Assembly (NCBI GenBank): GCA_935421135.1
Contig: OW285188.1
Coordinates: 3,648,733-3,712,732, forward strand
Source: Bugulina stolonifera
Lineage: Eukaryota; Bryozoa; Gymnolaemata; Cheilostomatida; Bugulidae
DNA: 64,000 bases
Direction: 5' to 3'
The notes under the pieces were generated by a model, which saw only the letters and a list, made by a program, of their open reading frames with translations, searched no databases and was not told the DNA's origin. Position numbers and translations under genes: made by a program. The number at the start of each line of letters is the position of its first letter. The first letter of the stretch is position 1. Positions 1 through 64,000 of the stretch are shown here, piece after piece.

Positions 1-150
1 CCTAGTGGTTAGGGCTCTTGACTTTCATGTGGGAGATCCAGGTTCCATCCCTGTAAAGTTCATTGGTGGTGTTAGGAAGGGCATTCAACCTTGTAGTGCT
101 CCTGTGCTACTTTGTCCCCCTTCTCTACCACCAAATTGTAAAATGCAGAT
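1..150 (+). mobile_element. tRNA-derived SINE, copy 1 (5' end may be cut by the window edge)
   Basis: The first ~60 bases read like a tRNA head: an A-box-like stretch (TAGTGGTTAGGGCTC) is followed ~30 bases later by a B-box-like GGTTCCATCCC. A tail follows (TCATTGGTGGTGTTAGGAAG). The same head-plus-tail order recurs in reverse orientation at about 11640-11835, and part of the tail recurs at about 22136-22222. Recurrence of one unit at three unlinked places with internal Pol III promoter boxes is the mark of a SINE. Family name unknown. Confidence 0.65.
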
Positions 151-972
151 CTTACCTGGGATTAAATATGGGAAGTAAAATTGGTAAGTTTTAAAGATAT
201 ATTAATAAAGGCCTACTAAATATATGAACCCGAGGCTAAGCATTTCACGGAGTCTACTAACTAAGCAAAACATAGGCTGGATAGCTCAATGGTTCAATTA
301 TTATACCCAGAAGCAGGAGGTCTTAGGTTTGTGATTAATACAGGCTTTTGCAACATACATGTATGACGCTACATAACACAATGCACATAGGCCTACCTAA
401 CTACTACACCATAGGTCTACAGGATAACACGTATGGTACATCAGTATACAAAGAGAACTGAAATGAGGTATAGTCATCTGTCTGATCAATAAAACTACAT
501 TATGCATCATTAATTAATCACCATAATAAAGTTTAATTTATCTCTACAATAAGTTACAATGTTATTTTCATCTTGATCGTGCCATAATTAACTGTTTGCC
601 AAACTAAAAGCTACAACAATATAATTTAATATTTAGCTTATCTATTTGGATGCCAGCCTGCAAAATCAAGCATATAATTCATATTGATATTTGCTACATT
701 TATCTTAGTATAATTTAACACACGATTCAAATTGAAATTTAGGATAAAATTATTTTACTGTATTGTTATGCATTGGAATTTATACTTTTATAGTATAACT
801 AGCATCATCATGATCATTAGATTGTTAGATGACATGATTTATTAAATTAAATTAAAATTTGTAATTTTATTCATTCAGCTAGCAACAATAGCAACACTAG
901 AGGGCCTAGAGCAAAGATTAAAATTCACAACATACATGAACATAAGTATAGACACCCATTACTTTACATTAC
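151..972. other. Left-edge AT-rich non-coding stretch (probable TRAPPC8 intron 1)
   Basis: This lies downstream (minus strand) of the TRAPPC8 first exon, so it is probably the start of its first intron. It is AT-rich with no further TRAPPC8-like exon that I can read. Apart from the tRNA-like sequence at 272-341 I see nothing specific. Confidence 0.5.
272..341 (+). pseudogene. Degenerate tRNA-like sequence (tRNA pseudogene or SINE head)
   Basis: The order GGCTGGATAGCTCAATGGTT (acceptor stem plus A-box/D-arm-like), then an anticodon-arm-like stretch around CCCAGAAGCAGG, then AGGTTTGTGATTAA (a decayed B box) resembles a tRNA. The B box lacks the canonical GGTTCGA and the stems are imperfect, so a working tRNA gene is unlikely. 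It differs from the SINE at 1-150. Confidence 0.4.
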
Positions 973-1129
973 CTGCTGAAGTGAGTCTACTAAATGGCAA
1001 CAGCAGCTCAACGAAAGAAAGATGGTTTTTCTGGCATATTTCATTAGCTTCTTCTGAAGTAATAACCCCAATGCAAGGACTAAACGTATCCCTTACAAAT
1101 GAGTGAGCGGGTTTCCGACATAGGGCCAT
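973..1129 (-). CDS. TRAPPC8: TRAPPC8 first coding exon (partial gene)
   Basis: Minus-strand ATG at 1129-1127 opens 52 codons plus one base, ending at a GCAG|GTAATG donor at 973. The peptide contains DTFSPCIGVITSEEANEI followed by NHLSFVELLLPFSRLTSA. Human TRAPPC8 has the closely similar N-terminus DSFVPCV...DEA...NHLSFAELLKPFSRLTSEV, as I remember it. TRAPPC8 is a subunit of TRAPP III, a tethering complex acting in ER-Golgi traffic and autophagy. The ATG has G at -3 and G at +4. Remaining exons are expected to the left of the window. The gene is head to head with MTSS1, the two start codons about 2.0 kb apart. The exon is too short to stand out as an ORF; identification rests on the NHLSF...PFSRLTS block. 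Confidence 0.83.
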
Positions 1130-3002
1130 GACTTATATTCAGCCTAATTGATCACCATGGTGTGAACAGAGATAGAAGCCTACAAGGAGAAATACTGCTG
1201 TACAAGAATTTCCAAGCTCTAGATACACCCTCAAATTTCCAATGATCATAAGAGATAGCCCAAGTATTAGTTAACGAAACAGGTGTAAATGTTACAAGAA
1301 TGCCATCTAGACTATATGCGTGCAGACCAAGTACTAATCATACGGCTATAGACCAATTAGATTAATGCAAAGTTAACTTCCGTTACACCAAGAACGATGT
1401 AAAGAGAGTTATCTATGCATGTGATTGGTTCACTAAACTAATCACGGTGTTTTGATTGGACTGTGACTTCTCGTCTATTAAAGGATTGTGGGAATGTATG
1501 CAAGTCTAGCAGGTGCTTCCATGATAAATTTACAAAAATTTCGACTTGGATTTATACCGTATCGCATAATTCGGGTAATAGTATAAAACAATGCATTTAT
1601 GAACCACACAGGATCTAACTTAACAGTGCTATAGTGAATTAATGTCAGGTAGTTGATTGTTGCACAAATTTATATTTTTATAACTAGCCTATACCCTACT
1701 ACTAACAACTATACAACAAGTAACAATAATGTACGAATATAATATTATATTGTGACTTGTTGTATAGTAGTATTGAATATTAATACTGTTACTGTATATA
1801 CTTATACTACAACTAATACTAGGATAGTTACTATACTTTACTACTTATACTTTTAATTTTTTGCATAGATTTTAGATTTAGTAAGCCTAATTTAAATAAA
1901 ATTTAATAGAATAAGAATGACTAAGCTGTATAATTTTTAGTATTTTTCATAATATAATAATAATTATCACAGAAGGAGTAATACTTAGGCCTATACTACG
2001 TAGAAAGCTATATTGTCACTTGAACTACAAAATTAAGCAGCATTTTTAGGCCTAGGGGCCTACTAAATGAAGCTGGCACTACATTTAATCAATACAGTTG
2101 ATTTAGTTTGATGATAGCTGATGGTACATATTCTATAATATAATACTTATTGGTATAAATAATAAATATATATGCCTAATATTGTAAGTTAATAAAATAG
2201 GCTACTAGTTATATTAGTTAATATTTATAATAATAAATACATTAAACAATGGTTAGTCGAATTGTACCACTACAATAGACTAAAGTCAAACTGTAGGCTG
2301 AGGTAGCAGATACAGTGCAGTGCAGGTATTTTGCTTGCCAACGTTATTATAACATTTGTTTATTACAGTGGACTAAAGTAAGTCTGCAAGGTTTGTTGAT
2401 TTAGCAGGAGCAATGGATGACGCTGATTGGTGTAATACATGTAGCAGCTACACAGTGACTGCGGCATGCACCATATTTCTAAGGATAAACCCATGCCAAT
2501 CAGTTACAATACTACTTGCTGTCCAGAGCAAATAATTGCCTGGAGTAAATCAATCTACATGAAAGCCATCATATTGACACCAAATTACGCGAATCACCAC
2601 AATGTCTGTTGTGGGGAAATGCGTCATACAAACCAATTTCCTGTTTTGATACGACTTGAAGCCTAAATACTTAGGGAAACCCAGTGTTTGTTATGTCAGA
2701 CAATGTTAAGTAGGTCTAATATAACAAAGTGTTTGGAGTTATCTCAACACTCCCCCTGCTTTGCTTTACTGACTAACCGCTAGTCTATCAACTATGATGC
2801 CATGTAATGGCTAATGATCTTTATTAATGGAACCTTGCTTGATTTGACTTAAAGGTAAATTGATTTAATTATGTGTGGACACTAATGGCCATCTTATCAT
2901 TTACTGGCTGTTAGCTCTGTATTGTCTATAGTTTTCTATGTGTGTCATACATACATTGTGCAACTTTCCTAATCCTAATCCAACAATATTTTTGTTTTAC
3001 AG
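1130..3002. promoter_or_regulatory. Head-to-head intergenic region between TRAPPC8 and MTSS1
   Basis: The region lies between two divergent start codons, so promoters of both genes should be here. It is AT-rich. An imperfect 20-bp inverted repeat sits at 1709-1728 / 1748-1767. A good acceptor (TTTTTGTTTTACAG, ending at 3002) suggests that a 5'UTR exon of MTSS1 begins at 3003, so the MTSS1 promoter would be further upstream. No clear TATA box or CpG-rich core was recognised. Confidence 0.4.
1709..1767. repeat. Imperfect inverted repeat (hairpin), 20-bp arms
   Basis: CTATACAACAAGTAACAATA at 1709-1728 is matched on the opposite strand by 1748-1767 with one mismatch, separated by 19 bases of AT-rich loop. 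It lies in the TRAPPC8/MTSS1 intergenic region. It could be a MITE remnant or a chance AT-rich hairpin. Confidence 0.6.
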
Positions 3003-3160
3003 TGTGTGGGAGGAGATAGATCATCAGTTGAAGGACACATTATATGATTACTAGAAATTCTATGTTCTCATGGAGTATGTACTGTCAATACTAGGATAGC
3101 AAGTGTAACCTGTAGTATTCACTGGAATCACAATAAGGTATAACCGACAGCATTTCGAAG

Positions 3161-6100
3161 ATGGGTGTATCAGAGCTGGAGTCAAACTGCAATGCACTGA
3201 GTAACTTGTTTCAAGGCCTCATCAATGATATGAGGGTGAGAGAGTTATTATTCATCCAAAGCCTTCTTTATCTTGTTTGCCTTTGTGCTTATAACATTAA
3301 TGGGCAGGTAGTTAGCAGGTAGTTGGCAGGTACTCTGCCAGCTACATTTATATGTATATATAGCAATTTAGGCAGTCTTTCACCTACAAGTTGTGCAGTG
3401 GCCACACTATTTTACCATGTGATTATTGGTAAATAATTATGCAGCATTCATCAGTGGACTCCACCTATTTCGGCATACTTTACATGACTTGTGTGTACCA
3501 GTATACTACTGGGTGTAGGGAAATTAGCTCATTGAATAGTAATGTTATCATACATATGGATGTATATATAGGCCTATAGGCCTAAACATATTGTATGATG
3601 AGACAGATATATAATATCTCTGTACACCCACATACCACACTTTTACTTGGAGTATATTATGATACTCCATAATTACATGTTTTACCCCCAATTGAGATGG
3701 AAATGATTCTGTGGAATGAGTTGAATAAGTTCATCCAAGCTAGATTGGAGGCAATACACTCTGTATGCCTTCGTTACCTACCATTAGCATATACATGTAT
3801 CTATGCGGCTAGAGACCCTGTATTACAGTATGTACACTGTATGTTTCTGTTAACAGGACAGTGTCCCTGCGTTTGAGGAATTGGCTAACAGAACCACCAA
3901 ACTCCACTCCACACTAAGGTGAGCCTGCTCCACACTACCTGCACTGTAATAAATAATTATCCTATACTTGAATTAGTATACAGTTAGATTCTGTAACCAA
4001 TAAGCAAGTTGGCAACCAAGATCTATTATTATTCATATAATGGGAAACTTGGGAACTTGCATTATTATAGTATACATCTACATTGTATAATAATAACCGA
4101 TACCTTTTCACTTATTTACTTATCCAATGTTTACTTAAACATGTATTTTTGTTGTATTTCATTCTGTGGCTGATACTCTGTTGTAGAGCTTCGATTGTAG
4201 CAATAGCTGGTTTTTTGGAGGCATTTCAGAAAGTTGCAGACGCCGCAACTGGTTCTAAAGGTAAGTCAAATATCTCATCCTCCCTTTGTTCTTGTGATCA
4301 CACTAGTCTGGGAGAGATTGGTGTGAACCAAGTCTGTACTTACTCTGATTAGGCATAGTAACAGCAGACCTACATGGTAACATGGTAACAGTACATGTAG
4401 GTGTGTTATTTGTTTGGCAGATGTAGGTTACCATAGTAACACTATTGTGTACCCTAACAATGGGTGTTTCATACACAACACAGTATCTCCAATTTTATTG
4501 GTTAGATACCACAAACTGGCAGCTGACTGCTTGGGAACCTCAAATAAGCATAATAGCAGATCAGTTTGGGTTTTTCTACATTCATAATTTTCCCCAGCAC
4601 CAATGATTGCTAGATCTGGAATGCAGCAGACTGTGGGATAGTTTGGTACACTCCACAGGGCTCTGTCAAATCATGAGGCTGAATTGCCATATACATAGCA
4701 GCTAGTCTGGACTCTCTGAACTACTAGGTTAAGTGGTTATGATAATATTATGTCAATGTAGTGCTATGCTAAATAGCTGTAAGCTAAGCTACCCTCCACT
4801 TAGGAGCTGATAAGTGGATGAACTGATAATGGCCTGCTGAAGAAATTGAACATCTGTAATTTATTTACTGGCATGTTATGATAGTAATTTATCGACACGA
4901 ATTGCTATCAGCATTGCACACTAGCTCCTCAGTAGAGAGTATGGACTGCCCTGGGTGCCTCTGAGCTGAGCACACACAATGTCAGCATATATTATATTAT
5001 ATGCTGGCAATCATTACTCCACAACAAGCTTCGGCTTGCACTTAAATTTAGAAAATCAATATGGCTGTTGTGATTAGGTGGTCATGTGAAAGATATGCTA
5101 CATTCAATTATGGCTTTGTTTTAATATTAATTGAAATGGGTAAATGAAGTTTCTATCTCAAACGAGTTGACAGTTAGCAGCTAGTGCTAGCTAGTGTTGC
5201 TGCTGGCTGACTAGGGCCTAACATCAGCTGCTTCAATGAAATGCAAGCAGAAATTAAAAGTTATAAAATAACAATCATTTGCAGTAAAACCTGTACATAG
5301 TAACAGTTTAATTACTAGTATAGTACTAGTAGCTAGCAGTAGCAGTTACAATGATACTAAATTATTATGGATCTCATATTTCATGTGCAGCCTGCTGCTC
5401 ATTCTCCCCTTACAAGATAACTCATAATTAGATTGGACTCTTGACAGCTAATTGGCTGGTAGAGCAGGTAGACAGGCAGCAGACAGTTGAGATTTTACCT
5501 GCACTGAATGTACAATGTGCATAGCTTGTATAATAGGATATCAAATGCTACTTACTACTACAGATTATATGCTAGTAAGAGTAAAGTAATAACCCATACA
5601 CTACAACAGTACCTTCATATGCTGTCGGACAAAGTTGAGATAGCTGCTGTAGGTCCATAGTAGGGAGATGCCAACACATAGTTTGAGTGCATTTGTCCCA
5701 AATCCCAACCCCCAGATTTCAACTAATTTTTATTTTTGATATTATATTTTTTAATTAATTAAAATTAATTTACTGTGAGTTGTGTTCTTCTAAATTTAAT
5801 CTACACAGTTTCAAACTGTCTCTTACGAAGTGTAGCAGTTGGATTCATTGCTCCAAGCCCCATGTCTGGTTAGAACCAATGCCAATGCGTACAGTACTAG
5901 CCTACTATCAGAGACTTGGCTACCAGCTCCACAGCCTGTCCTATAACTGGACAGACTTATTATTGATCAACCAAATAATTACAATCCATGTTATTAGGGT
6001 AAGCCTGACCTTAGGCTGTTGTGCTATTTTATGAAATTACCACAGGATAATGTATTCAATTGGTCTGGATACTAGCTGCAATACAGGCTTATATTCAAAT

Positions 6101-9100
6101 ATCCCATTACTTGTGGTAAGTAACTCTTTTTATCTACAAAATGATTTCATGAAATTTGTCAATAAAGAAGAAAGAAATATTTTAGATTTGTATGACTATC
6201 TATTCATGAATAAACTGAATAGACAGAAGCAAGTCGCTGATTTGATCAACTGATAGCATCTCCTACTGCCTGCCAAGACCTATAGGAGGCCAGGCCCACA
6301 CTTTACTTACTATAAACTAACCTGTATGCTGTGTAAATACTGTATTATGTACATTAGCTGAAGCCCAGTAATGAATCTGCCATTGAACTCCATAAAACTA
6401 ATAGATTACCAACCTGGGTGGGAGAAAAACAGTCTAGACTGGAAACCGTCTCCCCTATTTAATTGGGGGTTGTATGCTTGGGTTGGATAGTAGTGGCTTT
6501 GGTATTACATGTAAATACCAAAATTTTTGTACATCTGTGGAAAGTGTTAGGCACTGCTAAGAAGTCTGCTTTTGCACTGGAATTTAATATCGACAAGTTT
6601 CAAAAACTTAGTTGCATGACACAAAATAGATTTCAATAAAAGATATGACCATCGCCATCTTTATTCCACAATTTGCCTGGAAACTCCTAAAACATTGCAA
6701 TTTCTCTCCACTCAGCCCCAACCCTCCTGTGATGTATAGGTTATCCCCCATTGCTCTACTCTCTACTCAGCCCCAACCCTCCTGTGATGTATAGGTTATC
6801 CCCCATTGCTCTTCACTGGTCTGTATTGGGGCACCTGGTCCCATACTGACTAATTATTGTATGTGTGTATTAGTATATTAGGTAGGCCTACATGTATATT
6901 ATCTACCTGTGTATAACAATACAGGAAGTGTACATTAATCTATCCTCACTTGAAACTAATCCTAGTTAATCACTACCATAAGTATGATTTGTCTTGGCAG
7001 GTGCTACTAAAGAGATTGGGAAATCTTTAACCAGGCTCTGTTTGCGTCACAGAAGTATAGAGAGTAAGATGAAGCTATATGCTAAGTGAGTTAACTTCTT
7101 GTCATCTCTTCAACCTGCATTGTACTGTATGTGTACATGTATATTAACCATAGGGTGGAGGGGGTCACTTCTTGCACTGAACCCCACTCTTTGTGTAGTG
7201 ACAACCTGGTTCTGAGTCTACATTTTATCAAACAGACTGCAGTAATAGCTTGCTAGTAGCTAGTCCTTGGTGTCGTTGTAAAGTGTTGGGTAAATTAGAA
7301 ACTGACCAACAAACAACCTGTGACTATCTTCCACTGCACTGTTGTGCATGACTGTGATGTACATGTATATGTGTATTATTTGCTTCCTATCTCGCTATTC
7401 CTTATCAGCTAGACATTTTATCACTTGGTCAACATTGTATGCATACGTCACTCTGCACCCACAAGTAAACACTAAATGGAGTGCTGCCTCTACTCCACTG
7501 TATATTATAACCAATAGGTCTATAGGCTATTTAGTTATACTCTGCTCTGCATCATATATAGGTTTCCCATTACACAGTGAGCTGGTACTTGCTGCCTCTT
7601 ATTTACTCTGTAAGGCAGCTTCAGCACATAATGAGAGAGGTATCGCCATTGATTTGGTGTTTGCTTTGTATTTATACTTGTAGTATACTTAGTAATAATT
7701 AATAACTGTGTAGGGGTACATGTATATAGTACATGTTCCAATTTATATATACATACATACATGTACATGCGCTCACTTATCTAAGGTTATAATATAGTAC
7801 ATGTACTTAGTCTCAAGTGTTGGTACTAAGGCTAGAGGGAAATGAAATCTTTCTGCAAGTCTGTGTCCAACCAACAATGTACTCGATCCCATTGAATCTG
7901 TAACAGCTAAGGGAGATTACTCCCGACAAATACTATACAGTACTGTTGGTAAATAGTCCACATTAGTAACAATGGTAGGTATCCAATAGGTACTGTGTAC
8001 ACATGATATTGTACTGTTGACTGGGATGGGCTAGTAATTATTGGATTTATCAATTTACTGTCTCTCTGTGGTATAAGCCATTCACATGTACACCTGGTCA
8101 CCCTGTGCTTTGAGTGCTTCTATTCTATGTACCTAATTCATACTTAGTCAATGCACCTACATGTACACTACATGGTAATACATGGTACACAGAGGCATAT
8201 ACTCATACATAATACAATGCATTACATACATTATTAGTAATACATTTTAGTTGTACCTGTACATGTAGACCTTCAACCTAGTATGCACTTTACCATAATT
8301 GATTCAATAGAAAACAGGAATTCTTCTCTATAAACCAGTTTATATAGTAGGTGTAAGACAATAAACATCCCCATTTGCATAGCAGTTATGGGCCCTCTTA
8401 ATTGATAACATGACTCACAAATTAATGGCTGGGCCCCAAAAGGACTGTATATCAAGTTAATTGGTAATGGTAGGATGTAGGCATTAGCTTACAGCAGTAA
8501 CTATATTACCCCCTCGGTTGGCTTCACCTCTGTTTACTGTATTGTTTATGGGCTTGCAGTTGGTTACTTATAACTAACTGATATAGGGTAGGGCAGGGCA
8601 GGGCTTCTATAACATTCTCTAAGGTCACACATTGATATTCATTTGGGTGACTGAGTCCGGATACATGGTGATAAATAACAACTCTAGCTCTATAGAAGCT
8701 GTCTATATGTCAACATGTGTTTACTAAGTCGAATGCTTCCCTGTCTAGTAATCACACTAGCTGTGGTGTGTGACAACTGATACCCCTTCCTATTCACAGT
8801 ATTGAACTTGATACATACAATATACACTATACACCATCTGTTATTCTTGTAACTGATATAACTATAGCTAATATGAAGTATGTGTACTGTCCAGTTGTTT
8901 ACTGCTGCCGCTGCCTGCCTGCAGTAGATCAATATCTGCTAGTAGAACAATGGGTGCTTTGTGGTATACCTCACTGGCAGCATGTCAATCATTATAGTTA
9001 TTGACTATAGCATCTGACCCCTACTCCTGCACCTACTCACTGGCTCTGCACACTGCAATACTAGTGCTAGCAATAGAAAGTGTCTCATAATTGGACGATG

Positions 9101-12100
9101 ATAGTAAGGTAGATATGCCTACCTACTACATAGTACATTCAAGTAGGAACGATCTCTATATACATGTAAATGGACCAATGACCAGCATTGATAGCAGTCA
9201 AGGGTTGGGGAGATAACTCTCCAAAACGAAACTGCTCTACTGAATTAGCTTTCCTTCACAATTATAATACAGTCATGTAAATAGGTTACTGGGTGAACAC
9301 AGGGAGCCTTTCACTGAATTAATATAACAAGAGATTGTATTATAGTATATTGTCAAATATTTATCTAGTGTTGTGTGAGGTGCAGACAGAAAGGGTGGAT
9401 GTAATGTTTTGATAGAATACACTTGAATTAGAGCATTGTATTCAATGTTAGTCATAACTAGTACTACTAACTAACTAATCATAATACATTGTATGTGTGT
9501 AAATGTTACATTATATTAACTACATTCTTGTAAATATCCATTATCTATTGTAGACATCAAGTATACTATTTGCTATATCATTGTACCTTTATCCTCTTCA
9601 GAAGACAGTAAATATTATGTATGCTTAGCTAGTTACTAGACCATAATATCTTTACTAAACAAGAGCTACTAGTATATCATGCAATTTTGCTGATCATAAA
9701 CATAAGACTTGAGCAGAAACACAAGTTTGATTTCTTGGCTGGATTACATAGCATGTAGCTGGCTGTCAGTGTGACATATTATTATCTATCATCATGCTCC
9801 TTTCTATAAATATTCTATATTCATTTTTGTAAGTCTCTATAGCTTATCTAGTTGAGATCATTATGGAAAGTATAAAGTGTATCACATGCCACTGGCTCTG
9901 ATAAACCTCTGACTGAGTAATCTTTGCCTTGGATCAATAAAACCCTAGCATTTCTTTAGACTGTCTGATCAAAGAGAACACGACTGCTTGTTTTATCACT
10001 TTCAGTGGTTTAGACTCTGTATACTTGATTATTTTCCCTGGTTTGTGGGAGCAGTATATATGCTATTCTTTCTTGCTTGTATGTAGTCACATATGACAAG
10101 GAATAGTGTTGATTTTCCTTGAAGTTTGAAGTCAGAGGGCAGCTTAAATACGGGATGTGAATCTAACTGTTGGGTGCAATAGTAGCCTAGTGTAGTTATA
10201 CTTCCAGTTGGCTTGGATCAGCACAGCGAAGACAACTCCTCGTACTGAATTTGTTGCATTGCACGAGTTCTGCACTGGTACATGTGTACATGGAAACTAC
10301 CAGCTCCTGACTTTCCTGTACATTAGGCTTTCCCTGCTTCCTACTAACAGATGGTATTGTGCTTGTCATGTTTTGCAATGTATATGGATAATTTATGGTA
10401 AATTAGATGAGCATTGTGGTGTGGTATTGTAGTTCCTTGATGGAAGAGTTGGCAGTACCACTGCAGGAGAAACTAGAGGACTGGAAGAAGAATACAGTTC
10501 AGATAGATAAAGATCATGCCAAAGGTCTGTATAGCCCATATAGCTAATAGGTATTATATAAACATGCTAGGTGCTATGTAGGTGGTTGTCAGTGAGCCCA
10601 GGTCTGTAGATTAAAACAGGAATTCTCTTAGATAATGGGATTACCTCCCCATTCTACCCTAGTATTACAGTCATAGTATGGGTATTATATACACATATAC
10701 ACATTATATACACATGTAGGTAATAGGCACTTGTCAAGCACCTAGTCTAACAAATGCAGTTTGCAGGTCACTGTGTAAAATAGGCCTATAATATTGTACA
10801 AAGTGCTGCTTTGTGTAAAGTAAACTACATGTATTATATGTAACCAGGTCAGGTAGAGGTGTGTGTTCATTTCATTGTTACTCAAGTAATAGAATATATT
10901 TACTGAACTATAATATAAATGCATCTGAATAAAGTGATAGTAACTTGGGCAGACATAATTTCAATAGTTTACAATAATATCATGGACAATGGTTTGGCTA
11001 TCGTATACCTTTATGTTTGGCCCAGTATGCAATGTACTAGTAATATAATATAATTTTTAATACTGTGTGTGCTTTGGTCTAACAGTTCGGATATTTCTAT
11101 CATAGCTCTATGGTGATATGATACTGTACCACAAGACATACATGTAGATGATTTAGATGTCCTATGTAATGTAGACAGTGAGCTGTGTATATATTATAGT
11201 ATAACATCTTTAGTAGAGTTATCAGTAGCTACTGTATGTGGTAACTACCAGCTACATGTACAAGTGACTTTAGCACAGAGATAGTAGGTTGAGAGGTGAT
11301 TATCTATATGTCCTCAAATGTGACAAGGGTCTTTATCTTTGGGGTCAACAATCCCTCTATCAGAGTCATTAGTGTAGGTAGGGTGAGCTCTGGCACAGGG
11401 TGAACAGCCACAGGTAAGCATATCCTTGTCCTTATGCAGTAGGGCTACACTCCCACCACACACACTCTGATATGGGTAAATACAGGGCAGGGAACAGAGC
11501 AATGCAATAATAATACACTATGATAGATTGCTGGTCGGTTTTTTTGGGCTTACTTCTTATCCCTAGTATATATATTCAATTAACATTGTCTTCATAGAAA
11601 TAACAGTTCAATTGGTATAAATACAGCCTGCTAGGCAGAGCTAGGATCCGAAGAGATGAGTATTTTATAAGAGGTAAAGGAGTGGTCACCTGCTGTTCCC
11701 AGCATGGCAAATGACTATGTGGTGCAGGAGGTACTTGAATGCCCTTCCTAACACCACCAATGACCTTTACAAAATAGAACAGGATCTTCTACATGGAAGT
11801 CCAGAGCTCTAACCCCACTAAACCACAGCTGCTCCTTCTATATTGTATATATACATTGTACCATGTAGGCATATATTATGTGTTACAGATAGTAATATAT
11901 ATGATTGTATATTGTATGTACACTGTACCATGTATATGTGTTACAGGTAGTAATATATATGATTGTATGTACACTGTACCATGTATATGTGTTACAGACA
12001 GTAATATATATGATTGTATGTACACTGTACCATGTATATGTGTTACAGATAGTAATATATATGATTGTATGTACACTGTACCATGTATATGTGTTACAGA

Positions 12101-15100
12101 TAGTAATATATATGATTGTATGTACACTGTACCATGTATATGTGTTACAGATAGTAATATATATGATTGTATGTACACTGTACCATGTATATGTGTTACA
12201 GATAGTAATATATATGATTGTATGTACACTGTACCATGTATATGTGTTACAGATAATAAGAAGGTGAAGGGAGACATTAAAAGAGCATCCTCAGACACCA
12301 TCAGACTTCAGAAGAAAACTCGTAAAGGTAAAACCACATACTGTAAGTTGCTGCTCCGCTACTATTAACCCTTTGCTCTACCTTGGTAAGGTAACTTGGT
12401 GCTAGTGATCACAGCACAGCAGTGAGTATAAGTCAGTAAGTATACAGCTGCCTCTCCTCTGCTAACTAAGCCATGGTGACCTAGTAACCCGCTGGTCATT
12501 GCTTCCTCTAAACAGACTGGGAGTTATGGGGTTGGACAGGGCAGTAGTCAAGTGGGCAATGACAGGGAAAGGAATTTACAATCACCCAATCTTCCTTCTA
12601 GTCTAACACTGCTAGATACTCTATAACCATCCTGGTATGATGAGGGGACTCTACAGAGACAGTGTATATGTCCTCCCATCACTACATAGTTCTGTCAATG
12701 ATTTACATGTACTTCCCATTGACTGGGTAATATTCCAGAGTAAATAGTGTCTGGACTCCTAGAAGTTCAGCCTGGGATAATGCATTAGGTTATTCTTTTG
12801 GTATAGATTTACATATTATTATATCATAACATAATAATAATAATTATAATCTAACACAATCTCTGGCTATAGATATAGTGCTGATAATCCGTGCGGGTGG
12901 GGTAGTGGTTGGAGAGGATGGGGGTGATTTGTAGGGACTAGAGCTAATACTCCAGATGACTCTAACAGCTTGTTGTGGTCACTGCTTCCATTTACCTCTA
13001 TAATATTACTATATACTTACCTTGTATACATGTATGTATCTGTGTAGTACAGCCAGTATCTCTACCTGTCTACCTTCTGCTCATGTATATACATGTACAT
13101 GTATATACACATGTACATGTATATACACATGTACATGTATATACACATGTTATGTCACTCCGCTACTCCTTGTCAACACTTGTCCTTCCTGGTGCTGCTT
13201 CTCCCGGTATCCTCCACTTGTACGTACGTACCCCAGCCGCTAGTACATGCACCGATGTTATACTGTTGTACAGTACACTTTGTCTATGCTATAGTATGTA
13301 CTTATTATACTTCCTGTTGGCAGGTAAAGGTGACGCGAGAGAGAAACTCGAGTCAGCCATGATGGGAGTTACGGAGAAGTACTCAGTTCTCGAAGAAGTA
13401 GAGAAATCTTATGTTCGTAAAGCTCTGATAGAAGAGAGGAAACACTATTGTGACTTTATATGCTGCCTACGTCCAGTTGTGGTAAGTCTGTCTGTATGTC
13501 TGTTTGGCAGACTGGCGGGCAGGTGGAGGACTCTCATTTTTACGCAATACATTGCTGCCTTGTCTACAGCCACCCTGTGTATTTTATATGTCGTGTTATT
13601 TAATAAGGACAACTGTTATGGAATAACTGTAGTATCACATTACAGTGTCTCTTTACTCACTAATTACTTACGGATACTTATACAGTAAATTAACTCAAAG
13701 GTTATTTCACATTGAATTTTTGGCATTAGTTAGTCCTGGGTGACTTCACCTGAAAGCGGAGAGACTCTGTCAGTTTTGATTCATAGCACACACATTTAAC
13801 ACTACACATCTGTCACATGTTAGTGTAGACACATTTCCTTCTATGGCTACACAAGTTATGTCAAAGTTGTGCAACTCCTAAAAATCCGGAAACCCTGTGA
13901 ATCACTCAGGTAAAAAGGTTAACTCACTGACATACATGCTGGACTTGATTATATGAGTTTCTAACTGGAAACGTTTGGCCCACACAACAAAGAAGATGCA
14001 TTGTACGCTTTACAAGTAAAACATGTATACAATATACACAACATGTACAACATGTACAATTTGTGCAATGTAGATATCATCTTATTCAATTCTAAATATG
14101 GTTCACCTTTGTATGTTGTACCCTTATTACACCTTTTTACACTGATGTACACGTAGGCCTACTAACAGTAGATTACATGTACAGTACACACATATTACAC
14201 ATATTACATGTACAGTGCACACGTACTACACATGTGACACGTTTTATGACCAACCCTCTCTCTCTGTTGCAGGACTCTGAGATGGCCATGGTCAATGAGA
14301 TTGCCCACCTCCAAGAGATAGTTGACCATCTGTCTGCTCTGGCCGCTGACCCGGACACACTCCCAGAGTCCAGTGAGCAGGTCATCACTGACCTCAAGGG
14401 TACAGCCTGTACATATAGACCCAAGGTAAGGCTATTGTAGTGGTGATACACTAGGGGGTAGTTACCAACCATGCCTGTGGTGCACGTAGTTCTATATACA
14501 GGGGGGATTACTCTAGTAAACATACTACACCAAGCAAACAGTCCCAATGCAATACTGATGCATAGCCTGTAGCGGAACTGTGTGACTGCTTATAGAAATA
14601 TATAATTATTACTTATTTCAATTACAGTCAAAAATATTAAGAGAAAGTTGATATTGATTTACTGATTAGAGCAGGAGTTAGTTTACTCCTACATGTAGTT
14701 TAGCTTTAGTCTAGATATACACAGTACAGTATACAATCAATAGCTTAGCTGCTCTGTATAGTAATGTATCAACTGGTAATGTATATGTATAATCATATAA
14801 TAATAATATTAAATGCAATGTGCATACAGTATTATATACATGTATTATATTATACTCCCTTCCATTGGGGTTTAACTTTTCTTACTACAATTATTTAATT
14901 CAATCTCTACATCGTAATTGTTTGTACATACTATGTGCTGGCTATATCTAATATACTGTTTAGCAACTAGTGTACTATACTGTACTCGCACACTGCTTAT
15001 ATACCTACATGTACATTTCTCTAACTAATGCCATACCACACGCTCTCAGTGACTCAGTGAATAGTATATATGTAAATTCCTTCTCTACTGCCACCCTGGC

Positions 15101-18100
15101 AGTTGTGTCACCATTTACTGTATATACATGTATGCCTTGCTCGCTGATAGATAGCTTATGAGTTATGTATACATTGGCTCTGCTGTATGTCTGTCTGTCT
15201 GTGTGTCTGCCCGTGTGGCTGTGCATGGTGCGTAGCCTCTCTTTAGCTCACTGGCATATTTTCTAGACGCCTCCGGACTCTCCCACCTCAGACAGACACA
15301 GTCTCTCTTCTAGCATGAACTCCTTGGTGAGTGCCCCAGAGAGTGACGGGGCGTCTCAACGCAGCTCCTCACCGGCTAGTAGGCTCCAGGCTCTGAAGGT
15401 AGGCTATGCCTTGCTATTGCTATACTCACCCAATACAATTCTCTGTTCCAATAGCTGCTTGTCAGTTTAGAGTGTGACTTATTCATTATAATTGTGTTAC
15501 CGAGCAAGCATGTGTATTATAGGATTTGTCTTACCTTTGTTTACCATAACTGCAGTGTTTATGAGGCAGTACTGAGTTGGTAGAGCTGCATGCTGTGTGT
15601 TGCTAGTTATTATTGTATGCTTGCGTTTATTTTAGTCATCTAATAATAATGGCTTACTTAGTGTGGCATCCCAGGACTCTGGTTTCACCTCACAAGACGC
15701 TTTATTTGCTAGACAAGTAGTAGGCAGTGCCAGCACCCACAGCAGCCGTAATAACTCTAACAAGGTGTGTGTTAGGTACTTGTTAGGTAATTGTAGACTA
15801 CAGTGTATGTGTGTGCTTGTTATACCTTATCTGGTATATACGACATATGCTTGTATGAGTGTTTCGATCAGTTTTATTACTGATAAGTCAGTAACTTGTT
15901 AACAAGTTGCTGATATATCTGCATTGTAACCCCTTCCCTCAGTCCCCTTACCTGACACTAATAGTAGCATTTGTCTGATTTACTACAACTACATGTATGT
16001 GAGGACCTACCTACATGTACATGTACCATCACAAACAGATATTTTAATATTATAGTAGGGCTATTCTATCATTATATACAACTACAATAGTACAGGTTAT
16101 ATGGCTGTATAATATACAATATGTACATTATGTATACATGTATAATTATTATTGTTATATTATAATCTATACTAATAGCTGTGTAAGCTGTGAAATATAA
16201 ACCTGCATATCATTGGAATTCCAGCAATGTAAACTCTATCTCAAGCGTTTAATGGAACATAAGATATGAACATATCACTCTACACTGTATTATGTACATG
16301 TATATGTGTGTCTATATATAGCACTAGATGTTATACATTCCTCTATCTACTGTATACATATATGTATGCTGGAATATCTTAGAGTAGGAAATACCTGGCC
16401 AGCTAGATGTTCCCAACTAACTATTTACCTGCAGTATGTATATTACCTGCAGTATGTATATTACTTGCAGTGTGTATATTACCTGCAGTGTGTATATTAC
16501 CTGCAGTGTGTATATTACCTGCAGTATGTATATATTACCTGCACTATGTATAATATATTATTATTGTATTGCACTGTGTATAACCACAATACTCTGTGTA
16601 CTTGCTTGTCTGTACTGTGATCATCCCTATGGGAACATGACTGTGATGATTTAAGGAGTTGTCCTTCATGATAATAGTCTAGATAAATATACACTCTTTG
16701 GTTCATATATATGTCATAGTAATGTACGTAATATGATGTAATGGGCAAGTGTAGGGTTGAACCAGATGATGTTTTATTGGGTATTACATTTTATATTACA
16801 TTGTATTATATTATTATGGTATTATATTAATCTATAATATGCATCTGTAACATACCATATCAGTTGAATATTATATGATTACTTCTACTGTACATGTATT
16901 AGGCCAGTCCGTACCGCAGTGTGTATTCACTGCATGTGTATACACAGAATAGGTACGCGTCTATTAGGCTATACATCATGTGATATGGTTAATGTTAACA
17001 GCAGAGAAGTCACGGAAGTCTAGAGGAAGAGAAGAGTGACTCTATGAGTGTATACTCAAGTATCAGTCAGGGCAGCCGAGGCAGTAACGACTTTGATACT
17101 AACAGCCTGCACTCTGGCAGTACAAACTCTATACCTACTGGTAGTGTACAGCCAATACTTAGACATCAGTTGGAGAGAGCTAACACCCTTGGTCCAATGG
17201 GGTCACGCTCTCAGGGACGTCCCCACATCGGTAACGATCCCTTTGATGGTCCTTACTCTAGCAGAACATCAGGTTGGTATACCACTCAGTGTACTACTAG
17301 TGTCATTATATGTGGTAGAAACCATTACTAATCCTCTAGTATTATGTTATATAATTATTATGTATTATTATAATATATACTGACTGTATAAAGTATATAC
17401 ATACATGTACATGTTATGTACAAGTACTGAACAGTATAATACTATTTACTGTTATTTATTAGTTGAATTAGTTTGCAATCAGATTGATTGGTTTTACTTC
17501 CGCATAACCCATAGACATAGTAAAGTACATGCATGATAATATGTACATCTGCTTGATGTAATCCCATATGTCTATGAGCTCCTATCAATCACCATCTACT
17601 GTCAACTGTAGACTGAGATCTTGTTGTGCTTGCAGTTGACATGGGTAGTATGGGACCTCCACCACGCCCCCAGCGTATGAGCAGCATAGATAGCACGAGT
17701 TCCTCAACTAGTTCACAAAGCTTGAGGAGGAACAGCACAAACACCACCAGTAATAGAAGTTCAATGCCTCCGAGAACTCGGGCTAAACCTAAACCTGTAG
17801 CAATGCCCTCCGTTCCTTTCATGGACAGTAAGTATGGAATAGTTACTTCAGTGTCCAACTAGTGTATCATGTGTGCTCATTATATGCATTACTATACTGC
17901 TAAACACTGCCATCGGTGGTACCATGATGTACCATATTGTTTGTGAATTTAAATAATTTAAATTTAGGAAGTCCGTATGACTCAGTACAACATAATTATT
18001 ACGGTATGTACATAGACATACTGTACATATACAGTATCAGTGTAGTACTGTATATACACATCATACTTATATGTATATAGCCGAGCCAATATACATGAAC

Positions 18101-21100
18101 ACCCAAGAGCTGGCTGCTAAGATAGCTGCCCGTAGAAAGGAAGAGGAGGGAGCAAATGTTAAGGCAGCAGACAAAACTGCAATGACGTCTAAACCTCCAA
18201 CCACAAAGGATGAAGAGATCAGAGTGAGTATAGTATCATAAATATACTACGTGTATGATATGTATGCGAGTATGTGTGTAATATACTGTATTTGTATACA
18301 CACTGGGCTAGTGAGATACCATCAGCCTACGGGCAAGGTAGGAAATCCAATATACACATGTAGTTAGCCGACACGAGTGTTTCCTGTTGGTGGGGGCGTG
18401 GCGTGTTATACTGTAGATACATGGAATAGCTCATACACTATTCCCTCTATTAGCACCAGCTTTGAAAAGGGTAACACTTGCTAGGACATACATTGTGTTA
18501 CTGGAAGTAGATTACATGCTTTACTGTAGGCATCACTGTACATGTATAAATACTAGTACTAGTACTAGTACTACATATATATTGTTATTGTGCATCAGTG
18601 TTATTTCTATGTATCTGTGCTTTGTATGTATTTATAGAACCATTGGCCTGCTAACAAAGTTTACAAACAATTTGAAAGTGAATCGGTTTATTTAATTTTT
18701 AAAAATATTTTTACGAGGTCGTCAGGGTGGTGTTACTGTAAACAGCTCTGGTAGCGGAGTACCCATATATACATAGTGCGGGCTCCATGTAGAGGCCCCA
18801 AACCATTCGTCTCTACTGATTCTAGATTCGCACTCAAATATTTTATTAATTTGATGGATAAGTGACAGTATAACATGGACACTGATGGACTGCAGGGTCA
18901 CTCTAAGGTTTGCTCTAATAGCACATGCACTGAGTGGCTGACTGCTCTCTATGCCCTCTCTACATTGATAGCAGTCGGGCCATAGTTACCCCCCCCCCCT
19001 TCTTCTATCCATAAACATGGTCCTAGTTTGACTACTGTATTCGAGTGGGTAAAACCACAGTTGAAGGGCTACTGGAGTTATCTTCTACTACAATGACCAT
19101 GTTTGTGGGCGGAGCTATAGAAAAAGTCATTTTACTTTTCCCTATTAGGCTTACTACTTTATTGCACATTCCATCAGTGTACACAGTGTACTGAGTGTAC
19201 CTAGGTAACACTCATTGTGCATTATATACTAGTTCGAGTAGACGACTCCTAAACAAATCTTAACTCTCTATATTATACATTGTACTGAAGATGTTATATA
19301 CTAATAAGATAATATGGTGTATAGGTGTTGTGTCGTTGTGGTGTAGTATAGTTATTATAATAGCGATTAGGCTCTACTGGTAGATAGTGTTGACCTAGCC
19401 GTATAGGGAACAGTGATGTATACAGACGTTCACAGTTTGGTGCTCCGTTGGTGGTGTGGCACTAAGTAGGGTCTGTTGTGCTAACCACTACTACACATGT
19501 ATCTAACCTATTCACTTGTCATAGCTTATGCCTCCGTAGCTTATTGGTCAACTAATTACAGGAGCCGAGGTGTAGGCGTTATTCAACGGGTAGCAATATT
19601 GCTGCCGCTGTCAAGGAAATGGAGGCGTCAACCTTGGCCCTTCAGAGCCTTACTGACAACGATATCTTGATTAGAAAGGCAAGAGTGGTGGCTGTTGTCA
19701 TGTGCTCCTGTTTATATAGATTGTTTTAGTTAGTTGGCTGACACAGACGGCAGCGTCTATTGTTAGATAGCTTTAGTTACTTATATAGATTACATTAGAA
19801 ATCCTCCCCAGTCTCTGCCGATTTATTTAAATACGCTGCACGTAGAAAGATGATTGCTCTAAGCCAACAATCACAGTATGCTAGAGTAGTATACACTCCA
19901 TTTCTGTATAGTACAGCTGTGAATGGTTTAGACTGCTAGCTCAATCACTTGTACCTGTTATTCGTGTATTCAGTTAATACACAAGTCATTGCACTGTCAT
20001 TGCATGTGCCATGTTACCATATGCACACTTATGTTTTGTTATATTTGTCCCATGCATAAGGGAGTCAGTAAAGCCTACTAAATGGTAGAGTTGTCTTCTC
20101 CCACTCTGTCTATATCCAGAATGACAGTTATTATTATGTTAAATGATTGGGTGTATTATCATTTATAATAACCTGCCTGCCTGCTATCCCTAGGCACAGA
20201 ATGATGCACTGGCAGATGCTATTAAAGAGTTAGAGGCAAGCACAGCCGCACTGAATGACTGTCTGGATGAACCTAATAACAGGCAGTCGGTAGTTAGCTC
20301 TAGCGGTTACGGTACAACTACTAGCAACTCCTCGGCTTCAGAGGAGGTGCAGCTCATCACACATGGTAAGGCTGGCCAATGACTTCTAACACCAATGTTT
20401 AGTGTATACATTATAATCTCTTTGATGAGGTCTATATGTATCAGGTCTTATTCCATGCACACCAACTGCAGCTTAGTATCATTGCTACTTAATAGAGCCT
20501 CCATTATAATACACACACACTCTCCCCCTATCTACTCACCACTAACAGAAGGACTCACGTGTAGTTATGTGTTCATCTCTGCTACCCCTGTGCATATTGT
20601 AGCAAGTGTATTAATATGACCTCTAACCCCTTCGCTTTTCATTAGCACATTTTCAGTATATTAGCACAGTATCAGCGTATAAGCACATACTCCATTTATA
20701 TTAGCACAGCATTGATCTCTTAGGCTATCTATTCTCATAATATTTCATTTGCATGCTGCTTTGCTTTATGTTTAACTTCGCTCAACGGCTGTAATATGTT
20801 GATACTCTACTTTGTACCGCACTGCAGCGTAACCAAAGTCTATTGTATGGTTATTGATAGTGGTGCGAGTGAGGCCTGTGCCCCTTCCACGGCCCAGGCT
20901 CAGCTCCTTCTCGTCCTCGTAGGTAAGGAAGCACCTCAGTGATTGATAAAGTAGTACGGCCTACGCTCACACTACTGTCAGGCTTTGTGGCTGTTATCAA
21001 ACTATCGTACCTGTCTTGTGTAGGAACCGGGTTGGTTACCACTAGCTTCCTGTTAGCCAGCTATACGTGTTGTGGACAGAGTGGGCCTTGTGTAGCGATT

Positions 21101-23082
21101 AGACTGATACCACCACTACTGTAGTTATCTGCCCTTAGTTTCTCAATGTTGGACATTGATTTGCTATTCAGTCTTGACATGATGTTGTGACAGAAGCCTA
21201 CTAGACAGTCGTGGCCTACAGAAATGTAGTACTCTGTTATTTCATTCACTAATTCTGGTTGTTGTAGCTGTTCTAGCCTTGTGTTGTAGTTTTTATTTTG
21301 AGGATATGCGATTCTACTAAGCTTAGTAGTACATAAATTATAGTTTAATGGGATATACCTATCATTTACTCCGTGACTAGTCTTGTCTCCTTGCAATGGT
21401 TACAGTATTGCTGATGAATTCCATGCTTTCTTTTACAGAAACAGTAGATCATCATACAGCCAACTCTAATTCATCTAATCGTACATCAGAAAAAAATTCA
21501 GAACATGACAGATCTCAGCCATTACACGAGCAAACACAACGGACCACACCGCACATATCTCAACAGCAACCACACAGTTATGACAGACATGCCAATGAAC
21601 TGGAGAGGGAAGCAACTGGTATGTACTGGTAGAACTTTAAATTTCTGTATGAAATTTTTCTCATTATGCGATATTGTAATGCTAAACTTACTGGAGGCAA
21701 AATTCTCTCATGGTCTTGCATTGCAGGTGTAGAAGTTACCAACTGGGCTGGCAAGGCAGTGATGAGGCGACACGCAGGTCAGGCAAAGCCACCGCCTCCT
21801 GTAAGACGGTCTTCCTCCGTAACATCCAGTATCAATGGTCCAGCAGACCGACCCCAAAGCCAAAGGTCATCTAAACCTCCTGTACTCAGTCCTAAACCGA
21901 AGATGTCCTCCGTCGTGGAAGGGAGAAATAGTAGCCGTACCAGCACTTCCAGTGTAACCAGTGAATCATTTCCTTCCCCTCCCCCACCTATTCCAGTACA
22001 TCAGGATGACGAAGGTGAGGCTAGCTCTGTCCGGGCTACTCAGATAACAGGAATTGCAACTAGCATAATATGTAGTTTGTTCTCAAATATTTACTCTCCC
22101 TATATAAACCAACATGGAATTGTGAATGTGGTTTTCTTCTGGGTTCTGGAAGGACCCTTCCCTCTCTTCATTATGCTGACCAAGGTTGTCTGCCCTTGCT
22201 AACACCACCAATTACGCGTGGCCTCTTAGCTCTAAGCACAGACAGACAATGTAGGTATAGCCTGTGTACTATTATACTCTTATCCTGTTTGTTTCAGATC
22301 CGTATGCTGTGCCAATGCTATGTCACCCAATAGATATGTCGGGGTTGCCTCCCCCACCTGAGGAGTTTGGCCTTGACATGAGTATGAACATGGACAGTCG
22401 AGTTTCATTCAATATAAACGATCTTCCGCCACCTCTACCAGACTCTCCGGCACCCGCATATCTCACCAGTCAGGTCTTATGTCCACCGCACCCTGTCGCC
22501 AGTGCACACCACCCAGTAGCCAGTGCACACCACCCTGTAGCCAGTGCACACCACCCTGTAACCAGTGCACACCACCCTGTAACCAGTGCACACCACCCAG
22601 TAGCCAGTGCACACCACCCTGTAGCCAGTGCACACCACCCAGTAGCCAGTGCACACCAACAGACTACACTAACTCACTGCCCACCTCCAGCCCAACACTC
22701 TACAGCAGATCAACAAGTGCAGAATGTCACCTTGACCCAATCTAACAATACAAATAACTCGGCTCCTTGGCAACATGCAGCAGCCAAGTCTCCAAGATCC
22801 AACTCTAAAGGGTCAGTACCACCGCCCACCTTAGCCAAAAAAGCAGGTAAACTGAACACTAACTTTCTAGCTCAGTTAAATTCAACTTTGGGTGGACCAG
22901 CTGACAAAGGGGCACCTCCACCACCCTCCGGTAACCGCCCCTCTGCTGCAGCAATTGATAGTTTGAGGAGCAATAGGGCTAAAGACTCGCCTCCCAGAGA
23001 CAATCTCTTATCACAGATACACGGTGGTGTGAAACTCAAGAAGGCTACCAATGTCAATGACAGATCCGCCCCTTCCTTGTGA
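3161..23082 (+). CDS. MTSS1: MTSS1 / MIM-ABBA family I-BAR and WH2 actin-membrane regulator
   Basis: Nineteen coding exons join in phase to 1072 codons: 3161-3235, 3857-3918, 4187-4260, 7001-7085, 10433-10524, 12253-12327, 13324-13481, 14273-14425, 15267-15398, 15636-15764, 17002-17272, 17636-17827, 17968-18003, 18081-18223, 19562-19678, 20194-20365, 21439-21618, 21727-22014, 22298-23082. Residues 1-258 are an IMD/I-BAR domain with family landmarks FLEAFQKVADAA, LTRLCLRHRSIESKMK, QIDKDHAK, SSDTIRLQKKTRKG, RKALIEER and SEQVITDLKG. Then come TPPDSPTS and SQDSGFTSQDA (Ser-rich, as in vertebrate MTSS1), a long Ser/Pro-rich linker with PPPP stretches, a seven-residue repeat (about 875-930), and a C-terminal WH2 (LLSQIHGGVKLKK, then NDRSAP). 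By family, the IMD binds and bends PIP2 membranes and the WH2 binds G-actin. The ATG has A at -3 and G at +4. A 5'UTR exon probably starts at 3003. Oddities: a probable GC donor after exon 15 and decoy acceptors before exon 6. Confidence 0.92.
4261..7000 (+). other. MTSS1 intron 3
   Basis: This intron lies between exons 3 and 4. It is AT-rich, with a 55-bp tandem duplication at 6711-6815 and short ORFs that look like chance. No protein-coding exon with family similarity was recognised. Confidence 0.6.
6711..6815. repeat. 55-bp direct tandem duplication
   Basis: The unit beginning CTCAGCCCCAACCCTCCTGT occurs at 6711 and again at 6766, almost identical over about 50 bases. It is a recent local duplication within MTSS1 intron 3. 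Confidence 0.9.
7086..10432 (+). other. MTSS1 intron 4, the longest intron of the gene
   Basis: About 3.3 kb of AT-rich sequence without recognised exons. Short ORFs here have no family resemblance. Numerous TACATGTA-type palindromes are scattered through it. Transcription factor sites could be present, but none is distinctive. Confidence 0.55.
11640..11835 (-). mobile_element. tRNA-derived SINE, copy 2
   Basis: On the minus strand this reads TAGTGGGGTTAGAGCTCTGG (A box), a degraded B-box region, and TCATTGGTGGTGTTAGGAAG followed by GGCATTCAAG. That is the same order as at 1-150. It lies in MTSS1 intron 5, just upstream of the minisatellite that borders exon 6. Divergence from copy 1 suggests an old insertion. 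Confidence 0.7.
11881..12252 (+). repeat. 51-bp minisatellite ending exactly at the MTSS1 exon 6 acceptor
   Basis: Units of 51 bp are nearly identical and each contains GTGTTACAG followed by ATAGTAATATATATG. Acceptor-like AG sites leave the next base at 11889, 11947, 11998, 12049, 12100, 12151, 12202 and finally 12253, the real exon 6 start. The first interval is 58 bp and the rest are exactly 51. The real acceptor is therefore the last repeat's own acceptor. Reading from any of the sites from 11947 on is open and in phase with exon 6. Confidence 0.95.
12328..13323 (+). other. MTSS1 intron 6
   Basis: About 1 kb. It contains a small three-unit 18-bp minisatellite at 13087-13150 made of ACATGTATATAC-type sequence. 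No exon recognised. Confidence 0.6.
13087..13150. repeat. 18-bp minisatellite, about 3.5 units
   Basis: The unit ACATGTACATGTATATAC repeats about three and a half times in MTSS1 intron 6. It is self-complementary in part (ACATGT, TGTACA), so it can form hairpins. Confidence 0.9.
16432..16545. repeat. 18-bp minisatellite, about 6 units, in MTSS1 intron 10
   Basis: The unit is CAGTATGTATATTACCTG with a CAGTGTG variant. The last unit has two extra bases. Each unit contains TTACCTGCAG, which resembles a 3' splice site, but the array is over 450 bp from exon 11, so use as an acceptor is unlikely. Confidence 0.9.
19562..19678 (+). other. MTSS1: MTSS1 exon 15 with probable GC-AG donor
   Basis: Exon 15 opens after ATTACAG and encodes EPRCRRYSTGSNIAA and on to DILIRK. 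The next exon (20194) is phase 0. At the 3' end the best donor is AAG|GCAAGA, a GC donor that fits the consensus around it. The only nearby phase-0 GT (AGA|GTGGTG, two codons later) has a poor consensus. I chose the GC donor; using the GT one would add two residues. Confidence 0.6.
20861..20922 (+). other. Possible alternative exon in MTSS1 intron 16
   Basis: 62 nt are flanked by GATAG and by a strong donor, TAG|GTAAGG. Continuing from exon 16, the reading gives VRPVPLPRPRLSSFSSS and then a stop at the last codon. The length does not keep frame with exon 17. If used it would make a truncated MTSS1 lacking the WH2. The locally Pro/Arg/Ser-rich, GC-richer sequence resembles the gene's linker exons. 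Only transcripts can decide. Confidence 0.3.
22136..22222 (-). mobile_element. SINE fragment, copy 3
   Basis: The minus strand reads ATTGGTGGTGTTAGCAAGG then CAACCTTGG, matching the tail part of the SINE at 1-150. The tRNA-like head is absent. It is in the short MTSS1 intron 18 (22015-22297). Confidence 0.55.
22298..23082 (+). other. MTSS1: MTSS1 last coding exon, with in-frame minisatellite and WH2
   Basis: It opens after GTTTCAG and encodes 260 residues and the TGA at 23080. At 22488-22653 a 21-bp unit repeats about eight times and encodes HPVASAH with V(A/T) variation. After it come PPPP-rich stretches and the WH2 motif LLSQIHGGVKLKK, then NDRSAP near the end. The NDRSAP tail after WH2 is also found in vertebrate MTSS1 and WIP-family proteins as I recall them. 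Confidence 0.85.
22488..22653 (+). repeat. 21-bp coding minisatellite (HPVASAH)n
   Basis: About eight copies of a unit like CACCCTGTAGCCAGTGCACAC lie inside the coding sequence and keep frame. Variants (GTAGCC, GTAACC, GTCGCC) change only one or two residues. In the other frames the array is also open, which is a trivial consequence of the period being divisible by three. Confidence 0.93.
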
Positions 23083-24662
23083 GGAGCCTTGACCTACCCA
23101 ACCACACCTTTTATTTATTTATATTCTCTGTCAATAATTTTTTCAGTAAATTATTTTGTAACCACAACAAACAATGCAACACCCACTGAATTTAGAAAAT
23201 ACATGTTCTGTATTTGGTCCACATACTTGCTGGTGTAATGGCTTACTTTTCTATTGTTCTGATTTTTTAAATTTTTTGAAAGAGAGTTATAGTTGATGCT
23301 GTTGATATTAAAATATTATTAGACAAGAGTTGACAGGGAATAGCCTGCCTCCCTTTGGGACACCCTTATTATAATAATATGATGTTTTGAGAGACGCAGC
23401 CCATTGCAGTGTGATATTATTATCTGTATTTTGGCTGAACTAGCATAGTCTCCTTTTATTAGTAGAATGTATATTCATGCTGCTGTATCTACAGCACCCC
23501 ACATACATGTAATATAATATATAGTATTATGGTATTAGTAACACATTATAAATTGTAATATTATATGGGTTACATTTCACATTGTAATTACTGTTATTGG
23601 AGCTCCAAACCATGCTATCCTAGCCCAAGGTCTAGAAATAAAACTGCCAACTGGAGACAACCTTTCATCTATTACCAACTAGCTGCTACAAAGATGTACA
23701 TAATATATATATAATATATATATCTATAATAACAACGCCTATTATAAATTGTATTACATTATATGGTATTAGAAGTTATGAAACTATACACCAAGTTGCT
23801 CAATTGTTGTTCAAAATTCTGCTAGTTGAATTACAGGATTTCATTTCAAACATCTCATCACATAGCATAAGATTATTATAGAGTAGGTATTTATAGATGG
23901 TGTAGTATAAATATCATAATTAAGTAATAAATAACCATATATTATGTAATATAATAGAGTATTTCCTAAAAATAGGAGTATTACTTGGAGGTACAGACAC
24001 CAGACTTAGAGCCAGTACTAGTTCAATACCTGCATGGTATGGATAACTCCAACACTGAAATTCTTTACAGAAAATAGTAGCCTGGGTCAGATACCATTAC
24101 ATGCTTATAATAATTATTGTCATAGTAGAAGTACAATTGACCTATCGTTAGATTTACAGTCCATATTAGTACTTCCCTCTAAATCACACCATGGTTAGAG
24201 AGAAAGAATCATCTGACCTTCATCTGTCCTTCATATCATTTCGTGAATGAAAAGAGAGAATAATAATTTAGTTCTTTTTACAGATTTTTTCTAAGTTAGA
24301 AATCCTGAACCTGTGATACTAGCAGCTGATTTTTTTGTAAGACAGCAGTAAGACTTCATCCATCTTGTCTACAAAACAAAATTGAGTGCTAAGTATTGGA
24401 ATACCAGGAATAAAAACATCAAAAAATACATCTACAGTGTAGTACTACTTTATATGGTAAAACTTCTTCCCCACACAAACATCTTCAAATGAACAGCAAT
24501 GCCACTAAAATGGTCTGGTGTTACAACTGCAACTATAATATCTCTGTACATCACACACAATGCACATCTGGATATGGATCAGTAGTTTAGATAATACAGC
24601 TCGCCACGCCAGCATAGGCCCACTTACTTGTAGATATCTGTATGCCTGTGTCACTCCCATTC
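23083..24662. other. Convergent 3' intergenic region between MTSS1 and the coiled-coil gene
   Basis: This holds the 3'UTRs of both genes. AATAAA at 23637-23642 is the clearest plus-strand polyadenylation signal for MTSS1. On the minus strand AATAAA occurs at 23455-23460, which, if used for the coiled-coil gene, would make the two 3' ends overlap. AT-rich throughout with no ORF of note. Confidence 0.5.
23637..23642 (+). terminator. Candidate MTSS1 polyadenylation signal AATAAA
   Basis: A canonical hexamer about 555 bases after the MTSS1 stop codon. Other AT-rich variants lie nearer, so the true cleavage site is uncertain. Confidence 0.4.
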
Positions 24663-27600
24663 TCAGCCATTTTGTTCGTCTTCAGCATTGATACCTTCCA
24701 TGTCATCAGGAGGTACAGGTGCTGCGAATTGACCATAGACTAGCAATGTAATCATTTGTACAGAACAATAGCAGATATCAGTTTCATTATCCTACCCAAT
24801 ACATAATATACATGTATGCCTCTGGCAGCTTGAGAAGTCTGGTTCAGTGTATTTCACAACTTTTTAAATACGCTTTGCTGTAAATATACAGTATTGCTAA
24901 GGAGTGCTCCCAGGTATATCTCTGAGCTGTACAGAAAGAGTACACTGTATGCATATTGAGTAATACAATGTATATGAGTATTAGTATTAGTATTAGATAG
25001 TGCATTTACTAAAGTCTGTTACAATAACAGACTTTGATGTAATTAAGGAAAAAATTTAGTATCAACCCCAAATACCCAGATGATGGTACGGAGATTTGTT
25101 AGTATTGAGCTGATCAAGTGGAAGGGTTGCCGTTACCAGTTACCATCTACATACCTGAGTCAGCACACTCACCTATTAAATCCAGAGCGGGCAGCTCCTG
25201 TGCTCTATTCTCTACAACAACAAATATGAAAGTGAAAGTGAAGGTTTAGTAGTGTATAAGATGACTACTTTGGGGAACAGTAGTAACTTTTCGTATCTAA
25301 TTTTATTTTGACACTGACTACCTTAATTCTACTATCTGACATCTGGTGAATATACATGCACATTGTACTATCTGACATCTGGTGAATATACATGTACATT
25401 GTACTATCTGATATCTGGTGAATATACATGTACATTGTATTGTTGTAGGAATAATATTGTAATGGAGTAGCATACTGCAGTGAGTGTTATTATAAGAGAT
25501 ACAGTGTAGAACAGTCCCAACGACCACCATGTAATATACACATGTAGAAACAAATAAATTCTGCGTTGGAACATGAGGACAGAGGACAGACCAGTGAACA
25601 CAGAGCAGCTGTTTTTAGAAATGAGAAAGTTGAGAGACTAGGCTGTTTGAGACTCATTCACAGTTCAACACATTAGAGAGAAAACAAAGAGGTGATAACT
25701 CTCATTACATATAAGCTACCAACTTCACGGCCACCCACTCACTACTCTATGAATATGAATTTTTGTATTGTGGCAGAGAGTTCAGGTAATGATTGAAATA
25801 TCAGAGCAGAACCATTAATAGTGAATAACTGGCATACAGTTATAATCGTATCATCCTGAATCTGGTATTGGTTATAATTATAATAATATATACATAAGAT
25901 GTAGCATTCCATTCCAACTCAGATTATTTGTAAACTGGATTACATACCAAACATAGACAACATACAGTAGTGAGTGACACTACACTATACACATGTACAT
26001 ACACTTGTGTATCTACATAAACACACACGTGGTTATACATATGTACATACACTAAACATATATAACAACGTGCATACACATCCACTTGTGTACATTTACA
26101 TGTATATACACACACATACACACGTTGCTTACAAATGCTTCTATTCTGTGGGTTCTGTGTACTGAAACGCATGGCAGAGTGAATTCAGACAGGTGAATGA
26201 CTAAGTGATACAGAATACTAGGCTATTATACCAGATTCTATTTATGTGTTACCAGTACACACCAGTTACATTACACAGGTTATAGAGACAAAGGTAGGAT
26301 GACTCCAAAACAATCTCTTCAACACAGAAATTTCAATTTGGAGTAAATTCAAATAATAATTATGACTCCATTTGGAGGCTCATCTTACCTACATGTGATC
26401 ATTACTGAAAGAAGATACATACAGTAACATGGTAGGAGTGAGAGGTAATACGAGCTGTGTGGGATGTGATTGGATGAAAAACTACACAAAGTGTATCACA
26501 TGTAGTTATTTACCATCAGCTGTCATGTGACTAAAAGACAACCACACACAGTAAATGCTCAGGTAATATTCTTCATATAAGACCAGGTCAAGATGAACAC
26601 ATACTTGAGAGAATCTGATAATATTCTACCATATATGGCAGTTTGTGGGCAAGTTGTGAAAAGGATTGATAATTCATTCAGCTTCACACTTCTTACACAA
26701 AGCTCCAATATGCTTAAATTTTCATAAAGAAATATAATAGTAATGGTATAGTAGGATAGTCAGTTGTTAATATTGCAGATATATATTACTCCTACCTGCT
26801 GAGTTGTCAGCCCTTGCCACTTGACCTCTTAAACCATGAACGTGAACGATTTGATGCATCTGGTTCTCCAGTTGGTCCACCCTATCTGTAACGACATGCT
26901 AACAATTATCAAACACTCATACAATAACACGGCACAACCATCACCATGACTGTGGACATATTGAAAAATATTAAAGTCAAGTATGACACACAGCTAAACA
27001 AGCCATGCAGTAGTGGTCAAAATAAGACAATTAGTGGTGAATTCACAATTTTAAGGTGCAGGTGAAATTATGTTATTAAAATGAGAAAACGACAAGCAAA
27101 AGACACATAAAATTGCTCACCACCGAGTTCTCTTTGCACAGTTGTATTTGTATCCACATCTGTAATGAATAATAAACACACTGCAGATAATATACCTACA
27201 GTAGTATACCTACAGTAGTATACCTGTAGTATACCTGTAGTATACCTGTAGTATACCTGTAGTACACCTGTAGTATAACTGTAGTATAAATCGCATGTAG
27301 TTGATTGGTTGAAACAGTAATACTGACCTTGCTGCAGACGTCTGATACTTGCTTCAGTTTCAGTCTGTTTGGTAACGGCATCGCTATGTTGGTTCGAGTG
27401 ACGGTTGAGCAGAACTAAAATACGACATGATGATAATATGACGGCATGATAGTATTACAGTGGAACGTGTATAATCCAAACGTTGCTACATGACAGGATG
27501 CTTTGACAGTTCAGATTTTTAATTAAATATCAACACGTTAGTCTTTGAGTGAAAACCGTACAAAACTAAAATGACACGCCATCTGGTGGAGCATTGCTTT

Positions 27601-30600
27601 TATATCAATTTTATGTTTGTATATATAATGGAGGTCTACGCCATACTACATTATACGTACATACTACATTATACGTACATACTACATTATACGTACATAC
27701 TACATTATACATACATACTACTGTACATTATACATACATACTACATTATACGTACATACTACATTATACGTACATACTACATTATACGTACATACTACAT
27801 TATACGTACATACTACATTATACGTACATACTATATTATACGTACATACTACATTATACGTACATACTATATTATACGTACATACTACATTATACGTACA
27901 TACTACATTATACGTACATACTACATTATACATACATACTACCTTATACGTACATACTACATTATACGTACATACTACATTATACGTACATACTACATTA
28001 TACGTACATACTACATTATACGTACATACTACATTATACGTACATACTACATTATACGTACATACTACATTATACGTACATACTATATTATACGTACATA
28101 CTACATTATACGTACATACTACATTATACGTACATACTACATTATACGTACATACTACCTTATACGTACATACTACATTATACGTACATACTACATTATA
28201 CGTACATACTACATTATACGTACATACTACATTATACGTACATACTACATTATACGTACATACTACATTATACGTACATACTACATTATACGTACATACT
28301 ACATTATACGTACATACTACATTATACGTACATACTACATTATACGTACATACTACATTATACATATAATATATTATGTACATGTACAACTACAAATGTA
28401 CATCCTCTAATACTAGATGCACCAACCTCGATGTTGAACCTGTACATCGTGAATGTTTTTATACCGCTGGTTATTCTGTAGGACCCAACCCTTCATGTTT
28501 CCCATAACCCCTGTAAAGAGAAAGAACAGCACACACACATTCAATATATCCCAACATATACACTGTAGGACTGCAGGACTATAACACATGTATAACAATC
28601 ACTACATTCACCGGTTTTACTCTGATCAACAACTGAGAAATTTGAAACACTTTCACACGCTGATACTTCTAACTGAAAAAAGCGTCCAACTTTTTTCAAG
28701 TTCTGCAACCACAGATTTTTTTAAATGGGAATTTTGCGACCAAATTTAGACAAAAGACCAGCATCTACAGACATTGTGCGCAGAGTGTATATTTATTTCA
28801 TCCATGTAACTATCTAGATAAGGAGCTAATAGGATATAAACATGGAAGAAGACAGATTATTAAAATATCTCACTTTTGAACTCAGCCTCCAGCTCCCTGG
28901 CTACCGACTCACACCTACTGCTGTGATCTACAACACAGACAATGTAGGGGCACACTCAGTACATAATAACTACATACAAACTGATAGTATGCACCACATG
29001 TACATCTATAATACTACAAGTATGTTGACCAAGGTTGGAGTATGATACCACTGCCCTCACATATCATACAATACTGGACACTGCTAATAAATTATAAGAA
29101 TCTTGTTATATCTGACGAGAATTTGACACAAGAAAATATATGGGATTATTCAGATTACCAACTCAGTTATGCTCTATGTATTGTAGTTTGTAGGATTTAA
29201 CCTTTGGAATACATGTATATAGACATAGGCATACATAAATGTATCTATTACATCTATACATACATGAATCAGTATACTTGCTGTAAATATACAGTGTTGC
29301 CAAAGTGTGCTCCTAGGTATATCTCTGAGCTGTACTGATGTGGTGCCAAACACCGAAACAGCACACTGTATGCGGATTGAGTAATACAATGTATATGTAT
29401 ATACAGATATACTGTACATATTACTGTATAACCAAATACTATATATACAGCAGAGTATCCACCCACCTTCAAGTGTCTGTTTCATCATATTAAACTGACT
29501 GGCCAATCCACCTGTTAAATACAGTCATGTTATACTATTATACTATTATACCACACAGTCATGTTATACTATTATACTCTTATACCACACAGTCATGTTA
29601 TACTATTATACTCTTATACCACACAGTCATGTTATACTATTATACTCTTATACCACACAGTCATGTTATACTATTATACCACACAGCCATGTTATACTAT
29701 TATACTCTTATACCACACAGTCATGTTATACTATTATACTATTATACCACACAGTCATGTTATACTATTATACTCTTATACCACCCAGTCATGGTATACT
29801 ATTATACTCTTATACCACACAGTCATGTTATACTATTATACTCTTATACCACACAGTCATGTTATACTATTATACTCTTATACCACACAGCCATGTTATA
29901 CTATTATACTCTTATACCACACAGCCATGTTATACTATTATACTCTTATACCACACAGTCATGTTATACTATTATACTCTTATACCACACAGTCATGTTA
30001 TACTATTATACTCTTATACCACACAGTCATGTTATACTATTATACTATTATACCACACAGTCATGTTATACTATTATACTCTTATACCACACAGCCATGT
30101 TATACTATTATACTCTTATACCACACAGTCATGTTATACTATTATACTCTTATACCACACAGTCATGTTATACTATTATACTCTTATACCACACAGTCAT
30201 GTTATACTATTATACTCTTATACCACACAGTCATGTTATACTATTATACTCTTATACCACACAGTCATGTTATACTATTATACTCTTATACCACACAGTC
30301 ATGTTATACTATTATACTATTATACCACACAGCCATGTTATACTATTATACTCTTATACCACACAGTCATGTTATACTATTATACTCTTATACCACACAG
30401 TCATGTTATACTATTATACTCTTATACCACACAGTCATGTTATACTATTATACTCTTATACCACACAGTCATGTTATACTATTATACTATTATACCACAC
30501 AGCCATGTTATACTATTATACTCTTATACCACACAGTCATGTTATACTATTATACTCTTATACCACACAGTCATGTTATACTATTATACTCTTATACCAC

Positions 30601-33600
30601 ACAGTCATGTTATACTATTATACTATTATACCACACAGCCATGTTATACTATTATACTCTTATACCACACAGTCATGTTATACTATTATACTCTTATACC
30701 ACACAGTCATGTTATACTATTATACTCTTATACCACACAGTCATGTTATACTATTATACTCTTATACCACACAGTCATGTTATACTATTATACTATTATA
30801 CCACACAGCCATGTTATACTATTATACTCTTATACCACACAGTCATGTTATACTATTATACTCTTATACCACACAGTCATGTTATACTATTATACTCTTA
30901 TACTAGTCCCTCTGTGTAATAATACTGACCTGTATAAGGTATTATTGTGAGGAAAATCCGTAGAATTATAAAATTAATCAAATTAAGTATTTTAACGGAT
31001 TGTATAGACAATACAACCAATAGGGAGACATGACTAGAAACTAATTAAACATTGATCATTTCAGAATTTATTCATCAATTAAACCATTGCAAACATCGGT
31101 AACTGAAAAAGGTACAAGCTTTGCAAGTATGTACATGTGTAACTATAAGTATAAGTATGTACTGTACATGTACATGTATAAGTGTAAGTATAAGTATGTA
31201 CTGTACATGTACATGTATAACTATAAGTATAAGTATGTACTGTACATGTACATGTATAACTATAAGTATAAGTATGTACTGTACATGTATAAGTGTAAGT
31301 AAGTACATGTATTAATAAGTGTAAGTATGTACATGTATTAATAAGTGTAAGTATGTACGTGTATAAGTGTAAGTATGTATGTGTATAAGTGTAAGTATGT
31401 ACGTGTATAAGTGTAAGTATGTATGTGTATAAGTGTAAGTATGTACGTGTATAAGTGTAAGTATGTACATGTATAAGTGTAAGTATGTACGTGTATTAAT
31501 AAGTGTAAGTATGTATGTGTATAAGTGTAAGTATGTATGTGTATTAATAAGTGTAAGTATGTATGTGTATAAGTGTAAGTATGTATGTGTATAAGTGTAA
31601 GTACATGTATGTATGTGTATATCTTACATTGTATGTTCTGAATCTTTTGCTCAGTCACATGGCTGTCTCTCTGTCTTGTTTCATCAAACAAACCTGTTCA
31701 ACAAGATTTTAACAAATAATTCATATTATCATATTTACATTATGTATATGTTTGTGTACACTGTACAAGCAATCCAAACTTCATAGATTTATTAGCACTA
31801 ACGATAGTATACTATAAATGTACACTGTTATATATAATGTATATGTACAATGTACATACATTGAATCTGATATTTGATACCATCAATCTGCCTCTGTAAG
31901 TCGGCTATCCCAGAGTTCCTCTTCGTAGCACATTCTGTGTAAAACATAAACTGTTTATACATACACACCAGCAAGCACCTAGTACTACTTGTACTTGTTT
32001 GTCAGCATGTTGGGTCAACTTTACCTAATCATGTACATCATGGTACTGCTAACCAATTTACATGAGAATTACCGGTTACATGACATTAACCGGTCACATG
32101 ACACAAACCGGTCACATGGCACTAACCAGTCACATCATTTTAAATGCATATACCTCCGTGACCGGAATAAGCCTATCTTGTAGCAGCGTAATTTAACTAA
32201 CTAGTTCAATCACACCACTACATTCAAAAGTGTAATAAATTTAGTACACTCTCAGTTCTGCACCATTTACCACCACCACAACCACTGTAGTCTAACAGGT
32301 CTTACTATGATAAGTGCACATACCTTTCCCAAAGTCCTTCAACATATTCTCTACTTTGGTCAAAAGATCAGCTAAAAAATTAAACAAATGTGCATCAAAA
32401 TCGATATTTAGAATGATATGGTGTACCATGTACCATGTTCTTTTGTCCATTGTACATGTACACCTACACACAATGCGAGCTGACACTATGTACATACATG
32501 TACATGCACTACACAGGAGCACAATATCCTGCATACAATATACATATACACTGTACTGTATAATATATATGTAACTAACACTCACCTTCAAGCTCTGCCT
32601 CCCCTCGATGTAACATTTCGTAGTCTACAACAAGTACATGTAGCGTGCAATAGAACAGGGGAAGCTTCTACCAGTATAGTCTATACAAACACATGCACTC
32701 TGTCCAATATACACACACATACGAGCTGCAGAGCCAGACAGCACTACTACTGCATCACTGCAATCAAACCTTGAATGGTGTCTAGTCTAGGGACAGGAGG
32801 AGATAAACTGACATACCAGATCGTAGCTTCTCATTCTCATCCATCAAGAAAAGATTCTTGGCTGAAATAGAGGATGCAGTGAATGTAGGGTATAGTCACC
32901 GACTGACTACGTATATGCTAATCAACAAACAGTAAATAGCCTACTTGGTTTTATCACAAGTATGTACAAGTATGTGTATGGCAGGTATGCACATGTATGT
33001 TGTATGGCAGGTATGTAATGTACAATATGATATGTATGGCGCACCTTGTGAATCTTTTAGCTCTTTCTCCAGCGTAGCAATCCTTTCTAAAAAATACAGC
33101 AAAGTTCACTCAAGCCTTCCTAACATCAAATATTTAATCACATAATGCTGCTCTTCAAGTTTGATATCATCTCCTGGTGACAGCGGTGTGGTCCTATTTC
33201 CTATACCACTAATGACTCATCCATGACTCTTTCAAGACAATACATTTTCATGCAAATGTGTCCCCAGCTGGGAGTTGCTAGCTCCTGTTTAACCAGTTGA
33301 GATTCTCCCCATTGACCCCAGCCGTGAGACATCAACATTCACTAAATATGTAATAAAAACCTTGGTATATGTTATAATGTAGCAAATACTTTGCAAAACT
33401 TCAGAAAATGAGAGTTGTCTTCTCTTCATTTTGTAAGTTGTCAGCTCTTACCCCAAACTTAACCTCAATATATAGAGACGTTTCTTATCACGTATATAGT
33501 AGATGTTAATTACTGCAGCAGCACCTTACTGACGGCTTATAGCTATGAGTAGCCTAGGATAGGTCAATGGTCTATCATTAGTACACAGAGCTGATGGGAG

Positions 33601-35057
33601 AGTAGACAAACCTGAAGATGTAGAGGAGGCATCTGGGATGGTCACCAGATCCTCAGCAATACACAAGTCATCAGTGTTATCTCCACCATTCAGACCATCC
33701 ACTAGCTGACTGTCATCTTGACCACCATCTACAAATCAACCAGCTTCCATCAATAATCAATGAATTCTTCGGCTGACCACCATATGTACATGGACATACA
33801 TATATATACAATGTACATGTACATACACAAAATACATTGTATATACACGTGCACATGTGCATTATATATATACATATACATTGCATATGCACATTGATCA
33901 AGATGAGATGATAGAGACCATGCATAAGTCAATTTCTACCATAAATCACAGTCAATACCAGCTACTGTTACTAAACTGTTATAACCAGAACAACTATAAG
34001 AGCACAAGCTGTACTTGAGAGAGTTACAGACCCTTCTTTATATAATGCTCAGCTTCCATCTTAACCTACCAGTTCAACTAAATATTACCTTTTCAATGTC
34101 CATAGTTTGGGTCGGCATAGAAACAGTGGGGGCATGACCAGTCTATGTAATTAACACCCTAATACTGTCAGCCAATGGTAAGTATAGGCTATACTGTCAA
34201 CTACTAATTCAGCAGATAACAGAGTATCGTAATGTAACTAGTAACATAGACATGTTTACTTACCTCCATATGGATTGATAGAGGAAGTGCTAAAAGAAAA
34301 GCAAGAAACAATAAATGCACCTTCAGTATGTGAGTGCGCAGTGTTAGCTACCAGTATTATGAGTGTGCAGTGTTAGCTACCAGTATACGAGTGTGCAATG
34401 TTAGCTACCAGAATGGTTGTGCAGGTTGCAATTCTTATGCAGCCCACAACTACAACTATTATTATAATATCATAGAAGAGTTGGAGTTATCTACACTTGA
34501 ACATCAGTACAACACAGATAATATGTTGAATTTTTACATAGACAGTGTTACATGATGACTGATAGTCCTAGCCTATACCTATTTAGTTTCTTCTAATCAT
34601 TCTCTAAATGTAAAGAATGAAACCAATACTGCTAGACTCAGCTAGAGAAAAGAAAGATAATTCCAAAAACAAAATGGCTTAGATATAATATTCTTTCAAC
34701 CTTGTATCGGTTTACGCAGTCTGTCAATGACGAGTCAACTGGACTTCACATGACACATCCCTTATTAGTGTAAAAACCTTAAAAAATTTAGAATCAAGAG
34801 AAGATAACTAACTATACACTCACTCCCTCAATCTGCTGGATACTTATTTTAATCTTGCTTTACTGTATATTACAGGCCTACACATGTAAATGAATACCTA
34901 TAATATAATTATGATAACCAACATAATATAGTGATGGAATACCACAGAAGTAAGAGAATATAACTCCACTAAGCTAACATATCACTACCAGCTCATCATA
35001 GTATTACCTGGGAACACTGTAGAATCCACTCTCCTGTGATGTTGGTGGTATTGACAT
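24663..35057 (-). CDS. Unrecognised coiled-coil protein built from 16 tiny exons
   Basis: Exons in gene order: 35057-35008, 34289-34264, 33728-33612, 33086-33045, 32861-32817, 32624-32586, 32371-32324, 31934-31860, 31693-31628, 29511-29467, 28510-28427, 27414-27328, 27159-27124, 26885-26796, 25211-25173, 24739-24663. They sum to 966 nt (321 aa plus stop), and every junction agrees in phase. From exon 3 to exon 15 every exon is a multiple of 3 and every junction is phase 1. Residues 1-64 are Ser/Thr/Asp/Gly-rich. About 65-185 looks like a coiled coil (ERIATLEKELKDSQ, MDENEKLRSDYEML, ADLLTKVENMLKDF, GIADLQRQIDGIKYQIQ). About 186-283 is Gln/Asn/Lys-rich and probably helical (DRVDQLENQMHQIV). The tail is acidic (PPDDMEGINAEDEQNG). 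No signal peptide or membrane segment. I do not recognise a family. A 5'UTR acceptor is plausible at 35073. Some exons may be alternative or missed. Confidence 0.72.
25212..26795 (-). other. Coiled-coil gene intron between exons 14 and 15
   Basis: About 1.6 kb. It contains the 36-bp triplicate and, around 25980-26130, a run of CACAC/TACATGTA-rich simple sequence. No further exon with a compatible phase-1 structure was recognised, although a short one could be missed. Confidence 0.5.
25330..25437. repeat. 36-bp minisatellite, 3 units
   Basis: A unit starting ACTATCTGACATCTGGTGAA and ending in ACATGTACATTGT occurs three times with few changes. It lies in the intron between exons 14 and 15 of the coiled-coil gene. 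Confidence 0.9.
27190..27290. repeat. Short-period tandem repeat (AGTATACCTGT-type)
   Basis: About eight loosely repeated 11-13-bp units of GTAGTATACCT/TGTAGTATACC, between exons 12 and 13 of the coiled-coil gene, ending about 40 bp before exon 12. Confidence 0.85.
27650..28366. repeat. 18-bp minisatellite, about 40 units, TACGTA-containing
   Basis: The unit CTACATTATACGTACATA is repeated about 40 times with few variants (CATACATA, TATATTAT, ACCTTATA). It fills most of the 1.0-kb intron between exons 11 and 12 of the coiled-coil gene and ends about 60 bp from the exon 11 donor. Two copies of a rare ACCTTATAC variant are 216 bp (12 units) apart, suggesting block duplication. Open frames on both strands are only a by-product of the 18-bp period. 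Confidence 0.97.
29523..30903. repeat. 34-bp minisatellite, about 40 units, with higher-order structure
   Basis: The unit contains GTTATACTATTATACTCTTA followed by TACCACACAGTCAT. Variants (CTATTATACC for CTCTTATACC, CAGCCAT for CAGTCAT) recur as a pair at 30331, 30501, 30637 and 30807, i.e. at 5, 4 and 5 units. The array starts about 11 bp from the exon 10 acceptor of the coiled-coil gene (minus strand). Because 34 is not a multiple of three, the three long plus-strand frames share one 34-codon cycle. Confidence 0.97.
31130..31615. repeat. Compound GTA-rich minisatellite
   Basis: 31140-31290 has 3-4 units of about 43 bp (TATAAGTATAAGTATGTACTGTACATGTACATG-like). 31300-31615 has ~22-bp units of AAGTGTAAGTATGTACGTGTAT. 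The array ends only about 12 bases beyond the donor of exon 9 (31628) of the coiled-coil gene. The sequence can fold through TGTACATGTACA palindromes. Confidence 0.93.
34325..34412. repeat. ~28-bp tandem repeat, 3 units
   Basis: GTGCAGTGTTAGCTACCAG recurs three times with about 28-bp spacing, directly beside exon 2 of the coiled-coil gene on its upstream side. Confidence 0.85.
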
Positions 35058-35073
35058 GCTTGCAGCACACCAC

Positions 35074-36300
35074 CTGTAACCATATTACCAAATATTTACA
35101 ACGAGCCAACCAAGTAGAGAATACTATAATAGCAGAAACAATGGAGACATCTTTACATTTCATAGATAGTCAAGTGAAGGGACCATTTAACTTCCAAAGT
35201 TGAATAATTATCTGTTTAGTGGATCTTTACTATTGGACATTTATTTAGAGAGCGGCAAATCTATACTAGTGGTGAAACATCTGTCAGAAGACGGAGAATA
35301 AAACTTATGTACAATGTGTGTAGGTTAATAATTAGACTATTATACCCAATAAATTATCCGTCATTCGGGATCATTGTTTATAGTAAAAGCAGTGTCAGGG
35401 CCTATATCAGACCATTGTCATCAGATTTTATAAGGAAAGACTTTTTATATACTAATAGAGGGGGATATGTAACTCTCCATGTATATTCGAAAGAGAACAA
35501 TATTTCACCAGGTCAGCTGCACAGTTTCAGGAAATAGGTCTTATGATTCTCATCATTCAGTATTTGCACACTTCCCAAAACACCGAGGCACCCCTCTCGG
35601 ACTTTTCAATAAACCTTTGGTATTCTGTATTTATGAGGGTTTTATACCCTAGTAAACCTACTCCCTCGTCTATTCATCAAGGTAGATGTATTAGTCGAAA
35701 TTCACTAAATACCAGTCTCGCTCCAAAAATCTCTATTTCTACTTTCTATTTCTACTATTTCTACTGCCCCTGTCCTGAAAATACACTGTTTGCTATGTTA
35801 GCCCATACTAATTCCGGTTTGGGTGTTTTGCCAAACTTCAATTACTAAGCAACCAAAGACCTTCACAGCAATATATATTTCCGCCTGCCTGATATAATAT
35901 CCTAATGTTTTTTTTTTCGCTACACCCGCACTAGTTGAGTTTTTACAGAAAATACTTTATTTTCAAAAGTTATGCTGGATGAACGACATCAGCTCCATTT
36001 GCTTATTCAATTCTAAATGATTAATTATTAATTAATAGAGGTGTACTAAGTACTGCAGTAGGCTATGTGTTTAAAAACAAGAGACAAGAAGTTAGTAATT
36101 TATTTATTTTTACTTTACATCCAATATTGTTATTCTCTATTCTACTTCTTATTGTAATTAAATTAATATTTTAAGTTTATTTTGCTTACTTTAAGTTTTA
36201 TATTATTATGACTTATTTACATCTCATGAAGATTTCCCTGGATGGACGTCAACTGAGAGAAAAGAAGGTAATATGTATTCATTACACATATGTATTGTAA
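35074..36300. other. Unassigned stretch upstream of the coiled-coil gene
   Basis: The minus-strand promoter of the coiled-coil gene should begin here. Two plus-strand ORFs (35307-35537 and 35543-35848) follow each other, but I recognise no domain. The second contains low-complexity FYFYYFYC. From 35900 the sequence is very AT-rich. It may be decayed transposon sequence, since LINE pieces begin at 36310. Confidence 0.4.
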
Positions 36301-36309
36301 TCAACACTA

Positions 36310-36830
36310 TGCTAACAACAACTACCTACCCTAATGAATGGAAGCGCGCTCAAATACAGACGGTTCCTAAAACATCATGTCCCACAAAATTGAAAGACTA
36401 TCGACTCATATCTTTACTATTTCATCTTTGGGAAAAAAGCTTAACAGGTTATTATAAACAAAATGAGAACGCTCCTAGAAAAAATATTCGACCAATTTGA
36501 ATTTGCTTGTCAACAACACATTGACACAGTTGATGTGCTGATCTGTCTATTAGACGGTTTCACAGCAGAACTTGACAAGAAGCAAGTCCAATTCAGAGAG
36601 TGCAGCTTTTGACTTCTCTAAAGCATCTGACAGACTGCACTCAGTTATACTTATACTGATAGAAAAGATGGCTATAATCTTCTACCAAGTAACAACAAAA
36701 GTTTTGAAGAGTTTACATCGATGACAAGCTATCTTCTGAAAACCATATAGACAACATTATTACTATTAGTAAATGCAACTCGAGGGTGTTTTAATGAAAA
36801 AGTTAAGAGTTATTCGGCTGAGCAACGAGT
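36310..36830 (+). mobile_element. LINE fragment B: internally deleted reverse transcriptase
   Basis: Translated pieces in shifting frames read PNEWKRAQIQTVPK and KDYRLISLL (RT block 1-2), AAFDFSKASDRLHSV (the FSKAFDR-type block, with Ser for Phe) and then VYIDDKLSSENHIDNIITI (the C-terminal region after the thumb). The catalytic YADD region is missing between them. Stops and frame changes show it is dead. The order fits the Jockey/CR1/L2 group of non-LTR retrotransposons. Confidence 0.7.
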
Positions 36831-37214
36831 AAGAGGGGAAGGAGGTTCGTCTACAAGAATTTTGTGTTAGATTTTCTCCTCGGTTTAGAAAGATAAGCAC
36901 ATGAGTCGCTGACGTTGAGCGAGTAGACAACTTCATTGAATCATAATGTGTTTTGTCATTTCTAAACAGTGCATAACCACAACCGCGTGCAATTTCGGCC
37001 TACATGTGCACAGCGTTGGCGCTTATTACGTCATAGCTATAGCATCCAATAAAAATTATTTATCTGGAGAGATAAAGATTATTGCTTATTGAAGTTTTAC
37101 TAAAGCTGTATTTAGAAGACAACCAAATAAACATGGAGGAAGTGTTCTCATTGCAATAAACTGCTCCCTGAACCCAACGCCTCTACACCTTGACACTCTG
37201 AAGAGATAGTTGGT

Positions 37215-37538
37215 GTGAATATAGATAGAGGGCTCATCATGTGTTGTTACCATAGACCGCATGTGTATCTACAAAACCCCGCAGAAATTAGAAGAATTAT
37301 CGAAGACATTATTACCAAATTCCGCAACTATGACATAATACTGTTGGGCGACTTCAATCTGCCTGATATCAACTGGGAGACATACACTAAAAAAAAGGGC
37401 GAAATACAAGCAGATGCATCAATATTTTCTCTTCATCCTGCACGAAAACCGACTGCAACAGTTAGTACTTCAACCAACACATATCCAGGGCAATATCCCA
37501 GATATTATCTGCACAAACAGGTCCACAATGATAGGTAA
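37215..37538 (+). pseudogene. LINE A apurinic-type endonuclease fragment
   Basis: 107 codons after an in-frame stop; upstream coding signal (HGGSVLIAIN) continues in another frame. The segment LGDFNLPDINWE is the conserved GDFN block of LINE endonucleases, with the catalytic Asp and Asn present. The SDH block comes after a frameshift near 37545. Inactive because it is broken. Confidence 0.8.
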
Positions 37539-37772
37539 CATTGAAGTGATCTCACCGGTATTAGTGACCACTACATCATCACAGCAAAGATAAACCAGGT
37601 GATTAAAGAGAATGTCACAAAAGATGCAAAAGATGTCAAACTATATTGGGAAGTGAAAAGTGCTCCCTATAGAGAAGCGCTGGCGACTCTGTGAACATAT
37701 AGCAAAAGACGAAAGGATCTACTGTCCTCCAATCAGATTTGGGGTCGAAAATCGGGTCGACTCATGTATGTT

Positions 37773-38155
37773 GCAATGCTGCTGGTCAGCATCTCAGCTC
37801 TAGGTGGTGCTAGGACCTTGGGACCGGGTGCCCCTGCGTCACTGTCGGGGTGGGTCTCTAGCCCTGGATTCTCAAACCCGACCTAGGGTGGGGTGGGTGC
37901 TTGACCCGAATGGGGGTTGGAACTTGGGCAATGCCGGCATCAATTATTCTCCTGGACCTGTGATTAATATCTGCTGCAATGCTGCCGGTTAGGATCTCAG
38001 CTCCGGGTGGTGCTATAACCTTGGGACCGGGTCCACCGACATCGCTGCCAGGGAGGGTCCATAGCCCTAGGCCCTCCGCTACAACCCAGGGCAGGGTGGG
38101 TACCCGACCCACCCCACCGACTATATTAGTGTTGGAACTCGAACAATGTTCTTGG
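37773..38155. repeat. GC-rich ~203-bp direct duplication inside LINE A
   Basis: Two copies (from 37773 and from 37976) share GCAATGCTGC, ATCTCAGCTC, GGTGGTGCTA, CCTTGGGACCGGGT and TAGCCCT in order. Base composition is strikingly GC-rich against the AT-rich surroundings. It separates the endonuclease and RT parts of LINE A, so it inserted there. The minus strand contains a B-box-like GTTCGAGTTCC near 38135, so a tRNA-derived SINE tail is one possibility. Confidence 0.85.
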
Positions 38156-38801
38156 AGTTGTTTTCCTAATGCAAGGAAATGCAGCTCCACATGAGGTCAC
38201 TGTAACACGGTCTGCACCAACAGAGTTCATACACATGCGTGACCACAGTACATGAGCACAAGCCATCATTTCATGCGAGTGAAGCGAGTAAAATTTTACA
38301 ATGAAGCTTGCGTCGCAGACCAAGCACGAAGTGCTTATAAACTAAAAAAGATGGAGGACCCTAATGACACGCGGAATCTGTTCACATGGGAGCTCGAGAA
38401 TGTTCAGAGAAAGTGCATCCCTACTAAAAACTTCCCAAGAAAGATCAAAGATGGCCAGAATGGATGAACAGAGAGTTGAAAAAGCTGTCGGTTAAGCAAT
38501 GAAGTATTGAAGCACTGGTGATGACTTCTACCTCCAGAAGCATAAGAAAGAGAGACGTGAAACAAAAAATGAATGCAGAAAGAAAAAGAGAGAGCACCTG
38601 AATGAAAAGATCTGCAGACCTCTAGAAAGAGGCAACTCTAAGCCTTTCTTCAAATATCTCAGACAGAAGCAAAACACTAATGCGACCATGAAGCTAACAG
38701 CCGAAGAGATTGAAATATTTGAGGACGGCGTCGTTGTTCTTATCAATGGGCTAAAGAATGGAAAGTCGCCTGGTGATTGAATAAGAGAACCCGACTTACC
38801 G

Positions 38802-39515
38802 GTGGATGCTGTGATGACTGCCAAGTGTCTCAAACAAATATATCGTGCATCACCAAACAAAGGCAAGCGACCAACACAATGGAAACCGGCCTATGTCACA
38901 CTCGTACACAAGGGAGGAGAAACTGACTCTACTGCCAATTACAGGCCTATTTCTCGCAAATGTATATCCTGTAAGATGCTAGACCATATTATCCTACACT
39001 ATCTCAACCAGAAACTAAATGACTACCTGCACACGCGACAACATGGATTCCGGGGGAGTATGTCATACGAGACCCAATTATGCGCTACTTACAATGACCT
39101 GCATTACTACCATTGCATATTACTACTTGCTACACCTGCAGTGATGCTAGACTTTAAGAAAGCATTTGACAAGGTCTCTCATGCTCTCCTACTCAGGAAA
39201 CTAAGAGAAATCCCAGAAGTTGACCCTCAGCTCAGCTCCGTCCTGGGTAGCAGGCTTTCCCTGATATATATTTACGACCTACCCGCTGCCGTCAACTGTA
39301 AAGTGAGCCTGTATGCAGACGACACCTTAGTCTACCAAAAGGTAAACAACCCTACAGGTGCACAACTGTTCCAAACGAACATAAATGCTCTTCACAAGTG
39401 GTCAACTGATTGGAAGATGCTTTTCAATGAGACTAAATGCCATGTCATTGCTTTCGGAAGCCAGTCCCACAAGCCAACATACAAGCTTAGAAACACAGCT
39501 CGCTTGGAGCGGTGA
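38802..39515 (+). pseudogene. LINE A reverse transcriptase fragment
   Basis: 237 codons. Fingers and palm motifs are visible: PTQWKPAYVTLVHKGG, NYRPIS, LDHIILHYLN, QHGFRGSMS, LDFKKAFDKVSHALLL, then SSVLGSRLSLIYIYDLP and YADDT. The stretch that should lie between the FDKVSH helix and the VLG block is too short by about 30 residues, so there is an internal deletion. The catalytic YADD is intact, but the reading frame before and after is broken. Confidence 0.85.
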
Positions 39516-39860
39516 AACTCCATGTATATATCTTGGAGTAACAATGCAAGAAGACCTGAGATTTGACAAACATAGCACAAACAAATCTACCAAGGCCAGC
39601 AAAGTACTTGGCATGATCAAACATATTCTACATGGCGTCCCACATAAAAAAACTCTTAGCCTTCACTAGCCTCTGTTGCCCTGTGATGGAGTACGCTGAC
39701 TGTGTATGGAATCCTACACAAAAATGCCAGATAGGATTGCTGGAATAGGTGCAAAATAGGGCTGTGCGCTGCATAAGCAACCTCAGAGGAAGAGAGCATG
39801 ATTGAAGCCAAAACTGAGCTGGGACTACAGAATCTCCATGAAAGAAGAAGAGACCACAAG

Positions 39861-40714
39861 GGTATGTATTAAGTCCTGTGCTGTTTTCGCTATATATTCA
39901 AGTCATGCCTATCCCTGCGTACGGCTCATATCATCTTGTTAAAGTATTCAACATTGGAGAATTTGACCATTCTAGTCAGCTAGGTAACACTTTTAGCTTC
40001 AGGGTGATATGCAACTTGATTATATTTACTTTATTTACTTCAGTGCAGCAATCAGACTGTAAAGTTTGTATATTGCCAAAAACGCTCAGCGATTCAACAA
40101 TAGGTGAATAAGTGACGTCACTTGTTCAGGTTATCACTAGTGCGACCAAGCGGCACGTTGACTCCTAGTTCTATGAGCCGCGCAAACACTGGTTGTTCTA
40201 ATGCAAATTACTATTAATCATCGGTCTATATTTAGTATTCATGCAATATGTGCATAGCTTAATTCTTCAACTATTAATGGGTGAAGGGGATTCCACTTTT
40301 GTCCCGATGATTTGCTGAAATTTGTCAATGAACAAGGGCTTGTTTACTCTGTTTTAATAGGTCAACTGGTCATGCGCACTAGCGCAATAAACTAAACTAT
40401 TAGTAAGGAGCATTCCCAGCACAGTAAAGCTGTAGCAATTGACCTATTTATAATTAACACTCTCTCATTGGTTGTCTTTATTTCTTTGTTCAGTTATGTG
40501 GATGCTCATTCATACTAAACAGACAAGTGACATCAATGAATAGCAGGAAATTTCTGGCAAAATTTCCTGAGCTTGTACAAAATCAGTATATTTCAACGGT
40601 TTTTGAGGTGCAAGTACAGCCATTTGTACATGTTTAACCAAGTCAAGTTACACATCGTTTTGAAGCTCAAAATATGAACTTACTAACTAGAATACTTTTA
40701 TTTTGAATCTTGTA
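39861..40714. other. Unidentified insert between LINE A and LINE C fragments
   Basis: LINE A stops abruptly near 39860. This stretch has no recognisable coding motif, one 77-codon ORF without similarity, and moderate AT content. It belongs to the sequence inserted into LINE A. Confidence 0.4.
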
Positions 40715-41190
40715 CTACTTTAAGTATGTTGACGATACTATCCTACTCGAGCTACTCAGCAAAAATGTGACATCAACACTACCGACTGCGGCTACTGAGC
40801 TCATTTGACTGGTTCCAATCTAATGAACTAGTCCTAAATGTGACCAAAACTAAATAGCTCATCATCAGTAACATGAGGGACAACCCCACTTGTGATAATC
40901 TGGTCATTGATGGCACTGCAGTCGAGCAGGTGAACTCTTTCAAATACCTGGGCACAGTTGTTGATAACAAACTGAACTTTAAAGCAAATATACAGGCAGT
41001 CGTGAAAAAGGCCTGCAAACGCCTTTTCATTATGAAAAAGGTTTACGCTTTGAAAATATCTAGACCAATCAGAACCAAGTGCTATTTGAGTTTTATACAC
41101 TGTGTTTTTATTTATCATTTCTGTATTATTTTTGGCCTGTTTGTAAAACCTGCTGCTCTGATCTGGACAATGTTATCAGTCTAGCAGGCT
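40715..41190 (+). mobile_element. LINE fragment C: reverse transcriptase palm and C-terminal part
   Basis: It starts near the catalytic box (KYVDDTILLELLS at about 40723) and continues as FDWFQSNELVLNVTKTK. In the 40873-41184 frame NSFKYLGTVVDNKLNFKANI and ACKRLFIMKKVYALK follow, the typical post-palm region of Jockey/CR1/RTE-type RT. The 5' part is missing, so it is a truncated or rearranged copy, and a different family from LINE A. Confidence 0.8.
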
Positions 41191-41522
41191 CTATGGCTCA
41201 CTGACTTTCCATTCATTAGTGCCATATATGAACAATGCTTGAAACAGAGGTGCTCACGTATGTACGCGACTGATCGCACACCCCTGTTTGCATCGGATAA
41301 ACTGCTAGATATTGTTAGCTGAAGTGCCACATTGATCTAAGAAAGTACTGTTTTAGAAATCTGTGTATTAAATTCCTAGACTCGGTATTTTAAAGGTTAC
41401 AGTTGATTTTTAACCAGAGTAACTGATTAGCAACTCAATTTATATTTACTCACTTTACTCTTTTATTGCTCTAACAAACAAAATATTTCTCAGACATACG
41501 TTGGAGACAGGAATAAACTAAC
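41191..41522. other. Flank of the LTR element
   Basis: AT-rich sequence between LINE fragment C and the 5' LTR. The five bases before the LTR (CTAAC, 41518-41522) resemble the five after the 3' LTR (CCAAC), a possible imperfect target-site duplication. Nothing else seen. Confidence 0.45.
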
Positions 41523-41694
41523 TGTAGAAGTATACCGGAAGCTGTATACCGGAACCTGCAGTGCACTTTAGTAGATAGCCCGAACAGCCTAGAAAGCCAC
41601 TGGGGTCACTTGATATCCAGAGACAGACCGGAGTAGACGTGCTTCCTCTAGACTCACCACTACTTACGCAGGTAATAATTATCCGTACACTACA
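41523..41694 (+). repeat. 5' LTR (172 bp)
   Basis: Begins TGTAGAAGTATACC and ends TACACTACA. It carries an extra 14 bp near its start (GAAGCTGTATACCG) compared with the 3' LTR, which accounts exactly for the length difference (172 versus 158). LTR ends are TG...CA. Confidence 0.92.
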
Positions 41695-41710
41695 TGGTGT
41701 CAGAATAGTA
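41695..41710 (+). other. Primer binding site
   Basis: TGGTGTCAGAATAG sits immediately after the 5' LTR, where the tRNA-primed minus-strand start should be. The tRNA species was not determined. Confidence 0.7.
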
Positions 41711-41967
41711 AATGAACCACTACCGTGTGACTGTTGAATTATTACGCTCGGCGTTCAAAGATTTGATCGGTAGATAGTGCATGACTCGATCGAATTGACT
41801 GACTGTGAACTTTGCTGAGTGTTTACTCTAATCGGGTAGCCTATTGACTTAAATTGACACATTTACAGTAGCAGTATTTATTACTTATTCTATAATTAAA
41901 CTAGAGTGCTCGCTCAAAATCATTCTACAAACTTTAACGCAGTTTGATTGCAATTGTTATTATAATT

Positions 41968-42515
41968 ATGGGAGATAGTTCAAACGATGACAGATTTGTG
42001 CAACACCGTAACTTTGCTACCCCATCTCTAGTGATGGGTTGGAAAACAATTAAATCTCAATTTGCAATATTGCGAATTGCAAAGAAACACTCTGAAATGT
42101 CAGAGGAGCAAATTGCAAATTTGCTTCTCTGCATGGGATCAGACAGTGCACCGATATATGACCAATTTACATTTCATGCCACAAATGAGGGACAAAGACA
42201 TATTATGTTAATGTAGTGGCAATGTTTGACCGGCACTTTGAACCTGTCAAGAATGTTATGTACGAAAAGGCGAAATTTAACAACATGAAACAGGGTAATA
42301 TGGGTAATAGGGTAATAGATTTGATCACAGAACTGCGATCACAGGCTGCCAACTGTGACTATGGGGCAGCCAAGGATGAGTTAGTAAGGGACAGAATTGT
42401 AGTAGGTGTCATTGACCCAAAGCTAAGAGAATATCTTACTGGTATTGATAATCTAAATCTTGCCAATTGCTTTCTAAAAGCTAAGCAGTATGCCAGCCAT
42501 CATGAACAAGATTAA
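41968..42515 (+). pseudogene. gag-like ORF, split by a frameshift
   Basis: The ATG at 41968 opens MGDSSNDDRF..., whose frame stops at 42216. The following frame (42216-42515) contains FDRHFEPVKNVMYEKAKFN and DRIVVGVIDPKLREYL, typical of Ty3-type capsid proteins (the R-x-F...N-x-M...D-R-I-V-x-G-I pattern). A single-base frameshift near 42205 separates the two. It would build the particle shell if intact. Confidence 0.85.
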
Positions 42516-42729
42516 AAAATAACATAATGGCGGAGATAACATAGACGCCCTTCAGTTTCCTCGCAATGTGCGGTCACAAGCTTCGACATCTTAAAAAAAA
42601 ATCACAACCCTCCACTTCAAGACTTGGCCCTCCCGCTCAGTACACAAACAACACACCTTAAACAACTTGCAGAAAACCACACCCTAATTACAGGTTTTGT
42701 AATAAATTTGTCCGGTAAGACAATGAATT

Positions 42730-42777
42730 TGTCACGTGTGTAAAGCGATAGGACACTGGGCTAAATCAAAAGCCTGC
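42730..42777 (+). other. Gag zinc knuckle remnant
   Basis: The translation has the spacing C-x2-C-x4-H-x6-C with GHWAKSKAC at its end. This CCHC-type knuckle binds RNA in Gag. The fourth cysteine lies six rather than four residues after His. Stops lie on either side. Confidence 0.7.
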
Positions 42778-42929
42778 CAATATGACTCCACGGCAGAAAT
42801 TGAAGCCGGTGAAGATCCACTATTTTAAGAGCCTTTATCTAGGGTCAGAGTCAGAATGACTAAACGTAGTCAATGTAAAAGAGACTAGCTGAGCTTGGTA
42901 CATTAATTCAGAAATAAAAAACCAAAAAC

Positions 42930-43020
42930 TACAATTTAAATTGTACACAGGTGCCTTAGTGACTGCATTGCCATCAGAATTCCTATATCTAGTAGATAAG
43001 TTGGAACCGGCTAACAACGT
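42930..43020 (+). pseudogene. Aspartic protease remnant
   Basis: The segment KLYTGALVTALPSEF occupies the position of the retropepsin active-site region. The D-T/S-G triad's aspartate reads as Tyr here, so the enzyme would be dead even without the surrounding stops. Confidence 0.5.
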
Positions 43021-43239
43021 TCTACGCAGCGCGGGAAATCATAGATTACACATAGCTACGGTCAAGCGACGGTTCCTATAAAATATAGAGATAAGAAAAT
43101 GAAAGGACAATTACTTTGTGGACAATCTAGCTACCCCGTTGCTGGGTAAACCGGCAATCTCAAAGCTGGGGTTCATTCAAGTTATTGGCGAAATTGGAGC
43201 TCTTGGATAGGTGGACTGGGTTTCTTGTTTTCCTAAACT

Positions 43240-43912
43240 GTTTACAGGTCTAAGATCAATGGAGAGTAAGGTGGTCATAAGGCTGCGACAAGATGTAAGA
43301 CCTTTCGTGCTGTCTACCCCAAGAAGAATTGCGGCTGCACGAAAACAGCCCCTGTTGGAGGAACTTAGAAGAATGGAGAAGCTGGGGGTAATCACCAAGA
43401 TTGAGCATATGTATAGTGGTTCCCAAGAAATCAGGCAACGAGAGAATCATCCCCTGCCAACATCTGAGGAAACTAAGTGCACTTGGAAATGCCAAGGTTT
43501 TCACAAAACTAGATGCAAACTGTGGGTATTGGCAGATGAAGCAACATGTACATGACCAGTGACAGAAATTGACAACGTTTATTACACCGTTTGGCCGCTA
43601 TTATTGTAAGAGGCTCCCATTCGGCATTGGCTCAGCTGCTGAAATTTTCTAAAGGGAAATGCAGAAAATATTTGTAGACTTGGAGGGAGTGGTCTGTCAG
43701 ATGGAGGCATCCTTATATATGGTGATAATACTGAAGAGCACAACAAGCGGCTGCATAAAGTACTTACCCAACTTTAAAAGGTAGGTATGATATTAAATAT
43801 AGACAAATGTGAATTTGACAAAAATAAAATTAAGTTTCTCAGCTACTTGATTAGTAGCAGTGGCACAGAAGCAGACCCTGATAAGACCGCTGCCAAACTC
43901 AATTTTCCAGAG
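43240..43912 (+). pseudogene. Ty3-like reverse transcriptase remnant
   Basis: Visible blocks: PFVLSTPRRIAAARKQPLLEEL and KLGVITKIE (N-terminal), then FGRYYCKRLPFGIGSA (the R-LPFG block), the position of the catalytic box near 43700 (disrupted by a substitution and a one-base loss), and KCEFDKNKIKFLSYLIS (connection region). Frames change at least three times. Confidence 0.85.
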
Positions 43913-43955
43913 CTGTGTAACCGCAATTCTTTGGCGTGGTGAATTGCTTAAAAGG

Positions 43956-44525
43956 GTTATGACATGTGGTTTATGTCTATGTCCAAAGCAGCATCTCTTA
44001 CTTAGGTTTATTGCATTTGTGCTACTATAAGCAGAGTTGTGTTCTCTTGCCCATGCTTGACTCATTAGCGCTATTCAATGCTGATCCAAACGCAACTTTG
44101 TTATGGAGACGCAACTGCGTGCTTTATGTCATATAGAGAAAATTGTTCAATTCAAGCTGTTTGCATAGAAAGAGTACAGTAGTGAACAAATGATTTTACA
44201 GGATTTACTAATATAGCAGTAGGATAACTTGTGCAAGTTTTTGAATTTTTCTGGGCTTTACTTTTGCTGGCAATAACTAGCTGCCTTTATTGGTAGGTCC
44301 GGTATTTCATCTGGCCACACTGTATACAGCGGCTATCATTGCGTTATTCTACATGCCTATACATTGCGTTGTGGTCTAGTTGTTCTAAATATAGCCCGGA
44401 AGCCGCAAGCATAGGGTAACTAACAGTACTAGAATAGTAAATATCTAGGCACTGTTAGTTACTCACCGAAGCTGGCAAGTAAGTCTACAGCGTTGCGACA
44501 ACTTCTGAGTAATGAATTTGACTAG
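43956..44525. mobile_element. Foreign segment inserted in pol
   Basis: RT/connection similarity ends at about 43955 and RNase H similarity starts at about 44530. The intervening ~570 bp has no similarity to pol and replaces the tether region. Near its end GTAACTAACAGT and ACTGTTAGTTAC form an inverted repeat (44414-44465). It may be a small non-autonomous insertion or scrambled sequence. Confidence 0.5.
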
Positions 44526-44527
44526 AA

Positions 44528-45010
44528 TTGAGGGAAAGCCAATCCAAAGTATTTCAGTGCCTCAAAAACATTATGTTAACCAAGCCAATATCATTGCCAT
44601 TTCAGTTACATGCTGAGACCAGAGTAAGTGCTGACGCTTCATCATATGGATTAGGTGTAGCCTTACTTCAGGAGGTTCAGGGTAAGTGGAAAACAGTTGC
44701 CTATGCTTCCAGGACCTTATCCTCAGCAGAAAAAACTATATGCACAAATTGAGAAAGAGGCGTTAGCTATTTGCTGGGCTAGTGAAAAATTCCACTACTT
44801 CTTAGCAGGCACGTCATTCACTGTGTTGAAACAGAGCACAAGCCTCTTGTCTCTGTTTTAGGCATTAAAGAGCTCTCGAAGTTACCCATTCGATTGCAGC
44901 GGTTTAGACTACGAATGATGGTACTCAACTACTCCGTGGAGTATACTCCCAGTAAAAAATTGATCTTGGCCGATGCCTTGTCCAGATCCCCTATTCGAAA
45001 CCCCGATGGG
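44528..45010 (+). pseudogene. Ty3-like RNase H remnant
   Basis: [17 protein letters not shown] and [13 protein letters not shown] match the first catalytic region. A frame change at about 44750 follows, then LQRFRLRMMVLNYSVEYTPS and DALSRSP. The order and spacing are those of Ty3-type RNase H. Confidence 0.85.
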
Positions 45011-45239
45011 TGTCAAATCTCGGAAGTCAGCTTAGACTCCAAACTAAACTTGGAATTGTTGCATTCCCTACCTATAGCCACGACTGGAAAGATTGAAAGC
45101 GGCATTATTGGAGGATGATTTGAGTATGTTTTTAGTAAGTTATATCTGTTATGGCTAGCCCCCATCTAGATTTATAGACAGCGCCGTCAAGCTTTTCTAC
45201 TCAGCAAGAGAGTATTTGACATCTGTAGATGGCGTTATT

Positions 45240-45860
45240 TTTTGTCTAAATAGGGTTTATGTACCTTGCTTAGAGAGAGCAAGAATACTGGAAGATGTAC
45301 ATAAAGGTCATCAGAGTGAGACCAAGCGTTTTAGGAGAGCGGCACAAATTGTGTGGTAGCCAAGCATGACAGCATGCATACGGGAGATAGTGAAGTCTTG
45401 CAAGACATGCAAAGAGTTTAGACATTTCCCAAGAACCTCTGGAGGGAACTCCCCAGAACGCCTTTGGTGGTGGCTAGCTATAGATTTAGCTGAAAAGGAC
45501 AGGAGGACGTATCTGATTGTTGTACATGTAGATTATTATAGCAGATTTGTCACAGTTCACGAATTACGTAAGAGTAAGAGATTCTATCGGATTATCTTCA
45601 GTGGTTGACATTTTAGAAAATCTGTTTTACTTATTTGGCGTGCCAAGTACTATTTTTAGTGTCAACGGCCCACAATTTGTTTCTCACCATTTCAAGCAAC
45701 TAACGGAGAAACTTGATATCAAACATGTCACAGCTCACCAAAGTTTCCTCATAGTAATGGAGAAGCAGAGAGAGTAGTCAGAACGGTCAAAGATATTATG
45801 TCCAAAAATATCAATTGGAGAGCAGTCTTATGCCGCTTTTCAATGGATATTCACCTGCTC
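45240..45860 (+). pseudogene. Ty3-like integrase remnant
   Basis: The zinc-binding H-H-C-C region is visible (HKGHQS ... KSCKTC), with an in-frame TAG at 45357. The core keeps the first Asp (AIDLAEKD) and VHVDYYSRF. The second catalytic Asp is a Val (FSVNGPQF). The third region with Glu (NGEAER) is shifted into another frame. Non-functional. Confidence 0.85.
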
Positions 45861-46149
45861 AATTGCTGTTTGGTCGCTTGCTTAACTCAATGGGTATTCT
45901 CACAGTTAACCATGTTGATCTCAATCAGTTAAGGATAAGGGAAAACAAAGAGACGGTCAAAAGTCCTGGTATAATTCAAAAGTGGTGATACTGAGACTTT
46001 TGCGCTCTTATCTCAGAACATGCTTCTGGGGATGCACCTGGACCACATCGTCCCCCTACCTCAAGGCCCTATTTAACTTATTCGACACGTGCGCCCGCAT
46101 CTCAGGCAGCAGTGACACCTGAACCTCAATCACGCTTCTCTATTACCAT

Positions 46150-46290
46150 CAACAGGTGTGCTTGCACCCCAACCAACAGCTGTGCATGTACCGCAAGCAA
46201 CAGGTGTGCTCACACCACAAACAACAGGTGTGCTCACACCACAAACAACAGGTGTGCTCACACCACAAACAACAGGTGTGCTTGCATCTC
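46150..46290. repeat. 24-bp minisatellite in the LTR element
   Basis: AACAGGTGTGCTCACACC plus ACAAAC repeats about four to five times with a preceding divergent copy. It lies after integrase, inside what would be the pol C-terminal tail. Confidence 0.9.
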
Positions 46291-46390
46291 GACCACCACA
46301 AGCCCGAAAATCTCACACCCCAAAAAACATTAACATTAAACAAACGAGATCAGGAAAGATATCTAAGCCTCCTCAAAAATTAAACTTATA

Positions 46391-47450
46391 GCTTTCTTAA
46401 AACCTTATAATTTTAATAGTAATTTCTATGTATACTATGTTGCAGAATGAAAGGCTATGTTATTGGGAATTCCATTACAGCTGATGTTAATTACTCTAAT
46501 TGGAAAACCATTTGAAAACTGTCTTATGGTTGGCAAGATTGTTTTGAGTACTTTATATTAATATTAATACTGTAGATTCAAAAATTCTGTTATTTATGTA
46601 CATATTGCCCAGTCAGATTTTCCAGAATTCACAGGACCAGCATGCAAAAAGAATTTGTCCTATTAGAAAACAATGGTAACAGCCCTCGCTGCATTTGTTT
46701 TTTTTTCAACTCTGAGTTCAAGCACAATAAAGTTATTATTGTGCTATGCACCATTTATCCGACGAATTTCACTTTCTACAATGGCAGCCTGGCAAAGAAA
46801 CGCCTGTCTAACAGTAAACAAAACAGTGAATATAACAGAAAAATGTGCAGACTTGTGGAAGAGGAAAATCGGCGTATCACTGAATTCAATGAAAGTAGAG
46901 GAATGGCAACACCTTTTTGCTACCGAACTATTTTCGAAAGAAGGAGCAAAGCATGCTGCTACATGTATAAGTTCAGAGATTGTGTTCTAAGGGATTTAAT
47001 AAGCGGTGGGCTACACCCGTACCAAAGCATTGAGTGATGTGTGCTCACACATCAAAAACATTCAAAAAAAGAAAGAACAAGTGGTTCATCTTTAACCCTT
47101 CTACTAGGAAGTGTGTGTGCTTACACATTTCCCAGAAACATTTGTTGAAGCAAACATTTCTATTACGAACAAAAACAAGTTTTTCTTTTTCTATCCCACC
47201 TACTAACATGGAAAATCCAGAACCATTGGTGCGCTCGCACTATGTTCAAGACTGTATTGCGTTTCTCACTGATGCTGCTACAGCTTAAGTATATTTTGTC
47301 ATCTACCCACCAATGCATTAGTGTGTTTGCACTTTATTTAAATCAACGCACTTTAGCTAATTCAATACCACCGTTATATATTGTTACTGTACAGATATTT
47401 ACTCCACTGAATCGTTTCTTACAGAAAGATCGGCTCAACACCAGCAGATC
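46391..47450 (+). other. Region between integrase end and 3' LTR with unknown ORFs
   Basis: ORF 46642-47037 (131 aa) is the longest. It has no signal peptide or membrane segment that I can see and no recognisable domain, and contains KKRLSNSKQNSEYNRKMC. It could be an accessory ORF, an antisense remnant or chance. Not an obvious envelope. Confidence 0.4.
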
Positions 47451-47462
47451 TTGAGGGGGAGG
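47451..47462 (+). other. Polypurine tract
   Basis: TTGAGGGGGAGG lies directly before the 3' LTR, the expected plus-strand primer position. Confidence 0.75.
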
Positions 47463-47620
47463 TGTAGAAGTATACCAGAACCTGTAGTGCACGCTGGGAG
47501 ATAGCCCGAACAGCTTAGAAAGCCACTGGGGTCAATTGATATACAAAGACAGACCAGAGTAGACGTGCTACCTCTAGACTCACCACTACTAATGCAGGTA
47601 GTAGTTATCAGTACACTATA
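47463..47620 (+). repeat. 3' LTR (158 bp)
   Basis: TGTAGAAGTATACC... matches the 5' LTR and ends TACACTATA (the CA end mutated to TA). It lacks the 14-bp duplication of the 5' LTR. Confidence 0.9.
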
Positions 47621-47639
47621 CCAACTATAATGTAACTAG

Positions 47640-47850
47640 CCCTCCTGACAAAAATGTTGCATGATGAGAACCGGCACAGAGACCTGACGGCTGCCTATGA
47701 TGAAATATCAGTTGACTGAGTAAATGTCACCATGACCACCCGCTCAGCTGCAAGGGGAGAACCTATATCAGTAACTGCCTCAACTAGTACCTACCACACT
47801 CACTTCCTGCCGCGCACTATACGTGATATACACGGACACAGTGAATAAAA
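47640..47850 (+). mobile_element. LINE A, C-terminal part (continuation from 39860)
   Basis: The translation LLTKMLHDENRHRDL and AAYDEI, then STSTYHTHFLPRTIRDI, is the end region of CR1/L2-like ORF2 proteins, where an F-F-P-R-T-I-R-D-W-N motif is typical. This fits directly after the ERRRDHKG end at 39860, so LINE A was split by the 7.8-kb insertion between them. Confidence 0.7.
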
Positions 47851-48289
47851 ACTGTTAACCAGATGAAAAGAACACAAACCGACAAGCATGTCGTAACGGT
47901 TTATCCAATCCAATCCCAATCAAAAACAGCAGTACGCAGTAATAGTATGAATCACTGTCTAAAACACACTGTTAAACTGAGGTATTCCCATTACTAAATT
48001 CAAGAGTATTTTATTCTTCAAAGGTATTGATTATATTTTAGTTTTAGTTCATGTGTAAAATTTAATTTTTTAAAAATATTCATGATCTTTTCTTCTGACT
48101 TTACCAAGTACCCGAAGCGCAAGTCGAACACTGAAAGCCCATTGTAACATATGTACAGGTTTTCAAAGACGAGCCTTCTTCCCCTTTTACTCCTTGGTTT
48201 AAGTAATGAAGGTTTAAAAACTTTTTACTGTAGCAACATGGAAGCAAGTATCACCTATGCTGCATGAACTTTTTATAGTTTTTATCTGA

Positions 48290-48688
48290 TATAGCCTATA
48301 TAAAAAGAGACTGGAACTCATTCAAAAAAGTACTACACAAATTCTTTTACCTGAACTAAACTACCAACAATGGCTACACCTACTAGACTAGACATCAAGC
48401 CAATAAATTATTTTCTGTGCAAGCTCGCATCCTCTATTTTAACACCATTTTATCTGACAAAAGTCATCCAAAACCAGAGCAATCTTACTTTTAATAATTT
48501 CCACTAGGCCATCCAGTACGAAAGTGAAGATCTATCTAGTCAGGTTTTTTACATATTTTAACAACAACTTTAAATACCTACAATATAATAGTATAGTAAG
48601 TATAATTGCAACATTTCAATTCTTATTCTATCATAAATAATCATGTCATCTCATGATTGAGATATGAAATAAATCTAAATCTAAACAA
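48290..48688 (+). mobile_element. LINE fragment D: 3' end with AAATCT tail
   Basis: KRLELIQKSTTQILLPELNY and FNTILSDKSHPKP match the C-terminal ORF2 region of L2-like elements. A non-coding tail ends in short AAATCT repeats (48667-48685), the type of 3' microsatellite seen in L2/CR1-group LINEs. 5'-truncated copy. Confidence 0.7.
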
Positions 48689-48689
48689 A

Positions 48690-50862
48690 AGTATAGCTAC
48701 AGCATCATGCATCATGATTCATGTATCACTATGAGTATGACATGACTATCAGTATGAGTATCAGTAGGCTATGACCAAGGAGTAGTATGTATGACTAAGA
48801 CTAACTAACTATTACTCCTTGCTATTACTATTCCATTCTTCCTATAAACTTACTATGGTAATAAGTTTATAGGAAGAGTTGAACAGTAAATAGTATACAT
48901 AGTAATAGACTAATAGTAATAGTTATAGTTATTACTCCTTGGTTATAACAAGTTAAAGCTAGTCATAGCACTACTACTGTGATAGTCGTAGTTATAGTAA
49001 TGTAACAGAGCAGTAAAGTATAGTTTAGTAAGTTAGTAAGTAACTTCAACTTGTAACTTCTACTTTATTTTTTACTATTCAATCTTTTTCTGAATCCAAC
49101 GGCAACTCAGATTACATAATTATTTATCTAGTTTTTACTTGACGCAATTTCTACTTGGATGACCATTGGTGAGTTCCTAATTGCAATTACCTTTGCCCAA
49201 ATTCGAAGAGATTGAAGAAAAGAACAGTTTGTGTCCACTACTACCCCAGGTAACTACAACTACTAACGGAGGAATGAATTTTCATGCGAAAAAGCTGACT
49301 CAGTTGGAAATTCCGATTGAAAGTCAATCTGTGCTGGCTTATTCTCCATCGGACTAGAACATTTAATGAATGACAACCTAAATGGCCACTTATATTTAGC
49401 TCTCATCATGTGATAGTTTCAAGTTGTCTTGTATTGTATGAGGGGGCAATTCCAGCTACTTCGTTTCTGATGTACATGTACATGTACATGTACATGAACA
49501 TTGAGCAGTTTGTACATGTACATGAGTACATAATTATTATTATAAATGTATATACAGATCTTTTGTACATGTACGGGTAGAAGTAGAAGTGAACTTGCAA
49601 TGTGCTACGAGTAAATGCACTCAACTGACTCAAGGCTTTCAAGCCATTCATTATTTCAGCTCATTAATGTGCATTGCATAGTACACTGTGATCACATATG
49701 AAATCTTCACCTAGCATAAATGATAAATACATGTACAATTGTACATGTATATACATGTATAACATCTTATTCCTACTCCTTGATGTAACACAAAGCTGCA
49801 TACATGTATCATTAGTTATATTCTACTTCAATTCTGGTAGCCCAATCCCACAGTTGGACACCCTCCCCATCAGTGCTTTTTTGTAAGATCAGTTGAGGGG
49901 CTCCCTACACATTTCAGGTCCCCCCCCCCCCCCCAAGGTGGCCAGTTTATGAGGGGTGTCTTGCGTAGGCTCAGAGCATATCTACTGCTCACTGGCAAAG
50001 CTTTCTTTTTTAAAGTTGCTGATTTGGTGTAGCAGTAGTATGTTCCGCTCACTGTGCTAGGCGATTAGGTGCCATAGAGGCATTGGAACTGGTATTTTCA
50101 TGGATTTCAAATAAGTCTCAGATTGCTGAAACATATAATTACATGTATTCATAAATATACACTGTGCCAGCCCTCAGCCCTTAAAAACTAGCTAGCTAGC
50201 AACATTAGCTATGTTCCTTAGCTGGCTGCTCACTGCAATGACTATGTTATAATATTCTCTGGAATCTTCAGTCAACATATTAATGGACATGTACCAGGTA
50301 AGATGTATGTTTCTAATAGGATGCATCACGCATTATGCCTGGCTATGGATGCTTTATAAACTGAAAGGTGGCAATTTGTTGAGGGTGCTCCCGGCAGCCC
50401 CTACAAAAAAAGCACCACTCCCATCCAAGCTGTGGAAAATCCCTTATCCTTTGATTTGAGAAAGTTGGTAGGTAAAGTACAAAAATACTGTGTATCATTT
50501 CACATCTTTCTTGCAGTACAATTTCTGCATTATTCCACGAATGCCTATTGCCTAAATTTGGGTGATAATAAAGGCAAAATCTGGGTTAAAAATTGAAAAA
50601 TATTCTTCCAAATAGAGGAAACAGGCTTTTGTATCAGCTAGTTTGAACACTTTTTTCCACCCAAAAAATTGTACTAAACAGTAAAACTTGTTCTGACAAG
50701 CTGTACTCTTCAATAAGACATCTCTTCTAATAAAAGTACAGCATTGGTTTATGGATGGATATCCATAAACTCCACAGGACCTTCTAAAAGACGCAAGCAA
50801 ATAAGCACAAGCAAGTAGCAGTTTGCTAAAATTTGCTAAATGCATTTATTCAGTTGAATGAG
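48690..50862. other. Non-coding stretch between LINE fragment D and the zinc-finger remnant
   Basis: AT-rich, with TAGTA/CTATTA simple repeats (48700-49020), a C15-type homopolymer near 49920, and ORFs without recognised domains (for example 49406-49651 and 50552-50845 on the minus strand). No gene is supported. Confidence 0.45.
48838..48876. repeat. Inverted repeat, 15-bp perfect arms
   Basis: CTTCCTATAAACTTA (from 48838) pairs perfectly with TAAGTTTATAGGAAG (ending 48876) across a short loop. Possibly part of a MITE. Surroundings are simple-sequence TAGTA/TACTA. Confidence 0.8.
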
Positions 50863-50955
50863 TTACAAAAAACACTCATTACAAGTCTTACAATGACGAC
50901 AGTGTTCCAGTTCATTGTTGCTGTGAACACCAGTGGTACAGCATTTTCTTTCCCA
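50863..50955 (-). pseudogene. Possible piggyBac-type transposase C-terminal zinc finger remnant
   Basis: The minus-strand reading WERKCCTTGVHS then NELEHCRHCKTCNECFL followed by a stop has the C-C...C-x2-C-x2-C-x2-C cluster typical of the C-terminal RING-like finger of piggyBac transposases. Upstream codons (frame VCLRCCLPL) hold further cysteines but a stop. Only the last ~30 codons are clear, so the call is tentative. Confidence 0.4.
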
Positions 50956-51490
50956 GTTTGTGAATGGTTATAGGGGAAGACAACACCTAAGACAAACTGA
51001 ATAATCTTGTATTTAGCAATGCGTGTAGAATGATTATGATAGTTGTATACGAAATGGGCATATCACAGCATAGTAATGTATTTACAACTCTAAAAATGTC
51101 AGTCTAGCAGTATATAACACGACTCTGCCCTGTACTTCACAAATAAATAGTAATCATTCCTAACCACAAACAGGATTATAGCAGATATCCTAGAACCCCT
51201 GTATAGTAGCTGGTTAAGGTATGGATACTCTAACAATGGACATTACATACAATTTATACATCATTTATGCTCCTGAAGGCAAAGGTCAAGATCCCTCTAT
51301 ATATATACATGTAGATAGTAGTTCAAGGTTTCCTTCTACATCATGGCAAGTGTTTTTGAGTGATCAGCTCTGGAGGAATATAGAGACGGCATGGCATGCC
51401 AACATACGTGGGGAGACAGATGCACCAATGAGACCATGTGACATGTGATATCACAACAGGAAGAGAAATAACTAAGCCTAACTATGTCAC
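50956..51490. other. GATAD2 downstream region / probable 3'UTR
   Basis: Directly 3' of the GATAD2 stop (minus strand). One plus-strand ORF (51221-51448, 75 aa) has no recognised domain. AATAAA on the minus strand at 50845-50850 is a candidate polyadenylation signal about 640 bases after the stop, though it may belong to the transposase remnant. Confidence 0.4.
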
Positions 51491-54400
51491 TCAAGTCTTC
51501 CATGATGATCTATTCTGATTGATCATGTCTAAGAGATATTGTCGGTGCAAGTCAGCAGCCTGTTTATTAGTAACTCCATATAATGAATAAGGAAGAGACA
51601 TCTGCGCTGCCAGCATCTGTCTCATCTGCTCTGCTTGCTGAGACAGCATTAGTTGCTGTTGCAATTGTTGAGGGGTTAGATGTTGCTGACTAGAGCTGAT
51701 ACTATTGGGTGACGCTGAAGATGCACCCTGCTGGTTGTGCTGAGGAGTAAGCTGAGGCATGGATGGAGTACCTACAGCGGAGGCTGCAGCTGCGGCGGCC
51801 GCTGCCACTGCTGCGGCTGGAGGCACATGAGATTTCTGTTGTCTGGCAGCCACCATGGCGATTCCTGGCATATCTGAGAGAGGAGATCCTGCAGCAATCC
51901 TCCGTTCTGTTAACAATAATCATAGATTAGTTGCAGGCAGATGGTGAACACTAGTCACAATTGATGCATATAATATTAATAAATCTTCTGGTATGAAGAC
52001 ACTGTGCTATTCAACCTACCGGTACCAAAGTCACTTACCCAATTCCTGCTCCTTCTGTGTAGCCTTATGAAACACCGCTTTCAGTTTAGCCGTATGTTCC
52101 TGTTTGAGAACTCTCTTCTGATTGGTCGTTATACACCGTTCACAGATAACACTTTTACTGCCAGGCTTGTCACGTTTCCAGACAGGAGTGAAATCTGTGT
52201 CGCATTGCACACAGGAGAATGGGTTGAACACAAACTTGACATCTCTTTGGTCAGTAGAGAGTAGCTGTGTGACTACCTCCTGTAAGATCAAGTCATACAT
52301 ATATAACCTATGCTTATGGCCAGCCAAGGCACTTATCAGGTTCCTTTACACTCAGTGAGTGATGTAATGATGTGCTGTTCCATACAGGCCAAAGCCTAGT
52401 GTATAGTATGCACATAGTGGACACATAAGGCAAATATAATGTAGGTCCTATATACAAGGATAGTGCATACCTCCATGCCGATGAGGTAGACAAACTCTCC
52501 ACTGGACAAGCTGGGCAGGAAGTTGACTTCTGGCGGAGGAGGTTTAGGAGCAGGTACTTGTTGGAGAGCTTGCTCTAATTGTTTCCTTAGAGCAATCTTG
52601 GCAGCAGCTAGCTTTTGTTCCTTGGTTGGTTGAGGAGGGGGTGGCGGTTGGGCTGGGGTGGCTGCTTTCTTAGTCTGTGTTACCTGGTAGTCTCTGTAGC
52701 TAGCATTGCTGTTGGCTAAAGGAAATGGACTAACAGTGTAACTCACTGTACATAATACATGTATGCTATCGTTGCTATACACTTGCCAGCTATAACAATG
52801 CATAGAATGTATATTCACTTGTACATAAAAATTGACTACACTTGGAATATTTATAACACTCATCATTTTTTTATAGTATACAACATATTATAACAACTAC
52901 ATTGTATGTTTGACACACAATTACTCATATACTGGTGCTGTCAGTGCTACCTACCTGTTTGTGGAGCTGACTTGGCCATGTTGACCAGAGGGGGAGGCCC
53001 ACCAGAGCTTTGCTGACCATTCGACTGATGAGAATGTTTGTGTCTATCCACACTGTGCATTGATTGGTGGTGGTTGCTTGAACTTATCTATAACAGGTTA
53101 ACATCATAAGACATGCAACACTTTATATAACAGCAGAATCCTATTTACATTACTCACATTTGGAACAATCCTCAATATACCACACCCACAACCTTGTATT
53201 TACACAGCAGTACATATTCAGTTATTCATAAGTACACAATGTACAAGTTATGTGCTTAGAATATATATTGCAGGAGTTGTCATACCATAAACTCCACTAA
53301 ACACAATAGATCACTGTGCAACAACATTGGTACTACAGTGTTGTAGGCGTATCAGGTAAGTAATAGAAGCATTTGTGTTTACTTTGTTCTCTTTTCCTCT
53401 AGATAACACTATTAAGAAGGAAACCACTTTTCTATTCTGAATAGTTATAATGAGAATCAAATCAACAAAAATCTATCTAGTACCAAATTTCATCATCAGA
53501 CTATTCGCCCATAAAGTCAGGTTATGTTACATGCTGTGCACTTCCATGCAAGGCATCTTAGTGAGATACTCTACATGATAGTAAGCTATACTAGATTATG
53601 TTACTACACTTAATACTGAAGCATAAAATATTTTAGAAGAGGATATTTGGTTCAGTTGGACAATTGCAAGCCCCTAATCAATAAGATACGGAGTTGTCCT
53701 CTCTCTTACTCTTCATTTCCATGACAACATTGTGACATAAATATTGGACATGTATAATTCAAAATATTGCCAACCAAATAGGTACTTCACAAACTAGTAC
53801 CACATTCATCTGAGTTATTTTATTTAGACGGACTTTTGATAAACTTCAGCACAGAGATGGATAATGAGTTGCAAACAAAATAACTTGAGTAAAAAGCCTG
53901 ATGGAAAACCAGTGCCTGATGGAAAACCAGTGCCTGATGGAAAACCAGTGCCTGATGGAAAACCAGTGCCTGATGGAAAACCAGTGCCTGATGGAAAACC
54001 AGTGCCTGATGGAAAACCAGTGCCTGATGGAAAACCAGTGCCTGATGGAAAACCAGTGCCTGATGGAAAACCAGTGCCTGATGGAAAACCAGTGCCTGAT
54101 GGAAAACCAGTGCCTGATGGAAAACCAGTGCCTGATGGAAAACCAGTGCCTGATGGAAAACCAGTGCCTGATGGAAAACCAGTGCCTGATGGAAAACCAG
54201 TGCCTGATGGAAAACCAGTGCCTGATGGAAAACCAGTGCCTGATGGAAAACCAGTGCCTGATGGAAAACCAGTGCCTGATGGAAAACCAGTGCCTGATGG
54301 AAAACCAGTGCCTGATGGAAAACCAGTGCCTGATGGAAAACCAGTGCCTGATGGAAAACCAGTGCCTGATGGAAAACCAGTGCCTGATGGAAAACCAGTG

Positions 54401-57400
54401 CCTGATGGAAAACCAGTGCCTGATGGAAAACCAGTGCCTGATGGAAAACCAGTGCCTGATGGAAAACCAGTGCCTGATGGAAAACCAGTGCCTGATGGAA
54501 AACCAGTGCCTGATGGAAAACCAGTGCCTGATGGAAAATGATTACAAAGAAGTTGTTTCCACAAGTATGTCCAAAGTAGAAATAAAACATGTCCTACCCT
54601 AGAAGAAATATATCTGATATAGAAGAGCACACATGGTTCCATGGCTTCCTAAGCAGGCATATATGGAGGCCTATCATGGGTATCCAGTCACCAATAATAT
54701 AAACACGGACTCGGTTACATGCTAGTACCTGATGCTACCAGGGTACCAGCAAACCCCACCATTACAAGCATATCAACAAGCTTATCACTGAGACAATGCG
54801 ATGCAATGTGATAGGCACACATGGTATGCTGCTGCTGAGTGTTGCTGGTGTAGTACCAATGGGAAACATAACCTACCTTGTGATGAGATGAATGCTGATT
54901 GGGTAGTCCATGATGTGGGGAAGAACTGTGGTGCCCCCTCTTTAGAGGGGGAGGTATGTTGCCCCCACTGCTGCTGCGCTGGGTAGAAGAGGAGCTGGAA
55001 CCAGAAGCTGTTGTGTAACCCTGAGCCCTCATTTCAGTTGAACTCATATGCTTCGAGTTACTATGAATAGCAGTAGTCGAGTTTTGTTTCTCTATGTGAG
55101 CCTGAAGCAAAGACAGTACATGTAAGGGGAGCAATAGGACCAGAAGCAGTGATTTGCTGCACAATGCCATCCCCTGCATGTAATAAAAAGGGGGAGAATA
55201 CACAGAACTCCAATATTAGGTAACTAGAGGAGCCGAGTTAGCCCACCATCCTGCCACAAAGTGTAACAGTCATTGGCCTACCACTCTCCACAAGTGTAAC
55301 AGTAGTTGCCAACTGGCTTCAAGGATTATAATTTATATTGATTAATTTGTGAAGCCAGTGTGTAGCACAATATGGTTGTCAAACTAGCATTTATGTAGAA
55401 TAGCTGCAGAGGGAAGGAGGGAGGGAGCCATGAATCTATTGATTTTTTATCTAAGCCTGAAACCCTGTAGTACATTGCCACAGGGGAGCAGAGACAAGGG
55501 TCAAAGTGATAGGTACATGTATAATTATGTACAATGTGATCAACCACCACACTGATTAACTCAAATGTAGCTCACAGTTGTGCATCACTGTGTCTACACT
55601 CTGGTCTCTCACTTGCAATGAATAAAAAGAAGTTATGTAACATACACTTTACAAACAACCTGAACTAACCCGGCAAAAACCTGTCATGCATCATTACTAC
55701 TTGTAGATAAAAGCCATCAATGGCAGTTAACAGGGAAGTGGTTTCGGTGGTTCAACCAGTGGTATGATATGGAAAGGTATCCACACCCACAGCCATGTAC
55801 ATGTATATCTGTATTCTATAATATGTTGTGTATATGCAACGGGTATATGATAACAAGGTATAAGTATGGAAGTGTTTACATGCATCACTTACTAGGCTCC
55901 GTTTTAATTTTCGTAATAAAATAAGTTTAGATTCTTCTGCCCTCAGCTGATCTTGATACAACTTGAGCAGTTTACATCTTGTGTGCTCAGAACTAGTGAG
56001 TGACATGGCCTGCATCAGCACCTGAAAAGCAGACTGAACCATAACATGGAACCTAGCACATGTACAAACAACTACTGGATTAGTAATCATTGTACCTGCA
56101 TAACACACTACTAATGTAAAATGTAGTCAAGCTATACTAACAAGTTTATATAGGAAATGGCAGTAACACTAGATCAAGAGTCCAGCTGAGCACTGTATTC
56201 AAATAATACACCAGTAAACAGGTCAGACGGATTACAGGACAGACAGACATATTGCAGTCAGTAGTAGATAGGCTACAGACAGTACTTGTGAGATGTCAGA
56301 ATTTAACAGTACCTCCTGAAATTCATCCTCGCTGTCACTCAGTGTGATAATTTCTGGCTCAGCTTCTTTCTTCCCATCCAATACCCCCTGCTTAACTGTA
56401 ACACTAGCTTTGACGTCTCCACCAGGTTTTAACCTCTCCACACTGTCTTTGGTGCTATGCTCTCGTTTAATATCATTTCGAGGAGTTGGATTGGAGTTGC
56501 TGGTCATGTTTTTGTTAGATTGTAAAGACGTATTAACATTAGAATGCACTACATCAGCACCATTGGATATCTGGAAAGAACTGGCAGCAGACGGCACGGA
56601 AGGTAAGTTGGCACCATTTTGACTATCATTCCCTTGTTTACCAATTCCATTATGCAATGATGGTGCCTGATTAGGTGGCAGGTCGGAAGAGTGTTCTATA
56701 CCATTCATTACTGTTTTTGACTTCTTGATACTAGGTGGATGAGGTGCTGTGGCTGATACCTCCGTTTCACTCAGATCTGTGTTATCTTGGCATGACGAAT
56801 CTGCTAAGGTTCTCTTACCATTTAATGTCATCAGTCTTCTGGAAAATAAAGACTCGATAAACTCATTGTCAATTTATTCCCCTCACACAAGTCAACATGA
56901 TACAGGAGATGGAGAATTGCAATAAGTGAGCAACGTTAGTACCAGAAGAAACTTTAGTAGGGCATACATAGGCCATGACTGACAAGCCATAGATGGGTGA
57001 AGGATTGCTGGCCCATGGTATAATATATTATACTAACACCACTAGTCCACTACCACTACTGTTAGAGGCCCAGTAGTCTGTTAGAAAACAATTCCTCAAC
57101 CAATAAATAGTTAGATAAATAAAGCAGCTGATAATGAGCCAATAACAATAACACAAGGACTGATACCATTGGTCAATGGAGAGACAATACAAGGTTACAG
57201 TGGTTAGCAAGTAAATGAAACTAGTCAAGCTCACGGACTGTCCGAGAAGGCGCTGAACATTATGAGTAGGCCTAATAACACTGTACTATGAGTAGCAGAC
57301 TCCAACAGATTGCTACCAATTCAAAACATTCTATCTAGGGGGATCACAATGAAAGGAACAGCTGGGAGAAAATCAATACTTCAACCTTTAGATTCAAGAA

Positions 57401-59347
57401 TGAACAACATGGATGTAATAGGCCTATCTAATAAATTTAAAATCTGTACCATGTCCACATTTACCTCCCTCTGTGCATTTCCAAAATTAGGAAATCGGAT
57501 AGTGAAGCCCCAATAATAGCTATTACCATGTACATGTATATAATATAGCACTAATTTTTCTCTCTTACTAGAAAATCAATATCTATTTCATATTTATTCA
57601 TTACAATCGGGTAGATTGGCTTTTGATCAAGCTGTAAAACTGGTGTATTAATTGCCTCCCTAACACATGTATTCATACCTGGTATTATCAGATCTGTCAC
57701 CACTGTCAGCGGCTGTGCCACAATCTACAAGCAGAATGAACAGTCATACTTTAGCAAATTATTATATTAATTCATAAATTATAATGCAACCAATGTATGG
57801 GGCCAGCCACAAAGAATAATCGCTATCCAAATAACTGTGGAAGCTGGATTAGAAGCACCAGTATATAGGTTGGGCTATGGTGACTTTCATTTGATGTCAT
57901 TTCAGTTGGTCTGCGATATTGCTATATTCAGGGTAATGGAATCAAGTCATGCTAGGAGCCTGCACATAAAATTTGTTGAATTCACTGAAATTCATAGTAT
58001 AAGCCTAACAACAACAAAATTTGCTCATCTGTGCATCGGTTTGCAATAGTTTCAAGCCGATATGTAGGCCTACTGCAGTCAGAGTAAGAAAGTACATTAT
58101 TGACTGAACTTGTCAGTAATACTGTGCATCTCCAACACATGAAAGTGGTGCTATTGAACTGATAAGTTCTAAAATCTCTTGCAGTAAGCAAGGACAAAAA
58201 CCTAACACAGTATTTTATCACTCAATTGGTAAATCGGCATTCATTGGGTTGTAAATCAACTTAAGAGTTTGATTTTCCAGTAGGCTATTGGATTGGAATG
58301 CTATTCTAAGCATACGAGTACGCTCATTCACAATTTTAATGCAAACTAGTTTTATCTTTTGCCAAGGTTTGCATTACTTTTGCACCACCTATGGAAAGCT
58401 AAGGATTTGATGGTTACAACAGCAATCATACAGCTCTGAAAATATCAAGTAAAAAGTAGTACTGTAATTTCAACAGAGAATTGCTTACTGTTAGCAAGGA
58501 GAGTAGGCCTATGAGCAAGGATAAGCCTACAACAACGAGTGGAGTTACAGTTGATTCACTAATAGGCCTACAATAGGCGTAGAGTGGAGTAATAATCGGA
58601 GAATATCCACAGCTGAGTGTGACTGAATAACAGTGTGCCTAATGATAACATAATCAATGATTGATTGAAAAAGCAAAATTTGATGAGTTTAACTGCATGT
58701 GTGGTTGAAGAGCAGATGACAATCACAATGAATTAAATGCAAGGTCCCATTTTTGTAGCTCTGTAGTGTAGGCAACGCCAGACTGAGCAGGCCTCAATAA
58801 CAAACTCAAACAAAGATTCAATCAATGGTTTAAAGAATGTCGTATAAGTCCGATATTCTCTGGGCTTGTTGTATAATGTATGTAAGTCTAAGTCTCACCG
58901 TCTGTCACTCTGCAGTCTGTGTCAGTCTCAGTGTCAAGCACAAATGGATTAGCCTACTACCATCGATCATGATATGATCATTAATGATCACCAACCATAT
59001 TGATGAAATGTTTTGTGACTGTTTACCGTTACACTTTGACGTATTTATTAGTGTAGATCAGTAGTACGAGTATCAGTATGGTATCGGCAGAATGCGAGTA
59101 TTTGCTTTTGCTAACTAGAAACCTTATCATTTCAAAACCATATTCACCTCTACCCTCCTATACTAACTCAAATACTAACTAACGCTCACTACTCACTTAT
59201 ACTATAACTATGATACTAGTTACTATTAACTATTATCATCATGATTATCTATACAATACTTCTGTATACTTCTATTCTATCTATACGTCATACGAACTAT
59301 AATAACAGAGTAGGGGATTTACCTATTGAACTTGGATTCTCTGCCAT
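51491..59347 (-). CDS. GATAD2: GATAD2 / p66 subunit of the NuRD complex
   Basis: Nine coding exons, all in phase: 59347-59323, 57724-57679, 56838-56313, 56021-55893, 55101-54877, 53087-52955, 52715-52471, 52279-52039, 51906-51491; 661 aa. Residues 1-199 are Ser/Asn-rich with TLSDSEDEF near the end. Residues 200-242 are the CR1 region, which binds MBD2/3 ([19 protein letters not shown]). Then Ser/His and Pro-rich linkers follow. [11 protein letters not shown] leads into the CR2 GATA-type zinc finger, C466-x2-C469-x19-C489-x2-C492 with DFTPVWKR, then [20 protein letters not shown]. The C-terminus has an Ala run and is Gln-rich. p66 links MBD2/3 and CHD4 in NuRD and binds histone tails. The first exon holds only 25 coding bases (MAENPSSI). 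Human p66 has a similar finger with a spacing about two residues shorter. It follows MAU2 in tandem. An 18-bp minisatellite fills the intron between exons 5 and 6. Confidence 0.94.
52039..52279 (-). other. GATAD2: GATAD2 exon 8: GATA-type zinc finger (CR2)
   Basis: Acceptor CTTACAG|GAGGTA, donor TTGG|GTAAGT. It encodes the four cysteines and a trailing basic helix ([15 protein letters not shown]). The finger is the histone-binding module of p66 proteins. Only one finger is present, unlike vertebrate GATA factors, which have two. Confidence 0.9.
53088..54876 (-). other. GATAD2 intron between exons 5 and 6
   Basis: 1.8 kb. It includes the 18-bp minisatellite at 53899-54538. The rest is AT-rich without recognised exons. 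Confidence 0.7.
53899..54538. repeat. 18-bp minisatellite, about 35 near-identical units
   Basis: The unit CTGATGGAAAACCAGTGC is repeated about 35 times with practically no variation. All frames on both strands are open through it (PDGKPV on plus; HQALVF and PSGTGF on minus), simply because 18 is a multiple of three and the unit has no stop in those frames. It lies inside a GATAD2 intron. Confidence 0.98.
55893..56021 (-). other. GATAD2: GATAD2 exon 4: CR1 coiled-coil region
   Basis: The acceptor CTTTTCAG precedes GTGCTGATG, and the strong donor CTA|GTAAGT ends a 43-codon exon. It encodes [19 protein letters not shown] then LLRKLKRS, the conserved region that pairs with the MBD2/3 coiled coil in NuRD. 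Human p66 has RKLREELRKEEAKLVLLKKLRQS-like sequence here, as I recall it. Confidence 0.85.
57725..59322 (-). other. GATAD2 intron 1
   Basis: 1.6 kb with no recognised exon. GGCCTA/TAGGCC motifs recur in 58050-58580. The ORFs inside (57837-58049, 57982-58221) have no family similarity. Confidence 0.5.
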
Positions 59348-59520
59348 ATCTGGCCGTTCCGAATTTGGTGCTGGAAGGCCAGGGTAACCAAAATTTATTT
59401 TCTCTTTTTTCTCAAACAACGGAATTTTGAGGATTTGTCATTGTTTTACACAAAATGGCGACTTCTTACAGAGCCTCTTTCAAGGGGCCCTTTAGGGAGG
59501 CGTGCTTTGTTTACGTATTT
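59348..59520 (-). promoter_or_regulatory. GATAD2 5' region with a YY1-like motif
   Basis: Upstream of the ATG. CAAAATGGCG at 59451-59460 resembles the YY1-type CAAGATGGCGGC element common in core promoters of housekeeping genes across animals. Local GC content rises around 59340-59390 and 59450-59520. Weak evidence, about 105 bases upstream of the start codon. Confidence 0.35.
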
Positions 59521-61343
59521 CATACAGAATTAGTACGGTAGTAATCGGCTGTTTGCGCTAGCAACTTGATCAGTCCACTTAGTTGACATTTTTATAAAAA
59601 CTTTTTTATTTTATCATTATGCACACATTAGTTGTAAAATATTTTTACGATACTTATTTCAAAACAAAATAAAACAAATATTACAGTCATAAATCACATG
59701 GAGTAGAAAACACGCGCTCTACTACGGTTTTAATTTTTATGTTCTATTGATGGGATCACCAACCTTGTTATGCCTCTTATTGACTATTAGTTGATTGGAC
59801 AGCATATCGTTTTTCCTCACGTGATGTCTTGGCAGAGAATCTATTTATAGATTATACTTGGAATGCCTCTATGTTGTGGGTTCATAATTCTAGTATACCA
59901 TCACCATGGGTATGACAAAGCCAATACATTGGTGGAAAAGTGGACAAACAGCTCACAATTTGACACTTTAGAAACTCTTGTACAATACTGTTGGTGTTTT
60001 ATAGCCCCATAGGTTTCCCCCCCCCCCCAATGTGTGATGATACTGTCTCTGGTTGTACACTCAGCCAAGGTACCATACCCTGATACTCATGTGTGCTTAC
60101 ATAGTTGGATAAAATGTATAATTCAACTTCCTTGCACCGCTCCTTATGGAAACCCTTCCAATTTAGACCTCCAGCTTTGATCAACAACCACAAATTTATA
60201 CCACCAGCGCCATATACATGTAGCAGTGTACAATAGTGAAAATGATTAAATGTAGATTTACAATCCTTTATTCCATGATATGCAAAAATAACCTCTGTAA
60301 TATTATTTACAAAGTCTACCATTATAATAATAAATGTACAAAATCTCATAATCATAATTAACTATGAATATTTAAAAGATAAAATGGTTGATGTTTAAGG
60401 TTAACACAGTAAAATATACACATAATAAAGCAGACTGAAAAATTCTGTACAAGCAATAAGTGAATTGCTAATAATTTATGTTTGATAAATAGTGTAATAT
60501 ATGGAGTTGACAACCATATTGGTTGGTAAGGCTAATAATTGAAATAACAAGCTATGATTTACACTACAACAAATAGAGAACAAGTTCTGTCCCACAAAAA
60601 TAATTTATTATATATTTGTCCATATTTGAAATTGGCATTGGCTCATTCAATTACAGCAAATGCAGCAAAAAGTGCTTAAAACATCTCTATTTACTTATAC
60701 CACAAGTTAACTTCCATAATAAAACAATTCAATTTGGATGAGTTTGTCAGTTGACAGAGCCCTAGGATAGGAGCTGTGTTGGAACTCGGGCTATGGTAAC
60801 CCTCCCCAAAAGACACCCTTGAGATGTATACAGCTAATTATACTGAATGACATATATTGGGGTATCCCTGGAGCTGGAGGTGCTGCTTTTAGTAAGTAGG
60901 AGGTACATTTGGGGAGACAACTCCACAAAGTTAATCAACCAGATGATTCTACAGGAAGCAATAGCCCCCAAACTACTTGAGAGGTAGGGGTCTGGACCTG
61001 CCCACAGTTACTAGTATAACACATAGATTAACCCCCCCCCCCTTCTTCTTCCACTCACTACCTTTGGCTACGTGCACTGTTACATTACTTTAATTTGAAG
61101 AGATGTTATTTATACTAATACTAAAATGAGAATAATAGGTTAGTTAGAATTGAATTAGCCTGCAGGGTACAGTGTTCCCTACTAGCAGAGTGATACCTAA
61201 CTAAACTAACTAGATAACTAAATAATTATACAATGTACAAGTATACAGTGCTCTAATGATATTATAATAATAATAATATATAATATACTAATCACATGTT
61301 GTATGCTAGTGGTGGATTAAATATACATATGTTATTATCATTA
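59521..61343. other. Intergenic region between MAU2 and GATAD2
   Basis: 1.8 kb with AT-rich sequence, C10-type homopolymers near 60019 and 61031, and one minus-strand ORF (59999-60355) without recognised domain. The 3'UTR of MAU2 falls at the right end. No gene supported. Confidence 0.45.
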
Positions 61344-64000
61344 TCATAAATAAGGTGCAGCATGGTGGTTGTGTGAGGTGCCTCCATTGTTGTGAGCAGT
61401 GCTGCCTCCACTGGTACTGCTCATAGGGGGTGCCACTGCACCATTGTGATGGAGATTGCTATACTCAGCTCCTTGGTTCAAATCTCCCAGCCACTAAAAC
61501 ATTACACAGTCACATTATGATCAGTAGCCATACTTTATACCCTACTGAGTAGGGTATAAAGTATAGTCAACTCAGTCTAGCTATAATAGTGGTCAAGGGA
61601 CATTTTGAAAATGCCAGTTCACAACTTTCTTTGGGAATTTGGGGATTGAGATTTCAAGCTGTGGTTATACACTATATCATTCAACCTTATATTGTAGTTG
61701 GTTATTATGGATCGTATATACATGCATAGCACCAGTGAGAGTATAATATAAGATACAGTAGCACATGGCATATTTATACAATGTATTATATGACTAATAC
61801 TAGTGTACATGAGTGTATAATACATGTATATAGTATTATAGCGTGATATAGCAGTATTACAAGGATCACGTACAGATATGAGAGAATGCTCCGGAAGGTC
61901 TGCTGCTCTACAGTGATTGTTAAGGAGGGTGTGTGTGAGTGTCTGGTGAGCGTGTGACTCCTGTGCCTCCCCAGCAAAGTTACCAAATAACCGGTACAGA
62001 TCTACAGATACACCACACCATGTACATTATCTATATAGTTCCTATTGTATACAGTGGCAGTCCTAGACAAGTTAGAATATTTCATCTCAAGAGAAAGGAG
62101 AGATCACCACAAAAACCAGTGAAAAGTGTAAACCTATGATATAATCAATATTACTGTCAGTGTGAATGTAAGCTAACAAAATAATGTGAATCATAGACCA
62201 GGTAACTGAATCACGTCATAGTATTGGCAGTTTCTTAGAAATGTCTGGTGTTTTAGGAAGGGTGTCCAAACTGAGTATTAGTTGGTAGTACAAGATGGCA
62301 ACACAACACTTTACAGTGCCCCCCCCCCTCCCCCACCTGGTAGAATCTCGGGGACTAGTGCTAGTGCTAATACAATATAGTCACAGGTAAAAACCAACAA
62401 TTTTGAGAAATACTGAAGATTTTTTTACCATAATCAAGTCTACTTGGACTGCGGTAGTTAATGGTGGGATATAATATAGTAATAGTAGTAGGGTAATTAG
62501 TTAGTACTGTAACATCCTAATGTCAAGCACATCAAATGATTGGTAGTATACAATGTATAGAGTTGTATACAGCAGGGATTAGCTGCAGCTGGCTAGGGTA
62601 ATCAATCAGTGGAGGACTAGACCACCACCTCTACTTCCTCTACTCCACACATAGGCCATAGCTATTAGTTGTGATCAGACCTCAGCTAGCTGACACAACA
62701 TGACTATTTTATTAGGGTATTCTTAGCATGGCATCTCAGTCCTGTATTGTGACGGAAGTTGTGGTATTAAAAGTTTGCTGTATAGTTTCAATTGTTGGAA
62801 AACCACAAAGGAATCACTGATCACCATTGTGAATGCCTTGTATACTTTGTACAGCAAGGTAAAAGAGGTAGGCTATCCTTACTATCTATCAGAACTGTAG
62901 CATAACTGGGAGTCAAATCAGTTACTTAGGCTACATTTTACTAAAACGTACAACATGATTAGTTGGTTACAAGAGTAGTACGTATAACGAGCTAGCATTA
63001 GTGTTACCTCGTAACAAGGAAGACCCCCATAACTGTATGTTGACCTCTGGTATCTTCTGCGCCAACTGCATGGCCGGACTGACCATGTCCATCACCTCAT
63101 TAGTTCTCTGTAACTGCAGAAATATCTGACCAAGGAGGACGAGGCCGCATGACGTTAGCTTGTGCAGGTCCTCTGTGTTGGCTAGCTTGAGCGACTCTTG
63201 TAGAAATAGCCTACAATCAACAAGTGAAAAGGTTGCTCAGTGGTTGGCAGGTTAGCAGAGACTCCTCACCCATTCCTTGAACTTATTAGATTGTGACTAT
63301 CCAGCAATATGGAAGACAAGAAGGATACATGTGATAGGTTGATGACAGTGGTAGTATGATATCTAGTAGTCAGCACTTACTAGTCCCTACTACTGCTACT
63401 GACCACTCAGCTGTATTGCCATAAAACAGAGTAAAACAATAAAACTATTTACTTAGTGCCATCTGCATCAGATCAGTGTTCTAAAGGAGTTATCTGTTCA
63501 CTTGGTCTATTGGAGGGGATAACTCCATCGTCACCAGTGCTATCAATATAGGGCTATTTATTGGAACAACTAGGGAGTATTTCCATAATAAACACCAGGT
63601 AGAGCTGGTGGATAGAGTGGCCCGTTCCACAAGTTAAAAGTACTTGTAGTTTTAAATATTCATTTAGTATCTGTGGTGACCTCAGGGCTACATGTCTACA
63701 CCAACAGGCTGGGTTGGGGTGAGAGCCTAAACAGGATATCATATCACCATAATCATATGCTGATAGATTATAGCCATATGACTGTATTGCAGGACATGCC
63801 TTCAGCAACGCAGCTGTACACCACAGGGCCAGTATGCAACTACTAACTAGTGGTTGTCATTGTTATTTATTTCTTAAATAGTATTTTTTACATGACATGT
63901 TGCGCAATATTTAATGGTGAACAAATCACCATATAGACAGTTACCTTAGTCCAGCTGGTACACCCTGTACAGACATAGTGCTAAACTGCACTACCCCTTT
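61344..64000 (-). CDS. MAU2: MAU2 (SCC4) cohesin loader, 3' part (partial)
   Basis: Four exons: beyond 64000-63945, 63210-63008, 62001-61874, 61493-61344; in phase, 178 codons plus stop visible. The protein contains LFLQESLKLANTEDLHKLTS, LVLLGQIFLQ, SPAMQLAQKIPEVNIQLWGS, LLRDLYRLFGNF and AADLPEHSLIS. These correspond to human MAU2 [50 protein letters not shown] and LPEHNLITW as remembered. MAU2 is a TPR-type superhelix that partners NIPBL/SCC2 to load cohesin on DNA. The C-terminal tail here is His/Ser/Gly-rich. It lies upstream of GATAD2 on the same strand, as in human. The 5' part is beyond the right edge. Confidence 0.93.
61530..61564. repeat. Perfect 35-bp palindrome (17-bp arms) in the last MAU2 intron
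   Basis: ATACTTTATACCCTACT, one central G, then AGTAGGGTATAAAGTAT. It is perfect over 17 bp per arm, just upstream (minus strand sense) of the last exon's acceptor, within 40 bases of exon 4 (61493). Confidence 0.95.

Follow-up and report, generated by a model that had tools for sequence, protein, structure and literature searches.

A minisatellite that repeats the splice acceptor of an I-BAR exon in Bugulina stolonifera, a likely mirage-type array

Does a minisatellite that multiplies a splice acceptor change the protein, or is it silent? The locus that raises this question lies on chromosome 2 of the bryozoan Bugulina stolonifera. It is found in a 64-kb stretch of DNA that we analysed whole, here called the window. 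Poly-A RNA-seq (ERR10123683) is on deposit for the assembly, as listed in PMC10213821, which also cites zooid transcriptomes, and an alternate haplotype is deposited as GCA_935421085.1. A 51-bp minisatellite stands there directly 5' of exon 6 of the MTSS gene (metastasis suppressor, I-BAR). We give about three chances in four to the reading that it is a mirage-type minisatellite, in which the exon-adjacent acceptor at 12253 is used and the other copies are intronic and nearly neutral. Under this reading, the array probably leaves the normal protein unchanged.

The first-pass annotation identified the gene family, the acceptor position, its phase and the in-frame multiplication of the acceptor correctly. 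The gene matches the IMD family PF08397 above the cut-off, and 2d1l also matched. This was the only PF08397 match reported in the whole genome, which gives one IMD gene. The joined exons align without gaps to a human IMD, with 54% identity over 246 residues. The C-terminus of the Watersipora homolog P0031 aligns with the last MTSS exon. P0031 has a precomputed PF02205 (WH2) match. The limits of exon 5, intron 5 and exon 6 had to be corrected (Table 1). Two donors are plausible for exon 6, and the residues added by the longer form have KTTYS as their Watersipora counterpart.

Table 1. Features of the MTSS gene and of the array, in window positions (acceptor positions are the first bases after the AG; a slash marks the splice point)
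Feature	Positions	Strand	Remarks
MTSS exon 5	10433..10524	+	phase 1 end, AAAG/GTCTGT; tblastn vs Watersipora P0031 91% over exon
Intron 5, 1728 nt	10525..12252	+	GT..AG ends; protein alignment across intron gapless
Degenerate outermost copy, holds first GTGTTACAG	11838..11888	+	acceptor 11889, leads to stop
58-bp copy, 7 bp extra (attgtat)	11889..11946	+	sequence
Six 51-bp units, GTGTTACAG at end of each	11947..12252	+	acceptors 11947, 11998, 12049, 12100, 12151, 12202, in frame
Hypothetical 18-nt microexon, example	12202..12219	+	acceptor ACAG/, donor /GTATGT; sequence only
Boundary-spanning part, 7 bp of exon 6 common to unit	12253..12259	+	TRF end 12259
MTSS exon 6, short form DNKKVKGDIKRASSDTIRLQKKTRKG	12253..12327	+	donor AAAG/GTAAAA; gapless alignment of joined exons to a human IMD
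Exon 6 alternative 3' extension (+KTTYC)	12328..12342	+	donor TACT/GTAAGT; aligns with Watersipora RKGKTTYSKGD
MTSS exon 7, I-BAR continued	13324..13481	+	IMD family PF08397 match

The array certainly exists in the sequence. TRF reports it at 11911-12259 with period 51, 6.8 copies and 98% matches. As had been noted at first pass, the repeat adjoins exon 6 and every copy ends in the same GTGTTACAG as the true acceptor. All eight occurrences of GTGTTACAG on the + strand of the window lie inside the array, and the last is 12253 itself. In the numbering of contig OW285188.1, exon 5 ends at 3,659,256, the true acceptor is 3,660,985, and the seven upstream ones are 3,660,621, 3,660,679, 3,660,730, 3,660,781, 3,660,832, 3,660,883 and 3,660,934. 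The annotation had also held the sequence upstream of the acceptor to be identical in all units. This is so for the last ~36 bases at seven of the eight sites, but not for the rest. Over the 51 upstream bases, the sites 12253, 12202, 12151 and 12100 do not differ from one another, and 12049 and 11998 each show a single changed base. Upstream of 11947 only the nearer ~36 bases are common to the other sites, and the sequence upstream of 11889 is clearly different. Diverged outer and identical inner copies are the usual pattern of array turnover. The exon-side end is undiverged up to the exon. Only two variant bases occur among the six units, so that coding selection on the unit could be examined with no power. 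No branch point (YTNAY) was found in the repeat unit, reading by eye.

The exon side of the repeat is its weakest mirage feature. The repeat reaches 7 bp into exon 6, where one base does not match (ATAATAA vs ATAGTAA). Because the overlap is so short, a chance match or an origin from the intron alone is possible. A dispersed repeat was also considered as the source of the acceptor. A 204-bp array query matched the genome 104 times; the array accounts for two of the matches, and identity in the others is 68-80%. At the five matched loci that were checked, TRF gave a consensus of ~24-50 bp (one also a 94-bp double) without GTGTTACAG. These loci resemble general AT-rich tandem repeats, which makes a dispersed family an unlikely source.

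Tandem repeats that span an exon-intron boundary were named mirages in amphioxus, in a few genes (PMC3087553). Their units are 10-72 bp long in Adh3 and ~150-160 bp in the globins BflGb6 and BflGb9, with homogenised inner units. There, RT-PCR suggested that regular splicing was undisturbed, although the repeated signals could act as cryptic sites. The Bugulina array is alike in its boundary-spanning unit, its repeated splice signal and its homogenised inner units. It differs in the bryozoan host and in a 51-bp unit with only 7 bp of exon. No other description of mirage minisatellites at exons was found in the open-licence literature.

The array could have arisen as follows. A tandem duplication would first have taken in the last part of intron 5 together with the opening bases of exon 6. 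Unequal exchange or replication slippage may then have raised the number of copies and kept them alike, leaving a 3' splice signal in every copy. Splicing would use, only or mainly, the copy next to the intact exon, because 12253 alone is followed by a true exon body, with a donor 75-90 nt downstream. If the remaining copies behave as intron, extra copies would be nearly neutral. Near-neutrality would in turn allow such arrays to turn up repeatedly along the exon edges of the genome.

We therefore consider recurrence at other exons. The survey covered 133 Pfam-marked exon hits in the Bugulina genome, with 266 match edges, and the expectation was drawn from non-exonic positions. Arrays straddle 11 edges, where 2.58 were expected (observed/expected 4.3, bootstrap 95% 2.0-8.2). 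On inspection, which covered only the observed edges and not the null, the 11 become nine, since L088 and L092 overlap the exon by at most ~1 bp. By eye, nine of the 133 hits convincingly carry a boundary-spanning array with a copied splice site, seven at a donor and two at an acceptor. Their units, the window's array aside, hold ~6-32 bp of coding sequence. The Pfam match stops at the exon-proximal site or overruns it by at most about five residues, and in one of the nine (L053) it contains a stop. L044, L046, L051 and L053 are minus-strand loci. Not counted were L088, L092, L095, L096, L102, L113 and L124 on the donor side, and L041, L097, L129 and a second L088 hit on the acceptor side. In these the array was intronic, overlapped the exon by no more than ~1 bp, or had copies too degenerate (L102). 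L029, L084, a second L095 hit (acceptor side) and a repeat within the match in L108 were seen as well and are likewise not counted. Since the survey arrays straddle exon edges in excess, the window's array looks like one case of a class that recurs at other exons of the genome.

As an alternative, the array may be an ordinary minisatellite of the intron whose end meets the exon by accident, with neither a boundary-spanning origin nor a class behind it; this is the likeliest of the other readings, though unlikely. Arrays are common here: they lie over 4.7% of the non-exonic survey positions, and TRF gives 29 rows of period 15 or more in the window. They are also somewhat denser near exons (8-9% coverage at 25-150 bp from match edges, 4-6% further out), so part of the edge excess may be general nearness to exons. 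The short exon overlap fits this alternative as well. Against it stand the acceptor signal in eight of eight copies, the excess at exon edges when compared with non-exonic positions, and the coding sequence inside the units of the nine other arrays.

Are the upstream acceptors really used? In that case isoforms would carry 17 extra I-BAR residues per unit (peptides from DSNIYDCMYTVPCICVT, a hypothetical product), and the protein would vary with repeat number. This is what the first-pass annotation proposed. Its reading of the frame is correct: the six upstream acceptors from 11947 to 12202 are in frame with exon 6 and free of stops, and 11889 is out of frame and runs into a stop. However, the open frame of the unit is weak evidence, as among shuffled 51-mers with a final AG 18% have no stop in the required phase, to be multiplied by 1/3 for divisibility. 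Nor does frame preservation characterise the class. Unit lengths are divisible by 3 in four of the nine survey arrays (36, 30, 42 and 24) and not in the other five (50, 38, 34, 73 and 43).

Acceptor strength does not separate the six in-frame upstream sites from 12253. With a matrix built from 13 other acceptors of the gene, a weak one that scores left-out acceptors from -4.9 to 10.7, the six upstream sites score 6.96, exactly as 12253 does, and 11889 scores 3.65. Upstream signals thus do not preclude upstream use. The claim that they cannot tell the sites apart was nearly right, but downstream signals (exon body, nearby donor) can. In L046, the exon-proximal donor is GTAAGA and the inner copies have GTGACT, GTAACT, GTACAC and GGAACT. 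This drift is expected if selection acts only on the proximal donor. L046 is an exception; L038, L051, L060 and L128, like most arrays checked, keep a good donor in the inner copies.

The homologs argue against upstream use. The exon 5/6 junction is aligned in 146 of 150 listed homologs, and none has inserted residues there, though at the neighbouring exon 6/7 junction 16 of the 144 proteins that span it do have inserts. The four others are three short ORFs (exon 4 only) and P0023 (spider), which is without the exon 6 stretch. The uninterrupted junction and the identity with human IMD support the exon-adjacent acceptor as the one that would yield the ancestral protein. No five-residue word of the predicted insert occurs in the 150 homolog proteins. 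The repeat-containing ORF, used as a query, brought up no protein with the repeat either. Both results are weak evidence because the transcripts of this species may be absent from databases. The predicted insert is rich in Cys and would interrupt a helical domain. Repeat-length-dependent protein variation is thus unsupported, and its probability is low.

Precedents speak on both sides. NAGNAG tandem acceptors compete with near-equal upstream signals; their spacing is 3 nt, compared with 51 nt here, and the Bugulina acceptors arise from a repeat array. The human IFI6 gene (6-16/G1P3) reportedly has a minisatellite with multiple splice donor sites, and by its title a report on it says the same. 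It is alike in multiplying a splice site, but the site is a donor and not an acceptor, and gene and phylum are others; the Bugulina array works similarly without belonging to the IFI6 type. In human segmental duplications, internal tandem repeats at exon-intron boundaries lead to alternative transcripts (PMC2812944). These repeats are likewise of minisatellite size, but they vary among paralogs with a splicing change shown in transcripts, whereas Bugulina has the one IMD gene. Because such repeats sometimes change splicing, minor use of the upstream acceptors is possible. The amphioxus precedent speaks against it (PMC3087553).

It is hardly credible that the array marks a stage on the way to a gained or sliding intron, with a unit recruited as a new exon or the boundary shifted. 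Such a model was proposed for the amphioxus globin mirages (PMC3087553), and each unit does hold ATT/GTATGT 18 nt after its acceptor, as first annotated, but exon 6 starts at a conserved point among homologs, and no lost or gained intron was seen in the MTSS gene. As for the 18-nt microexon suggested at first pass, splicing it to the acceptor of the next unit would require a 33-nt intron and would put Tyr in place of Asp at the start of exon 6.

The recurrent class of boundary arrays holds more interest than the isoform mechanism suggested at first pass. A wider conjecture, which we put forward only tentatively, is that minisatellites in cheilostome bryozoans arise preferentially at splice junctions. 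Several percent of exons would then carry boundary arrays, a large reservoir of competing donors and acceptors, and copy number varying between colonies may give in-frame isoforms or new introns in some genes. For annotators there is a warning that in genomes of this kind an exon may begin or end inside a repeat. Mirages could also be raw material for intron sliding and gain. If several percent of exons in a bryozoan carry them, as the nine of 133 sampled hits suggest, they would offer many natural experiments. Where one exon is preceded by a row of identical splice sites, the copy chosen tests how exon definition, site strength and distance decide.

The I-BAR domain of this gene (258 residues) is read by joining eight N-terminal coding exons. 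The joined exons align without gaps to a human IMD (54% over 246 residues). The open reading frame containing exon 7 matches PDB entry 2d1l, metastasis suppressor protein 1. Together with the IMD family match, these results confirm the MTSS identity given in the first-pass annotation. A single IMD match was reported in the B. stolonifera genome (27 contigs, 234,951,659 bases). Among the matches listed, the closest protein is the ortholog P0031 from another bryozoan, Watersipora subatra (78% identity). Its alignment traces the gene to about 23,079 and, with the gapless joined-exon alignment, bears out an exon 6 beginning at 12253. P0031 is publicly named "serine-rich adhesin for platelets-like" despite its IMD and WH2 domains. 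The last MTSS exon holds a 21-bp coding repeat at 22489-22658 (HHPVASA, about 8 copies), gapped against Watersipora. The segment at 19577-19642 encodes IAAAVKEMEASTLALQSL, which is similar to the beginning of an exon further on, 20194-20367 (LADAIKELEASTAALNDC); the segment is possibly a duplicated or alternative exon.

Features of the MTSS locus and boundary-spanning arrays of the genome survey (a slash marks the splice site)
Feature	Position or side	Strand	Detail
First base after each GTGTTACAG	11889, 11947, 11998, 12049, 12100, 12151, 12202, 12253	+	
MTSS exon 1	3161-3235	+	joined I-BAR reading frame
MTSS exon 2	3857-3918	+	joined I-BAR reading frame
MTSS exon 3	4187-4260	+	joined I-BAR reading frame
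MTSS exon 4	7001-7085	+	joined I-BAR reading frame
MTSS exon 5	10433-10524	+	joined I-BAR reading frame
MTSS exon 6	12253-12327	+	joined I-BAR reading frame
MTSS exon 7	13324-13481	+	joined I-BAR reading frame
MTSS exon 8	14273-14425	+	joined I-BAR reading frame
L038	donor side		36 bp, AGA/GTAAGT
L046	donor side		30 bp
L051	donor side		50 bp, GAG/GTGAGT
L060	donor side		42 bp, GATG/GTAAGT
L068	donor side		38 bp, ~20 bp of exon
L118	donor side		34 bp, two copies
L128	donor side		24 bp, seven copies of kinase CDFG piece with donor
L085	acceptor side		73 bp, 5.9 copies, TTGTAG/ or TTGCAG/ + 28 bp coding ~MLYEGIYRI
L053	acceptor side		43 bp; one stop in match, at acceptor TAG

On the + strand of the window, GTGTTACAG occurs eight times, each time closing a repeat copy. 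TRF places the array at 11911-12259, with a period of 51 and 98% matches. The four exon-proximal units share one sequence, from which the preceding two differ by one base each; the outer copies are more divergent. The repeat extends 7 bp into exon 6, with one mismatch. By structural definition, the array is a mirage, a tandem repeat spanning an exon-intron boundary. Downstream of MTSS lie other long minisatellites, at 27642-28363 (18 bp x 39.8) and 29521-30903 (34 bp x 40.9). A further 18-bp unit at 53896-54538 (x 35.7, 100% identity) is open as PDGKPV repeats and free of stops in 2 of the 3 forward frames.

It had been proposed that the upstream acceptors could yield isoforms with extra I-BAR residues. 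Reading the sequence, six of them are indeed in frame and stop-free, each adding 17 residues, and the first, at 11889, leads to a stop as claimed. We scored acceptors with a weight matrix, small and weak, built on 13 of the gene's other acceptors. The six upstream sites score 6.96, exactly as the true acceptor does, and the first copy 3.65. Nine of the 116 AGs in intron 5 reach 6.96: the true site, the six array sites and two unrelated ones. The unit reads through without a stop in two of its three frames. Shuffled 51-mers with a terminal AG do so in the required phase 18% of the time, and a length divisible by 3 carries a further 1-in-3 probability. An in-frame open unit is uncommon, yet not striking.

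We then considered homologs (n = 150; 30 from one search and the best 120 of 1458 matches from another). None of the 146 aligned across the exon 5/6 junction carries inserted residues there. The remaining four are three short ORFs with exon 4 only and P0023, a spider (Caerostris) MTSS 2 record. P0023 is without exactly the exon 6 stretch, with HAK fused to PKGD, and other pieces are missing; this gap may come from exon skipping or from an incomplete gene model. Of the 144 proteins that cover the exon 6/7 junction, 16 carry 1-25 extra residues there. Many homologs are vertebrate and non-independent, but the contrast between the two junctions is clear despite this. A normal I-BAR with a 17-residue, Cys-rich insert at such an invariant position is unlikely. 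In a database search the read-through ORF matched no protein at E <=0.001, and no five-residue word of the insert occurs in the 150 homologs. This absence of insert-bearing proteins weighs little, since neither search is known to include B. stolonifera transcripts.

Exon 6 has a second donor 15 nt downstream (12342/12343, TACT/GTAAGT). The added stretch, 12328-12342, codes KTTYC, which aligns with KTTYS at the same place in a Watersipora isoform. This suggests a conserved alternative 5' splice site within the I-BAR. As a candidate for alternative splicing, the second donor is better supported than the array.

Tandem arrays were sought across the edges of Pfam-marked coding exons in the genome. 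We took 30 of 38 RhoGEF, 25 of 25 AAA, 38 of 54 RhoGAP and 40 of 143 kinase matches, 133 in total (266 edges), of which 24 have a stop inside. The RhoGEF and RhoGAP matches were mostly higher-scoring. The kinase matches were chosen before their DNA was seen, inside the domain and mostly stop-free, with a flank of only 150 bases. By one fixed rule, a straddling array had a TRF period of at least 15 and at least 2 copies, overlapped the match by 6 bp up to roughly one period, and continued for at least one period past the edge. Such arrays straddle 11 of the 266 edges; applied to 110,904 non-exonic positions in these loci, the rule predicts 2.58. In this comparison match edges only approximate exon edges, the four families are a non-random sample and the null regions may include some exons. 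The ratio is 4.3 (95% limits 2.0-8.2, bootstrap over 100 separate stretches). The null rate in the rest of the window is similar (0.011-0.012 per side). In MTSS itself, where some edges are approximate, 1 of 32 junctions is straddled, by the exon 6 array.

By eye, nine arrays convincingly span the boundary and copy a donor (seven) or an acceptor (two): RhoGEF 4/30, AAA 2/25, RhoGAP 1/38 and kinase 2/40. L088 and L092 satisfy the rule and were excluded by eye, having at most about 1 bp in common with the exon. The Poisson probability is 0.0014 for nine arrays and 0.00008 for eleven. The unit is divisible by 3 in four of the nine. L046 keeps an intact donor next to the exon, and its inner copies have drifted. 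Such drift is not general, because the inner copies of L038, L051, L060 and L128 keep good donors.

A plain intronic minisatellite that merely ends at exon 6 is an improbable account of the array. In its favour, arrays cover 8-9% at 25-150 bp from match edges against 4-6% further out (1.1% inside matches), L053, counted among the nine, has a stop in its match, and the 7 bp shared with exon 6 are a short stretch; the acceptor sequence closing all eight copies and the excess of straddled edges stand on the other side. The denser arrays near exons and the stop in L053 slightly raise our confidence in this rival and slightly lower that in the best explanation, a mirage-type array of which the exon-joined copy is used, to which we give a probability of about 0.75. 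In the likeliest mode of working, splicing would use the repeat copy that adjoins the intact exon 6, and the remaining copies would behave as intron. The array would be tolerated for that reason. Minor use of the upstream acceptors may occur.

In a human interferon-induced gene, a minisatellite reportedly provides multiple splice donor sites. In the portions of the literature available, the amphioxus globin paper is the only one on mirage minisatellites at exons. No title on boundary-spanning arrays in bryozoans appeared among the minisatellite, intron-gain and bryozoan tandem-repeat records, and the words "satellite" and "intron" are both absent from a bryozoan genome paper (PMC13326412). In human segmental duplications, splicing can be altered by repeats that lie at exon-intron boundaries (PMC2812944). 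In amphioxus, RT-PCR pointed to unimpaired normal splicing at mirage arrays (PMC3087553). The same paper states that mirage splice signals could serve as cryptic sites and puts mirages forward as one origin of new introns. The array at MTSS exon 6 is one case of a class that recurs in the B. stolonifera genome.
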